Positions 1 through 42,249 of a stretch of DNA of 42,249 nucleotides are shown here, piece after piece (the stretch's first letter is position 1; every line of letters begins with the position of its first letter). The position numbers and the translations under genes were made by a program. The DNA is from a virus: positions 1-42,249 of IMG/VR virus record IMGVR_UViG_3300027896_000085; one strand, 5' to 3'. Below the pieces are notes generated by a model. The model made no database searches. It had not been told where the DNA came from and saw only the letters and a list, made by a program, of their open reading frames with translations.

Positions 1-110
1 ACTACCCCCAGATTCTGGTGGCCGACAACTACCTGCCAGACGATGAAGACTCGGTGGCCCTGAACGAGCTATGGAACAACGGATGGGACACAGAGGTGAG
101 GCCGGAATGA
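1..110 (+). CDS. C-terminal part of small acidic protein (full copy at 41993-42220)
   Basis: This is the 3' end of the gene that is complete at the other end of the window. It is cut only by where the circle was opened. The stop TGA at 108-110 overlaps the next ATG at 107. One residue differs from the full copy (Ile instead of Ser) because of the base difference at position 13. Confidence 0.85.
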   Translation, partial: YPQILVADNYLPDDEDSVALNELWNNGWDTEVRPE

Positions 111-139
111 CCAGGAGCCATTTCGTCAAGAAGTCGGCC
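1..139. repeat. Terminal direct repeat, left copy
   Basis: Bases 1-139 match 42111-42249 except for one base (T at 13, G at 42123). The repeat runs through the end of one gene and the start of the next, so it carries no boundary of its own. The simplest reading is the overlap of a circular or terminally redundant genome, giving a unique length of 42,110 bp. The mismatch changes Ser to Ile in the encoded protein and may be a population variant or sequencing error. Confidence 0.93.
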
Positions 140-733
140 AAGGAGGTCAAGCTGGACAGTGGGGAAGTCCTACCCAAGGGCTCCTCATACTACTGGTGGA
201 AGTTTAACTTCTCACCACACACCTACAAGCAGAAGACGCCACCAACGGCCAGTCAGCTAACACAGAGCGCATACGAACAGGAGGTCATTGGCATCCAGGA
301 AGACCTTGAGGCGCTGACCACAGAGGACATTGGCAACCTGGAAGACATCACTGGAAGGATTGAGAGCCTTCGAGATGAGTGCCAGGAGAAGCTCGACAAT
401 ATGCCAGAGGGCCTCCAAGAGTCTTCCTCCAGTGGGCAGTTGCTCCAGGAGCGCATCGACTCCTTGGAGTCATGGATAGATGACCTGGAGAATGTGGATG
501 CTGAGGTCGATGAGGAAGGCATCAGAGAGGAAGCCATGGAGGATGCCAAGGCCGAGATTGAGGAGCAGGTCCACGGTGAGACTGAGCTTGACTCTGACCT
601 TGCAGAGGTCCAGAAACTGGTGGAGGCCAAACTCCAGGAGAAGCTCCCAGAGATAGAGTCAGACATCGCTGAGAAGGTGGAGGAAGCCAAACAGGCTGTC
701 CTAGACGAAATCCAGCAGACGGGGCCGGGATAG
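107..733 (+). CDS. Acidic coiled-coil protein of unknown function
   Basis: A 208-residue protein. I chose the ATG at 107, which overlaps the upstream stop as ATGA, over an ATG at 71 lying inside the preceding gene. The N-terminal 50 residues are basic and aromatic (a KKSAKEVKL stretch, then SSYYWWKF). The rest is very rich in Glu and Asp with heptad-like Leu/Ile spacing and looks like a long coiled coil. I recognise no domain. Its place in the accessory region suggests an early role rather than a virion part, but that is inference. Confidence 0.75.
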   Translation: MTRSHFVKKSAKEVKLDSGEVLPKGSSYYWWKFNFSPHTYKQKTPPTASQLTQSAYEQEVIGIQEDLEALTTEDIGNLEDITGRIESLRDECQEKLDNMPEGLQESSSSGQLLQERIDSLESWIDDLENVDAEVDEEGIREEAMEDAKAEIEEQVHGETELDSDLAEVQKLVEAKLQEKLPEIESDIAEKVEEAKQAVLDEIQQTGPG

Positions 734-735
734 CC

Positions 736-918
736 ATGTCCGGCCCACACGACCTATTTGGCCCACCACAGGACAACGCATCCCAGTGTGGAATGTCCGA
801 GTGTACCGGGGATGTGTGCAACCAGAAGGGACTGTACTGTGTTGCCTGTCTCTGTGCGTCCTGTAAGCGCTCCAAGTGCGTGACTGCCACATTCCTTCGG
901 GAGGCTCACTCATGGTGA
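736..918 (+). CDS. Cys-rich putative zinc-binding mini-protein
   Basis: A 60-residue protein starting three bases after the preceding stop. Ten cysteines fall between residues 18 and 48, including the patterns CxxC and CKRSKC, which fits one or two structural zinc sites. The 3' end overlaps the next gene by 7 bases. No family is recognised; nucleic-acid or protein binding is only a guess. Confidence 0.6.
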   Translation: MSGPHDLFGPPQDNASQCGMSECTGDVCNQKGLYCVACLCASCKRSKCVTATFLREAHSW

Positions 919-1139
919 AGCTGACCTATGAGGTGTACGACCAAGACCTGATGGACAAGGAGCTTGGAGACATGACAGTGGCGGAGCTAGACCGGGCCTT
1001 CCACAAGGTCATGGAGGGCGTGAAGGATGAGTCCACACCCTACTTGGGCCACCAGGACTTCGCAGAGCAGGTCTACACAGACTTGGAGAACCTCATCCAG
1101 GAGATGGAGAACCGACTCGCCAAGATGACCAGGAGGTGA
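912..1139 (+). CDS. Small helical protein of unknown function
   Basis: A 75-residue, predominantly helical, charged protein. The ATG at 912 is chosen because it follows a GGAGG-like stretch (TCGGGAGGC, 897-905) and overlaps the previous stop. An in-frame ATG at 876 would enlarge the overlap. No domain is recognised. Confidence 0.6.
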   Translation: MVKLTYEVYDQDLMDKELGDMTVAELDRAFHKVMEGVKDESTPYLGHQDFAEQVYTDLENLIQEMENRLAKMTRR

Positions 1140-1141
1140 AC

Positions 1142-1312
1142 ATGGGAGCGAAGGCGACACCATCTGGAACCAGGTGCAAGTGCGGCCACAGGTTCCTCAT
1201 ACGGGAACACCTGGCCGCCACTCGCCAGCAGAGGGACATGACCTGCCCCGACTGTGGGAGAAAGTACCAACCATCCGATGTGATGGCTACCAAGCAGGTG
1301 GCCGTCTGGTAG
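1142..1312 (+). CDS. Zinc-ribbon mini-protein
   Basis: A 56-residue protein preceded by a strong Shine-Dalgarno (AGGAGGTGA, 1131-1139) immediately upstream of its ATG. It contains CKCG near residue 12 and CPDCG near residue 35, the two knuckles of a short zinc ribbon. It is the last gene before a 359-base gap. The function is unknown; similar ribbons occur widely in archaeal viruses. Confidence 0.7.
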   Translation: MGAKATPSGTRCKCGHRFLIREHLAATRQQRDMTCPDCGRKYQPSDVMATKQVAVW

Positions 1313-1317
1313 GTCGA

Positions 1318-1330
1318 TAAACCCTTTCCA
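1318..1330 (+). promoter_or_regulatory. Intergenic AAACC-CCA motif, copy 1
   Basis: TAAACCCTTTCCA resembles the element CAAACC-N-YTT-N-CCA that is also found at 2156, 5307, 26195 and 40142, always between genes. It is probably part of a promoter or a binding site for a virus-encoded regulator. Confidence 0.5.
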
Positions 1331-1555
1331 ACATGGGGCAACCACTGGTAGGCGACCACCTATCGCCACCGGAGTTTTACCACTCCTCCCACCAGTGGCC
1401 CCCACCCAGGTCTAGCCACACGATTGAGGGGAGTGAAACGGGAGATGGCTACAAGGACTGAGGATGAAACAGCGCCAGTGAAGTCCCCACATGGATTGTA
1501 ATTTGTAGACCAGGCCCATCGCCACCTCCGTGCCATGGCTAGACCTCCAACATGG

Positions 1556-1617
1556 GGCCGGTGTTTTAAATTGCTGTGGTCGGTGACTCACCACAGTCGT
1601 TTCCTCCGACACCGGCC
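1556..1617. promoter_or_regulatory. Nested inverted repeat with TATA-like core
   Basis: The outer arms GGCCGGTGT (1556-1564) and ACACCGGCC (1609-1617) are perfectly complementary. The inner arms CTGTGGT (1574-1580) and ACCACAG (1590-1596) are also complementary. The centre contains the near-palindrome GGTGACTCACC. TTTTAAAT (1564-1571) lies inside and could be a TATA box with an overlapping operator. Alternatively the element forms a long RNA hairpin. Confidence 0.55.
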
Positions 1618-1671
1618 TCAACCAACATGGGGCCCATTGGGGCAAAACCCAGAGGCCCAGAGGAGAGAGAG

Positions 1672-2151
1672 ATGAGTCCAAGAAGGACAGCGAGTGTAAG
1701 CCGCTATGTGAACGCCCCAGTGTCGATTGACCGACAGGAGAGACTCTCCAGTGGGACAGACACCGGGAAGAATGTGTGTAAGGCCATGGTGAAGACCGGC
1801 ATAGTGTGGCCGGACTTTGGAGTCGGCTCCTTGTCGCTGAACAGGGCCGTCTTCAAGATGCCCAACGAGAAGGAAGTGGAAGGCTATCTCGCACAGCCCC
1901 ACTGCTCTCAGTTTGTCATGTACCTGGACAACAACCTGACCTGCATGGGAATCGACACTGGCTATGGAGTCATCCCGCCAGTGACCATCAGGGCTTGCCA
2001 GAGGGTCGCCAAGGCGCTCGACAAGGAGCTTGGACACACAGAGGCCAAGGAGTTGGCCTACAACCTGTACCAGAGGGCACCGAGCGTGGACGCCACCAGA
2101 GGCTCCATGTACCGCGTCATAGAGGCCATGGTCAGGAAGTCCCAGGGCTAG
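1672..2151 (+). CDS. Conserved-looking protein of unknown function
   Basis: A 159-residue protein. The ATG at 1672 follows a purine-rich GAGGAGAGAGAG stretch; an upstream in-frame ATG at 1627 lies within the third CCAACATGGGGC repeat and is less likely. The N-terminus is basic and Ser-rich, followed by a mixed alpha/beta region with a CMGIDTGYGV segment and a helical C-terminus. No domain is recognised. It is the first gene after the control region and may be expressed from the 1556-1617 element. Confidence 0.65.
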   Translation: MSPRRTASVSRYVNAPVSIDRQERLSSGTDTGKNVCKAMVKTGIVWPDFGVGSLSLNRAVFKMPNEKEVEGYLAQPHCSQFVMYLDNNLTCMGIDTGYGVIPPVTIRACQRVAKALDKELGHTEAKELAYNLYQRAPSVDATRGSMYRVIEAMVRKSQG

Positions 2152-2155
2152 ACAC

Positions 2156-2169
2156 CAAACCACTTACCA
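2156..2169 (+). promoter_or_regulatory. Intergenic AAACC-CCA motif, copy 2
   Basis: CAAACCACTTACCA lies in the 55-base gap before the gene at 2207, about 38 bases from its ATG. A T-rich TTTTTCT follows at 2171-2177. Confidence 0.5.
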
Positions 2170-2206
2170 CTTTTTCTGTGGGAAGTACAGTGTGGAGGAC
2201 AAGACA

Positions 2207-2497
2207 ATGCAAACCAAGGAACAGAGAAGCCAGGTGCGAAAGGGGCCCTGGACCGGCTTGAAGACAGACCTCAAGGCGGCCCAGGATGAGGCGAAGGCGG
2301 CCCACAAGGAAGCATCCCACTGGGCTGGCCGGGCGGAACAGAGTGACTGGCACAACATGATGTTGGCCGTGGCGCTCCACAACGCCGAGAACGAGAACAG
2401 GCTCCTCCAGGAGGGGCTCAAGGAGGCACTGGCCTTCATAGGGGCACAGACCATCATGGAGGCTTCCCATGGGAGATTCCCAGCAACCAAGCCATGA
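2207..2497 (+). CDS. Small helical coiled-coil protein
   Basis: A 96-residue, Ala/Glu/Lys-rich helical protein. The ATG at 2207 is preferred over the GTG at 2192 because GGAGGAC (2194-2200) then acts as its ribosome binding site. The central part (residues 25-80) has long amphipathic helices. No known domain is seen. It overlaps the next gene by 29 bases, and its C-terminus encodes that gene's GGAGG signal. Confidence 0.6.
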   Translation: MQTKEQRSQVRKGPWTGLKTDLKAAQDEAKAAHKEASHWAGRAEQSDWHNMMLAVALHNAENENRLLQEGLKEALAFIGAQTIMEASHGRFPATKP

Positions 2498-3569
2498 GGA
2501 GATAATGGCCGGGCTGTCCTTTGTGGCGAAGGCCCACATGGACTACTCGGCCATCTTCAAGCATCAGGCCTTTGGGGATGTGCTGAGGAACCCAGAGTTT
2601 GTCGGTGTGGATGCCATGGAGGCTACCATACGCGACAAGATGGACACCGTCAGGGAGATACCAGTGTACGCCCACACGCCAGAGGGCACACAGATACTCC
2701 TGGAAGACTGGAAGGCCATACAGTCAGGACAGAGTGGGAAGGTCCACGCCATCCCATCCTTCCAGTATGTCCCGGTACAGGACAAGGACATTGCGGTGCC
2801 CTTGTGGAGGGAGTGTAAGGCCCGTAACCTGTGGCCTGTGGGAAGCCACCACGGTCAGGGAACGGGCCGAACAAGCGGCCATGTACTCATCGCCAATCCA
2901 GAGTACAAGCTGACGCTCCTGGAGGAGTACAAGGAAGACGTGATGCTCGGAGTCCGGTGGTGGAACAGCTTTGACACTGGGACATCGTTTGGGGCCGATG
3001 TCTTTGGCATCAGGACAGTGTGCGCCAACTATGGAGCCTATGGGAAGGTGCTTGGCGAGTTCAGGTTCAGGCACACGAACAAGGCCCATGACTCCAACTG
3101 GGTACAGGCCCAGTATGAGGCCTTGGTGAAGAACGCACTGACCAAGTCCAGTGTACTCCGTGGGAAGGTAGAACAAGCGGTCAGCATCGTCATCCCGAAC
3201 AGGGATGTGGAAGACCTGCTGTGGGGAGTCAGATTCCCCATACTCGGCATCTCGGAGCTTGCCGGGAAGGGTCTTCAGGCCTATGCTGTGGACTGGGAGA
3301 AGTACCCACACAGCGACAAGGCGACCAGCCTGTGGACCATCTACAATGCGGCCACAGCGTACATCACCTACCGGCCCAATGGAGCCAAGTACCAGAAGGC
3401 GACATGGGAGCATAGCACCAACGCTCTCAAGCTCCTGACGCAAGCCCACGACGGGATAATCGCCAGAGGCCGAGAAGCCAGGGAGTCCCACGAGAAGGCC
3501 AAGGAGAAGCAGAAGGTCAAGGCACCTGTTCCCATACCCATGGAGAACATTCAGGTGGTGAACCTATGA
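2469..3569 (+). CDS. DUF932-like protein
   Basis: A 366-residue protein resembling the phage/plasmid DUF932 family, whose function is uncertain. The DUF932-like features are a GVRWWNSFD segment, then FGIRTVCANYG and a FRFRHTN motif, in the order usual for the family (residues about 160-205). A start at 2469 is supported by GGAGG at 2458-2462 with six-base spacing; ATG at 2505 is an alternative with poor spacing. The C-terminal 35 residues form a basic Lys/Glu tail. The next gene overlaps by four bases. DUF932 proteins often sit in early regions of viruses and plasmids and a DNA-related role has been suggested. Confidence 0.65.
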   Translation: MGDSQQPSHEEIMAGLSFVAKAHMDYSAIFKHQAFGDVLRNPEFVGVDAMEATIRDKMDTVREIPVYAHTPEGTQILLEDWKAIQSGQSGKVHAIPSFQYVPVQDKDIAVPLWRECKARNLWPVGSHHGQGTGRTSGHVLIANPEYKLTLLEEYKEDVMLGVRWWNSFDTGTSFGADVFGIRTVCANYGAYGKVLGEFRFRHTNKAHDSNWVQAQYEALVKNALTKSSVLRGKVEQAVSIVIPNRDVEDLLWGVRFPILGISELAGKGLQAYAVDWEKYPHSDKATSLWTIYNAATAYITYRPNGAKYQKATWEHSTNALKLLTQAHDGIIARGREARESHEKAKEKQKVKAPVPIPMENIQVVNL

Positions 3570-3988
3570 GTGACCCACCAGGACACAGACCATGCCCCAA
3601 GACGGCTAAGGAGTTTGTGGGCGTCCTCATGGCCTTCTTTGGAGATGGGAGCATCCCATACTCCGAGAGGGAAGATGTGTGGCATCTCCTCACGGCTCTG
3701 AGGGGGCCAGACAACATCTACCGGCGCAAGCGCAAGGGTGAGCCAGCCGGAACCAGGTTGAACGGTCTGGTGAAGGACAGGAAGCAAGCCATCACGGCCA
3801 GACTCCGATACGCCATGGTGGGCTATGGCCTCCCTGGGGACTACAATCCCGACCCATGGCCGGAGGAAGGCATCGGCCTGGAGAAGTCGATAGACTCCCA
3901 TCACTGGTTCAGCCACAGTGAGAAGGCCTACCGGCTCCTGGACGAGCTTGGGCTCATAAAGCGTCAGGAAGGGGCCAAGAAGCCATGA
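3566..3988 (+). CDS. Hypothetical protein, possible winged helix
   Basis: A 140-residue basic protein that starts inside the stop of the DUF932-like gene (ATGA). It contains an RRKRKG stretch near residue 53 and a C-terminal HSEKAYRLLDELGLIKR segment that looks like the recognition helix and wing of a small winged-helix domain. A DNA-binding role is inference from these features only. Confidence 0.6.
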   Translation: MSDPPGHRPCPKTAKEFVGVLMAFFGDGSIPYSEREDVWHLLTALRGPDNIYRRKRKGEPAGTRLNGLVKDRKQAITARLRYAMVGYGLPGDYNPDPWPEEGIGLEKSIDSHHWFSHSEKAYRLLDELGLIKRQEGAKKP

Positions 3989-4239
3989 TTGATACCCAAC
4001 CCACAGGAGTAGCCAAACAGGCTGAGATGCCCGTTCTAGGGCCTGTTCTGGCCCTCCTGGTGGAGAAGTGTGAGGCCTTGAAGACCATGGACATACCCCA
4101 AGGGAGCAAGTCCACTGGGCTCTATGAGGTGACCTTCAAGGCCCTGGTGGCAGAGACTGACATGACGCTGGTGTTCGGCCTTGTGCATCAGCACATGGTA
4201 CTAGCCACACTACAAGGCACGGAGCAACCAGGGAGGTGA
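3985..4239 (+). CDS. Small hypothetical protein
   Basis: An 84-residue protein coupled to the previous gene by ATGA. It has a hydrophobic helix (VLGPVLALLVEKC, about 17-29) but no clear membrane segment or known domain. A strong GGGAGGTGAG (4231-4240) covers its stop and may serve the next gene. Confidence 0.5.
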   Translation: MIDTQPTGVAKQAEMPVLGPVLALLVEKCEALKTMDIPQGSKSTGLYEVTFKALVAETDMTLVFGLVHQHMVLATLQGTEQPGR

Positions 4240-4258
4240 GAACATAGCGAATGGAGAT

Positions 4259-4498
4259 ATGTACGCCATCATCATGGAGATGGTGGGCTTGTTGAAGGCT
4301 TACGAGTCCACTGGCTACATGGAGTATGGCCCGGCGAACAACAGGGTGAAGGTTCCAATCGACTGGAGCCGACCACAGGATGAGCTGACTGCCCTCACGG
4401 ACAAGGTGAACAGTGTCCGGGCCCATGCGACGGCCAATGAACCTGAGCCCATACCAAGAGGTGGCCGCGCTGGCAAAGGTGAAGGGAATCCACTGTGA
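4259..4498 (+). CDS. Small hypothetical protein
   Basis: A 79-residue protein. The ATG at 4259 follows GGGAGGTGAG (4231-4240) at a long distance and GGAG (4253-4256) at a short one, so the start is not firm. The N-terminal half looks helical and the C-terminal end is Gly/Arg-rich, where it overlaps the next gene by 62 bases. The function is unknown. Confidence 0.5.
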   Translation: MYAIIMEMVGLLKAYESTGYMEYGPANNRVKVPIDWSRPQDELTALTDKVNSVRAHATANEPEPIPRGGRAGKGEGNPL

Positions 4499-4643
4499 AT
4501 GGCCCTTCTGTCGAGACTTGGCAGACTTGAAAGCTCCTGATGGGAAGTGGTACTGTGACCTCCATAACGCCGAGCGTGTGGAGGCCTTGTATCGACAGGC
4601 GGTGGGGAAACGACACAAGGAGAAGGGTACACAGCGCAGATGA
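4437..4643 (+). CDS. Zinc-finger mini-protein (C-C-C-H type)
   Basis: A 68-residue protein with CEWPFC near residue 17 and CDLH near residue 37, giving three Cys and one His suited to bind one zinc. The C-terminus is very basic (KRHKEKGTQRR). The ATG at 4437 gives a 62-base overlap with the upstream gene; a GTG start further in is possible. A nucleic-acid binding role is plausible but unproven. Confidence 0.55.
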   Translation: MNLSPYQEVAALAKVKGIHCEWPFCRDLADLKAPDGKWYCDLHNAERVEALYRQAVGKRHKEKGTQRR

Positions 4644-4921
4644 GCGATGACGAGTTGCGTGGAAGGGCCTCAGAGGGCATCAACATACTGAACAGGCTGA
4701 ACATGGAGATGGAGTTTTGCGAACAAGACCGTCACCATGTCGCCAAGGGGATTCTCAAGGACATCTCCACACAACTCGAACAGCGCGTCAAACTCTATGA
4801 AACCGTTTTGGACCATCGTACAAAGGACAAGGGAGGTGAGAACCACGAAAGCATACATCACACAGATTCGCCTGGGCCAGAACAAGACCAAGAAGTCAGA
4901 GGGGACCAACCAGAAGGCTGA
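4640..4921 (+). CDS. Small hypothetical protein
   Basis: A 93-residue protein started by an ATGA overlap. The first 65 residues form a charged helical region. The last 28 residues lie over the next gene, have unstructured composition and may simply be read-through into it. No domain is recognised. Confidence 0.5.
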   Translation: MSDDELRGRASEGINILNRLNMEMEFCEQDRHHVAKGILKDISTQLEQRVKLYETVLDHRTKDKGGENHESIHHTDSPGPEQDQEVRGDQPEG

Positions 4922-5297
4922 ACGGGAGCTTACAGTGTCTTTCCCATTCGGGGAGCTAGACACCACGGACACGGCATCGCTCAACAAGGTCATCAAGGAC
5001 ATGAGCAACCTGGTGGACGCTTCAATCGATGAGGCGCTGAAGGGCATGGAGAACACGCCATCGGCTCCAGAGTCCTTCCCACAGGACAGCAAGAAGGGGG
5101 CAACAAAGCCGCCACCAAAGCTCTCAGATGAGGCCAAGGCGATGGGCTGGAAGGAGACAGTCATGTGCGGGAAGTGTGGAGCCACCGTCCAAGTCCAAAT
5201 AGGGCGTGAGTCCGGGAAGCCATGGGCGAAGCACTGCGGCCACTGGCTGAACAGCGATGGAAGCCTTGGGGATGTCCTACCTGCTTCAATGCGGTAG
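4836..5297 (+). CDS. Protein with C-terminal zinc-ribbon knuckle
   Basis: About 153 residues if it starts at the GTG at 4836, which sits in a GGGAGGTGAG stretch; the frame is open back to an ATG at 4737. The middle carries FPFGELDTTD and a Pro-rich linker. The C-terminus has CGKCG and a later CGHW, which may bind zinc. The start is the least certain in this region. It ends just before a gap carrying a copy of the intergenic motif. Confidence 0.55.
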   Translation: MRTTKAYITQIRLGQNKTKKSEGTNQKAERELTVSFPFGELDTTDTASLNKVIKDMSNLVDASIDEALKGMENTPSAPESFPQDSKKGATKPPPKLSDEAKAMGWKETVMCGKCGATVQVQIGRESGKPWAKHCGHWLNSDGSLGDVLPASMR

Positions 5298-5306
5298 GCT
5301 CCCCAT

Positions 5307-5320
5307 CAAACCTTTTTCCA
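5307..5320 (+). promoter_or_regulatory. Intergenic AAACC-CCA motif, copy 3
   Basis: CAAACCTTTTTCCA is identical over all 14 bases to the copy at 26195-26208. It lies in the 62-base gap before the gene at 5360, which has its own AGGAGGG ribosome binding site at 5351-5357. The motif is thus at promoter distance rather than ribosome-binding distance. Confidence 0.55.
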
Positions 5321-5359
5321 TGGGTCCACTGGGTTCAAGTCCCAATAACTAGGAGGGAC

Positions 5360-5899
5360 ATGGAACGCATCACCTCTGGGGTGTTTCATTCCCAGTGGGC
5401 CCACCATACAGAGGCTTGTGGAGCGTGGGGACAACTGAAAGGAAAACAGGTCATGTTCTACATGAAGGATGACGACAACAGGCTCTTGGAGATGTTGGAA
5501 GCCAGTGGCGAGATAACCAACAGGAGCGCGTGGTTGAGCGCCATCGTACAAGGGGCCGCCCAGAAGGCCAATGTACGCCAAGCCGTGAAACAGGCCATTG
5601 AACGCAAGAGGGCCGAGCTTGTGGAGCTTGAGGCGCTGGACGCTCAAGCCGACAAGATTGAGTTGGACAAGGACTTACTGTGGGAGAAGCTGACGACTGG
5701 GTTCTGGGCCCGGTACAGTTGGCACAAGGCCCCCACACATCAGCAGAATCGCTATTGGCTCGACACTCGCAAGAAGGTCATCGCCATGTGTCGGCCAGGC
5801 CTTAGTGTGGACCAAGTAATCGAACAGTTGGAGTCAGAAGGGAAAGACCATGGGAAAACTAGAGTTTTGGCACAGGATACACGGAGACAAGCTCCATGA
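5360..5899 (+). CDS. Hypothetical helical protein
   Basis: A 179-residue protein. The ATG at 5360 is supported by AGGAGGG (5351-5357). The N-terminal 30 residues are poor in charged residues. Residues 35-130 form a charged helical domain containing a likely coiled coil (AIERKRAELVELEALDAQ). ITNRSAWLSAIVQG resembles a ribbon-helix-helix-like segment, but the match is weak. It overlaps the following nuclease candidate by 50 bases. Confidence 0.6.
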   Translation: MERITSGVFHSQWAHHTEACGAWGQLKGKQVMFYMKDDDNRLLEMLEASGEITNRSAWLSAIVQGAAQKANVRQAVKQAIERKRAELVELEALDAQADKIELDKDLLWEKLTTGFWARYSWHKAPTHQQNRYWLDTRKKVIAMCRPGLSVDQVIEQLESEGKDHGKTRVLAQDTRRQAP

Positions 5900-6254
5900 C
5901 CTGGTGATATTCTTGGTGGAACGGTATGTGGTGAGCCATGGGGGGCACCTTATGGACATCACTGCGTTCAAGAAGCGTCACCTGTGGCCGTGTGAGCCGG
6001 ATGTGGTCTTCTGGTGGGAGAAAAAGGGCATACGCTATGTGTATGTCGTGGAGATTGAGAGCCACGCCACCAAGGCCAGTGTGAACAGGAAGTCGGAACA
6101 ATACCTCATGTCGCTCAAGGGAGTGACGGACATGATACTCATTGACTTGAAGCTCCTGGCTTCTGAACCATTCACGGCTGTGGATGAGGAGAAGCTGGTG
6201 GACTATGACTGGCATGACCTGGAATCGTTCATAGAGGAGAGGATGCCACTATGA
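5850..6254 (+). CDS. PD-(D/E)XK nuclease-like candidate
   Basis: A 134-residue protein. Residues EPD (49-51), then a beta hairpin, then VVEIES (66-71) match the acidic part of the PD-(D/E)XK nuclease core. The usual Lys of the E-x-K motif is missing: ExE is followed by SHATK. That could mean a variant active site or a non-catalytic fold relative. If active it would cut DNA; the substrate is unknown. The start overlaps the upstream gene and the stop overlaps the downstream ATG. Confidence 0.45.
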   Translation: MGKLEFWHRIHGDKLHDLVIFLVERYVVSHGGHLMDITAFKKRHLWPCEPDVVFWWEKKGIRYVYVVEIESHATKASVNRKSEQYLMSLKGVTDMILIDLKLLASEPFTAVDEEKLVDYDWHDLESFIEERMPL

Positions 6255-6412
6255 AGCGCAAGATAGTGTGTGGCTGTCCCATCAACCCCATGCAGTCCAT
6301 CATGTTCATGGACAAGGACGGCTACACAGAGATACCTGACGAGATAAAGGCCATGTTCGAGACAGGCCGGTGCAAGGACTGTGGGCAGATGTTGAAGGTG
6401 GTGGACAAGTGA
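6251..6412 (+). CDS. Zinc-ribbon mini-protein
   Basis: A 53-residue protein that starts in the stop of the previous gene (TATGA) and ends in the GTG of the next (GTGA). CGC near residue 7 and CKDCG near residue 41 form the two halves of a zinc ribbon. The role is unknown. The tight coupling to the MazG-like gene suggests co-expression. Confidence 0.6.
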   Translation: MKRKIVCGCPINPMQSIMFMDKDGYTEIPDEIKAMFETGRCKDCGQMLKVVDK

Positions 6413-6780
6413 ACCCAGTGGACGAACAACTGGTCTACAAGAGGGCCTTGGACTGGTGGGGGAAGACTGCCCAACTGGACCAGTGTGTGGAGGAGTGCGC
6501 CGAGCTTATCCAGGCCATCAACAAGTACAAGAGGGGCCATTCCCCAGAGGGTCTGGTGGATGAGATAGCGGATGTCCATGTGATGATAAACCAACTCGCC
6601 ATCATCGTGGGAAGGGAGAAGGTGGTGGAGCGTGTGGACTTCAAACTGAAGCGCCTGGCGACCAAGCTGGACATCTACAAGGAGTGGGAACAACAGACGG
6701 CTCCGGCTCCAGAGATAAAGCCCCTCCCAGGCACCCAGGTCATATACGACCTGGCGAATCCCAAGAAGGTGAGCAAGTGA
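6409..6780 (+). CDS. MazG-like nucleotide pyrophosphohydrolase
   Basis: A 123-residue protein starting at a GTG that overlaps the upstream stop. It has the MazG/all-alpha NTP pyrophosphatase signature: EECAE (28-32) followed by DEIAD (51-55), giving the EExxE and ExxD metal-binding acidic residues. Family members hydrolyse (d)NTPs to (d)NMPs plus pyrophosphate, and many phages use them to shape nucleotide pools. Here it may cooperate with the DUF4406 protein at 13933 in removing an unwanted deoxynucleotide such as dTTP or dUTP; that link is inference. Confidence 0.8.
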   Translation: MNPVDEQLVYKRALDWWGKTAQLDQCVEECAELIQAINKYKRGHSPEGLVDEIADVHVMINQLAIIVGREKVVERVDFKLKRLATKLDIYKEWEQQTAPAPEIKPLPGTQVIYDLANPKKVSK

Positions 6781-6962
6781 CAAGGGGAGTGCGAACCTAT
6801 GGCAACGTGGCCTTCCTTCATCTCTACAAGATAAATGGCCGACCAGTGGTGGTCATTCCCTTCTCCCAGATGCTTGGAGCCCAACTCGATGTGGAGAATG
6901 AGATGGTGACAGTGAAGTATCAGATAAGCAAGTTTCGCTATGAGGAGAAGGTGAAGCGATGA
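6777..6962 (+). CDS. Small beta-rich hypothetical protein
   Basis: A 61-residue protein. It probably starts at the GTG at 6777, which overlaps the MazG-like stop (GTGA), since the open frame upstream runs through MazG. The sequence looks like alternating beta strands (VAFLHLYKI, RPVVVIPF). No family is recognised. Confidence 0.5.
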   Translation: MTRGVRTYGNVAFLHLYKINGRPVVVIPFSQMLGAQLDVENEMVTVKYQISKFRYEEKVKR

Positions 6963-7225
6963 ATGGCCCCACAGACAAGAAGATAATCTCCACACAGGCC
7001 CAAGTCATCCGCCATGTCCGTGGGACGCTCCAGACCATCAAGAAGGAAGCAGAACAGAGCCTTGACTGGGCCAAGAAGAATGGCTACAAGGAGAACCGTA
7101 CACTGGTCGCCATTGTGAAGATGACTGAGGATGAGGACAAGTACCTTCTCCGCATGGACATCAAGTTGAACGCCATAGGGGAGCTTCAGCCAGGTCAGAA
7201 ACGCATTGGGGAGATGGTGGAATGA
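6959..7225 (+). CDS. Small hypothetical protein
   Basis: An 88-residue Lys/Glu-rich protein, coupled by ATGA at both ends. It carries a helical first half and a beta-like LVAIVKM segment. Codons at 6980-6985 read AAG ATA ATC for Lys-Ile-Ile, a clear case of ATA used only where ATC would create GATC. The function is unknown. Confidence 0.6.
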   Translation: MNGPTDKKIISTQAQVIRHVRGTLQTIKKEAEQSLDWAKKNGYKENRTLVAIVKMTEDEDKYLLRMDIKLNAIGELQPGQKRIGEMVE

Positions 7226-7659
7226 ACAACAACAGGAACAAGACCACCAGAGCCACAGCAGTCTGGCGCTTCATCCGGGACCATGAAGCCGGTCTGAATG
7301 TCCGGGATGCTCCCTATGAGCTTACACAGACGGCCATGGGAGAAGCCCTGGGGATGACGCGCTCCAATGTCGCCATGGCAATCAGAATCCTCAGAGGTAG
7401 AGGCCTTGTGGTGGAGGATGTGCGCTATGTCTTGCATCCCGACAAGTCCCAGAGGCTCCGCAAGGTCTACCACACTGTCCAAGGTTCCAATGGCCTGGCG
7501 ATGTCCGGTGGGGCCGTGCTGGTCCCAGTCGCCAAGATGGAGGAAATCACCAGAGCCCTCCAGGCAGTGGACCGTCTACTGAAGGAGTGTCGGACATACG
7601 GGAGGGCGCAACAACCCCAGGAAGACACGCCGAAACGGCCAGAACAGGGGGCAGACTAG
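7222..7659 (+). CDS. Winged-helix transcription regulator, archaeal style
   Basis: A 145-residue protein with an N-terminal winged helix-turn-helix at about residues 30-85. PYELTQTAMGEALGMTRSNV is followed by RILRGRGLV, and RLRKVYHTVQG forms the end of the wing. The TQ-x-x-(I/M)-x-EA-(L/V)-G-(I/M)-x-R-S-x-V pattern and the KVY wing motif resemble a regulator family common in euryarchaea. The C-terminal part is helical. It probably controls viral transcription. The stop abuts the next ATG. Confidence 0.75.
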   Translation: MNNNRNKTTRATAVWRFIRDHEAGLNVRDAPYELTQTAMGEALGMTRSNVAMAIRILRGRGLVVEDVRYVLHPDKSQRLRKVYHTVQGSNGLAMSGGAVLVPVAKMEEITRALQAVDRLLKECRTYGRAQQPQEDTPKRPEQGAD

Positions 7660-7992
7660 ATGGAGATAGGTGTCCCGGCAGGTCGAATTGGGGACAGTTC
7701 ACTCTGGACCGGGAAGGACAAGAGATTTGGTCGCGTGGATGGACACACATACTTCACATGGCGAAAGCCATCCCACTGGGTCAGGCGGTACAGTGGGTGG
7801 GGAATCCAAGCCGATGTCTTTGAGGCTCTGTCCCATCAAGGCGTGACTGAGGTGTGCATCGACCTGGGCGACCATGTCCTTCTGAGTAAGATGACCGACT
7901 GGGAGCGCCATGGAGTGTACGACACTCTCAATGTGAACGATGGAAGGCAAATCTTCCTGGAAGATGTCTACATGGAGGTGGCGCGGCCATGA
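7660..7992 (+). CDS. Hypothetical protein
   Basis: A 110-residue protein beginning on the base after the regulator's stop. It is rich in aromatic residues and glycine, and looks alpha/beta (VFEALSHQGVTEVCIDLGDHVLL). No domain is recognised. The tight linkage to the regulator suggests shared transcription. Confidence 0.6.
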   Translation: MEIGVPAGRIGDSSLWTGKDKRFGRVDGHTYFTWRKPSHWVRRYSGWGIQADVFEALSHQGVTEVCIDLGDHVLLSKMTDWERHGVYDTLNVNDGRQIFLEDVYMEVARP

Positions 7993-8216
7993 CGGCCAGA
8001 AAGCCAAGGAGAAGACAGCGGTGGCGATGTGGCGCTTGTGATATGAACTGTGCCCTGAAGATGTCTTCTGTGGGGAGGCATCCACCAACCTCTTGCGTCT
8101 ACATGGAGACAGTGGATGAGGGTGTGGCGAATTGGTGGCTGTCGGCAGAGGGTGGAGGATACAGTCACCCAGGCAAGAACAGGAACAGGAGGGACAAACG
8201 CCATGCCCCGGTGTAG
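7989..8216 (+). CDS. Cys-containing basic mini-protein
   Basis: A 75-residue protein started by ATGA. The N-terminus is strongly basic (ARKPRRRQRWR) and is followed by CGACDMNC and a later Cys, suggesting a zinc site. The C-terminal 25 residues are low-complexity and overlap the next gene. Support is mainly position and Cys spacing. Confidence 0.45.
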   Translation: MTARKPRRRQRWRCGACDMNCALKMSSVGRHPPTSCVYMETVDEGVANWWLSAEGGGYSHPGKNRNRRDKRHAPV

Positions 8217-8355
8217 CATCTGTGGGAGATTCTACCGGGCCGTGGACCCAAGGAGAAGCCTTGGTGGGAACACAAGCAGACGCCACCACGGCCACGCCGG
8301 GGCTCGACATGGAGGTCGAATGGAGGAACCTGACGATGACGAACAAGACGGATAG
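8203..8355 (+). CDS. C2H2-like zinc-finger mini-protein
   Basis: A 50-residue protein. GGAGGGAC (8188-8195) lies upstream of the ATG at 8203. It starts with CSICGRFY and later has HHGH and H, close to a C2H2 finger. The C-terminus is acidic (EEPDDDEQDG). It overlaps its neighbours at both ends. Confidence 0.5.
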   Translation: MPRCSICGRFYRAVDPRRSLGGNTSRRHHGHAGARHGGRMEEPDDDEQDG

Positions 8356-8536
8356 GAACAGGACAGTCACTTGCGACTATGAGAAGTGTCCGTACAATCG
8401 GGAGGCCCGGTGTACTGACGAGACACTGTTCATCCACCAGGGACAGTGTACGGCCTATGCCAAGCGCTCGGCAAGGATGATGGTCGCAAGGAAGTTGGTG
8501 GAAGACGTGAGACAGGGCCTCCAGAGGGAGTTGTGA
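8336..8536 (+). CDS. Four-Cys zinc mini-protein
   Basis: A 66-residue protein. The ATG at 8336 follows GGAGGAAC (8322-8329); an ATG at 8309 in the same frame is an alternative. CDYEKCPYN, ARC and GQC give four cysteines likely to hold one metal. The C-terminal helix is basic. The function is unknown. Confidence 0.55.
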   Translation: MTNKTDRNRTVTCDYEKCPYNREARCTDETLFIHQGQCTAYAKRSARMMVARKLVEDVRQGLQREL

Positions 8537-8538
8537 AC

Positions 8539-8862
8539 ATGGGAGTGTACGAACAGGACAAGAAGATGCGAGACATGGGGATATCGTGTGACACGTGTGT
8601 AGATGGCGAGTTGTCGGCCCAGTATTACACGCCTGGAGAGTTTGACTGGAAGGATGGGGAGAAGCCTCCAGAGGCCGCACCACCAGCCTGTGACAAGTGC
8701 GACTGGCCGTACAGACAGTGGCGGCCTCTGGACCATCTCATCAGGAAGTGCCCTAAGTGTGGGGAACCCTTCTGTCTGAAGTGCGATGTCCCCAAGGAAG
8801 TCATCGATGCCATACTGATGCCTCCAGTCATGTGCCCCATCTGCCTCAAGAAGCAAACATAG
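8539..8862 (+). CDS. Multi-zinc-ribbon protein
   Basis: A 107-residue protein with five CxxC pairs: CDTC, CDKC, CPKC, CLKC and CPIC. This could coordinate two zinc ions with one spare pair. The last three pairs look like a treble-clef or RING-like arrangement, though I cannot assign a RING. It is the final gene before a promoter-bearing gap. Confidence 0.6.
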   Translation: MGVYEQDKKMRDMGISCDTCVDGELSAQYYTPGEFDWKDGEKPPEAAPPACDKCDWPYRQWRPLDHLIRKCPKCGEPFCLKCDVPKEVIDAILMPPVMCPICLKKQT

Positions 8863-8883
8863 GCGTACAGGCAAAGGACACAG

Positions 8884-8890
8884 TTAAATA
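8884..8890 (+). promoter_or_regulatory. Archaeal-type TATA box
   Basis: TTAAATA is centred 28 bases before the A of the ATG at 8915. That is the spacing at which archaeal transcription would begin at or next to the start codon, giving a leaderless mRNA. No ribosome binding site precedes this ATG, which agrees with the leaderless reading. Confidence 0.6.
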
Positions 8891-8914
8891 GTCAATACCT
8901 GCTTCCCGGAAACC

Positions 8915-9274
8915 ATGGCAACAAGCCGTGGGACATGGAAGGCGCAAGAGCGTCGTGTGGCGAAGGCTATGGGAGGACAGAGGATTCCCATGTCGGGAGC
9001 CGCCCAAGAGGAAGGCCGACTGGGCGATGTTCTACACAAGGAGTTTGAAATCGAGTGCAAGCTCCGCCAGAAGCTCTCCATCTACCCATGGTTCAAGAAA
9101 AATGAGGAACACGCCAAGGCCACCAAGAAGACACCAATCCTGGTTGTGCGCGAGAAGGGCGCAAGGAATGGCGACCTGGTGGTCATCAAGCTCCAGGACT
9201 TCATGCGAGTCTATGGCTATGCCAAGGCCCACGGCCTGAACCTGGATACAATGAGGCTGGAAGACTATGACTGA
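8915..9274 (+). CDS. Holliday junction resolvase-like nuclease
   Basis: A 119-residue protein of the size of archaeal Hjc and related phage PD-(D/E)XK endonucleases. The N-terminal helix has QERRVAKAMGG. GDV (37-39) supplies the first acid and EIECK (45-49) the E-x-K core. A beta segment PILVVREK follows. Predicted to cut branched DNA, perhaps to resolve concatemers before packaging. It is expressed from the TATA box at 8884 and overlaps the next gene, a phosphoesterase, by 8 bases. Confidence 0.7.
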   Translation: MATSRGTWKAQERRVAKAMGGQRIPMSGAAQEEGRLGDVLHKEFEIECKLRQKLSIYPWFKKNEEHAKATKKTPILVVREKGARNGDLVVIKLQDFMRVYGYAKAHGLNLDTMRLEDYD

Positions 9275-10067
9275 TATACGACTGGGGATTGTCTCTGATG
9301 TCCACAGTGGCTCCTTGTACGCGCCAATGCCCAAGAGGATGCTGATTGTGGACGACCAGACGGGAGATGAACGCATCGTCACGCCATCAAGGCTCCAGAC
9401 CAAGCTCAATGCCTTGTGGGACGCCATGTGCAAGAACATGGGCCAGCTAGATGTCTGCCTGGTCAATGGGGATTCCTGCGATGGCGTACAGAGGGGCAAC
9501 CAGGGAGCCGAGACATGGACGACCAACATGGATGTCCAGGTAGATGCCGCAGAGGCCCTACTCAAGAAGATACACACGCGCCACTGGCGGTTCACCAGGG
9601 GCTCTGGTTACCATGTCGGGGAGAATATGCCCCTAGACAAGGTGGTCGCCAAGAGGATGGGCGGGACATTCGGAAACGACCTCATCCTTGACTTCAAGAA
9701 GCAGGGTGTACGGCTCCATGCGGCGCACTTCATCCAGTCCAGTAAGGTCTGGCAGTATGCCACCACGGCTCTGGCGCGTGATATGCTCCTGTTGAGACTG
9801 AACAAGAGCAAGCAGAAGTATGGGGACATCCAGTGGTGTGTACGCTCCCACACGCACTCATTCGTGGGGGCCATGTACTCGCATACCACAGGTTTCATCA
9901 CACCAGCCTGGCAGACAAGGACACCATACGCCGCCAAGAACGGCTTTATCACGCCACCAGACATCGGCTGGCTAGTCCTCACGATTCAAGGAGATGGCCG
10001 CGTGACCCTGGACAAAGACCACATCTACAATGTGGGCAAGCCCTCCAAGGTAGTCGTGGAAGGATGA
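9267..10067 (+). CDS. Calcineurin-like metallophosphoesterase
   Basis: A 266-residue protein with all metallophosphoesterase blocks: SDVHSG (10-15), NGDSCDG (67-73), GSGYHVG (112-118, in place of GNHD/E) and RSHTHS (193-198). These bind two metals and hydrolyse phosphoesters. Members range from Mre11-type nucleases to cyclic-nucleotide phosphodiesterases; the Asn-to-Ser change in the third motif leaves the substrate open. Placement right after the resolvase-like gene favours a role in DNA processing. Confidence 0.8.
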   Translation: MTDIRLGIVSDVHSGSLYAPMPKRMLIVDDQTGDERIVTPSRLQTKLNALWDAMCKNMGQLDVCLVNGDSCDGVQRGNQGAETWTTNMDVQVDAAEALLKKIHTRHWRFTRGSGYHVGENMPLDKVVAKRMGGTFGNDLILDFKKQGVRLHAAHFIQSSKVWQYATTALARDMLLLRLNKSKQKYGDIQWCVRSHTHSFVGAMYSHTTGFITPAWQTRTPYAAKNGFITPPDIGWLVLTIQGDGRVTLDKDHIYNVGKPSKVVVEG

Positions 10068-10204
10068 CCATGTGCTGTCCCTGTTGCCAAGGGGACTTCA
10101 TTCCACTGGAGCCTCAAGCCAACTCAGCAGGATTCGTGTGGTATGAGTGTCCCAAGTGCGGCCACAGGGAGGTATTCGACAGGGTGACTACAAATAGGGG
10201 ATGA
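10064..10204 (+). CDS. Zinc-ribbon mini-protein
   Basis: A 46-residue protein started by ATGA. It has CCPCC near residue 4 and CPKCG near residue 32, a full zinc ribbon. The 3' end carries the DNA motif GACTACAAATAGG (10186-10198), and the stop overlaps the next ATG. Confidence 0.65.
   Translation: MTMCCPCCQGDFIPLEPQANSAGFVWYECPKCGHREVFDRVTTNRG
10186..10198 (+). promoter_or_regulatory. GACTACAAAYAGG junction motif, copy 1
   Basis: One of four nearly identical 13-mers at gene ends (also 18902, 19660, 22963). Here it is read as Thr-Thr-Asn-Arg, elsewhere in other frames, so the DNA or RNA sequence rather than the protein is conserved. Confidence 0.5.
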
Positions 10205-10449
10205 GAGAATTGCGTGGGGCGCAGAGGGACTGCAAAGGGGAGTTTGACGACCATGACGAATACTGCCGTCACATCTGCCCAAGGGCTCTCCCATGTATCC
10301 GGCTCAAGACCAGGATTCTGCTCTCATGTCTCCCCCATGACTATGACGGACTGATGGACAAGAGGAAAAAGGTAGGTGAACCAAGTGTTGAGGAAGGTCA
10401 AGCAACCGGAACAGATGCCGTGGGTGAAGGGACTCCCCACCAAGATTGA
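10201..10449 (+). CDS. Cys-rich hypothetical protein
   Basis: An 82-residue protein started by ATGA. The first 50 residues contain five Cys and several His (CRHICPRALPC) and could bind zinc. The last 25 residues overlap the next gene and are low-complexity. The function is unknown. Confidence 0.5.
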   Translation: MRELRGAQRDCKGEFDDHDEYCRHICPRALPCIRLKTRILLSCLPHDYDGLMDKRKKVGEPSVEEGQATGTDAVGEGTPHQD

Positions 10450-10735
10450 GAACAACCACAAGCTCCAGACCACGCACAAGATAGTGCAGGACTGGCCCGG
10501 CCCGAAGGCTCCATGTCCTCTCTGTGGGCGAATGGTGTCCACGACCAGGGAACACCACACACGCCACTATGGGAGCGACAACAACCAACCGGCTGACGAG
10601 TGGGACTCGGCGATAACCTTCCACTGTTCCACTGTCGAGCCAAATGACCAAGGCCTGACAGTCTACCATGACGGCAACAAGAAGCTCCTCACGGATGAGG
10701 AAGTCGCCAAGACCTACCAGAGGCACTACACATGA
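10376..10735 (+). CDS. Protein with C2H2-like zinc finger
   Basis: A 119-residue protein beginning with GTG at 10376; AGAGGA (10361-10366) lies about nine bases upstream. Residues 47-65 contain CPLCGRMV followed by H-H-x-x-H, a C2H2-type finger. The C-terminal half is alpha/beta. It is linked to the next gene by ATGA. The function is unknown. Confidence 0.55.
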   Translation: MNQVLRKVKQPEQMPWVKGLPTKIENNHKLQTTHKIVQDWPGPKAPCPLCGRMVSTTREHHTRHYGSDNNQPADEWDSAITFHCSTVEPNDQGLTVYHDGNKKLLTDEEVAKTYQRHYT

Positions 10736-10956
10736 TTGACACCAAGAAGATGCAGGAACAAGGCCGCCATGTAGGGGAGGTCCACTGGGACAACTTCCTT
10801 GGAGAGGAGAAGCGCCATGAGTACACCAACGGCTTCCAGCACGGCTACAAGCACGGCTATGAGGACGGCCACAAGGCCGCTGTGGCGGAGCGCCAACAGA
10901 GAACACTGTCTGAGGTACTCATCGACCATGAGAAGGACAAGAAGGTGAAACTGTGA
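10732..10956 (+). CDS. Small protein with G-F/Y-x-H-G repeats
   Basis: A 74-residue protein with three tandem copies of a pentad-like unit (GFQHGYKHGYEDGHK) at about residues 34-48, in a charged helical context. Such G-Y/F-x-x-G strings occur in bacterial and viral proteins of unknown role. It is coupled at both ends by ATGA/GTGA overlaps. Confidence 0.6.
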   Translation: MIDTKKMQEQGRHVGEVHWDNFLGEEKRHEYTNGFQHGYKHGYEDGHKAAVAERQQRTLSEVLIDHEKDKKVKL

Positions 10957-11294
10957 GAATTGCCTACTACTTTGAACCAGGCAGTGGGGACAGACCAGGC
11001 ATCAAGGCCCCAGGCCGTATCTTCAGAATCGTCAAGGAGCTAGATGTCCTGGAGCTAGAGCGCAAGACAGAACCTCTGTGGGAGCTAATCCGGGAGAACC
11101 AGGCCAGGTTCGGCATCAAGCCACTGGCAATCATCTCAGCCGACACACAGGCCATGTTCGACTATCTCCTCAAGAAGTATGAGGAAGGCCTACTGGCTCG
11201 ACTGACAGCAAGGAACATGGGCACCAAGAGCGCCCAACAGTGGGCCATAGAGGACATCTCAGACAGAAGGACAGGTTGGGGCCTTGGCTGGTGA
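10953..11294 (+). CDS. Hypothetical protein
   Basis: A 113-residue protein starting from GTG in a GTGA overlap. It has an alpha/beta look, with IKPLAIISADTQAMFDYLLKK in the middle. No domain is recognised. It overlaps the next frame by 11 bases. Confidence 0.55.
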   Translation: MRIAYYFEPGSGDRPGIKAPGRIFRIVKELDVLELERKTEPLWELIRENQARFGIKPLAIISADTQAMFDYLLKKYEEGLLARLTARNMGTKSAQQWAIEDISDRRTGWGLGW

Positions 11295-11574
11295 AGTCCC
11301 ACAGGCCGTCCAGGTGGTGGACATACGCGCCATCATGGAGATGCTCCGGCAACAGGCGAACAAGACTACACTGGAAGTCGAATATGAGAATGGGGAGCCA
11401 AGGATAACCCTCATCTTCACTGACAAGCCCATAGAGGAAACCACCAGGCTCATCTTCACAGTGGAGTCCATGGCAACAAGGCTGGTCACACAGGCCTATG
11501 AACACATGGGCATTTGGAAGAAGCCCACAGGACAGGAGGCGCAGAATTGCCAACACGATATGAACGTGGCTTGA
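11284..11574 (+). CDS. Small hypothetical protein
   Basis: Up to 96 residues. The earliest possible start is a TTG at 11284; GTG codons a few residues later are alternatives. The body has beta strands (TTLEVEY, RITLIF, RLIFTVE). No domain is recognised. Confidence 0.5.
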   Translation: MAGEVPQAVQVVDIRAIMEMLRQQANKTTLEVEYENGEPRITLIFTDKPIEETTRLIFTVESMATRLVTQAYEHMGIWKKPTGQEAQNCQHDMNVA

Positions 11575-11810
11575 CCCTACAATTTGCCGAAAACTGCGCC
11601 AAACTGAAGAATGTGAGGGTAGGCCAAGCGCTCCCCATGTTCTTGGGCGAAGTGTTGGCCCTGGTGGTAGCCTTCTACATGAAGACCTACCTCACATGGA
11701 GACTCCACAGGCTCCTGAAGAAGCTCGACAAGGAAGGCATCACAGTCGCCATAGTCCTTCCAGGGCAAGAGGCCCCACTGGATATAGGGGAGTGGGCTCG
11801 TGGCAAATGA
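11571..11810 (+). CDS. Small protein with one hydrophobic segment
   Basis: A 79-residue protein. The likely start is the TTG at 11571, giving a TTGA overlap. Residues about 23-43 (LPMFLGEVLALVVAFYMKTYL) are hydrophobic enough to be one membrane helix, followed by a basic stretch. A membrane role such as a holin accessory cannot be excluded, but there is no direct support. Confidence 0.5.
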   Translation: MTLQFAENCAKLKNVRVGQALPMFLGEVLALVVAFYMKTYLTWRLHRLLKKLDKEGITVAIVLPGQEAPLDIGEWARGK

Positions 11811-12312
11811 ACAAGCGATAGAGGCAAGAAGGGAGAAGGTCAAGCGCAGATTGCTCCGTGGGATGTCCACCACAGAGATTGCCAAGGCGCTCGATGTCTC
11901 TGTCCGTACAGTACAGATTGACATTCAAGAGGTCAGGAAGGCTGGTGGGCTCCAACTCTCCAAGCTGGACGCCAAGGAGTTTATCGCCTTGGCCGCCATG
12001 AAGCAGGATGAGCTGGAACGGGAGTCATGGTTCATCTACCACGGTGAGGAAGCTACTGCCAGCGACAAGCTCCGAGCCCTGAAGACCATTCAGGACATAG
12101 CCAAGGACAGGCTAGAGATGTACCAAGCAGTGGGCCTGGTTCCTTCTCTGGATAAGGGCTCAGTCAATGTCAGCGTGGCCGTAAATGGCGAGAGATGTCC
12201 CGACTGTCCGTACAAGGAGAGATTCACATGGACAGAGTTGAGGGCCGTCATGGCTAGGGAGGGAGACAATGGTGAAGTTGCGACACAGAATCAAGTGGAG
12301 CCTTCCAACTGA
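11800..12312 (+). CDS. Helix-turn-helix protein, probable small terminase subunit
   Basis: A 170-residue protein beginning at GTG. Residues 20-48 form a helix-turn-helix (MSTTEIAKALDVSVRTVQID). A helical middle with KLRALKTIQDIAKDRLEMYQ then GLV is a layout common in small terminase subunits, which recognise viral DNA for packaging. A terminal CPDCPYK pair may bind metal. The large terminase lies 4.3 kb downstream. A transcription regulator is the main alternative. Confidence 0.55.
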   Translation: MANEQAIEARREKVKRRLLRGMSTTEIAKALDVSVRTVQIDIQEVRKAGGLQLSKLDAKEFIALAAMKQDELERESWFIYHGEEATASDKLRALKTIQDIAKDRLEMYQAVGLVPSLDKGSVNVSVAVNGERCPDCPYKERFTWTELRAVMAREGDNGEVATQNQVEPSN

Positions 12313-12583
12313 GACATGGGCGAAGGTCGAAACAGCCGCCAATGGCGCACTGTTCGTCCTGTGTATGATGATAGCCACTGGCATCGTGGCCGTGTGGATA
12401 GACCTGTGGGATGACCTACATGGAAGGGCCCAAGAGTTTGCTTGGACGGCTCTGGGTGCCCTGTTCCTGGTGGTCGCCATCGTCACATGGATTCTAGTCA
12501 TAGCGTACATCAATGTCATCCTCATCCCCAAGAAGCCAGAGGCCCCAAGAAGGCCCGGCTTCGGCAGTGGAGGCAGAGTATGA
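12269..12583 (+). CDS. Membrane protein with two transmembrane helices
   Basis: A 104-residue protein. Two strongly hydrophobic segments lie at about residues 25-45 (ALFVLCMMIATGIVAVWI) and 60-84 (TALGALFLVVAIVTWILVI), with a short polar loop between. The C-terminus is Pro/Arg-rich. Size and topology match many phage holins, but the sequence gives no family. It overlaps the next small membrane gene by ATGA. Confidence 0.6.
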   Translation: MVKLRHRIKWSLPTETWAKVETAANGALFVLCMMIATGIVAVWIDLWDDLHGRAQEFAWTALGALFLVVAIVTWILVIAYINVILIPKKPEAPRRPGFGSGGRV

Positions 12584-12678
12584 AGGATGATGATTGGGTG
12601 TGGCTGAGATGGTTGGTCGCGCTCCTGCTGGCCGTCTGGTTCGCATGGGGAGCCGCATGGGTACTGCACTATGCCTAA
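12580..12678 (+). CDS. Single-pass membrane peptide
   Basis: A 32-residue peptide with an acidic N-terminus (MKDDDW) and one hydrophobic helix rich in Trp. It starts in the previous stop (ATGA) and overlaps the next start. With the preceding gene it forms a two-gene membrane pair that is a reasonable place to look for lysis or membrane functions. Confidence 0.5.
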   Translation: MKDDDWVWLRWLVALLLAVWFAWGAAWVLHYA

Positions 12679-12847
12679 ATGCGAAGTGTGCGACCACTGG
12701 AAACGCCTTACCACAGAGGGCTCCATGGGCTGGTGTGAGATACACAAGTGCCAGAGGAGAATCAATGACTCGTGTTCCCAAGCAGAGATTACCCAGGCAG
12801 ACTATTGGGGAGAACAGGAAGTGAAGCAACATGGAAATCGTGCGTAA
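12671..12847 (+). CDS. Zinc-finger mini-protein
   Basis: A 58-residue protein. CEVCDHW near residue 4, CEIHKC near residue 22 and a further Cys near 35 give a zinc site. It overlaps both the upstream membrane peptide and the ParB-like gene downstream by 17 bases, so it is translated as part of the modification operon. Confidence 0.55.
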   Translation: MPKCEVCDHWKRLTTEGSMGWCEIHKCQRRINDSCSQAEITQADYWGEQEVKQHGNRA

Positions 12848-13466
12848 GAAGATTGAGGACTTGAACCCAGCGGAGTACAATCCCAGGAAGGACTTGAAGC
12901 CTGGGGACAAGGAGTATGAGAAGCTCAAGCGCTCCATCCAGGAGTTTGACCATGTACTCCCTGTGGTCTGGAACAAGAAGACCGGCAACCTAGTTGGGGG
13001 ACACCAGACACTGAAGGTTCTGAAAGACCTTGGAAGGAAGGAAGTGGATGTCTCCGTGGTCAATCTCTCCAAGACCAAGGAGAAGGTTCTCAATGTGGCT
13101 CTGAACGAAATCACTGGTGACTGGGACTACCCCAAGCTGGGCGCCCTGATGAGGGAGTTGGGCCTGGAGGAAGACAGGATTCTGACTGGCTTCGATGCTG
13201 ACGAGATTGCCATGTTGGTCCGGGATGACCCACTGGTGATGCCAGAGCCCGAAGGCCAGGTGGGAATGTACGAGAAGCCTGGGGAGACACCAGACGGGCC
13301 CAACCTGGGGAGGAGCTTTGTAGTCTACATGACCTTCAAGACCAGGGAGGCCGCCGATGCCTGGCTCCAGAGTGCCGGATTCAACATGACCATCAAGGCC
13401 AATGCGCGTACACTGGTCGTCAAGGAGGAAGACCTACCATGCCCTGTCCCATCCACATCGTCATAG
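12831..13466 (+). CDS. ParB/Srx-like protein of the DNA-modification type
   Basis: A 211-residue protein with an N-terminal ParB/sulfiredoxin fold: YNPR (16-19), YEKLKRSIQEF (29-39) and the phosphate-binding-like loop GGHQT (56-60). Such single-domain ParB proteins in viruses are typically encoded next to, or fused to, DNA base-modifying enzymes. In known thymine-hypermodification systems a ParB domain is often fused to the hydroxymethyl-dU DNA kinase. Here the kinase is a separate gene overlapping by 28 bases. It may guide modification to DNA; this is inference. Confidence 0.75.
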   Translation: MEIVRKKIEDLNPAEYNPRKDLKPGDKEYEKLKRSIQEFDHVLPVVWNKKTGNLVGGHQTLKVLKDLGRKEVDVSVVNLSKTKEKVLNVALNEITGDWDYPKLGALMRELGLEEDRILTGFDADEIAMLVRDDPLVMPEPEGQVGMYEKPGETPDGPNLGRSFVVYMTFKTREAADAWLQSAGFNMTIKANARTLVVKEEDLPCPVPSTSS

Positions 13467-13936
13467 GCCAGTCAGGAGCCGGGAAGACCACATTCGTTCA
13501 GAGGACATTCGTGACTCCCCAGAAGGCGTGGAGTGTCAGCACGATGTATCCAGTGGCCGTTTCCATGGTGGACGGCGTGGCCTTCCTTGGGAAGTACACT
13601 GGAGCGATAAGAACCAAGGGAACAGACACGCTTCCATACAACGCCATCCAGAAGATACTCGACACTGTGGACGCCTTGGAAGCCTCATCCGTCCGGGCCA
13701 TCGTGGTGGAAGGCGACAGGATAAACAATGCGCGCTTTTTCGACCATGTCTTCCGCAAGGGCTATGACGCCCACCTGTACCTGGTGGAAGCGCCACTGGA
13801 GACTTCCATGGCTCGACTGGCTAGAGCCGGTTCCAAGATTACGCTGACCTTTGTGAAAGCCACCAGGACAAAGAGTGCCACCATGTTCGCCTTGTACGGC
13901 AAATTCATGCACGGCAGGAAGGTGAAGGGTGGATGA
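13439..13936 (+). CDS. P-loop kinase, putative 5-hydroxymethyl-dU DNA kinase
   Basis: A 165-residue P-loop kinase. Walker A is GQSGAGKT (10-17). GKYTG (51-55), GTDTL (61-65) and VVEGDRINNARFF (90-102) follow, with lid-like arginines at 126 and 129 and a terminal ATRTK. The G-T/G-TD-x-L, EGDR-(I/L) and R-x-TK pattern is that of viral 5-HMUDK kinases, which phosphorylate 5-hydroxymethyluracil in DNA so that an amino acid or amine can replace the phosphate. The overlap with the ParB-like gene and the transferase-like gene downstream support this. A nucleotide kinase is the alternative. Confidence 0.7.
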   Translation: MPCPIHIVIGQSGAGKTTFVQRTFVTPQKAWSVSTMYPVAVSMVDGVAFLGKYTGAIRTKGTDTLPYNAIQKILDTVDALEASSVRAIVVEGDRINNARFFDHVFRKGYDAHLYLVEAPLETSMARLARAGSKITLTFVKATRTKSATMFALYGKFMHGRKVKGG

Positions 13937-14280
13937 CTAGGACGGACACTGTCCTGTACCTAGCTGGCCCGTACAGCAAAGACCCAGAGGCCTGTACGCG
14001 AGAAGCCATCAAGGTGCAGTCCCACCTATTCAAGGCCGGATGGAGCGTCATCTGCCCACACGCCAACAGTCACTTCGCGGATAGGTTCCACAGGCTTCCA
14101 CCAGTGTTCTACTATGACATGGACCTGGAGATACTCAGGCGCTGTGACGGCATCGTCATGTTGCCTGGATGGGAGGAGTCTGTGGGAGCGCGTGGGGAGT
14201 GGAAGGAAGCCAAGAGACTAGGCAAGGCAATCTTCCACTGGCCCCTAGACAAGGAGAGACTGACCAAGCAGGAATTGTAG
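13933..14280 (+). CDS. DUF4406 / nucleoside 2-deoxyribosyltransferase-like protein
   Basis: A 115-residue protein. YLAGPYS (9-15) starts the nucleotide-binding Rossmann-like fold, PHANS (42-46) follows, then DMDLEILRRCDGIVMLPGW (62-80) and a Ser-x-GARGEW segment. That is the layout of the nucleoside 2-deoxyribosyltransferase superfamily, which includes the 5-hydroxymethyl-dUMP/CMP N-glycosidases RCL and MilB. In this operon it may destroy a nucleotide that competes with the modified base, or process hmdUMP. The exact reaction cannot be read from sequence. The start overlaps the kinase stop. Confidence 0.7.
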   Translation: MTRTDTVLYLAGPYSKDPEACTREAIKVQSHLFKAGWSVICPHANSHFADRFHRLPPVFYYDMDLEILRRCDGIVMLPGWEESVGARGEWKEAKRLGKAIFHWPLDKERLTKQEL

Positions 14281-14282
14281 CC

Positions 14283-15272
14283 ATGTACGACATCAGGATT
14301 CAGCGCCGCAAAGGCTTCAAGGAGTACCATGCTTTGTGTTCACGCCTTGGCGAGTCTGGTGGGAACAACAACATCCTTCGCTACATAGCCAGGAAGGAAG
14401 ACCTGGACCTGGAGGAGCGCTGTTATCTCACATGGCTGTACTCGGCATCCTACTCCTGGTGTACTGCCTGGTACATCTTCCAGTCAATCTCCAGGGAGGC
14501 CTCTAAGAAGGAAGTGGAAGCCTTCTGGAACCGTCACAGGGATGCCATGTTGTTCCAAACAGACAGGAAGTGGGTAAAGCTCCGCAACGAGTTTGTCCCC
14601 ATGTTCCTGGACTACCAAGAGCGTACAGGGAACAGCCAGTGGGACTACTACAACAACTTCTGCTATGGGGAGCCAGAGGACAACTTCAAGCGGCTCTTGG
14701 CGGAAGTCAAGACCATGTACTTCGTGAAGCGCTATGCCGCCAGCCTCCTGTACGAGCTACTGGCAGACATCACGCCACTGGCGATTGCCCCATACGATGG
14801 CTACCTGGACCTCAGAGAGGCCCGGACAGTAAGGCAAGGGCTTCAGTACATCTTGGGAGAAGACCTGGGGGCCGACTTGAAAGTGGCTCCTAGACAAGAC
14901 TATCCCAGACTGCAAGTGGACCTCACGGCTATCATGCGGGAGTGCGTCAGGGACAACCTGGACTTCAAGGACTCCTGGTGGGATGTGGAGACTTGCCTCT
15001 GTCGGTTCAGGAACATGATGAAAGGGGAGCGCTATTGGGGATTCTACACGGACAGGGGCCAAGAGGAAATCCACTGGTACGAACAGAACCACCCAGAGCA
15101 TGACTGGTCTGTGGGATGGGAAGCCAGGGCCCATGTCATCCATCCGAGCCTACTTGGGGAGTTCAATGGCTGGACTGGTATCCGCAAGTGGCGCTACAAC
15201 TACCTTCCACAACATGGGTACTTCCAACCGGATGCCATACCGAGAACCGTGGGGAGGTACTGGGATGGTTGA
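14283..15272 (+). CDS. Amino acid:DNA transferase-like protein (alpha-glutamyl/putrescinyl-thymine pyrophosphorylase clade)
   Basis: A 329-residue all-helical protein. The family-like landmarks are CYLTWLYSASYSWCTAWYIF (47-66), FQTDRKWVK (91-99), and most tellingly VETCLCRF (235-242) followed by YWGFYTDRGQEEI (251-263). This arrangement recalls the predicted alpha-glutamyl/putrescinyl-thymine pyrophosphorylases, which displace pyrophosphate from activated 5-hydroxymethyluracil in DNA with an amino acid or polyamine. I matched it from memory of the family, without a search. Context is strong: ParB-like and HMUDK-like genes upstream, a radical SAM gene overlapping downstream. The acceptor amino acid is unknown. 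Confidence 0.65.
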   Translation: MYDIRIQRRKGFKEYHALCSRLGESGGNNNILRYIARKEDLDLEERCYLTWLYSASYSWCTAWYIFQSISREASKKEVEAFWNRHRDAMLFQTDRKWVKLRNEFVPMFLDYQERTGNSQWDYYNNFCYGEPEDNFKRLLAEVKTMYFVKRYAASLLYELLADITPLAIAPYDGYLDLREARTVRQGLQYILGEDLGADLKVAPRQDYPRLQVDLTAIMRECVRDNLDFKDSWWDVETCLCRFRNMMKGERYWGFYTDRGQEEIHWYEQNHPEHDWSVGWEARAHVIHPSLLGEFNGWTGIRKWRYNYLPQHGYFQPDAIPRTVGRYWDG

Positions 15273-16581
15273 GGATATGCCTTTGGAGGAACAAGCCGGT
15301 CAAAGCATACTCAAGCACACATACCGTTCCCCACGATGGACACAGGAGTTGATGGACTGTTCGATGCCCATGACGCTCGACACCTACTCCCTGTGTAGCT
15401 ACAACTGCCAGTATTGCTTCGCCTTTTTCCAGAAGGTACACAACATCACTGGGATGAAGGAACACCACCAGAAGCTAGAGTGTGTACGAGTGGAGTCCAT
15501 CAAGGCCTTGTTCGATGAGGCCCTCAAGACCGACAATCCCACTGGGTTCTTCAAGGGACTCTCCAACAGACAGTTCATCCCGTACATCAGAGCAAGGAAG
15601 GTCATGCAGTGGGGAGCCCTGACTGACCCATTCGACTTCTATGAGAAGCGCCATGGCATCACACTGGAGCTTCTCCGATACTTTGACTCCATCGACTACC
15701 CACTGTCCTTCTCAACCAAGTCTGACTGGTTCGCCCATGACGATAGGTACAGGGCCTTGTTCGCCAAGCACAAGCACAACTGGCACTTCAAGGTCAGCAT
15801 CATCACCATGAACGAACAGAAGGCCAAGGAGATAGAGCGTGGAGCCCCTACACCTAGAGCCAGAATCAGCACCATCCGGGAGCTTGCTTCACTGGGAATC
15901 CATGTCACACTGAGGCTCCGGCCCTACATGATTGGCGCGTCAGAGGACTGGAAGACCACCATCAAGGCGGCCCATGACGCGGGAGCCGATAGTGTCTCCA
16001 CGGAATACTTCTGCTTGGAAGGCCGAGCCGATGAGCCAGTCAAGGCCCGGTATGCCCTCATGTCGAAGACACTGGGTTATGACCTGCTCGACTTCTACAA
16101 GAGGAACAGCCCACAGCCAGGCTACAAGAGGCTGACAAGGGAGATAAAGCGTCCGGTGTTCGATGCCATGGCTAAGTACACGCACTCCTTGGGGATGCGC
16201 TTCCATGTCTCGGATGCCTTCTGCCGGGAGATGAACGATGCCTGTAACTGCTGTGGAGTGCCTCCCGAATGGAACAGCCAGACCAGTCACTTTGGAGGGG
16301 CCATACTCCTAGCCAAGGCGAAGGGCCAGGTGTCGTTCAAGGACATCCAGAAGGACTTGGAGACTTACTTCCCATTCATCTACCATGTAGGCGTGGGGTA
16401 CAATGACGGCACCAACCAGACAGCCGCCCAGTACCAGTATGCCTCCATGACGGACTTCATCCACCACCAGTGGAACCAGTACAAGGGATGGCGTGGGCCG
16501 TGCAAGCCATACGGCCATGTGCTAATCCCCATAGGGAGGGACAAGGATGGCGATGTCATCTACCAGTACCACGACCACTAG
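15265..16581 (+). CDS. Radical SAM enzyme, SPL/COG1533-like
   Basis: A 438-residue radical SAM protein. CSYNCQYC (44-51) is the CxxxCxxC motif for the [4Fe-4S] cluster that cleaves S-adenosylmethionine. Later, ERGAPTPRARISTIRELASL then GIHVTLRLRPYMIG matches spore-photoproduct-lyase-like (SplB) proteins. A second Cys group CNCCG lies near residue 330. In Pseudomonas phage M6 and Salmonella phage ViI, radical SAM isomerases remodel the amino acid attached to thymine; a comparable role here is inferred from the gene order. DNA repair of thymine dimers is an alternative. The start is supported by GGGAGGT at 15252-15258. Confidence 0.8.
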   Translation: MVEDMPLEEQAGQSILKHTYRSPRWTQELMDCSMPMTLDTYSLCSYNCQYCFAFFQKVHNITGMKEHHQKLECVRVESIKALFDEALKTDNPTGFFKGLSNRQFIPYIRARKVMQWGALTDPFDFYEKRHGITLELLRYFDSIDYPLSFSTKSDWFAHDDRYRALFAKHKHNWHFKVSIITMNEQKAKEIERGAPTPRARISTIRELASLGIHVTLRLRPYMIGASEDWKTTIKAAHDAGADSVSTEYFCLEGRADEPVKARYALMSKTLGYDLLDFYKRNSPQPGYKRLTREIKRPVFDAMAKYTHSLGMRFHVSDAFCREMNDACNCCGVPPEWNSQTSHFGGAILLAKAKGQVSFKDIQKDLETYFPFIYHVGVGYNDGTNQTAAQYQYASMTDFIHHQWNQYKGWRGPCKPYGHVLIPIGRDKDGDVIYQYHDH

Positions 16582-16594
16582 GCTCCCACAGGAC

Positions 16595-17959
16595 ATGGGG
16601 CAAATCTACCAATACCTGTTCACCCACAGTGGGCGACACAAGATGTACCCTTACCAGACCAGGCTCCGCCTTGGGAGGTCCAGGTTCAAGATTGTGAACA
16701 AGTCCAGGCAGATAGGCATATCGAGCTTCTTGGGATGTCATGGGCTCGTCAGGAGCGCCTTGGAAGGCAAGAATGTCCTCATTGTCAGTCCGTCGGAGAG
16801 ACAATCCAAGCACGTCATGGACTATGTGGTGGAGTTTTGGAGGGCTCTCAAGGAAGGCCCATTCCCACCAGTCACCATCCGGGAGGAGACAAAGCACTCC
16901 CTCATGTTCGACAAGGGAATGGTCTTGTCCCTACCCAACAGTGCCTCCACCATCAGAGGGTTCGCGGCTGACGACATCTACCTGGACGAGTTTGCCCACT
17001 TCCTGAATGGGACGGACAAGGAAGTCTTTGAGGCAATCACGCCCAGTGTAAGCCGTGGTGGGAACCTGTGGCTAGTCTCCACGCCATTCGGAGACAACAA
17101 TATGTTCAGCGACATCTGGCGCTCCACAGAGACTGACCAAGCCTTCGAGAAGACGCTCATACCGTACACCGCTTGTCCTGACCTGGATATCGAGTCCATC
17201 CGCCAGTCAGGGGCATACGATGACGCTTCATTCGAGCAGGAGTACAACAACCAATTCGTGGGGGAAATGACCAGTGAGTTTCCCATGTCCCTCATCACTG
17301 CAATCGTGGACCCAGAGCTAGAGTACACCAACATGGAGGCTCTACAAGGGAAGCTCTGTGTAGGTGGTTACGATGTGGCGCGTGACCAAGACCTGTCAGC
17401 CGTCCATGTCTATGAGGTATTGCAGGATGCTACACAAGATGCCAAGGAAAAGTATGTACTACGATGCAAGTGGGTGTGGAGAGGAGTGTCCTACCAGGAG
17501 CAGTACATGAAGCTGACCGCCATACTCGGACAAGGACGCTTCCAGTGGTTCAACATGGACGCCACAGCGAACAAAGACCTACACGAGAGGCTCCAGGCCC
17601 AGTATGGAATCTGCCATGGCGTACACTTCACCAATGACCTCAAGGCGAAGATGGTGGGGAAGTTGAAGCGGCTCTATGAGGAGCGCCGACTGGCGATACC
17701 AGACGATGCCCTTCTCATCCGGGCCATCAACAGCATCCAGAGGAAGCACAGTGACACAAACTACCTGAAGTATGACAGTGCTAGGACAGAGGAGACAGGT
17801 CACGCTGACGAGTTTTGGGCCCAGGCCCTAGCCTTGTACCCTGGCGATGAGTGGAAGATGCGTGGTGGAGCGCTTGTCTTCGGGGCCCTTGGTCAGTCCA
17901 AGCCCGTCCCCAGTCAGAAACTCATACACAAATTCCTGATGGAAACAGGAGGTGGGTGA
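16595..17959 (+). CDS. terL: Large terminase subunit
   Basis: A 454-residue packaging motor. The ATPase has a Walker-A-like KSRQIGIS (36-43), a Walker B with DDIYLDEF (126-133) and the coupling motif VSTPFG (161-166). The RNase H-like nuclease domain begins at GGYDVARDQDLS (257-268) with its acidic metal ligands. The ATG at 16595 was chosen over 16547, which lies within the radical SAM gene. The enzyme cuts concatemeric viral DNA and pumps it into the prohead through the portal encoded at 19906. The SRQ-x-GxS form of the P-loop is common in this terminase branch. Confidence 0.92.
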   Translation: MGQIYQYLFTHSGRHKMYPYQTRLRLGRSRFKIVNKSRQIGISSFLGCHGLVRSALEGKNVLIVSPSERQSKHVMDYVVEFWRALKEGPFPPVTIREETKHSLMFDKGMVLSLPNSASTIRGFAADDIYLDEFAHFLNGTDKEVFEAITPSVSRGGNLWLVSTPFGDNNMFSDIWRSTETDQAFEKTLIPYTACPDLDIESIRQSGAYDDASFEQEYNNQFVGEMTSEFPMSLITAIVDPELEYTNMEALQGKLCVGGYDVARDQDLSAVHVYEVLQDATQDAKEKYVLRCKWVWRGVSYQEQYMKLTAILGQGRFQWFNMDATANKDLHERLQAQYGICHGVHFTNDLKAKMVGKLKRLYEERRLAIPDDALLIRAINSIQRKHSDTNYLKYDSARTEETGHADEFWAQALALYPGDEWKMRGGALVFGALGQSKPVPSQKLIHKFLMETGGG

Positions 17960-17963
17960 ATAC

Positions 17964-18245
17964 ATGGCGATATTGATGCGGTGCGCGTGTGGGAAGGTCT
18001 ACAAGAACAAGGCGGCCTATGAGAAGCCTCTCAAGGCCGAATATGGTGGACTAGCAGGACGGCCACTGGGGACTCCAGAGGGAGAACACCAGTACAAGGA
18101 GTGCCAAGGATGCAAGTGGGATTGCGCCCCATTCCTGAAGGACACCTACACAGAGGCCGACACTGGCGAGTGCCGGTGGAAGGAACAGACTGCTCCGCCC
18201 AAGAAGGTCGAAGTGGCGTACAACCACGATGGGGGAGTAATGTGA
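17964..18245 (+). CDS. Zinc-binding mini-protein
   Basis: A 93-residue protein. The ATG at 17964 lies nine bases past GGAGGTG (17948-17954), which overlaps the terminase stop region. CACGKVY near residue 6, CQGCKWDC near 50 and a further Cys near 70 suggest one or two zinc sites. Four consecutive small zinc-binding genes lie between the terminase and the portal; whether they act in packaging is unknown. Confidence 0.6.
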   Translation: MAILMRCACGKVYKNKAAYEKPLKAEYGGLAGRPLGTPEGEHQYKECQGCKWDCAPFLKDTYTEADTGECRWKEQTAPPKKVEVAYNHDGGVM

Positions 18246-18550
18246 AGTGTACCTTCTGTGGTGCCATCCTGACTGTCGATGGCACCAAGATGGGCGCTGT
18301 GGGGAATCGCACAGAGGTGGAAGCCATCGCCTGGGCGATGGACAAGGATGTCACCTGCTGGCGCTGTGGGCACACCGTCAAGAAGCCTACCCAGAAGCCC
18401 AGTGACCGTACAAAACTCAAGCGTGGTGGAATCGATGGGGGAATGTTCGGCGGCAAGCGCCTGAACGCCATCGAATACTATGCCAGGCAAGGACAACTCC
18501 GGGAAGTGTACCGCAAGATTCGTGGAAGGAAGGTGGATGAGGGACTATGA
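18242..18550 (+). CDS. Zinc-ribbon protein
   Basis: A 102-residue protein started by a GTGA overlap. CTFCG near residue 3 and CWRCG near residue 40 form a zinc ribbon. The C-terminal half is basic and helical (RQGQLREVYRKIRGRK), which could bind nucleic acid. No family is assigned. Confidence 0.6.
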   Translation: MKCTFCGAILTVDGTKMGAVGNRTEVEAIAWAMDKDVTCWRCGHTVKKPTQKPSDRTKLKRGGIDGGMFGGKRLNAIEYYARQGQLREVYRKIRGRKVDEGL

Positions 18551-18735
18551 CTGACGGACAACAGGATTTGATTGGAACGCAACAGTGGCCGGACTTGACG
18601 CAACCGACATACACCTATACATTGCCGCCATGGACGGGAGTGCTCGACCATCGCCACTGTAAGAAGTGTGGGAAGGTCATACCAGCAGACAAGGACTTCT
18701 GCGACTGGTGTGCGACACATGGGGACTTCCTATGA
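18547..18735 (+). CDS. Zinc-ribbon mini-protein
   Basis: A 62-residue protein started by ATGA. CKKCGKVI near residue 38 and CDWC near residue 52 form a short zinc ribbon after a Pro/Thr-rich N-terminus. It is coupled to the next gene by ATGA. Confidence 0.6.
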   Translation: MTDGQQDLIGTQQWPDLTQPTYTYTLPPWTGVLDHRHCKKCGKVIPADKDFCDWCATHGDFL

Positions 18736-18917
18736 AGGAAGTCGTGTGTATCCTTGATGGGAAGGTGTGCGACCTAGACACCAAGGCCAAGGGATGCAGA
18801 CGCATCAAGCCAGGAGCCTGGACTGGGCGGTGTGGTCTGCGCCTGGAACAGAAGGCCCCCAAGAAGGGCCAGTGGGTTCGAGCGAAGGACAAACCCAAAG
18901 AGACTACAAACAGGTAA
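18732..18917 (+). CDS. Four-Cys mini-protein
   Basis: A 61-residue basic protein with Cys near residues 6, 13, 22 and 33 that may bind one metal. It ends with the 13-base junction motif GACTACAAACAGG (18902-18914). The function is unknown. Confidence 0.55.
   Translation: MKEVVCILDGKVCDLDTKAKGCRRIKPGAWTGRCGLRLEQKAPKKGQWVRAKDKPKETTNR
18902..18914 (+). promoter_or_regulatory. GACTACAAAYAGG junction motif, copy 2
   Basis: GACTACAAACAGG spans the end of the preceding gene (read as Thr-Thr-Asn-Arg). The ATG at 18932 lies about 24 bases from its centre, near the distance expected if the AT-rich core acts as a TATA box. Confidence 0.5.
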
Positions 18918-18931
18918 TGGAGAGGAACAGA

Positions 18932-19297
18932 ATGGACTCAGCAACAATAGCCGCACTGGGAGCAATCCTGGTGCCGATTGTGGGACTCATCCTGCAATAT
19001 CTGAAGGGGAAGGACACAAACGCCCATGGTGATGCGTTCATCGCCATGTTGAAGGGCCAAGAGGATACCATGTCGAAGGTCGCTGGTGTCCTGCCATCGC
19101 TCCAGCCATTCGTTGATGGCTACAAGGCCACTGTCGCAGAAGCCGAGAAGATATGGGACTCTGGTGGCTTTACAGCAGAGGACATCGGAGCCATCCAGCG
19201 TGAGGCGGCCTTCTGGAAGTCCCAGATAGACACAGCAGTCGCCCAGTTCAGGGCGCTCAAGGACTCGAAGGTTCAGACACCAACGGCTCCAGTGTAG
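18932..19297 (+). CDS. Membrane-anchored protein of unknown function
   Basis: A 121-residue protein. The ATG at 18932 follows GAGAGGA (18920-18926); an ATG at 18917 is also in frame. Residues 4-24 (ATIAALGAILVPIVGLILQY) form one transmembrane helix; the rest is soluble and helical. The layout could fit a holin-like or signal-anchor protein. It is the last gene before a promoter-like gap. Confidence 0.6.
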   Translation: MDSATIAALGAILVPIVGLILQYLKGKDTNAHGDAFIAMLKGQEDTMSKVAGVLPSLQPFVDGYKATVAEAEKIWDSGGFTAEDIGAIQREAAFWKSQIDTAVAQFRALKDSKVQTPTAPV

Positions 19298-19324
19298 ACT
19301 GGTCAGTCCACTGACAACTCCTTC

Positions 19325-19339
19325 ATAAACCCCTTGTCA
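19325..19339 (+). promoter_or_regulatory. Promoter-like ATAAACCCCTT element
   Basis: ATAAACCCCTTGTCA in the 62-base gap is a weaker relative of the AAACC-CCA motif, and lies about 33 bases before the ATG at 19360. No clear ribosome binding site precedes that ATG, so a short-leader or leaderless transcript is plausible. Confidence 0.4.
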
Positions 19340-19359
19340 ATCCTTTTGGAAAGTGTACT

Positions 19360-19671
19360 ATGACTCTGATGGCAGACCACTGTTTGGCCCTCTTGTCGTG
19401 GGCGGCCAAGCCGGAGAACAGGGGCAAGCAGGACAGCAGAGCGATAGCCCAGGCCTGTGGGATTCCCAGGCATACTCTCAGCGCCATATTGACTTATCAT
19501 CGCCACCACGGAGACAGGGCTTGTTACTTGTGCCAGACAGCCCGGAACCATCGCTTCATCTTCAAGGTCTTCCCACCGGGACATGGGAGCGTCATCGACG
19601 CTGTCCACATGGGATACATCATAGAGGGCCATGACGAAATCGAGTCCATGGAAGGAAACGACTACAAATAG
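19360..19671 (+). CDS. Helix-turn-helix protein with Cys pair
   Basis: A 103-residue protein. Residues 27-45 (AIAQACGIPRHTLSAILTY) look like a helix-turn-helix, followed by CYLC. This suggests a small DNA-binding regulator placed just ahead of the portal gene. An in-frame ATG at 19369 is an alternative start. The stop codon lies inside the junction motif at 19660-19672. Confidence 0.55.
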   Translation: MTLMADHCLALLSWAAKPENRGKQDSRAIAQACGIPRHTLSAILTYHRHHGDRACYLCQTARNHRFIFKVFPPGHGSVIDAVHMGYIIEGHDEIESMEGNDYK

Positions 19672-19672
19672 G
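19660..19672 (+). promoter_or_regulatory. GACTACAAAYAGG junction motif, copy 3
   Basis: GACTACAAATAGG here is read as Asp-Tyr-Lys-stop, a different frame from copies 1 and 2. It precedes the 234-base leader of the portal gene. Confidence 0.5.
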
Positions 19673-19905
19673 TAGTGAGACAGGGACACCAAGGGCTCAT
19701 CTCACCTACCACACTGCCCTTCCACACAACCTGTGCGCGGTTGCTCCCACAAGGGGCCAAGGCCTCCGCGATACCAAAAGGCCAACATTCACTATACAAC
19801 CTTGAAAAGGTCTGTGGGGATGCCCCAGGCGGTCACGCCAGGGGAAGTGTACGCCATTCCCACAGACCACCTCCATGTGCTGGACTTACTGGGCGTGTGA
19901 GAGCC
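19673..19905 (+). other. Leader region before the portal gene
   Basis: About 233 bases with no convincing gene. The portal frame is open through it, but the composition is unlike the portal and the ATG at 19906 gives the natural N-terminus. ACTATACAAC (19791-19800) is a possible TATA box, followed directly by the small inverted repeat ACCTT-GAA-AAGGT (19799-19811). Confidence 0.45.
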
Positions 19906-22422
19906 ATGGCGAACAACACTTTGAGTGAGATAGGCCGGATGCTTTTGAAGGAGTTGCCCTCAGCAGAGGACACACCGAACCAGAAGTCAATCGCCCAAGA
20001 GCTTCTGCGTTACGCGAACATCGCTCCCACAGACAAGCCACAGTTCCAACGCAAGATTCCTGCGTGGATTCTACTTGGCATGGCGGAGAAGTCTCAGCCA
20101 GTCAGGACTTGCATCGACGCTGTGGTAAGGGAGTGTACGCGCTCCACTCAGTACTATGACCGCTGTTGGGACTTCTATCCCAAGGATGCCAAGGCGACCA
20201 TCAAGGAAGATGAGGCCAAGGTGCCCAAGGCCCCCCCGGAAGTCCCACAGCCTCCCCAGACTCCTCCAGAGGCTCCTCCCATAGGCAAGGCCTTCCCACC
20301 GCCCACGGATTCCACCACGACTCCTCCAGCAGAGACTGGGAAGCCGGTAGACCAGACGGATGGAACGACCATCTCCAGGGCGGAGTACAAGGACTTCCAA
20401 GAGCTTCTGTTCAATCCAGACAGGCGGAACAGGCGAAGCACCAATCAGATTATCTGTGCCTCCCTGTACGACCTGCTTGTCTTTGACGATGCCTTCATCT
20501 CCATAGCCTTCGAGAACAAGGACGTGCTTGCTGGGAAGCCAGTGGCCCTCTACAATGAGGAGTCTGACGGCATGGAGATTCGTGTGGACCTTCGCGGAAA
20601 CATCGGCGATGACACATGGTTCTGTGACCAGTGTAAGCCGGAGAAGGAATGGAAGGGCATGGATGTCCTCCCGGATGCCAAGGGAGTGCGCCTGTGTCCT
20701 GACCACAAGCTCCCCATGCGCGAGACAGCGTATGTCCAGACATTCGCCGGGAAGGTCAGAGCCAGGTGGTCCAAAGAGGAAATCATCCACATCCACATCT
20801 TCAGGGCTGGTGGGCGGGGCTATGGCAGTCCTCCACTGATGTCCCTGTTCTTTGCTGTGTCGAACCTCATGGCGATGGACCAGTACTTCTCGGACGCATA
20901 CGCGCTCCAGAGGACTCCAAGGGGATTCGTGGTCTTCAATGGTGTGGACCAATCCAGTGTCTCCCAGAGCGCCATTGTGGCAGAGGAGACAATGCAATCC
21001 AACCCCATGTCCATCCCATGGTTCGCACTCCCAGAGGGCAAGTCAGTGGAGTTTGTCTCCCTGATGACGGCTCCCAAGGATATGCAGTCTGTGGACTTCT
21101 ACAATCTCTACACAGAGATGGTCTACAAGACCTTCCATGTCACGCCAATCGTGGCCGGGACTGTCGCCAGTGGGAAGTCGGGGAACAACCCCAACATCCA
21201 ACTCGATGTGCAAAATGACTTCATCCGGGCCTACCAGAGGGCCTTGGCGGAAGCCATCAACAACTCGATTCTCCCAGAGCGCTTCAACATGAAGTCATGG
21301 TACTGGGGCTTCACCCCAGTGGAGGAAGGGGAGGAGCAAGCAGAAGCCAACACACAACTCGTGTGGGCGCAAGTGGCGAAGGCATGGGAAGATGCTCGGT
21401 TCGATGTGGTCCTTGATGAGGATGGCAAGCCCTTCCCAAGTGACAACATCCCCAAGCCCCCACAGCCGATACCGGCGGCCTTCTTGCCGAACATGGGGCC
21501 GCCAGGACCAGGCTCTCAAGGTCCAGAAACTGGTGCCCCTAAAGCCCCACCTACCAGCCAGCCGAGTAACCAGACACCTCAGAACACCCAGACAAATCCG
21601 CCAACGCCGACAACGCAGTCCAACAAGGGGAAGACTCGTGAGTGGTATGCTCTGCTGACCAAGGCGGCTCCTAGCCCTCCCAAGAACCCAGACTGGGTCA
21701 GCGGGATGCGGGGCCAAGAGCTGGACTTCTATGCTGGTCTGAATGACCGCTACAAGGCGGCAGTAGACCAGGCTGTAAGAGAAATTGGAGCCTTGGACAA
21801 TCCAACTAAAGGCCAAGTCTCAGCGATTACGGACAAGGCCCTGGACGCCATGAAGGCCGACTTGGTAGCCCAAGCGAAGGCCTCCCTTGGGGATGTGTAC
21901 GACGCATCCTTTGAGGACGCTGTGGCGGAGGCTGGGCTCTCAACGGACATGGTAGGACAAGACCAAGCGGCCCTTGACTGGATGGAGTCTGGCTCCTGGT
22001 CGGGAGTGGAGTCTGTTCTCCCAGAGTTTGCTGACGACCAGAAGGCAGTCTTCTCCACCATCATCAATGAGGCCTACCAGAAGGAAGGCGGCATCTCCAC
22101 AGCGGAGATGGTGGCTCAGATGAAGACCGTTTCCAATGCGGAGACATGGAAACTCGCCAGGATAGTCCGGTCAGAAATCACCCTCATCTCGAACAATGCC
22201 AGGGCCGACACCTGGAAAAAGCTGGACAAGGAAGGCCTGTGGAAGTATGACTGGTCGGACACTGACGATGCTTGCGAAGTGTGCGCGAACATCACCATGG
22301 GAAACCCATACACCTATGACGACCTAGCGGCTGAGACTACTGGTGGGGATGGGCAACCATTCCGCCCACATCCGTTCTGTCGGTGTACTGTGGTTCGCCA
22401 TGTGCTGGACATCAAGGAGTAA
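19906..22422 (+). CDS. Portal protein fused to MuF-like minor head domain
   Basis: An 838-residue fusion. Residues 1-510 are portal-like: the ring through which DNA enters the head. Residues 600-838 are Mu F/SPP1 gp7-like, with a Cys pair CEVC (790-793) and the closing HPFCRCTVVRH (822-832). Between them is a Pro/Gln/Thr-rich linker (515-575). Two unusual inserts lie in the portal: a Pro-rich stretch (105-145) and a zinc-knuckle-like CDQC (240-243) with CPDH (264-267). Most viruses encode portal and MuF separately. The ATG at 19906 is used because upstream sequence looks non-coding. Confidence 0.88.
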   Translation: MANNTLSEIGRMLLKELPSAEDTPNQKSIAQELLRYANIAPTDKPQFQRKIPAWILLGMAEKSQPVRTCIDAVVRECTRSTQYYDRCWDFYPKDAKATIKEDEAKVPKAPPEVPQPPQTPPEAPPIGKAFPPPTDSTTTPPAETGKPVDQTDGTTISRAEYKDFQELLFNPDRRNRRSTNQIICASLYDLLVFDDAFISIAFENKDVLAGKPVALYNEESDGMEIRVDLRGNIGDDTWFCDQCKPEKEWKGMDVLPDAKGVRLCPDHKLPMRETAYVQTFAGKVRARWSKEEIIHIHIFRAGGRGYGSPPLMSLFFAVSNLMAMDQYFSDAYALQRTPRGFVVFNGVDQSSVSQSAIVAEETMQSNPMSIPWFALPEGKSVEFVSLMTAPKDMQSVDFYNLYTEMVYKTFHVTPIVAGTVASGKSGNNPNIQLDVQNDFIRAYQRALAEAINNSILPERFNMKSWYWGFTPVEEGEEQAEANTQLVWAQVAKAWEDARFDVVLDEDGKPFPSDNIPKPPQPIPAAFLPNMGPPGPGSQGPETGAPKAPPTSQPSNQTPQNTQTNPPTPTTQSNKGKTREWYALLTKAAPSPPKNPDWVSGMRGQELDFYAGLNDRYKAAVDQAVREIGALDNPTKGQVSAITDKALDAMKADLVAQAKASLGDVYDASFEDAVAEAGLSTDMVGQDQAALDWMESGSWSGVESVLPEFADDQKAVFSTIINEAYQKEGGISTAEMVAQMKTVSNAETWKLARIVRSEITLISNNARADTWKKLDKEGLWKYDWSDTDDACEVCANITMGNPYTYDDLAAETTGGDGQPFRPHPFCRCTVVRHVLDIKE

Positions 22423-22424
22423 CC

Positions 22425-22994
22425 ATGCCGGAGATAACAGTCCACAGCAACATCGACAAGGTCATCCGTCACATGAGGGAGCTTCAGGACAAGGGGCCTG
22501 AGATGATGCAACGAGTGGTCTGGGACATGACCGACTATGCGGCCCAGTTGGCTGACGACAACTGCCCAGTGGGCACACCGGCCATCGCGGGAGTGGGTAA
22601 GGGAGGCTCCAGTGGGACACTCAAGCAGAGTCTCTTTGTCGCCCATGGCGTGATGATGGGGAGTTTTGGCTACACGGCTCTGTATGCGGCCTATGTCGAG
22701 TATGGAACGCCAGCCCACATCATCGAGCCTGGAGCCAAAGGATTCCTGGCATGGCCCATCGCCGGTACACAACTCGGCAAGATTCGTGGGACCAAGTCGA
22801 TGATGTACTCCAAGAAGTCTGTGGCCGTCGAGTGGGTCTACACCACCAAACCAGTCAATCATCCGGGCACCCAGGCAGTGGGATGGGTGAGGAAGGCCGT
22901 GGACGATGCGGAGCAACATTTGGAGGAGATTGCCTCCAATGTTTTCGATGAATACGCCAAGCGACTACAAATAGGGAGTGGAAGCAGTGTCTGA
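22425..22994 (+). CDS. HK97 gp10-like head-tail joining protein
   Basis: A 189-residue protein with the typical gp10/tail-completion layout: an N-terminal helix, then AAYVEYGTPAHIIEP (86-100), GFLAWPI and a C-terminal helix. It starts three bases after the portal stop. These proteins join head and tail or complete the tail. Finding it directly after portal-MuF rather than after the capsid gene is less usual. The junction motif at 22963-22975 lies in its 3' end. Confidence 0.75.
   Translation: MPEITVHSNIDKVIRHMRELQDKGPEMMQRVVWDMTDYAAQLADDNCPVGTPAIAGVGKGGSSGTLKQSLFVAHGVMMGSFGYTALYAAYVEYGTPAHIIEPGAKGFLAWPIAGTQLGKIRGTKSMMYSKKSVAVEWVYTTKPVNHPGTQAVGWVRKAVDDAEQHLEEIASNVFDEYAKRLQIGSGSSV
22963..22975 (+). 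promoter_or_regulatory. GACTACAAAYAGG junction motif, copy 4
   Basis: GACTACAAATAGG within CGA-CTA-CAA-ATA-GGG, a third reading frame. Its GGGAG continuation (22973-22977) may also serve as ribosome binding site for the gene at 22987. Confidence 0.5.
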
Positions 22995-23295
22995 TGAACC
23001 ACAGACTCATCGGGACGATAAGGTGTTTGGGCGCATGGTGGAAAGCCCACAGGCCCTCCTGGCTCGGCTAGACGAGCGAACCGAAGCCATGGCTGACGAC
23101 ATATCGGCCTTGAGGAAGGCCATTGACGAGTGCGTCAAACCCAAGCTCGATTCCATGGACAAGCACCTGGGCAGACACGACACAGAGATTGCAGTGCTGA
23201 GGAACAACTGGAAGATAATGGTGGGCCTGACAAGTGCCATCGTGGCATTTGCTACATGGTTCATCGACCACATCTCCGGGAACATCCGAACATGA
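22987..23295 (+). CDS. Coiled-coil protein with C-terminal membrane helix (XhlA-like layout)
   Basis: About 102 residues from a GTG start (22987; 22978 also possible). Residues 20-70 are a charged coiled coil, followed by one hydrophobic helix (MVGLTSAIVAFATWFI) and a short tail. The architecture resembles haemolysin XhlA-type and similar phage membrane proteins linked to lysis. Family membership is not proven. Its site inside the head module is odd for a lysis gene. Confidence 0.55.
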   Translation: MSDEPQTHRDDKVFGRMVESPQALLARLDERTEAMADDISALRKAIDECVKPKLDSMDKHLGRHDTEIAVLRNNWKIMVGLTSAIVAFATWFIDHISGNIRT

Positions 23296-24746
23296 CCGAC
23301 ATAGCTGGCTGGAAGATAACCGCAGACAATCCCAAACTCGTGTGGGACAACAAGGGCCTACATGGGGACTTCATCATCAAGGCGGAGATAGACACCAAGT
23401 CCTTCGATGACGAGAAGATGATTGTCTCTGGTTTCGCCACTGTGGAGGAAGTGGATAAGCAGGGTGACCTGATAACACTCGATGCGTTCAGGAAGGCCGT
23501 GGGCCGTCTGGAAGCCGACAAGGAGACACTGTCTCTGAATTACGGCCACACGAGCGCCAAGATAGGCACCGTCACCAAGATGGTCTTCATGGAGGACTCA
23601 ACCCCACGGAAACTGTGGATAGAGGCCCAACTGAAGCGCAACAGCAAACTCGCCAAGCAAGCGTGGGAGGATGTCAAGAGCCAGAAGCTCAAGGCCTTCT
23701 CCATAGGGGGCATGGCTCTTGTCCCCGGACTCCGCTGGTGTGAAGCCAGTGGGAAGTGCATGAACAAGATTGACGACATCGAATGGTATGAAGTCAGCCT
23801 TGTGGAGGAGCCAGCTAACCAAAAGAGCCTCATAATGGCAATCAAGGGAGCGCTCCCAGACTTTCAACGGACAATGTACTCCAAGGAAGACGGGAAGCTC
23901 ATCAAGGCATCTTGCATGAGTGATTACACCAACTCGGATGGCACCTTCCAAGGTGGGTTCGACGGCTGTGTGAGCGCCATGGAGGACTGCAAAGGACTAC
24001 CCACAGAGAACGCCAAGAAACTCTGTGCGTACATAGGCCGCCAGGCAGGGAAGATTGCTGGCGACATCGATGTAAAGGCCTTGGAGGCCGAGATGATGAA
24101 AGAGGAAGACAATCAGAGAGTCAAGGACTTGGAAGACATCGTCCAGGGACTCGTCATGGTCATGCGTGGGCAACTACTTGGGAAAAACTACCCCAACTTT
24201 GATGCTTGCGTTGCTGACAATCAGGACAAGGAAGACCCAGAAGGGTTCTGTGCCTACCTTGGTCGTGGTGGAAAGGGTGAGACACTCACGCCAATGGAGA
24301 CACTCGACAAGGCGTGTAGCGGGAAGACACGCTTCCCAGCATTTGGTAGGAAGACAAAGAAGGGTGAGACAGTGGAAACGATAACCAAGGAAGACAAACC
24401 GGCTCCCACACCGGCTCCGGCCCCAACGCCAGAGCCTAACAAGGAGCTTGAGGAATTGAGAACCAAGCTATCGGCCATGGAGGCCGAAGCCAAACTGCAA
24501 AGGATGGAGCGCGAGAAGGCCGAGAAGGCCCTCCAGGAGGCCACCAAGAAGGCGGAGACACCACCGGCCCCTGCACCGGCACCGACACCAACGCCCACAC
24601 CGGCTCCACAGATACAAGTCGAACAACCGTCCAGTAAGGGAGAACATCCCGGCGCATCCCCACAGTCCCCTGGACCGGAAATGACCGTCATGGAGCTTGC
24701 GCACAAGCTCAATGACGAAAAGAAACCACTTTCGTGGGGAATGTAA
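23292..24746 (+). CDS. Prohead protease with C-terminal scaffold-like region
   Basis: A 484-residue protein. The N-terminal 190 residues match the HK97 prohead protease fold: SGFATVEEVDKQGDLI (46-61), NYGH with likely catalytic His 86, and FSIGGMA with likely catalytic Ser 137. Then come two copies of a short F-D-x-CV ... CAYIGR/CAYLGR unit (about 222-255 and 298-325), and a C-terminal Pro-rich and coiled-coil region typical of an internal scaffold. It would cleave scaffold and capsid N-termini during head maturation. The major capsid gene follows. Confidence 0.85.
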   Translation: MTDIAGWKITADNPKLVWDNKGLHGDFIIKAEIDTKSFDDEKMIVSGFATVEEVDKQGDLITLDAFRKAVGRLEADKETLSLNYGHTSAKIGTVTKMVFMEDSTPRKLWIEAQLKRNSKLAKQAWEDVKSQKLKAFSIGGMALVPGLRWCEASGKCMNKIDDIEWYEVSLVEEPANQKSLIMAIKGALPDFQRTMYSKEDGKLIKASCMSDYTNSDGTFQGGFDGCVSAMEDCKGLPTENAKKLCAYIGRQAGKIAGDIDVKALEAEMMKEEDNQRVKDLEDIVQGLVMVMRGQLLGKNYPNFDACVADNQDKEDPEGFCAYLGRGGKGETLTPMETLDKACSGKTRFPAFGRKTKKGETVETITKEDKPAPTPAPAPTPEPNKELEELRTKLSAMEAEAKLQRMEREKAEKALQEATKKAETPPAPAPAPTPTPTPAPQIQVEQPSSKGEHPGASPQSPGPEMTVMELAHKLNDEKKPLSWGM

Positions 24747-24762
24747 GACAAGAGGGAGAACA

Positions 24763-25902
24763 ATGGAACTGAATCTAGCGAAGTGGGAACAACTGGCTTA
24801 CGACAGACAGTTGAAGTCCATGGGAGTCCAGGGGCTCAGAATGGCTGACCTCCTGTTGAAGGCCGATGACCCAGTGGTCCAGGCAACCACAGGTGTCTAC
24901 CAGACGCTCTATGGAGCGCGTGTGTACGACAACCTGTACCGCCAAAGCACCTTCTGGCAAGTCACACCCAAGGTAGACTTCACGACTGCCAAGTCAGGAG
25001 TCAGACTGAAGACAGCAGACCCAGCCAACTTCTCGGCCATCACCGAGTCGGCGGCACTGGGAGACACGGACAAGCCCGATGTCATCCAGTACAACATGAC
25101 GCTCAAGCGCGTGAACGCGACATGGGACATCACAGAGATGGCCCAGGCCAAGTCCGTCGCTGAGAACGGCAAGGAAGGCGGAGAGGCACCGTGGATGATG
25201 CAAGCCATGGCCGACTACTTTGTGAGCGCCCTGGACGGCAAGCTGGATGTCCAGAACGGGACACTGGCTGGCAACTTCCCAGAGTCCTATGACCGAATCA
25301 TCGGTTCCAAGGGAGAAGTCGATGGCAACTCCGATGCCGCAGATGCGGCCTACTCGGCCAACGACAATGACTACCTTGGGAACGACAGGGATGCGGCCAC
25401 CACGACTGATGCCCAAGTCGGCCTTGCGGCCGCCAACAGAGCTTTGACCATCAGACTGGTGGAGAACCAGATTCTGGCGGCAGAGAAGAATGGCGCGAAC
25501 AGGAGCAGAATGGTCATCGTCACTGGCTATGACACATTCGCCAACTTCTCGGCGCTCATGTCGTCACAACAGAGGTTTGACGACTACAAGGAGATGACAG
25601 TGGGCGTGAATGGAGTCACCATCTCAGGCAGACCCACTGGCTTCAGGGCGGCCCAATACCAGGGAGTCAGCATACTGCTCGACAAGCAGTGCGTGGCCGA
25701 TGCGTCGGCATCCAGCAGGATGTACGGCATCGACATGGACGGTGTCGAGTTCAGACTGATGAACCCAGTCAGGCATCTCTCAAGCCCAATCGAGAACGCC
25801 ATCCTACATGACGCTTTCGTGGAACGCCACAGCCTTGACCTGGCCGGTGAACTGGTCGCAACCAAGTTTGCCAGCCACTGGAAGCTAAGGGATTTGGCCT
25901 AG
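24763..25902 (+). CDS. Major capsid protein, HK97 fold
   Basis: A 379-residue protein directly after the protease, with a ribosome binding site AGAGGGAG (24751-24758). The size and position, an N-terminal amphipathic helix, a central region with GYDTFANFSALMSS, and a C-terminal HSLDLAGELVATKF agree with HK97-like capsid proteins with phage-typical P- and A-domains. It has no long cleavable delta domain; the first 60 residues are short for one. It would form the icosahedral shell. Confidence 0.82.
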   Translation: MELNLAKWEQLAYDRQLKSMGVQGLRMADLLLKADDPVVQATTGVYQTLYGARVYDNLYRQSTFWQVTPKVDFTTAKSGVRLKTADPANFSAITESAALGDTDKPDVIQYNMTLKRVNATWDITEMAQAKSVAENGKEGGEAPWMMQAMADYFVSALDGKLDVQNGTLAGNFPESYDRIIGSKGEVDGNSDAADAAYSANDNDYLGNDRDAATTTDAQVGLAAANRALTIRLVENQILAAEKNGANRSRMVIVTGYDTFANFSALMSSQQRFDDYKEMTVGVNGVTISGRPTGFRAAQYQGVSILLDKQCVADASASSRMYGIDMDGVEFRLMNPVRHLSSPIENAILHDAFVERHSLDLAGELVATKFASHWKLRDLA

Positions 25903-25935
25903 TTAGGCCCCCACGACTTCCTTGGAGGATGAAGA

Positions 25936-26190
25936 ATGGCGATAACAGCGACCTTCCTTGACTCGTTTGTCATGGGAAACAAGAGGTGTGAGCTTTGGAG
26001 CGTTGTGGGCTCCTCCGACACAGGAGGGACATTCACAGCGGGAGTCATCCCGGATGTCTGCTTCCTTGCGGGGAAGACCACCACGCCGCCTGTGGCCCCC
26101 ACCATCAAGTCCAACCCAGCGACCAGCGTTGTCACGGTGGGCTACACCAGTGGTTCACCAGACTGTCTAGTGCTTGTCATCGGGCACTAG
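25936..26190 (+). CDS. Putative head decoration protein
   Basis: An 84-residue beta-rich protein just after the capsid gene, with a GGAGGATGAAG leader (25924-25934). Composition (Thr, Val, Gly, Ser) and position suggest a small decoration or stabilisation protein. No family signature is seen. Confidence 0.55.
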   Translation: MAITATFLDSFVMGNKRCELWSVVGSSDTGGTFTAGVIPDVCFLAGKTTTPPVAPTIKSNPATSVVTVGYTSGSPDCLVLVIGH

Positions 26191-26194
26191 ACTC

Positions 26195-26208
26195 CAAACC
26201 TTTTTCCA
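26195..26208 (+). promoter_or_regulatory. Intergenic AAACC-CCA motif, copy 4
   Basis: CAAACCTTTTTCCA, identical to 5307-5320, lies in the 45-base gap before the gene at 26236. GTGAGGT (26223-26229) is the ribosome binding site, so the motif is upstream of the translation signals. CATATT follows it. Confidence 0.55.
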
Positions 26209-26235
26209 TATTCCATTTCACCGTGAGGTAACAAC

Positions 26236-26649
26236 ATGGCACAATCGGCAATAGTGAACATCAAAGACGACAGGCCCAGGCACTCGATGGCAGTGGTGAG
26301 GATTGACTGGACGGCAGACGCAGGAGGGGCCTTTGACCAGATACTCGATTGCCCCATGTTCGGTTCCATCACGCACATCTACACCAAGCCCGGAAGCACG
26401 GCCCCCACGGATGCCTCAGACGTGACTCTGAAGGACGACAGTGGGACGGGAGCCGATGTACTGGCGGCCCAAGGGACGGACATTCTCTCGGCCACTCTGG
26501 TCGTCACCAAGCCGATGATGACAGAGGCCACAGTCGGCTCGAACAAGTATGGTGTCAATCCGAGCATCGCCACCATGAGGCCAAGGCTCACCATCTCGAA
26601 CAACGCTGTGGCAAACGCCACTGGAACCATCTGGATATATCTGAGGTAG
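26236..26649 (+). CDS. Putative virion structural protein
   Basis: A 137-residue protein of alternating beta strands rich in Thr, Ala, Ser and Asp, typical of decoration or neck proteins. It begins after a promoter-like gap, suggesting separate or boosted expression of this and the following genes. No specific family is recognised. Confidence 0.6.
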   Translation: MAQSAIVNIKDDRPRHSMAVVRIDWTADAGGAFDQILDCPMFGSITHIYTKPGSTAPTDASDVTLKDDSGTGADVLAAQGTDILSATLVVTKPMMTEATVGSNKYGVNPSIATMRPRLTISNNAVANATGTIWIYLR

Positions 26650-26652
26650 ACC

Positions 26653-26850
26653 ATGGGCCTTTTCAGTCGATTCAAGAGGAAGGCCCCGGTGGAAGTCAGG
26701 TACATCCGGCCCACAGACTATGTCCGTGGGAAGCCGCACTGGTGTGGACGCTGTGGTAAAGGCTTCAACAGCGAACAGGATTACATGGACCACAAGTGCA
26801 ACGGGAGAAGCCTATTGAGGCCCACTGAGGGCATGGAGGCTCTGAAGTAA
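26653..26850 (+). CDS. C2H2 zinc-finger mini-protein in the structural module
   Basis: A 65-residue protein with CGRCGKGFNSEQDYMDHKC (31-49), a finger of the classic C-x2-C ... H type ending in H-x-C. The N-terminus is basic (FSRFKRKAP). It is unusual to find such a finger between virion protein genes. It could be a minor virion part, an assembly factor or a regulator of late genes. The stop overlaps the next start. Confidence 0.65.
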   Translation: MGLFSRFKRKAPVEVRYIRPTDYVRGKPHWCGRCGKGFNSEQDYMDHKCNGRSLLRPTEGMEALK

Positions 26851-27368
26851 TGTCAGCAACAGTCGAATTGTGCGAGTCCAATGGCTCCACAGAGACAATC
26901 ACGCACAATGTCTCTCAGTTCAACATGGGAAACAGCGACACGCCGAACATGACCTACACAAGCTATCCCATACCAGTGGGCTCTTGCGCGTTCAACAAGC
27001 TGTTGAGATACCATGTGACGGGCGGGACTTTCAATGTCTTCAACAACCTTCAGGTCTACTTGTCGAACCTTGGTGGGGGATGGAAGACTGGCGAGTCGAT
27101 GCAGTGTAACCTTAACACCACACAGGGCTCATACGATACCTACAAGGTCACCAGCTTCGCACAGCCGTCCACCACGCCGTACACAGCCTATTCCATGCCA
27201 GAGGCTGACCCAGCAAGCGCGAACCTGGGGATTGGCGGCTCCCTGACTGGGCAACTGACTGGGGCCGGATACTCGGACTACTTCAAAGTCCAGTTGAAGA
27301 CCACTGGCTCTACACCAAGCGGGGACAGCAACCAAAAGACCTTCACATTCCAATATGACGAACAGTAG
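26850..27368 (+). CDS. Putative virion structural protein
   Basis: A 172-residue protein rich in Thr, Ser, Asn, Gly and Tyr, with expected beta structure. Residues 45-60 (SCAFNKLLRYHVTGG) and 100-135 look like surface-exposed jelly-roll-like strands. No domain is assigned. It sits between the zinc-finger gene and the adhesin block, so a decoration or fibre-base role is likely. Confidence 0.6.
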   Translation: MSATVELCESNGSTETITHNVSQFNMGNSDTPNMTYTSYPIPVGSCAFNKLLRYHVTGGTFNVFNNLQVYLSNLGGGWKTGESMQCNLNTTQGSYDTYKVTSFAQPSTTPYTAYSMPEADPASANLGIGGSLTGQLTGAGYSDYFKVQLKTTGSTPSGDSNQKTFTFQYDEQ

Positions 27369-27696
27369 CCCCATGGAGTTTCACGCCTGGCACCTGGTTG
27401 CCACGGACGGTTCTGAGTACTGGGGAGTGGACGACTTCCCCACAGACGGCATGAAGGCCAACTGTGTCCTCTTGGAGCTACAACTCCCCAGGGAGCGTCA
27501 CTGTCATGCCCTAGAAGTGCCGCAGGGGGCCAAGGCGCTCCTAATCAAGCGGAACCAGATAGATTACCAGCTTGGTGTGGGAATCATCGCTAAACGCCAC
27601 TGCTACCTGTTAGGCGTGGAAAACGGGCCCATACAGACGATATGGCCCAAGGAGAAGCTATGGAAGCGCATACTCCATTGGCTAAGATTGCGCTGA
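27355..27696 (+). CDS. Hypothetical protein
   Basis: Up to 113 residues from the ATG at 27355, or 107 from the ATG at 27373; neither has a clear ribosome binding site. The sequence appears alpha/beta with several Cys/His (HCHALEV, KRHCYLLG) and a basic C-terminus. It overlaps its neighbours at both ends. Confidence 0.5.
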   Translation: MTNSSPMEFHAWHLVATDGSEYWGVDDFPTDGMKANCVLLELQLPRERHCHALEVPQGAKALLIKRNQIDYQLGVGIIAKRHCYLLGVENGPIQTIWPKEKLWKRILHWLRLR

Positions 27697-27935
27697 CGCG
27701 CACAGGCCAGTGTACGCGCTGTGGGCTCTGTTGCGGAGGGTGTGGCTTCTACAAGGCTCCCGACTGTACGATTTACGACATCAGGGGACAAGGATGTCGC
27801 AACTTCCCGCCACATCCGTATGAACGGCTCCCCACTTGCGGCTTCCACTTCCTGGGCCCTGACGGCAAGGAAGTCCTTGGCTACAAAGACCACTCGACAC
27901 TGGAGCGCTATGCTCCCGTACAGGAGAATGACTGA
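27660..27935 (+). CDS. YkgJ-like Cys-cluster protein
   Basis: A 91-residue protein. AAGGAGA (27648-27654) precedes the ATG at 27660. CTRCGLCCGGC (16-26) followed by further Cys and a P-x-x-P-x-x-R-x-P-x-C motif resembles the YkgJ (UPF0153) CxxCxxCC family, which is thought to bind iron or zinc. Its function in a virus is unknown. It is a strange neighbour for adhesin genes. Confidence 0.6.
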   Translation: MEAHTPLAKIALTRTGQCTRCGLCCGGCGFYKAPDCTIYDIRGQGCRNFPPHPYERLPTCGFHFLGPDGKEVLGYKDHSTLERYAPVQEND

Positions 27936-29152
27936 TGCCATCGAAACTGTACTTCACCACCGCCACTCCTGGCTCCGTCAAGCCTAGCGCCAGGCAGAGT
28001 ACCAAGGCGATTCAGCACTGGATTCCAGACACCAATGGTGGGGGCCAGGATGGGGCAAGTTCATTCTACCCATGTTCGTTCTCCGCAGTCCCTGGAAGTT
28101 CCACACAGACCGACACCTCAAGTTACACAGAGCCGGGAGCCGCCCACCAGGGTTGGGTCAAAGCCTTTGTGTCGCTTCCACTGGCCGCCCAGACCTTCAA
28201 TCCTGGGACGGCATGGTTCATTGTCGATTGGTTGGAGGGCAACGGCCAGCAAAATATGTTCGTGTCTGCCTTCGCCTACATCTGGAAGGGAGACAACAGT
28301 GGCATACGCGGCATCCTGTTCGGGACAGCCGCCGCGCCATGGGTAGACACGACAACGGAGATTCACACAACGCTCGGCACTTTGCAGTCCACTGGAAATG
28401 CCACCGTGTCCAGTGTTTCCATCTCAGACGGGGATGTACTCGTTGTGGAATTGATGTGGAACGACAACAACACCAAGACAACGTCCTACACACACACTGT
28501 CACCTACAATGGAGTCCTCTCTGGCAACTATGAGGCCAACATCAACTTCGGCACTTCGCTCACTTTCAAGTCCACCACCACATCGCTGACCAAGACCTCC
28601 CAGGCAAGGTTCAAGACCAATCCCTCACTCACAAAGACCAGCCAGTCACGGTTCTGGGCACAAGGACTCTCCCAGACCAAGACCAGTCAATCCCGGTTCT
28701 TGAAACCGGGCATCACTCAGACACTGACCGAACAGAGCCGGTTCGTCAAGACCTACTCGCCCACACTGACGACACTGGAACGGTTCTTGGCTACACTGGG
28801 GCCGACTCTGACCTCCATGGCGACCTTCACCTCTGGTGGGCCGGTCACTCAGTCAAAGACACTCAACTCACAGGCTCGGTTCTTGGCGAACCTGGCCGTC
28901 ACGCTTAACAGTCAGAGCAGATTCAAGACCAATCCCAGCCAAGCCTTGGGAAGCCAGGCAAGGTTCCTCAAGACATTCGGCCTCACGGAGACAAGCCTGG
29001 CTCGTTTCCTCTACACAGGAGCGCCCACACTCAACTCCTTGGCGCGGTACAAGACCAATCCCGGCCCGACACTGACCTGCATGGCCCGGTTCGGGACAGA
29101 GACTGGAACGCCAGGGCAAACCCTACCAGAATGGCTCAAGGTGAACACATGA
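27935..29152 (+). CDS. Fibre/adhesin-like protein with 14-residue RF repeats
   Basis: A 405-residue protein. Residues 1-215 form a beta-rich domain. Residues 216-390 consist of about twelve tandem units of 14-15 residues with consensus S-(Q/L)-x-RF-(K/L)-x-x-x-(G/P)-x-(T/S)-x-T; RF/RY pairs fall at 225, 239, 254, 269, 283, 315, 329, 343, 357, 371 and 385. Such a regular repeat suggests a beta-solenoid or fibrous shaft. It is probably a virion fibre contacting the host. It starts in a TGATG overlap and ends in the next gene's start. Confidence 0.65.
   Translation: MPSKLYFTTATPGSVKPSARQSTKAIQHWIPDTNGGGQDGASSFYPCSFSAVPGSSTQTDTSSYTEPGAAHQGWVKAFVSLPLAAQTFNPGTAWFIVDWLEGNGQQNMFVSAFAYIWKGDNSGIRGILFGTAAAPWVDTTTEIHTTLGTLQSTGNATVSSVSISDGDVLVVELMWNDNNTKTTSYTHTVTYNGVLSGNYEANINFGTSLTFKSTTTSLTKTSQARFKTNPSLTKTSQSRFWAQGLSQTKTSQSRFLKPGITQTLTEQSRFVKTYSPTLTTLERFLATLGPTLTSMATFTSGGPVTQSKTLNSQARFLANLAVTLNSQSRFKTNPSQALGSQARFLKTFGLTETSLARFLYTGAPTLNSLARYKTNPGPTLTCMARFGTETGTPGQTLPEWLKVNT
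28598..29096 (+). repeat. Tandem 42-45 base repeat encoding the RF units
   Basis: The DNA of the repeat region shows recurrent segments such as CAGGCAAGGTTC and AAGACCAATCCC (28614-28622, 28924-28936, 29049-29061). Sequence divergence between units indicates an old expansion, with some units still nearly identical at the DNA level. Confidence 0.6.
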
Positions 29153-30576
29153 CACAGACACCGACAATCGAAGGGGAAGACCCAAACCAGATTCCACTCT
29201 GGGTACAAGGAGCGCCAGCCCAAGCGGCCAACCTCATGCGCATCACGGACTCAGACGGCAACATCAAGTTTGCCATCGACAAGGACGGGAACATGACCGG
29301 CTCCTTGGCGCAACCACTCCAGTACATCACGGCATACGACACGCTCCAGGCGGCTGTGGACGCTCTCCCGGCCCAGCACTTCATCACTGGCGGGGATGCT
29401 GGCCTTCCAGAGGATGGAAGGATTACTGGTGGTGGAGTCCTGTATATCCCCACTGGCATCCATGAGGTCAGCCACTGTGATTGGAACAAGCCATACTCCT
29501 CCCTCATTGGGGCCAACTGGAAGGGTACACAACTCAACTTTATGAACGCTGATGGGACCAGCGCCTTCACCTTCCATCCAGAGTCACCCAATCTGTACCT
29601 TCACGCCTACTTGGTCTTCAGGGACTTCTCGGCCATTGGCAGACTGGCGCATGAAATCGACCATGACACCGGACAGTGGATTTACACAGACCATAATGGA
29701 TACGCGATTAGCACTGGAGACTTCTTCACCACCACGTCCAGTTCATACTACACATTCGACCACCTGAACATCAACAGCTTTGGTGGGCGAGGCATCCAGA
29801 TTGACGGGACGCCCTATGCCTGTATCTATGGGAGAATCAACAACAGTCGCATCCTGTACTGCAAGGACGGCATCAGGATGATTAACGACTGTCGCGTGTG
29901 GGGAATCAACGACACCAGCGTCTTCACAGGCCACCGTCTTCTCGATGAGTTTGACGCTCCCAACTTCGACCATGGGGTTCAACTGGCCTCTTGTTACACA
30001 GTCGATATGAATGGAGGGAGCATCGAAGGGCCACTGTCTGGCATGGGCCAAGCAGGGTGCCACTCGTGTGATGTCGATGGGACATACTTCGAGCAGATAG
30101 AATACGGCATCGGCTGTGGGAACAACACCATAGCCTCCAGGTTCACAAACATCTTCATGTACGCCAGCTACTATCCAATCTCTGTGGGCGACGGTATTCA
30201 CTCCTGTACCTTCAAGGACATTGAGGTACAAGGCAACTATGGTGGTCAGAATGATTCCCTGCTCCTGTCTGGACCCATGGACGGGTGTGTGGCCGACAAC
30301 ATAACGGTTCGAGACACCAACGAGCCCTCCCTGAATCACCACTGGAACGATGTGGGCATCACCACCCCGCCCAAGTACTGGGAACACACGATTGGCGGCC
30401 AGGGAGCCATACCAGGCCTGATGTTCGGCACTCCCGGCGTAAGCGTCAAGACCACCACAGGAGCGCCCACAGATGCCGTGTACGGCTCCCAGGTGGGGAA
30501 GATGGTCTACAACTCATTCGACAAGGTGATGTGGGTTCACGGCCCAGACGGAACGAATGACTGGGATGTGGTCTGA
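29149..30576 (+). CDS. Beta-helix tailspike-like protein
   Basis: A 475-residue protein. The first 55 residues (MTQTPTIEGEDPNQIPLWV ... DSDGNIKFAIDKDGN) are a module shared with the protein at 30884. The rest shows features of a right-handed parallel beta-helix: GGGVLYIPTGIHEV early on, then many short strands with N/D/G turns (GRGIQIDGT, HGVQLASC, NTIASRFTNI). That is typical of pectate-lyase-like tailspikes that bind or cut surface polysaccharide. No catalytic site can be named. It is probably a receptor-binding spike. Confidence 0.72.
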   Translation: MTQTPTIEGEDPNQIPLWVQGAPAQAANLMRITDSDGNIKFAIDKDGNMTGSLAQPLQYITAYDTLQAAVDALPAQHFITGGDAGLPEDGRITGGGVLYIPTGIHEVSHCDWNKPYSSLIGANWKGTQLNFMNADGTSAFTFHPESPNLYLHAYLVFRDFSAIGRLAHEIDHDTGQWIYTDHNGYAISTGDFFTTTSSSYYTFDHLNINSFGGRGIQIDGTPYACIYGRINNSRILYCKDGIRMINDCRVWGINDTSVFTGHRLLDEFDAPNFDHGVQLASCYTVDMNGGSIEGPLSGMGQAGCHSCDVDGTYFEQIEYGIGCGNNTIASRFTNIFMYASYYPISVGDGIHSCTFKDIEVQGNYGGQNDSLLLSGPMDGCVADNITVRDTNEPSLNHHWNDVGITTPPKYWEHTIGGQGAIPGLMFGTPGVSVKTTTGAPTDAVYGSQVGKMVYNSFDKVMWVHGPDGTNDWDVV

Positions 30577-30887
30577 TGGTGGCGAACACGGATGAGGGTT
30601 ACAAGATAATGTGCCCCCACTGTAAGGGCCCCATCAAACATCTGGAGCCTGGTGGAGTAGTCGGCCATGGCCGAGACAAGTATCACACCGACTGTTACAG
30701 GGAGAAGATGAGGCGCTTTGAGGCCGCCATTGATGGGAAGGTCGTGAGGGATGCGGTCATCGACCAAAGGCTCAACGAGAAGACGGCCCAGACGATGAAG
30801 CGACAACTGATGGCTACACCCCCATGGGAACGCCCAGTCAAACTCAAGGAGTACCAACAGTGGATGACTCCAAGGCAGGTGGCATGA
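30576..30887 (+). CDS. LIM-like zinc-finger protein between spike genes
   Basis: A 103-residue protein that starts in a TGATG overlap. CPHCKGPI (13-20) and HTDCY (37-41) form a short LIM-type zinc site. The remainder is helical and basic. It lies between the two genes that share a spike N-terminal module. It may be an assembly factor for the spikes or an unrelated insertion. Confidence 0.6.
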   Translation: MVANTDEGYKIMCPHCKGPIKHLEPGGVVGHGRDKYHTDCYREKMRRFEAAIDGKVVRDAVIDQRLNEKTAQTMKRQLMATPPWERPVKLKEYQQWMTPRQVA

Positions 30888-31501
30888 TGACACAAACACC
30901 GACAGTGGAGGGAGAAGACCCAAACCAAGTACCACTCCTAGTCAGGGCGGCTCCGGGCCAGGCGGCCTATGTCGCCGCCATGCAGGACTCCGAAGGCAAC
31001 ATTGTCTTCGCAATCGACGCTCAAGGGAATGTCTATTCCACCAGCACCGTCACGCTTGTCGGAAGTGGCGTGTCCCCGTATTTCACATGGGACTCCAAGG
31101 AATCCGAACCATACCCTTCCACACCGGCAATCGGCACGGATTTCTCATACCAACTTCCCGCTGGCTTCCGGTATCGCCTTGAGAGCTTCAACTGGGAGCT
31201 TGAGACATCCGCGACAGTGGCCGACAGGCACACCAGCTTCCAGATATTCCATGGGACAAGGATGATAATGCAATTCCCACAGGGCCTCTTTTCGGTTCAA
31301 CAGGCCGGGCAAGACAACTTCTATGCCTGTTCCCTTGGGATGCCCTACATGGATGGCTCCAATCTGAAGGAGCGCTTCACCATGTTGCCGTACAAGTTGG
31401 ACCTGGCCGCAGGATTGACGCTAAAGACCGTCACCACAGACCTTCAATCGAATGACCAAGTGGACGATGTGGGATGGTTGCTGAGGAAGGTGCCTTTGTG
31501 A
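30884..31501 (+). CDS. Second spike protein with shared N-terminal module
   Basis: A 205-residue protein started by ATGA. Residues 2-55 (MTQTPTVEGEDPNQVPLLV ... DSEGNIVFAIDAQGN) closely match the N-terminus of the 29149 protein. The C-terminal domain is beta-sandwich-like and unrelated to the beta-helix. The shared part is probably what attaches each protein to the virion, with the C-terminal domains providing different binding functions. Confidence 0.65.
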   Translation: MMTQTPTVEGEDPNQVPLLVRAAPGQAAYVAAMQDSEGNIVFAIDAQGNVYSTSTVTLVGSGVSPYFTWDSKESEPYPSTPAIGTDFSYQLPAGFRYRLESFNWELETSATVADRHTSFQIFHGTRMIMQFPQGLFSVQQAGQDNFYACSLGMPYMDGSNLKERFTMLPYKLDLAAGLTLKTVTTDLQSNDQVDDVGWLLRKVPL

Positions 31502-31959
31502 ACATGGAATCGTGGGATGCCATAGACACACAGGCCGCACCGACTTATGCGCCCGGAGGTGGTGGGAACAACCAGCTCCCAAGGGGCAAGAAGTCTATGC
31601 TCCAGTGGCTATCCATAACGCTTGTGACCGGCAACTTCAACGGAAACAGACACCTGTACTGGCCCTTCAAATCTTTCATGTGGGACCCACCAGACAGAAC
31701 CACCAAGATTGCCATACAGACCAAGAGCAAAACGAATGTCTACTTCTGGGGCATCGGGATGCCGTACAGTGATTCGCAGGACTGGTCTTTCAGGACATTC
31801 CCAATCCCGGACCAGATGGAGATGAACGCGGAGTTGCTGTACGCTCTCCCAGGCTTTGACCCACACGCGGATTCGTGGGTGAACATCGTGGGCATAGTCT
31901 GGCCCACCGACCAATTCTATGTCGATTGGTGCTACAAGGTAACGGACGTGAACGAATGA
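31498..31959 (+). CDS. Putative virion protein
   Basis: A 153-residue protein from GTG 31498 (GTGA overlap) or ATG 31504. It is beta-rich with many aromatics (LYWPFKSFMW, VYFWGIGMPY). Its final domain has the same flavour as the C-terminal domain of the preceding spike protein (Trp-rich beta strands and a GMPY motif in both), so the two may be distant relatives. The specific function is unknown. Confidence 0.55.
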   Translation: MNMESWDAIDTQAAPTYAPGGGGNNQLPRGKKSMLQWLSITLVTGNFNGNRHLYWPFKSFMWDPPDRTTKIAIQTKSKTNVYFWGIGMPYSDSQDWSFRTFPIPDQMEMNAELLYALPGFDPHADSWVNIVGIVWPTDQFYVDWCYKVTDVNE

Positions 31960-32951
31960 CGACACTCGATTTGAATGGCACGACACACACGATAGGCGTG
32001 GACTCCAAGGAAACCTACTGGCAGATAGAGGACACATCCCCTGCTCACAACGGCCATCTGGTCCTGGAATCCGGGGCCTACCTCCAGTGGGAAGACCTGG
32101 ATGAAGCAGGATTCACGGCTTCCTGTTCGGACATCACAGTCACGGTCAATGGAGAGGCCGACAGCCCGGCCTACATGAGGTGCGTGGACCTGTTCCCGCA
32201 TCACCCATGGAACCTTCCGCCAGTCACGGCGCACATGGTAGCCACGCGCTGTCACTTCATGGGGGACAAGGGCGAATGGTCGCCCAGTTGGATAGACAAC
32301 CACTGCACATGGGGCGGGGAAGGCTACTGTACGGTGAACGATGTTCGGGCGCTGACTGGGATTACCAGTCAAGGAGCCGCAGGAGTCAGTGACTACCGCA
32401 TCGAGTTGTTCATCAAGAACGCCAGTGACTACATTGACGAGAACACTGGGCGCGTGTGGGACAACCGGGAAGCCCTGAATGAGATACACGACTATGACGG
32501 CAGGGAGTACATCCGGCTCGACCACTGGCCCATCATCGAGCTAGACACAGTGGAGTTCAGGACGGGCTCCAACCCTTCGACTTGGGAGGTCCAGACGATA
32601 GGCCCTGAGAACGATTACGTGGCCCTAGCCACTGAGTTGGGGCAAGGCCTGGTTCATCTTGTGGATGTCCCGGCATACATCCTAGAAGCCATCAGAGTGT
32701 CCTATACATACGGTGCCGATGAGACACCGTACAAGATAAGGCGCATGGCGATGCTCATAGCCTCCATCGACACCTACAAGGCCGCTACCAGTCCGGGCAC
32801 CACCAACATCTACTCCAACGACATCAAGAGCCTCCAGGATGAAGTCGCCAAGTACAATCTCTCCATTGGGGGCCAAATGGGCATCTATGTGGGGAAGCTC
32901 CCATACGACAAGTACACCAAGGGAACCAGGTGGGAGAGACTGTGGCAATAG
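31956..32951 (+). CDS. Head-tail connector-like protein with N-terminal extension
   Basis: A 331-residue protein. The C-terminal 220 residues begin with CTVNDVRALTGI and continue with DYIDENTGRVW, a layout like gp6/gp15-type head-tail connectors. The first 110 residues are an added Cys/His-containing beta domain that includes RCHFMG and NHCTWGG and may bind a metal. It is predicted to sit beneath the portal. The start is an ATGA overlap. Confidence 0.6.
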   Translation: MTTLDLNGTTHTIGVDSKETYWQIEDTSPAHNGHLVLESGAYLQWEDLDEAGFTASCSDITVTVNGEADSPAYMRCVDLFPHHPWNLPPVTAHMVATRCHFMGDKGEWSPSWIDNHCTWGGEGYCTVNDVRALTGITSQGAAGVSDYRIELFIKNASDYIDENTGRVWDNREALNEIHDYDGREYIRLDHWPIIELDTVEFRTGSNPSTWEVQTIGPENDYVALATELGQGLVHLVDVPAYILEAIRVSYTYGADETPYKIRRMAMLIASIDTYKAATSPGTTNIYSNDIKSLQDEVAKYNLSIGGQMGIYVGKLPYDKYTKGTRWERLWQ

Positions 32952-33355
32952 ACTTGGCCGGGAGTATAGTCACGCTCCTGGTGGACCAGTGGATTAAGGC
33001 GAACACGACCAGGCTAATCACGCCCATCATCGACAGAGATGCCGAATTGGAGGCCTGGAACGCCCCACAGAGAATCTGTGTCCGTGAGATGCAAAGCACA
33101 CATCGCGTCATGGACTTGGCAAATGCCGTACAAGAGGTCACCAGAATGTACCAGGCCGACTTGTACGCGCTCGACAGGGATGACGCGCTCGACATGAGAA
33201 CAGAGGTGGACAGAATCATCAACGCCAACAACAACGACCCATTCAACGGCGTGGTATTCATCGTCCAGGGGAAGTGGGAAGACCTCACTGGCTCCAGTGG
33301 AAACTACTTCAGGTACACCTGTACGCTCCAGGCAACGAGCTATGCAAATGCGTGA
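32942..33355 (+). CDS. Putative tail terminator/completion protein
   Basis: About 137 residues from the GTG at 32942; GTG at 32930 is also possible. It lies between the connector-like gene and the tail tube gene, the usual place for a tail terminator. The sequence is alpha/beta with ERICV-like RICVREMQS and a final beta hairpin (YFRYTCTLQATSY), in keeping with that fold. Assignment rests mainly on position. Confidence 0.5.
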   Translation: MAIDLAGSIVTLLVDQWIKANTTRLITPIIDRDAELEAWNAPQRICVREMQSTHRVMDLANAVQEVTRMYQADLYALDRDDALDMRTEVDRIINANNNDPFNGVVFIVQGKWEDLTGSSGNYFRYTCTLQATSYANA

Positions 33356-33364
33356 GGGATAGAC

Positions 33365-34321
33365 ATGGCAAGTTACACAACGGGCCAAATCAAGAGACTG
33401 TACTATGTGGACGAGTCAGTGTACGCCACGACACCGGCAAGCGCCTTGGGGTACAGTGGAGAGATAGCCGGATTCAAGATGGACTGCAACTTCAACCCTG
33501 AACTGGTCTACCTGGCCGGGATGAGGAGTTTCCAAGCGTCGTACAGGGGCCCATACGATGTTGGCTTCACCTACAAGGCCATCTGTCGCATCTATGATGC
33601 TGGGAAGGGCGCTTGGAACTGGACGGACTTCTGGGCCAAGTACGGCATGGGACTGACCACTGGGATGAGTCTGACGGACTCCCTACCTACCTTCTCGGCC
33701 TTGACTGGGAAGACAGTGGGCGCGAACAACTACTACAACCTGTGGAACGGCTGTAAGGCCAACAAGCTCTCCATATCGTGCGACAAGCCCGGAACAGCGA
33801 TACAGTGGGAGATGGACTGCCTGGCCCAGATGGTCGAGTGGGACACGGACAAGACCTTCATCGGGCTCCAATCGGTCACTGTGGGAGCCGACCCAACACC
33901 GCCCACAAGCGCCATCCTGGCCTGGAAGGGCAATCTCCGCATCGACCTTGGAGCAGGGCTCACGACCATCTACCCAAGCAAGTTTGCTCTGGAGGTCAAT
34001 CACAATCTCCGCCGAGACTATGGCATCGTGACTGGGAATGACACCATCAACTATCCTGTCGCCACATGGCTCCAGGAAGACAAAGCAGAGGTCACGCTCG
34101 ACATGACGCTCCCACACGGAACAGAGACATTCAACGCCGCCAAGAAGGATGGGACGGCTGTGCTGTCGGCAACGATTCCACTGGGCAACAAGACGCTCAC
34201 GCTCTATGGCGGAGTGTTCGACGCCAGTGACTTCCCGGACTACACACAGGCGGCCATGGAGGAGTCGGTCAAGATTCACTTTGGCGGGACATCGCCCAAT
34301 GCGGCAATCGTCCTGGCCTAA
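33365..34321 (+). CDS. Major tail tube protein
   Basis: A 318-residue protein. It lies after the connector genes and before the assembly chaperone, with a beta-rich sequence. TIPLGNKTLTLYGGVFD and a C-terminal MEESVKIHFGG resemble TP901-1/SPP1-type tail tube proteins, which stack as hexamer rings. No contractile sheath gene was seen, so the virion is probably siphovirus-like with a non-contractile tail. Confidence 0.68.
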   Translation: MASYTTGQIKRLYYVDESVYATTPASALGYSGEIAGFKMDCNFNPELVYLAGMRSFQASYRGPYDVGFTYKAICRIYDAGKGAWNWTDFWAKYGMGLTTGMSLTDSLPTFSALTGKTVGANNYYNLWNGCKANKLSISCDKPGTAIQWEMDCLAQMVEWDTDKTFIGLQSVTVGADPTPPTSAILAWKGNLRIDLGAGLTTIYPSKFALEVNHNLRRDYGIVTGNDTINYPVATWLQEDKAEVTLDMTLPHGTETFNAAKKDGTAVLSATIPLGNKTLTLYGGVFDASDFPDYTQAAMEESVKIHFGGTSPNAAIVLA

Positions 34322-34388
34322 CCAGGGGGACAATGATGCCCCATGTCCGGCCACTAGGCCGAGACTGAAAGAAACACAGGTGAAGCAA

Positions 34389-35021
34389 ATGGAAACGCCA
34401 TGGATAGAGTATGACGGTGGAGCGCCGAACATCGACCTGAAGGACAGAGTCCCCATAAAGGACTTGCTGGCCGACCACAGGAAGCAGTGGACGCTGAAGA
34501 CACATCTTGGAACGCTCATCCTCAAGCGGCTCACCAGAGTCTCCATGGAACAGGTCGCAATCCGCCTGGCCCAGAAGAATGAGGAGTACATGAAACTCGG
34601 TGAGGCCAAGGCTCCTCTGTGGGAGAAGATACAAGCCGGTGGGGAGCTTACGCCAGAGGAGTTTCAAGAGGCCGCCGACATCGCTTCCAAGATGGCCCCA
34701 TTCATCATGGAGTTTAGCCTTCCATGCTTTGTGGAGCCGACACTCAACAACATAGAGGAGTATGACGCGCTCATCTCCCACCTCCATCCAGACGAACAGA
34801 CGGCCCTCAAGAACCTCATCGCCGAGCTAGTCAAGCCCGGCGATGTCAAGTCTGTGGGGAATGGAGCCCTCACCATCGCCAAGGAGTTCAATGTCCCATT
34901 GGCCTCAGACCTGACCATGGAGAACATGACGGCCAAGCAGTATGCCGCGCTCCAAGGGACTCTTGAGGAACAAGCCAGGCAAGTCGAACAGGAGCTAAAG
35001 AAGGTTGCTAAACCTCAGTGA
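34389..35021 (+). CDS. Probable tail assembly chaperone
   Basis: A 210-residue, helical, acidic protein between the tail tube and the tape-measure-like genes, the standard place for tail assembly chaperones. AGGTGA (34378-34383) is its ribosome binding site; the GTG at 34380 is an alternative. The region near the stop overlaps the next frame by 17 bases, where a programmed +1 shift is possible, as many tail chaperone genes use frameshifting. Confidence 0.6.
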   Translation: METPWIEYDGGAPNIDLKDRVPIKDLLADHRKQWTLKTHLGTLILKRLTRVSMEQVAIRLAQKNEEYMKLGEAKAPLWEKIQAGGELTPEEFQEAADIASKMAPFIMEFSLPCFVEPTLNNIEEYDALISHLHPDEQTALKNLIAELVKPGDVKSVGNGALTIAKEFNVPLASDLTMENMTAKQYAALQGTLEEQARQVEQELKKVAKPQ

Positions 35022-35547
35022 CGACATCGAGTGGACTTTCACAATGGACGAGTCCGTCAGTGGGCAGATGAAGAGCGCAAGCTCTCAAGCCGCTGTAACC
35101 ATCGGAGGGACTGGCTACGCCATGGGTCACGCCACCACGGGCATCATAGCGTTGAAGGGGAAGTTTCGGCCAGAGGGAGGCATCATCCGACTGTTCCATA
35201 CGCTCCATGTCATAGGTGTGGAGTCGGATTCAGCCCGGAAGGTCACAATCCAGTTGGCGGCAGTCATGGGGGCTCTGTACGGGGCTCTGATGCTCCTCAG
35301 TGGAGTACAAGCCGTCTTCAAGGCCAGGGCCGCTTACTTGACGCTGGTGGCCGCCGCAGAGACAACAATCAAAGCCGCCACGCTCCAGTGGCATATGATA
35401 ATCATGGCCGTCATTGGGACAGCCGCTGTCTATGTCGGCCTCCAACTAGGCTCTGGGGCCTGGAAACTCCCCAGTGTCAATCTCAACAATCACCATGACT
35501 CCCAGAAGGCCGTCAAGGCCGGGATGTCTCAAGCCACAGGAGGCTAA
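35005..35547 (+). CDS. Short tape-measure-like membrane protein, paralogue A
   Basis: A 180-residue protein from a TTG start at 35005, or made by frameshift from the chaperone gene. The N-terminus has DIEWTFTMDESVSGQM; the middle has RLFHTLHVIGVESD followed by hydrophobic helices (LAAVMGALYGALMLLSG, HMIIMAVIGTAAVYVGL). The next protein shares these landmarks. Tape measures set tail length and often contain such hydrophobic helices, but this is far shorter than usual. Confidence 0.55.
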   Translation: MLNLSDDIEWTFTMDESVSGQMKSASSQAAVTIGGTGYAMGHATTGIIALKGKFRPEGGIIRLFHTLHVIGVESDSARKVTIQLAAVMGALYGALMLLSGVQAVFKARAAYLTLVAAAETTIKAATLQWHMIIMAVIGTAAVYVGLQLGSGAWKLPSVNLNNHHDSQKAVKAGMSQATGG

Positions 35548-35549
35548 CC

Positions 35550-36125
35550 ATGGATGCCGCCGACATACAGTACAACTTCTATGTGAACGACCAGATGACA
35601 GGACAACTGGCGAACATTCAAGCTTCCAGTGAACAACTCAGGGCCTCCACAGAGCAGACCGGGAATGCCGCCCAAGCGACCACCATCAAGTTCATGGGGG
35701 AGTTGATGGCCGTCATGGCCCTGTACTCCGGCTTCAGAAGGCTCACCATGTCTCTCCACACACTGGGCCTCATGTCCGACCAAAACTACCAGACCATGAT
35801 GAAGTTTGCCGCCGCCATCGGACTGGTGGTGTCGGTCTTCCAGATGGTCAAGGGAGTCACCATGCTCATCAGGAGCCTCAGAGAGGCCGAGATTGGGCTG
35901 GCTCTCGTGGAGACTTACAGAGCCATCCTCAACAATCCGGCCAAGCTCGGCCTAGCCATCGCGGGAGTGGCCGCCGCAGGTGTCGCTGTTGGTGCCCTTG
36001 CTGGAATGGCGATGGGCGGTGGAGGGAAGACCACGGTGACCCAGAATGTCTCCTTTGGTGGTTACGCATCGCCCCAGGCACAGAGAGACACCGCAAGGAC
36101 GACCATGGAGTACGCCAGTGGGTAA
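35550..36125 (+). CDS. Short tape-measure-like membrane protein, paralogue B
   Basis: A 191-residue protein with a good ribosome binding site (CAGGAGG, 35538-35544). It parallels the preceding protein: DIQYNFYVNDQMTGQL at the start, RLTMSLHTLGLMSD in the middle, then FAAAIGLVVSVFQMVKG and a Gly/Ala-rich helix IAGVAAAGVAVGALAG. The C-terminus is Gly-rich and polar. A duplication followed by divergence explains the pair. Two such short proteins may together replace one long tape measure. Confidence 0.58.
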   Translation: MDAADIQYNFYVNDQMTGQLANIQASSEQLRASTEQTGNAAQATTIKFMGELMAVMALYSGFRRLTMSLHTLGLMSDQNYQTMMKFAAAIGLVVSVFQMVKGVTMLIRSLREAEIGLALVETYRAILNNPAKLGLAIAGVAAAGVAVGALAGMAMGGGGKTTVTQNVSFGGYASPQAQRDTARTTMEYASG

Positions 36126-36137
36126 GGAAGTGAAGAC

Positions 36138-36974
36138 ATGACAGTCACATGGAACCAATGCACAAAGACCGGCTCTTGGGCAGACCCAACGGTGTGGAAC
36201 CAGGGCCATGTCCCGACAGTCGATGAAGGAGTCAAGGTTACAGGCAACTTCATAGTGGCCGCCACCGCTGGGAGTTTCCCATTCAGATACATCGACATCG
36301 ATGGTGGGACGCTCAACATCTCATACAATGCCGCCATGCAGGGGAAGGACTTGGCGGTGGACCCGGCAGACCACACACCGGCTTGGCACATCCGCGTCAG
36401 GAACACGGCCAACTCAAAGCTGACTGGCTACCAGACCTACAACGGCTGGTCCCAACTGGGGAGCATAGAAAACAACCCCATCAACCGGCTCAACTTCATG
36501 GTGGAGACTCCGAGCGCCACCAGCCCGATAATCGACTGGATGGAGGAGTCCACGGCCCAGCGCTGGTTCACCCTTGTCCCGTCCCATGTATCGACCTTCC
36601 TGGGGAATGACTCGACATGGGTGTGGTTCAACCAGAAGGGGAGCGCACTGCCCTTCCCCAAGAGCCTGTACCTGACTTCAGTGTCCCATCCAGACCGGAC
36701 TCCCATCATCGTCACACACACGATAGAGGACAGGATTGGGGACAAGGTCTACAAGAACGGGGAACACAGCGGCACGGTTCAACTCGATGGAGTCTTCCAG
36801 ATGACAGGAAGGCCCGATGTGGACCTCAAGGTTCTCCGGGACACCAACAACCTCTTGGCGTTCATCAGTCCGTATGTGACGCTAAACAGGTGCTATGTGG
36901 ACTCCCTAAAGTTCAAGCCCGGCCCTGGAAGCTCCTGGGTTCAGTTCACCATGACGCTCATTGAGGTCATCTGA
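36138..36974 (+). CDS. Distal tail-like protein
   Basis: A 278-residue beta-rich protein following the tape-measure-like pair. The N-terminus (CTKTGSWADPTVWNQG) recalls a surface-type W-x-x-P-x-x-W-x-x-G repeat. The C-terminal YVTLNRCYVDSLKF ... FTMTLIEVI resembles the end of phage distal tail proteins. It probably forms part of the tail tip. It overlaps the next gene by one base (TGATG). Confidence 0.55.
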   Translation: MTVTWNQCTKTGSWADPTVWNQGHVPTVDEGVKVTGNFIVAATAGSFPFRYIDIDGGTLNISYNAAMQGKDLAVDPADHTPAWHIRVRNTANSKLTGYQTYNGWSQLGSIENNPINRLNFMVETPSATSPIIDWMEESTAQRWFTLVPSHVSTFLGNDSTWVWFNQKGSALPFPKSLYLTSVSHPDRTPIIVTHTIEDRIGDKVYKNGEHSGTVQLDGVFQMTGRPDVDLKVLRDTNNLLAFISPYVTLNRCYVDSLKFKPGPGSSWVQFTMTLIEVI

Positions 36975-39262
36975 TGACTGGCTACCAACTGACCATCTAC
37001 AAGCCCGGTGGCGGGATTCTGAGCATCCACTCCATGGGCCGGATGGTGGAAAACTCCCGACTCCTTGACTGGACCGAGAACCAGACGGCTTCCTTGTCCT
37101 TCTCACTCGCCAATCGAGAAGGTGGGGCAAGCAACTTCCTGGACTCCACATTCAACCTATGGGAGGGAGGCTCGTACACTGGAGCCCTCCAACTGGGGAT
37201 GCGTGTGTACTACCGGATTGTGTCCTCTGTGGACGGCTCTTGGTACGATGCCTTCTGGGGGACGATAACCGACATGAGCCAGGGCACGGACGGTGTCCTC
37301 AATGTCACCTGCTCCGACGACATGGCGAAGATGGAAGCCATCTCAGTCGCCAAGACCATCTTCAACAACTATGTGGACGACAGTGGACAGTACAGGGACT
37401 CCTCTGGTGGCGTGTATCGCTTTGGAGCCAGTGGACTACCTGGTGACATCGTCTGGCCTCCCGTACAAATCCTGAACGGCAACAACGACATAGAGGCCCT
37501 TGGGACGCCCATCAATATGTGGTCCACGCCGAACAGCAACACTGGGACGGAATGGAATGGCGTCGGGCACAAGGTCTGTCAGGCGGTGGCTCCCCACGAC
37601 ATCATTGGAAGCGTCAGACTTCACTACAAGGCGGGAGGTTCCAACACAGCCGATGTTCGACTCAGCATCCAAAGCGATTCCAGTGGCTATCCCAGTGGAA
37701 CGATTGTAGGCAATTTGTCTGTAACTGTCGCCACCATCAATACCGGTGTTTGGCGCACCAATGTGTATGGCTTCACCAGTGGCTCCTGTACCAAACTCGA
37801 CAGGGCCCAACGGTACTGGATTGTGGTCGAGCCAGTGGGCGACACTTCAGTCTGTGATGTCCAGTTTGGGTGTGATGACGGCAACTCGTACACCTATCCA
37901 GACCACCAGTACTATGACGGCTCCTGGCACAGCGTCACTGGGACTTGCCTCTTGGCTGATGTGTACTATGTCGATTACGACACTGTCACTCCATCGACCA
38001 CATACTACTCTGGTGGCTACATCTATATGCCGAGCATCACGAGTCCATGCGCGGATGCTGGCGGGGCCTACAACGCCCAGTGTCGGTATTCGGCCTACCG
38101 TGGGACAATCACACTGGAAGACATCGCCACCAACCTCATCGGCCTTGCCGGATTTGTGGGGTATGCTTCTCCCAACTGTGACCGAACCTTCGGCCTGTAC
38201 CGGACAAGGGGCCGTTCCATAGCAGAGTGTCTCCGGGAGATTGCTGACGTGTTCGAGACAAGTGGCCCGTACAGTGGCTCCCAACACGCCATCAGTGTCT
38301 ACTGGGATGGGAGCGCCCCACGGTGCTATTTCCTCAGACGATTGAACCTGAACGACACCAGTGTCCTGACCTTCCAACATCCCAAGGACGGCTCCACCAA
38401 CAATGTCATCATGTCTGTGGACCTCCGCAAGATGGTCAAGATGCGACCCAGTGGAGTCATCGTGACCGGACAATCGGGAGATAACAAGCCGCTAGTCAGG
38501 GGTTATGATGACCGGAGCCTGGGAGCGTCCAGCTTCAGGACGAACAGTGGAATCCCACTGACCTACACAGAGTATGATGAGAGCCTGACCACCATGGCCG
38601 AAGTGGACGCCAGGGCCTCCACGCGGATGAAGTCGTTTAAGCGGGATACCTGGGAGGGCCGGATTACACTGTCCGGTGTGTACCCCGAATTGAGGGACTT
38701 TGGGACGGGCGACATGGGAACGCATGGTTCTGGGCAGATATTCACGCTGTACTGGAGTCCACTGGGAATCTCCAATCAGAAGTTCAAGGTCAAAGGACTC
38801 CGCTTCACGAAGTACACCACAGAGGTTCAAGTCACGAACAACGACACCCTTATGGACAACAAGCTGACCAAGGGGATGTCCACAGCGTACAAGAGTGAAT
38901 CCTTCCTGACGCCCGATGACCCGGCCACAGACCTGGTGTTCACCTGCTATGAGGATTCTGTACCGGCCTACACGACGGGCATGACCATGACGCTCAACAA
39001 GGCCGCTGGGCCAGCTTGGCTTGACGGGCTCAACTGGGTTCCATGTACGGTCTTCATCGACACTGACCTCAACCAGAGGGTCTACCATGCCGAGTTTGAG
39101 ATGAACAACGGATACACCACTGGGAGCGACAGAGTGGTTTCCATCTCCCTCTGGCATGGATGGCCTGTGGAAACGAACAGGTACACCCTCACGACAGCAG
39201 AGCAATTCCCGAAGTGGACGACAACAAGGGTCATCGTTGAGTACCGCACCAAGAACGCCTAG
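36974..39262 (+). CDS. Large tail-tip protein with carbohydrate-binding-like insert
   Basis: A 762-residue protein, the last gene of the late operon. The N-terminus (WTENQTASLSFSLANREGG) resembles baseplate hub proteins. Residues about 190-330 form a Cys-containing beta domain (SVRLHYKAGG, VRLSIQSDSSGYPSG, YWIVVEPVG) resembling the lectin-like 'choice-of-anchor' or surface-protein domains. A hub-like tail continues to the C-terminus. It is thus a probable tail tip with an embedded host-binding domain. A hairpin follows its stop. Confidence 0.6.
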   Translation: MTGYQLTIYKPGGGILSIHSMGRMVENSRLLDWTENQTASLSFSLANREGGASNFLDSTFNLWEGGSYTGALQLGMRVYYRIVSSVDGSWYDAFWGTITDMSQGTDGVLNVTCSDDMAKMEAISVAKTIFNNYVDDSGQYRDSSGGVYRFGASGLPGDIVWPPVQILNGNNDIEALGTPINMWSTPNSNTGTEWNGVGHKVCQAVAPHDIIGSVRLHYKAGGSNTADVRLSIQSDSSGYPSGTIVGNLSVTVATINTGVWRTNVYGFTSGSCTKLDRAQRYWIVVEPVGDTSVCDVQFGCDDGNSYTYPDHQYYDGSWHSVTGTCLLADVYYVDYDTVTPSTTYYSGGYIYMPSITSPCADAGGAYNAQCRYSAYRGTITLEDIATNLIGLAGFVGYASPNCDRTFGLYRTRGRSIAECLREIADVFETSGPYSGSQHAISVYWDGSAPRCYFLRRLNLNDTSVLTFQHPKDGSTNNVIMSVDLRKMVKMRPSGVIVTGQSGDNKPLVRGYDDRSLGASSFRTNSGIPLTYTEYDESLTTMAEVDARASTRMKSFKRDTWEGRITLSGVYPELRDFGTGDMGTHGSGQIFTLYWSPLGISNQKFKVKGLRFTKYTTEVQVTNNDTLMDNKLTKGMSTAYKSESFLTPDDPATDLVFTCYEDSVPAYTTGMTMTLNKAAGPAWLDGLNWVPCTVFIDTDLNQRVYHAEFEMNNGYTTGSDRVVSISLWHGWPVETNRYTLTTAEQFPKWTTTRVIVEYRTKNA

Positions 39263-39263
39263 T

Positions 39264-39280
39264 CATCCCTTCTTGGGATG
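39264..39280 (+). terminator. Short hairpin after the late operon
   Basis: CATCCC (39264-39269) and GGGATG (39275-39280) pair around a TTCTT loop two bases after the stop of the last late gene. No U-run follows, so it may stabilise or end the transcript by an archaeal-type mechanism. Confidence 0.5.
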
Positions 39281-39343
39281 TCTGTATAGGTGTATCGACC
39301 TTCGCATGGCCTGAAGCAAAAACGGTCAATGGGTTCGTGTGGA

Positions 39344-39372
39344 GATATAGATATAGATATCGATATCGATAC
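39344..39372. repeat. GATATA/GATATC hexamer repeat
   Basis: Four hexamer units (two GATATA then two GATATC) plus a partial GATAC are directly followed by a pyrimidine-rich strand CTCCACTCCTCCACC. This AT-rich patch in an otherwise GC-rich genome could be a DNA unwinding element or cluster of TATA-like sites. Confidence 0.65.
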
Positions 39373-39673
39373 TCCACTCCTCCACCACTCACCTTCTCCA
39401 CTCCTCTCCCAATGAGGTTGTCCGTTTGTTGTGGCGATAAAGGGCAGGACAAGGCCCTAGTTGGGGACACTGGAGGCACCGATATCTACCCTCTATAATC
39501 CCCCTTGCCCCCATGGCGAATCCCGACACAGACGGCCAGACTCGACATGGAGCCACTGGACGGTACTCCCATGGCGGAGGGCCTACTCCTCAGTGGATTT
39601 TAGCAGTGCTTTGTAGTTACACAGCGCCAGCCATGGCCGGGAACAAGACCGTGGGGGATTCGTGTGGCGGGAA

Positions 39674-39729
39674 AGCCGAGAAGGGTTTATGTGGTCGGAC
39701 ACCCTAGAGGGAGTTGTCCCAACTCGGCT
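39674..39729 (+). ncRNA. Structured RNA candidate, multi-stem element 1
   Basis: Outer arms AGCCGAG (39674-39680) and CTCGGCT (39723-39729) can enclose AGGGT (39682-39686) paired with ACCCT (39701-39705). GAGTTG (39711-39716) can alternatively pair with CAACTC (39720-39725), giving mutually exclusive folds. No known RNA family is recognised. It might be a viral regulatory RNA or DNA cruciform. Confidence 0.4.
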
Positions 39730-39799
39730 GAAGCCCGGTGCCTTAACGCCCTGGGGTGTGTGGCTGAAACCTGGGAAATGTGTGATGGCCCTGTGGGGT

Positions 39800-39890
39800 T
39801 GGTGGACGATATGCCACCAGAAGCCCTGTGGAGTCCCCAGAGAAAACAGCGCCGCCAGAATCGGGCGCTGACCTCCCGGAACACGGGGAG
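39800..39890 (+). ncRNA. Structured RNA candidate, three successive hairpins
   Basis: Three stems follow one another: TGGTGG (39800-39805) with CCACCA (39814-39819); CAGCGCC (39847-39853) with GGCGCTG (39864-39870); and CTCCC (39873-39877) with GGGAG (39886-39890). The density of perfect stems in non-coding DNA is high. No known RNA family is recognised. Confidence 0.4.
39821..39847 (+). repeat. Direct repeat, copy A (second copy 40186-40215)
   Basis: AAGCCCTGTGGAG then CCCAGAG and AAAC recurs at 40186-40215 as AAGCCCTGTGGAG then ACCAGAG and GAAAC, just before the ATG at 40216. The second copy includes the presumed ribosome binding site, so this repeat may be regulatory. Confidence 0.45.
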
Positions 39891-40141
39891 TGTGTAGAAA
39901 ATGCGTGTGGACGAGCGCCTTGGGGCGACATGGTCTTTTTGAGCTGACTGATGCCCAGTGTCTCCAAGGAAACAGCCATGCGTGAAATACGATTGTCTCC
40001 ACCTGGCTAGACAATGGAAAACCAGGGACGGATTTTAGCGGCCACTACATGGAGCCGAAGTGTCTTTCAAGGCACACTGGCGTTAAGCAGTGCAACAAGG
40101 CGATGTGTGGTGTGTCCCATCCGGGAAGCAGGGAGCCGCAT

Positions 40142-40154
40142 CAAACACTTTCCA
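40142..40154 (+). promoter_or_regulatory. Intergenic AAACC-CCA motif, copy 5
   Basis: CAAACACTTTCCA lies about 60 bases upstream of the first gene after the long gap. A CCACAG/CTGTGG inverted repeat (40174-40179 and 40191-40196) and a ribosome binding site follow. Confidence 0.5.
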
Positions 40155-40215
40155 GTCATTTTCTTAATGGCAACCACAGGAGCGCAAGCCCTGTGGAGCC
40201 ACCAGAGGTAGAAAC

Positions 40216-40533
40216 ATGAACAACACAGACTATCCGCAAGGACAGCCAGTGGAGCTTGAGAGCGTGAATGCCCCAGAGGACTTCGCAGAGGCCCTAGACA
40301 TCGCCAACGTGTTCGAGTACATGGTTGGGGAGCAGGAGTTTGCGGAGCGCTGGGAGTCAGCCCAGGGAAGCTCGGCCATCTCGGCCCACATCGCGGCCAG
40401 GTTCCAGAAGGGTGGCCTCCTGGATGCGTATGGACGTGGCGACTTCACGACCAGGCGAATCATCTGCAAGATGCTCGCCAGGTACGCATTGGAGCAGGGG
40501 TACAAGAACGCCAAGGCGAAGACAGAGGTGTAG
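40216..40533 (+). CDS. Small acidic protein, first gene of the early cluster
   Basis: A 105-residue protein following the AAACC-CCA motif and CCAGAGGTAG leader. It is helical and acidic at its N-terminus; the C-terminal half (GRGDFTTRRIICKMLARYALEQGY) is basic. No domain is recognised. As first gene downstream of the main control region it is likely to be expressed early. Confidence 0.65.
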   Translation: MNNTDYPQGQPVELESVNAPEDFAEALDIANVFEYMVGEQEFAERWESAQGSSAISAHIAARFQKGGLLDAYGRGDFTTRRIICKMLARYALEQGYKNAKAKTEV

Positions 40534-40536
40534 GAC

Positions 40537-40977
40537 ATGGCGACACTGGACGAAATCGTGAAGCAGATGATAGAGCAGGAGATGGATAACCGAGATGGCG
40601 ACTTGGCCGACATCGTGGATGAGGCCTTCAAGGACAAGGCCTTTGTCACCAAGGATGAGTTGGAGTCGGCTGTGGAGAGTGCCGTGGAGGACGCCACAGA
40701 CAACAGCGACCTAGTGAACTCCAGCGACTTGGACAGGACACTCCGGGATTACGCCACTGATGACTCTGTGTATGACACAGCCAAGGAAGCCGCAGAGGAA
40801 GTCATGGACGACAAGCTGGAGGACAAGGTCAAGGAAGTCCTGAAGGAAGCCATGAAGGAAGCCCCGGTGACCGTCAGTGAGGACATGAAGAAGGCCCTCC
40901 TGAAGGCCGTGCTGGGAGCCATTCAGGACGCCATGGTAGACCTCCTGGCCGACATGGACAAGCCAGAGAAGGTGTGA
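40537..40977 (+). CDS. Highly acidic helical protein
   Basis: A 146-residue protein of strongly acidic composition with long helices (EAAEEVMDDKLEDKVKEVL) and a hydrophobic C-terminal helix (LLKAVLGAIQDAMVDLL). It starts three bases after the previous stop. No domain is recognised; acidic early proteins of phages sometimes mimic DNA, which is only a possibility here. Confidence 0.6.
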   Translation: MATLDEIVKQMIEQEMDNRDGDLADIVDEAFKDKAFVTKDELESAVESAVEDATDNSDLVNSSDLDRTLRDYATDDSVYDTAKEAAEEVMDDKLEDKVKEVLKEAMKEAPVTVSEDMKKALLKAVLGAIQDAMVDLLADMDKPEKV

Positions 40978-40980
40978 GAC

Positions 40981-41229
40981 ATGGCGTACAGTGAGAGCCT
41001 GATGTATCTCCTTGGCTTTGTGGAGACTCATCAGTATGTCCAGGCGCTGGAATACTTCATGGAGGAAGCAGACCGATACCATGAACAGAACACGCCCACA
41101 CTAGAGGCCATGTACGAGAACAACGTGAAGCAGGTGTGGCGCACCATCGACCAGGTGGATGGCTACTATGGAACAGAGTACAGGAAGGCCGTACAGGAGG
41201 CCCTTGCCGCGAAGGTGAAGAAACCATGA
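40981..41229 (+). CDS. Small helical protein
   Basis: An 82-residue aromatic-rich helical protein that starts three bases after the previous stop (TGTGAGACATGG). The C-terminus is basic and overlaps the next gene by ATGA. No family is recognised. Confidence 0.55.
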   Translation: MAYSESLMYLLGFVETHQYVQALEYFMEEADRYHEQNTPTLEAMYENNVKQVWRTIDQVDGYYGTEYRKAVQEALAAKVKKP

Positions 41230-41396
41230 CCACCACCATCATTCTGGGGACAAGGGACTACCCAAGGCTTGTGGGCATCACCGGGACACCAGACAAGATT
41301 GTGTGCCCCAAGGCCGGTGAGCCACGACCATGGTGCGACACATACTGCACGACCAGGTGCAACAACACCTGCCCTGTGGATGTGGTGAGGGAATGA
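41226..41396 (+). CDS. Cys-rich mini-protein
   Basis: A 56-residue protein started by ATGA. CDTYCTTRCNNTC near the C-terminus plus an earlier Cys may bind a metal, with an N-terminal beta hairpin (TIILGTRDYPRLVGI). It is coupled to the SprT-like gene that follows. Confidence 0.55.
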   Translation: MTTTIILGTRDYPRLVGITGTPDKIVCPKAGEPRPWCDTYCTTRCNNTCPVDVVRE

Positions 41397-41746
41397 AGGT
41401 GTGTGCCAAGGCCACAATCAGGAAGATGTGGGACCAGACACAGAGGAGCGCCCGATGGAAGGCCATGATGGCCGCCATGGGATGCTCCAAGGAGCCCGTT
41501 CTCCCACGAGTCCAGTTCAGGCGGGACATGACCTCAACCCTAATGATGGCCCACTACCACCAAGGTGGGCCGTCCATTCTTTTGACTGTAAATCGGCATT
41601 GGTACTTGAGTGCCAGCAAGGCGAACATCAGGAGTGTGGTACGCCATGAGATGGTTCACTTTGCTCTCGGAGCCAATGGGAAGGCCGACCACCATGGTCC
41701 AGTCTTTTACCGGGCCTGTAAGATGGTACATGGCGACCACAAGTGA
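41393..41746 (+). CDS. SprT-like zinc metalloprotease
   Basis: A 117-residue protein with the SprT-type active site: HEMVH (85-89) provides two zinc-binding His and the catalytic Glu, and HHGPVFYRACK (100-110) supplies the third His and the typical aromatic-helix tail. SprT/Spartan-family proteases cut proteins bound to or crosslinked with DNA. Here it might clear host proteins from viral DNA. It is short, about the size of the minimal SprT domain. It is coupled to the previous gene by ATGA. Confidence 0.72.
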   Translation: MKVCAKATIRKMWDQTQRSARWKAMMAAMGCSKEPVLPRVQFRRDMTSTLMMAHYHQGGPSILLTVNRHWYLSASKANIRSVVRHEMVHFALGANGKADHHGPVFYRACKMVHGDHK

Positions 41747-41759
41747 CAGAGGGAACAAC

Positions 41760-41996
41760 ATGGAAGACAGCAAGGTAGGAACAACGAGCAGGAACAAGGA
41801 GCGCCCAAGGGTTCGCAGAGGGCCCTTGGATGGGCCGGACGGGAATGTCTACCAGGCATCCGGTCTGGCCGCCCAGACCTTGAAGACACTGGGCATGAGG
41901 GCCAAGGCTGTGGAGATGCAACAGCGCATCATGGTTGCCAAGAGCAACGATGAGGCTGAGGCAATCATGGCCGAGTATGTGGAGTGGGTACAATGA
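41760..41996 (+). CDS. Small basic/helical protein
   Basis: A 78-residue protein with CAGAGGGA (41747-41754) as ribosome binding site. The N-terminus is basic (RNKERPRVRRG); the C-terminal half is helical. The TGA overlaps the next ATG. No domain is recognised. Confidence 0.55.
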   Translation: MEDSKVGTTSRNKERPRVRRGPLDGPDGNVYQASGLAAQTLKTLGMRAKAVEMQQRIMVAKSNDEAEAIMAEYVEWVQ

Positions 41997-42220
41997 AGCC
42001 AGTGTCCTTCATCGTAACCATCTCCAATGAGGACAGCCCAGACCTCACGGAGACACAGACCAAACTCCTGGAAGGCGTTGTGGAGAAGTGGCTGGGCGAA
42101 CATGGGAGGGACTACCCCCAGAGTCTGGTGGCCGACAACTACCTGCCAGACGATGAAGACTCGGTGGCCCTGAACGAGCTATGGAACAACGGATGGGACA
42201 CAGAGGTGAGGCCGGAATGA
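41993..42220 (+). CDS. Small acidic hypothetical protein (complete copy)
   Basis: A 75-residue protein from the ATG at 41993, which overlaps the upstream stop; a GTG at 41984 is in frame. It has a beta start (VSFIVTISNED), a helix and an acidic end. Its last part is duplicated at 1-110. The function is unknown. Confidence 0.6.
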   Translation: MKPVSFIVTISNEDSPDLTETQTKLLEGVVEKWLGEHGRDYPQSLVADNYLPDDEDSVALNELWNNGWDTEVRPE

Positions 42221-42249
42221 CCAGGAGCCATTTCGTCAAGAAGTCGGCC
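42111..42249. repeat. Terminal direct repeat, right copy
   Basis: This copy matches 1-139 except at 42123 (G instead of T). It shows that the genome closes on itself. Confidence 0.93.
42217..42249 (+). CDS. Start of the acidic coiled-coil gene (full copy at 107-733)
   Basis: The first eleven codons of the gene annotated at 107-733, cut by the end of the window. Confidence 0.85.
   Translation, partial: MTRSHFVKKSA

Follow-up and report, generated by a model that had tools for sequence, protein, structure and literature searches.

Two short paralogous proteins occupy the tape-measure position in the genome of an uncultured tailed virus

Results

Genome and structural genes

The window analysed here is the complete IMG/VR record IMGVR_UViG_3300027896_000085, 42,249 bases of an uncultured virus. 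Because both ends of the record carry the same exact direct repeat of 126 bases (Table 1), the 42,110-base genome is circular or terminally redundant and essentially complete. All identified structural genes lie on the + strand. They follow one another from TerL through a portal-MuF fusion, encoded in a single ORF, to the head and tail genes. Just upstream of TerL are genes for a radical-SAM-like protein and for a phrog_3271 protein of unknown function, and a ParB-like partition/nuclease protein is also encoded.

Table 1. Features of the window and the basis of their assignment. Coordinates refer to the whole 42,249-base stretch.
Feature	Position	Strand	Size	Basis or remarks
Terminal direct repeat, left copy	14..139	+	126 b	exact; repeat unit 42,110 b
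Terminal direct repeat, right copy	42124-42249		126 b	exact
ParB-like partition/nuclease protein	12831-13466			phrog_620, E 8.7e-39
phrog_3271 protein	14169-15272
Radical-SAM-like protein	15100-16581			PF04055, E 8.5e-4 (below cut-off)
TerL	16547-17959	+
Portal-MuF fusion	19675-22422	+	915 aa	portal about 253-801; MuF (Mu gpF-like, minor head) about 805-912
Neck1-type protein	22383-22994	+
Prohead protease	23130-24746	+
MCP	24697-25902	+
Repeat-containing protein	27935-29152		405 aa
Virion-type protein, first	29131-30576
Virion-type protein, second	30824-31501
Virion-type protein, third	31474-31959
Head-tail adaptor	31956-32951 (about)	+		phrog_442, E 1.3e-10
Tail tube protein	33365..34321	+	318 aa	PF18906, E 5.2e-15; phrog_290, E 6.2e-10
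Putative tail assembly chaperone	34389..35021	+	210 aa	position only; no significant family match; overlaps P1 start
P1, predicted short tape-measure paralogue	35005..35547	+	180 aa	homology to P2, position
P2, predicted short tape-measure paralogue	35550..36125	+	191 aa	position, C-terminal motif
P2 C-terminal G-rich/beta motif, AMGGGGKTTVTQNVSFGG	36009..36062	+	residues 154-171	profile of 21 relatives' tape-measure proteins
Probable distal-tail / baseplate-tail connector protein	36138..36974	+	278 aa	position, sequence character; no family match
Probable large tail-tip / hub protein	36974..39262	+	762 aa	position; sub-threshold choice-of-anchor R match

In tblastn searches of phage records, the only matches to the MCP came from haloarchaeal Druskaviridae and from vir519, a Methanofastidiosa virus, and the portal matched haloarchaeal viruses only. 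An MCP-profile search of IMG/VR returned several hundred distant relatives at about 30% identity, the closest at about 36%. The relationships of these proteins suggest an archaeal host for the lineage. Druskaviridae (HVTV-1, HCTV-1, HCTV-5) have homologues of the MCP, portal and adaptor in the same gene order, but they carry a single tape-measure protein (TMP) of 480-620 aa in genomes of about 102 kb, compared with 42 kb here. Hallmark proteins are too distant to place the virus in this family by close relatedness (about 24% identity for the MCP, 21-23% over about 30% of the length for the portal), and the genome is 42 kb. An 8.9-kb contig, IMGVR_UViG_3300003852_000210, encodes TerL and the N-terminal part of the portal, both 100% identical to those described here, and to judge from these regions it represents this virus or one almost identical to it.

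Tail genes and the tape-measure slot

Two short ORFs, P1 and P2, are situated between the tube and chaperone-like genes on one side and the distal-tail and hub genes on the other, that is, in the TMP slot. The preliminary description placed here ORFs of about 180 and 191 residues, and they are present at the coordinates given there, with 180 and 191 aa. The chaperone and distal proteins flanking the slot are assigned by position. In the comparison set (HVTV-1, HCTV-5, L011, L012 and L031, the L numbers denoting relatives), the order of tube, chaperone-like ORF, TMP slot, distal and hub genes matches that of HVTV-1/HCTV-5, L012 and L031, in which the TMP measures 177-620 aa.

P1 starts with TTG, with AGGAG at 34990-34994, and P2 with ATG, with AGGAGG at 35538-35543. 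Expression of P1 by frameshifting from the chaperone-like gene was considered and rejected, because P1 is in the +1/-2 frame, which a -1 slip would miss, and is preceded by an AGGAG and begun by a start codon of its own.

A longer TMP encoded elsewhere had been named as the observation that would contradict two short ones. No candidate was found when ORFs of at least 240 aa were listed anew on the joined circle of this essentially complete genome. In those still unassigned in this class (266, 366, 367, 405, 481 and 493 aa), hydrophobic segments do not occur in pairs, and several of these ORFs have matches in other families.

The profile of the tube family also gives a weak match to the P74-26 tube protein gp93 (E 0.27). 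A two-domain (trimeric-ring) tube, prompted by this match and by the length of the tube protein, was not supported when the protein was tested for internal repeats (P 0.055 over 27 columns), and is kept as a possibility.

P1 and P2 are related to each other

The Smith-Waterman score between P1 and P2 is 104, and none of 3000 composition-preserving block shuffles scored as high (mean 39.1, s.d. 7.1, maximum 84). The alignment score exceeds chance, and the two proteins are paralogues. Pairwise BLASTP (E 5e-9) and tblastn against the own genome (E 4.5e-7) also detect the pair; BLAST fails to do so under some score settings, and direct alignment is the better evidence. Shared blocks are DI-E/Q-W/Y-x-F, GQ(M/L), TG, FR, RL-x3-LH-x-(I/L)-G-(V/L), SD, AA and GV. 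The N-terminal and RL-x3-LH blocks reported in the preliminary description are thus real. Each protein has two hydrophobic segments, which begin near residues 80 and 131 (P1) or 82 and 133 (P2). Among the ORFs of this genome only P1 and P2 have two strong segments of this kind; TMPs of relatives have 1-9.

Spacing is also maintained. The region bounded by the DI and TAA blocks measures about 133 residues in P1 and 136 in P2, a difference of about 3 over about 135, and the indels of the alignment (-3, -8, +6 and +2 among others) largely compensate one another, although their values depend on the alignment. Residues 35-60 of P1 are Pro/Gly-rich, and the same stretch of P2 looks helical. AlphaFold2 models built from two-sequence alignments present both proteins as helical in matching C-terminal regions, at mean pLDDT values (44.4 and 35.4) too poor for comparison.

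Similarity to known tape-measure proteins

Neither protein has a significant match to curated TMP models in Pfam, PHROGs or NCBIfam. As the PHROG TMP families do match the TMPs of other members of the group (HCTV-5, HFTV1, L011, L014, L031 and L066), P1 and P2 are at the least very diverged. A match to a curated family does not, in itself, define TMP function.

To characterize the C-terminus, a profile was made from the last 62 residues of the TMPs of 21 relatives, with the window sequence excluded. Among 368 ORFs of the window, P2 ranks first (E 0.012), and the next ORF follows at E 2.1. The matching segment, AMGGGGKTTVTQNVSFGG, aligns to a consensus of the type GGGxTTVNINVSG. When P2 was block-shuffled, none of the 1759 scored sequences reached this match (best 8.2 compared with 10.5 bits). 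The beta motif is absent from P1, with a profile score of 0.0. Since, by eye, the TMPs of L008, L011 and L018 are also without it, the motif does not seem to be required of a TMP.

Comparison of the N-terminal 115 residues of P2 gave z 3.65 with the 177-aa slot protein of L012 (4/1000 shuffles) and z 3.35 with the 610-aa TMP-slot protein of vir519 (6/1000 shuffles), and these two slot proteins align with each other at z 5.7 (1/1000 shuffles). The best PHROG of the L012 protein is a TMP family (E 0.019), and the vir519 protein reaches the TMP family of the HVTV-1 type (E 0.004). With a profile of this N-terminal module built without window sequences, P2 again ranks first, with a best-domain E of only 0.045, and P1 gives no match; likewise, P1 shows no alignment to the L012 or vir519 protein. 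Each N-terminal link between P2 and TMPs is weak, and all of them point in the same direction. A search with a profile of P1, P2 and the L012 protein found no match among solved structures.

According to these comparisons P2 is very probably a TMP, and P1 may be assigned as one by its homology to P2 and by its position. Two short paralogous TMPs in place of one long protein, as originally proposed, is accordingly the best reading of the slot position and of the TMP features of P2.

Discussion

Short tape measures in other systems

Tailed viruses of microbes usually set the length of the tail with one long protein. Very short TMPs already exist, and the preliminary suggestion that a new way of setting length might operate here is therefore unneeded. 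In the gene transfer agent of Rhodobacter capsulatus (RcGTA), g11 comprises 113 helical, 83 beta/loop and 20 helical residues (about 216), and the tail is built of five tube hexamers (PMC7296036). The likeness lies in the very short TMP, in the short tail, which is a prediction in our case, and in the succession of a helix and, towards the hub, a beta region, as P2 would also have it. G11 differs in being bacterial and in forming a homotrimer from one gene.

Equally short is the L012 slot protein, with 177 aa from a single gene and the weak similarity to the P2 N-terminal module described above. The L012/L027 loci (11945-12478 and 19952-27880 of IMGVR_UViG_3300044799_000031) also include proteins that, by eye, look like RadA and like a B-family polymerase, which suggest an archaeal host. 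The vir519 protein (vir519_00030, BK063666) resembles P2 in the same module and in the slot it occupies, although it, too, is the product of a single gene and has 610 aa; P1 itself matches neither of the two directly. TMPs of such length lead naturally to the prediction of a short tail, which is probable for this virus.

The archaeal siphovirus HFTV1 provides a structural reference. Its gp40 (341 aa) forms a hexameric coiled coil across 11 tube rings, in which alternating subunits end either as hub-docked helices or as folded-back beta strands, converting sixfold to threefold symmetry at the trimeric hub (PMC12494034). Gp40 is similar to P1 and P2 in its gene slot, in a helical character that for P1 and P2 is a low-confidence prediction, and in its origin in a tailed virus of archaea, the host group suggested for this lineage; it is different in length, in spanning 11 rings and in deriving both conformations from one gene.

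Proposed arrangement of P1 and P2

On balance, we favour P1 and P2 as duplicated short TMPs, both occupying the lumen of what would be a short, non-contractile tail and most likely lying side by side, for instance as three copies of each. For virion location, length control, oligomeric state and ejection we infer the following course. One ancestral short TMP gene would have been duplicated to give both proteins. A bundle of P1 and P2 coated by the chaperone would serve as the template on which tube rings stack up, starting at the tip. During ejection both proteins would be expelled before the DNA, and their hydrophobic helices might help to form a conduit through the membrane. In HFTV1 the six TMP copies adopt two C-terminal conformations to fit a threefold hub, and two paralogues could divide this job: P2 would keep the beta-type, docking-type end and P1 would have lost it.

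A stricter form of this proposal, in which P1 and P2 make an obligate hetero-oligomeric ruler (e.g. three P1 alternating with three P2) and the switching roles of HFTV1 are split between duplicated genes, is tentative. The same caution holds for its corollary, that such an oligomer might be a genetically encoded answer to the mismatch between sixfold tube and threefold tail tip.

In HFTV1, 315 residues cover 11 rings, a ratio of about 29 helical residues to each ring, from which tail length can be approximated. With a likely helical span of about 140 residues in P2, parallel proteins would correspond to about 5 rings (20-30 nm), and proteins joined end to end to about 10.

Alternative explanations

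It is possible, though rather unlikely, that P2 alone is the tape measure and that P1 is a diverged paralogue with another role in the tail, such as a plug, a spacer between TMP and DNA, or a partner of the chaperone. Absence of the C-terminal motif, the helix-breaking Pro/Gly stretch, the lack of direct similarity to other TMPs and the overlap with the end of the chaperone-like gene would all fit P1 in such a role. They are countered by the nearly identical length of the two proteins, the same order of blocks and the hydrophobic segments at 80/131 in one and 82/133 in the other.

Somewhat less probable again is a serial arrangement in which P2 at the hub and P1 nearer to the head are stacked end to end and act as one TMP of 371 residues. 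This sum is close to the single TMPs of L031 (376 aa) and HFTV1 (gp40, 341 aa), the hub-end motif is found in P2 only, and in HFTV1 a small additional protein acts as a spacer that separates the TMP from the DNA (PMC12494034). Against it, P1 and P2 carry the same N-terminal block and a matched spacing of blocks, as expected of parallel parts. This compensated spacing, about 3 residues over about 135, favours the parallel arrangement, as does the analogy to HFTV1. Moreover, we know of no serial TMP pair.

That P1 and P2 are membrane-active, holin-like or entry proteins of a tail devoid of a TMP, as two hydrophobic segments in each and the lack of a significant TMP family match might indicate, is highly improbable given the tail-tube gene, their location in the canonical TMP slot, the TMP C-terminal motif on P2 and the weak similarity of P2 to other TMPs.

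A tandem pair and what it may offer

The relatives compared that have a TMP in view carry one slot protein per virus, whose length runs from 177 aa (L012) over 314 (L011) and 376 (L031) up to 620 aa (HCTV-1). In none of them do two neighbouring ORFs each bear at least two hydrophobic segments, as they do in the genome studied here. The 376-aa TMP of L031 was also considered as a fusion of P1 and P2, and this was rejected, as its sequence reads as having a single N-terminal block and a single C-terminal motif. The unusual element is thus the tandem of sister genes and not the short length of the TMP. A search for adjacent paralogues, in which 111 sequences were all compared with one another, missed P1/P2 itself and so says little about rarity, for which the comparison of hydrophobic segments is the better guide.

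No description of paired, split or duplicated tape measures was found in full-text literature, mostly outside subscription papers. Single-protein searches of IMG/VR revealed no relatives of P2 or of the 278-aa and 762-aa proteins, tblastn of P1, P2, the tube and the 278-aa protein gave no hits in phage records, and a close relative carrying the pair, as evidence of its conservation, was not found.

The arrangement of TMP copies in a tail, and the matching of a sixfold tube to a threefold tip, are known from very few structures. If our proposal is true, two distinguishable short TMPs would allow copy number, register and division of labour to be read by proteomics and cryo-EM, and an archaeal-like lineage would contribute a very short ruler. 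If the locus holds merely one short TMP and a diverged copy, it would represent a modest variation on the RcGTA case.

Other virion-type proteins

Between the MCP and adaptor genes, three adjoining virion-type proteins are pairwise similar in an all-against-all comparison. The first and second share an N-terminal segment of 52 aa that is 63% identical and includes TQTPT(I/V)EGEDPNQ(I/V)PL; it is apparently an attachment domain common to both, to which differing distal domains are joined. The 405-aa protein encoded before them has no informative family match, and its second half consists of a run of repeats of the SQARF/SQSRF type.
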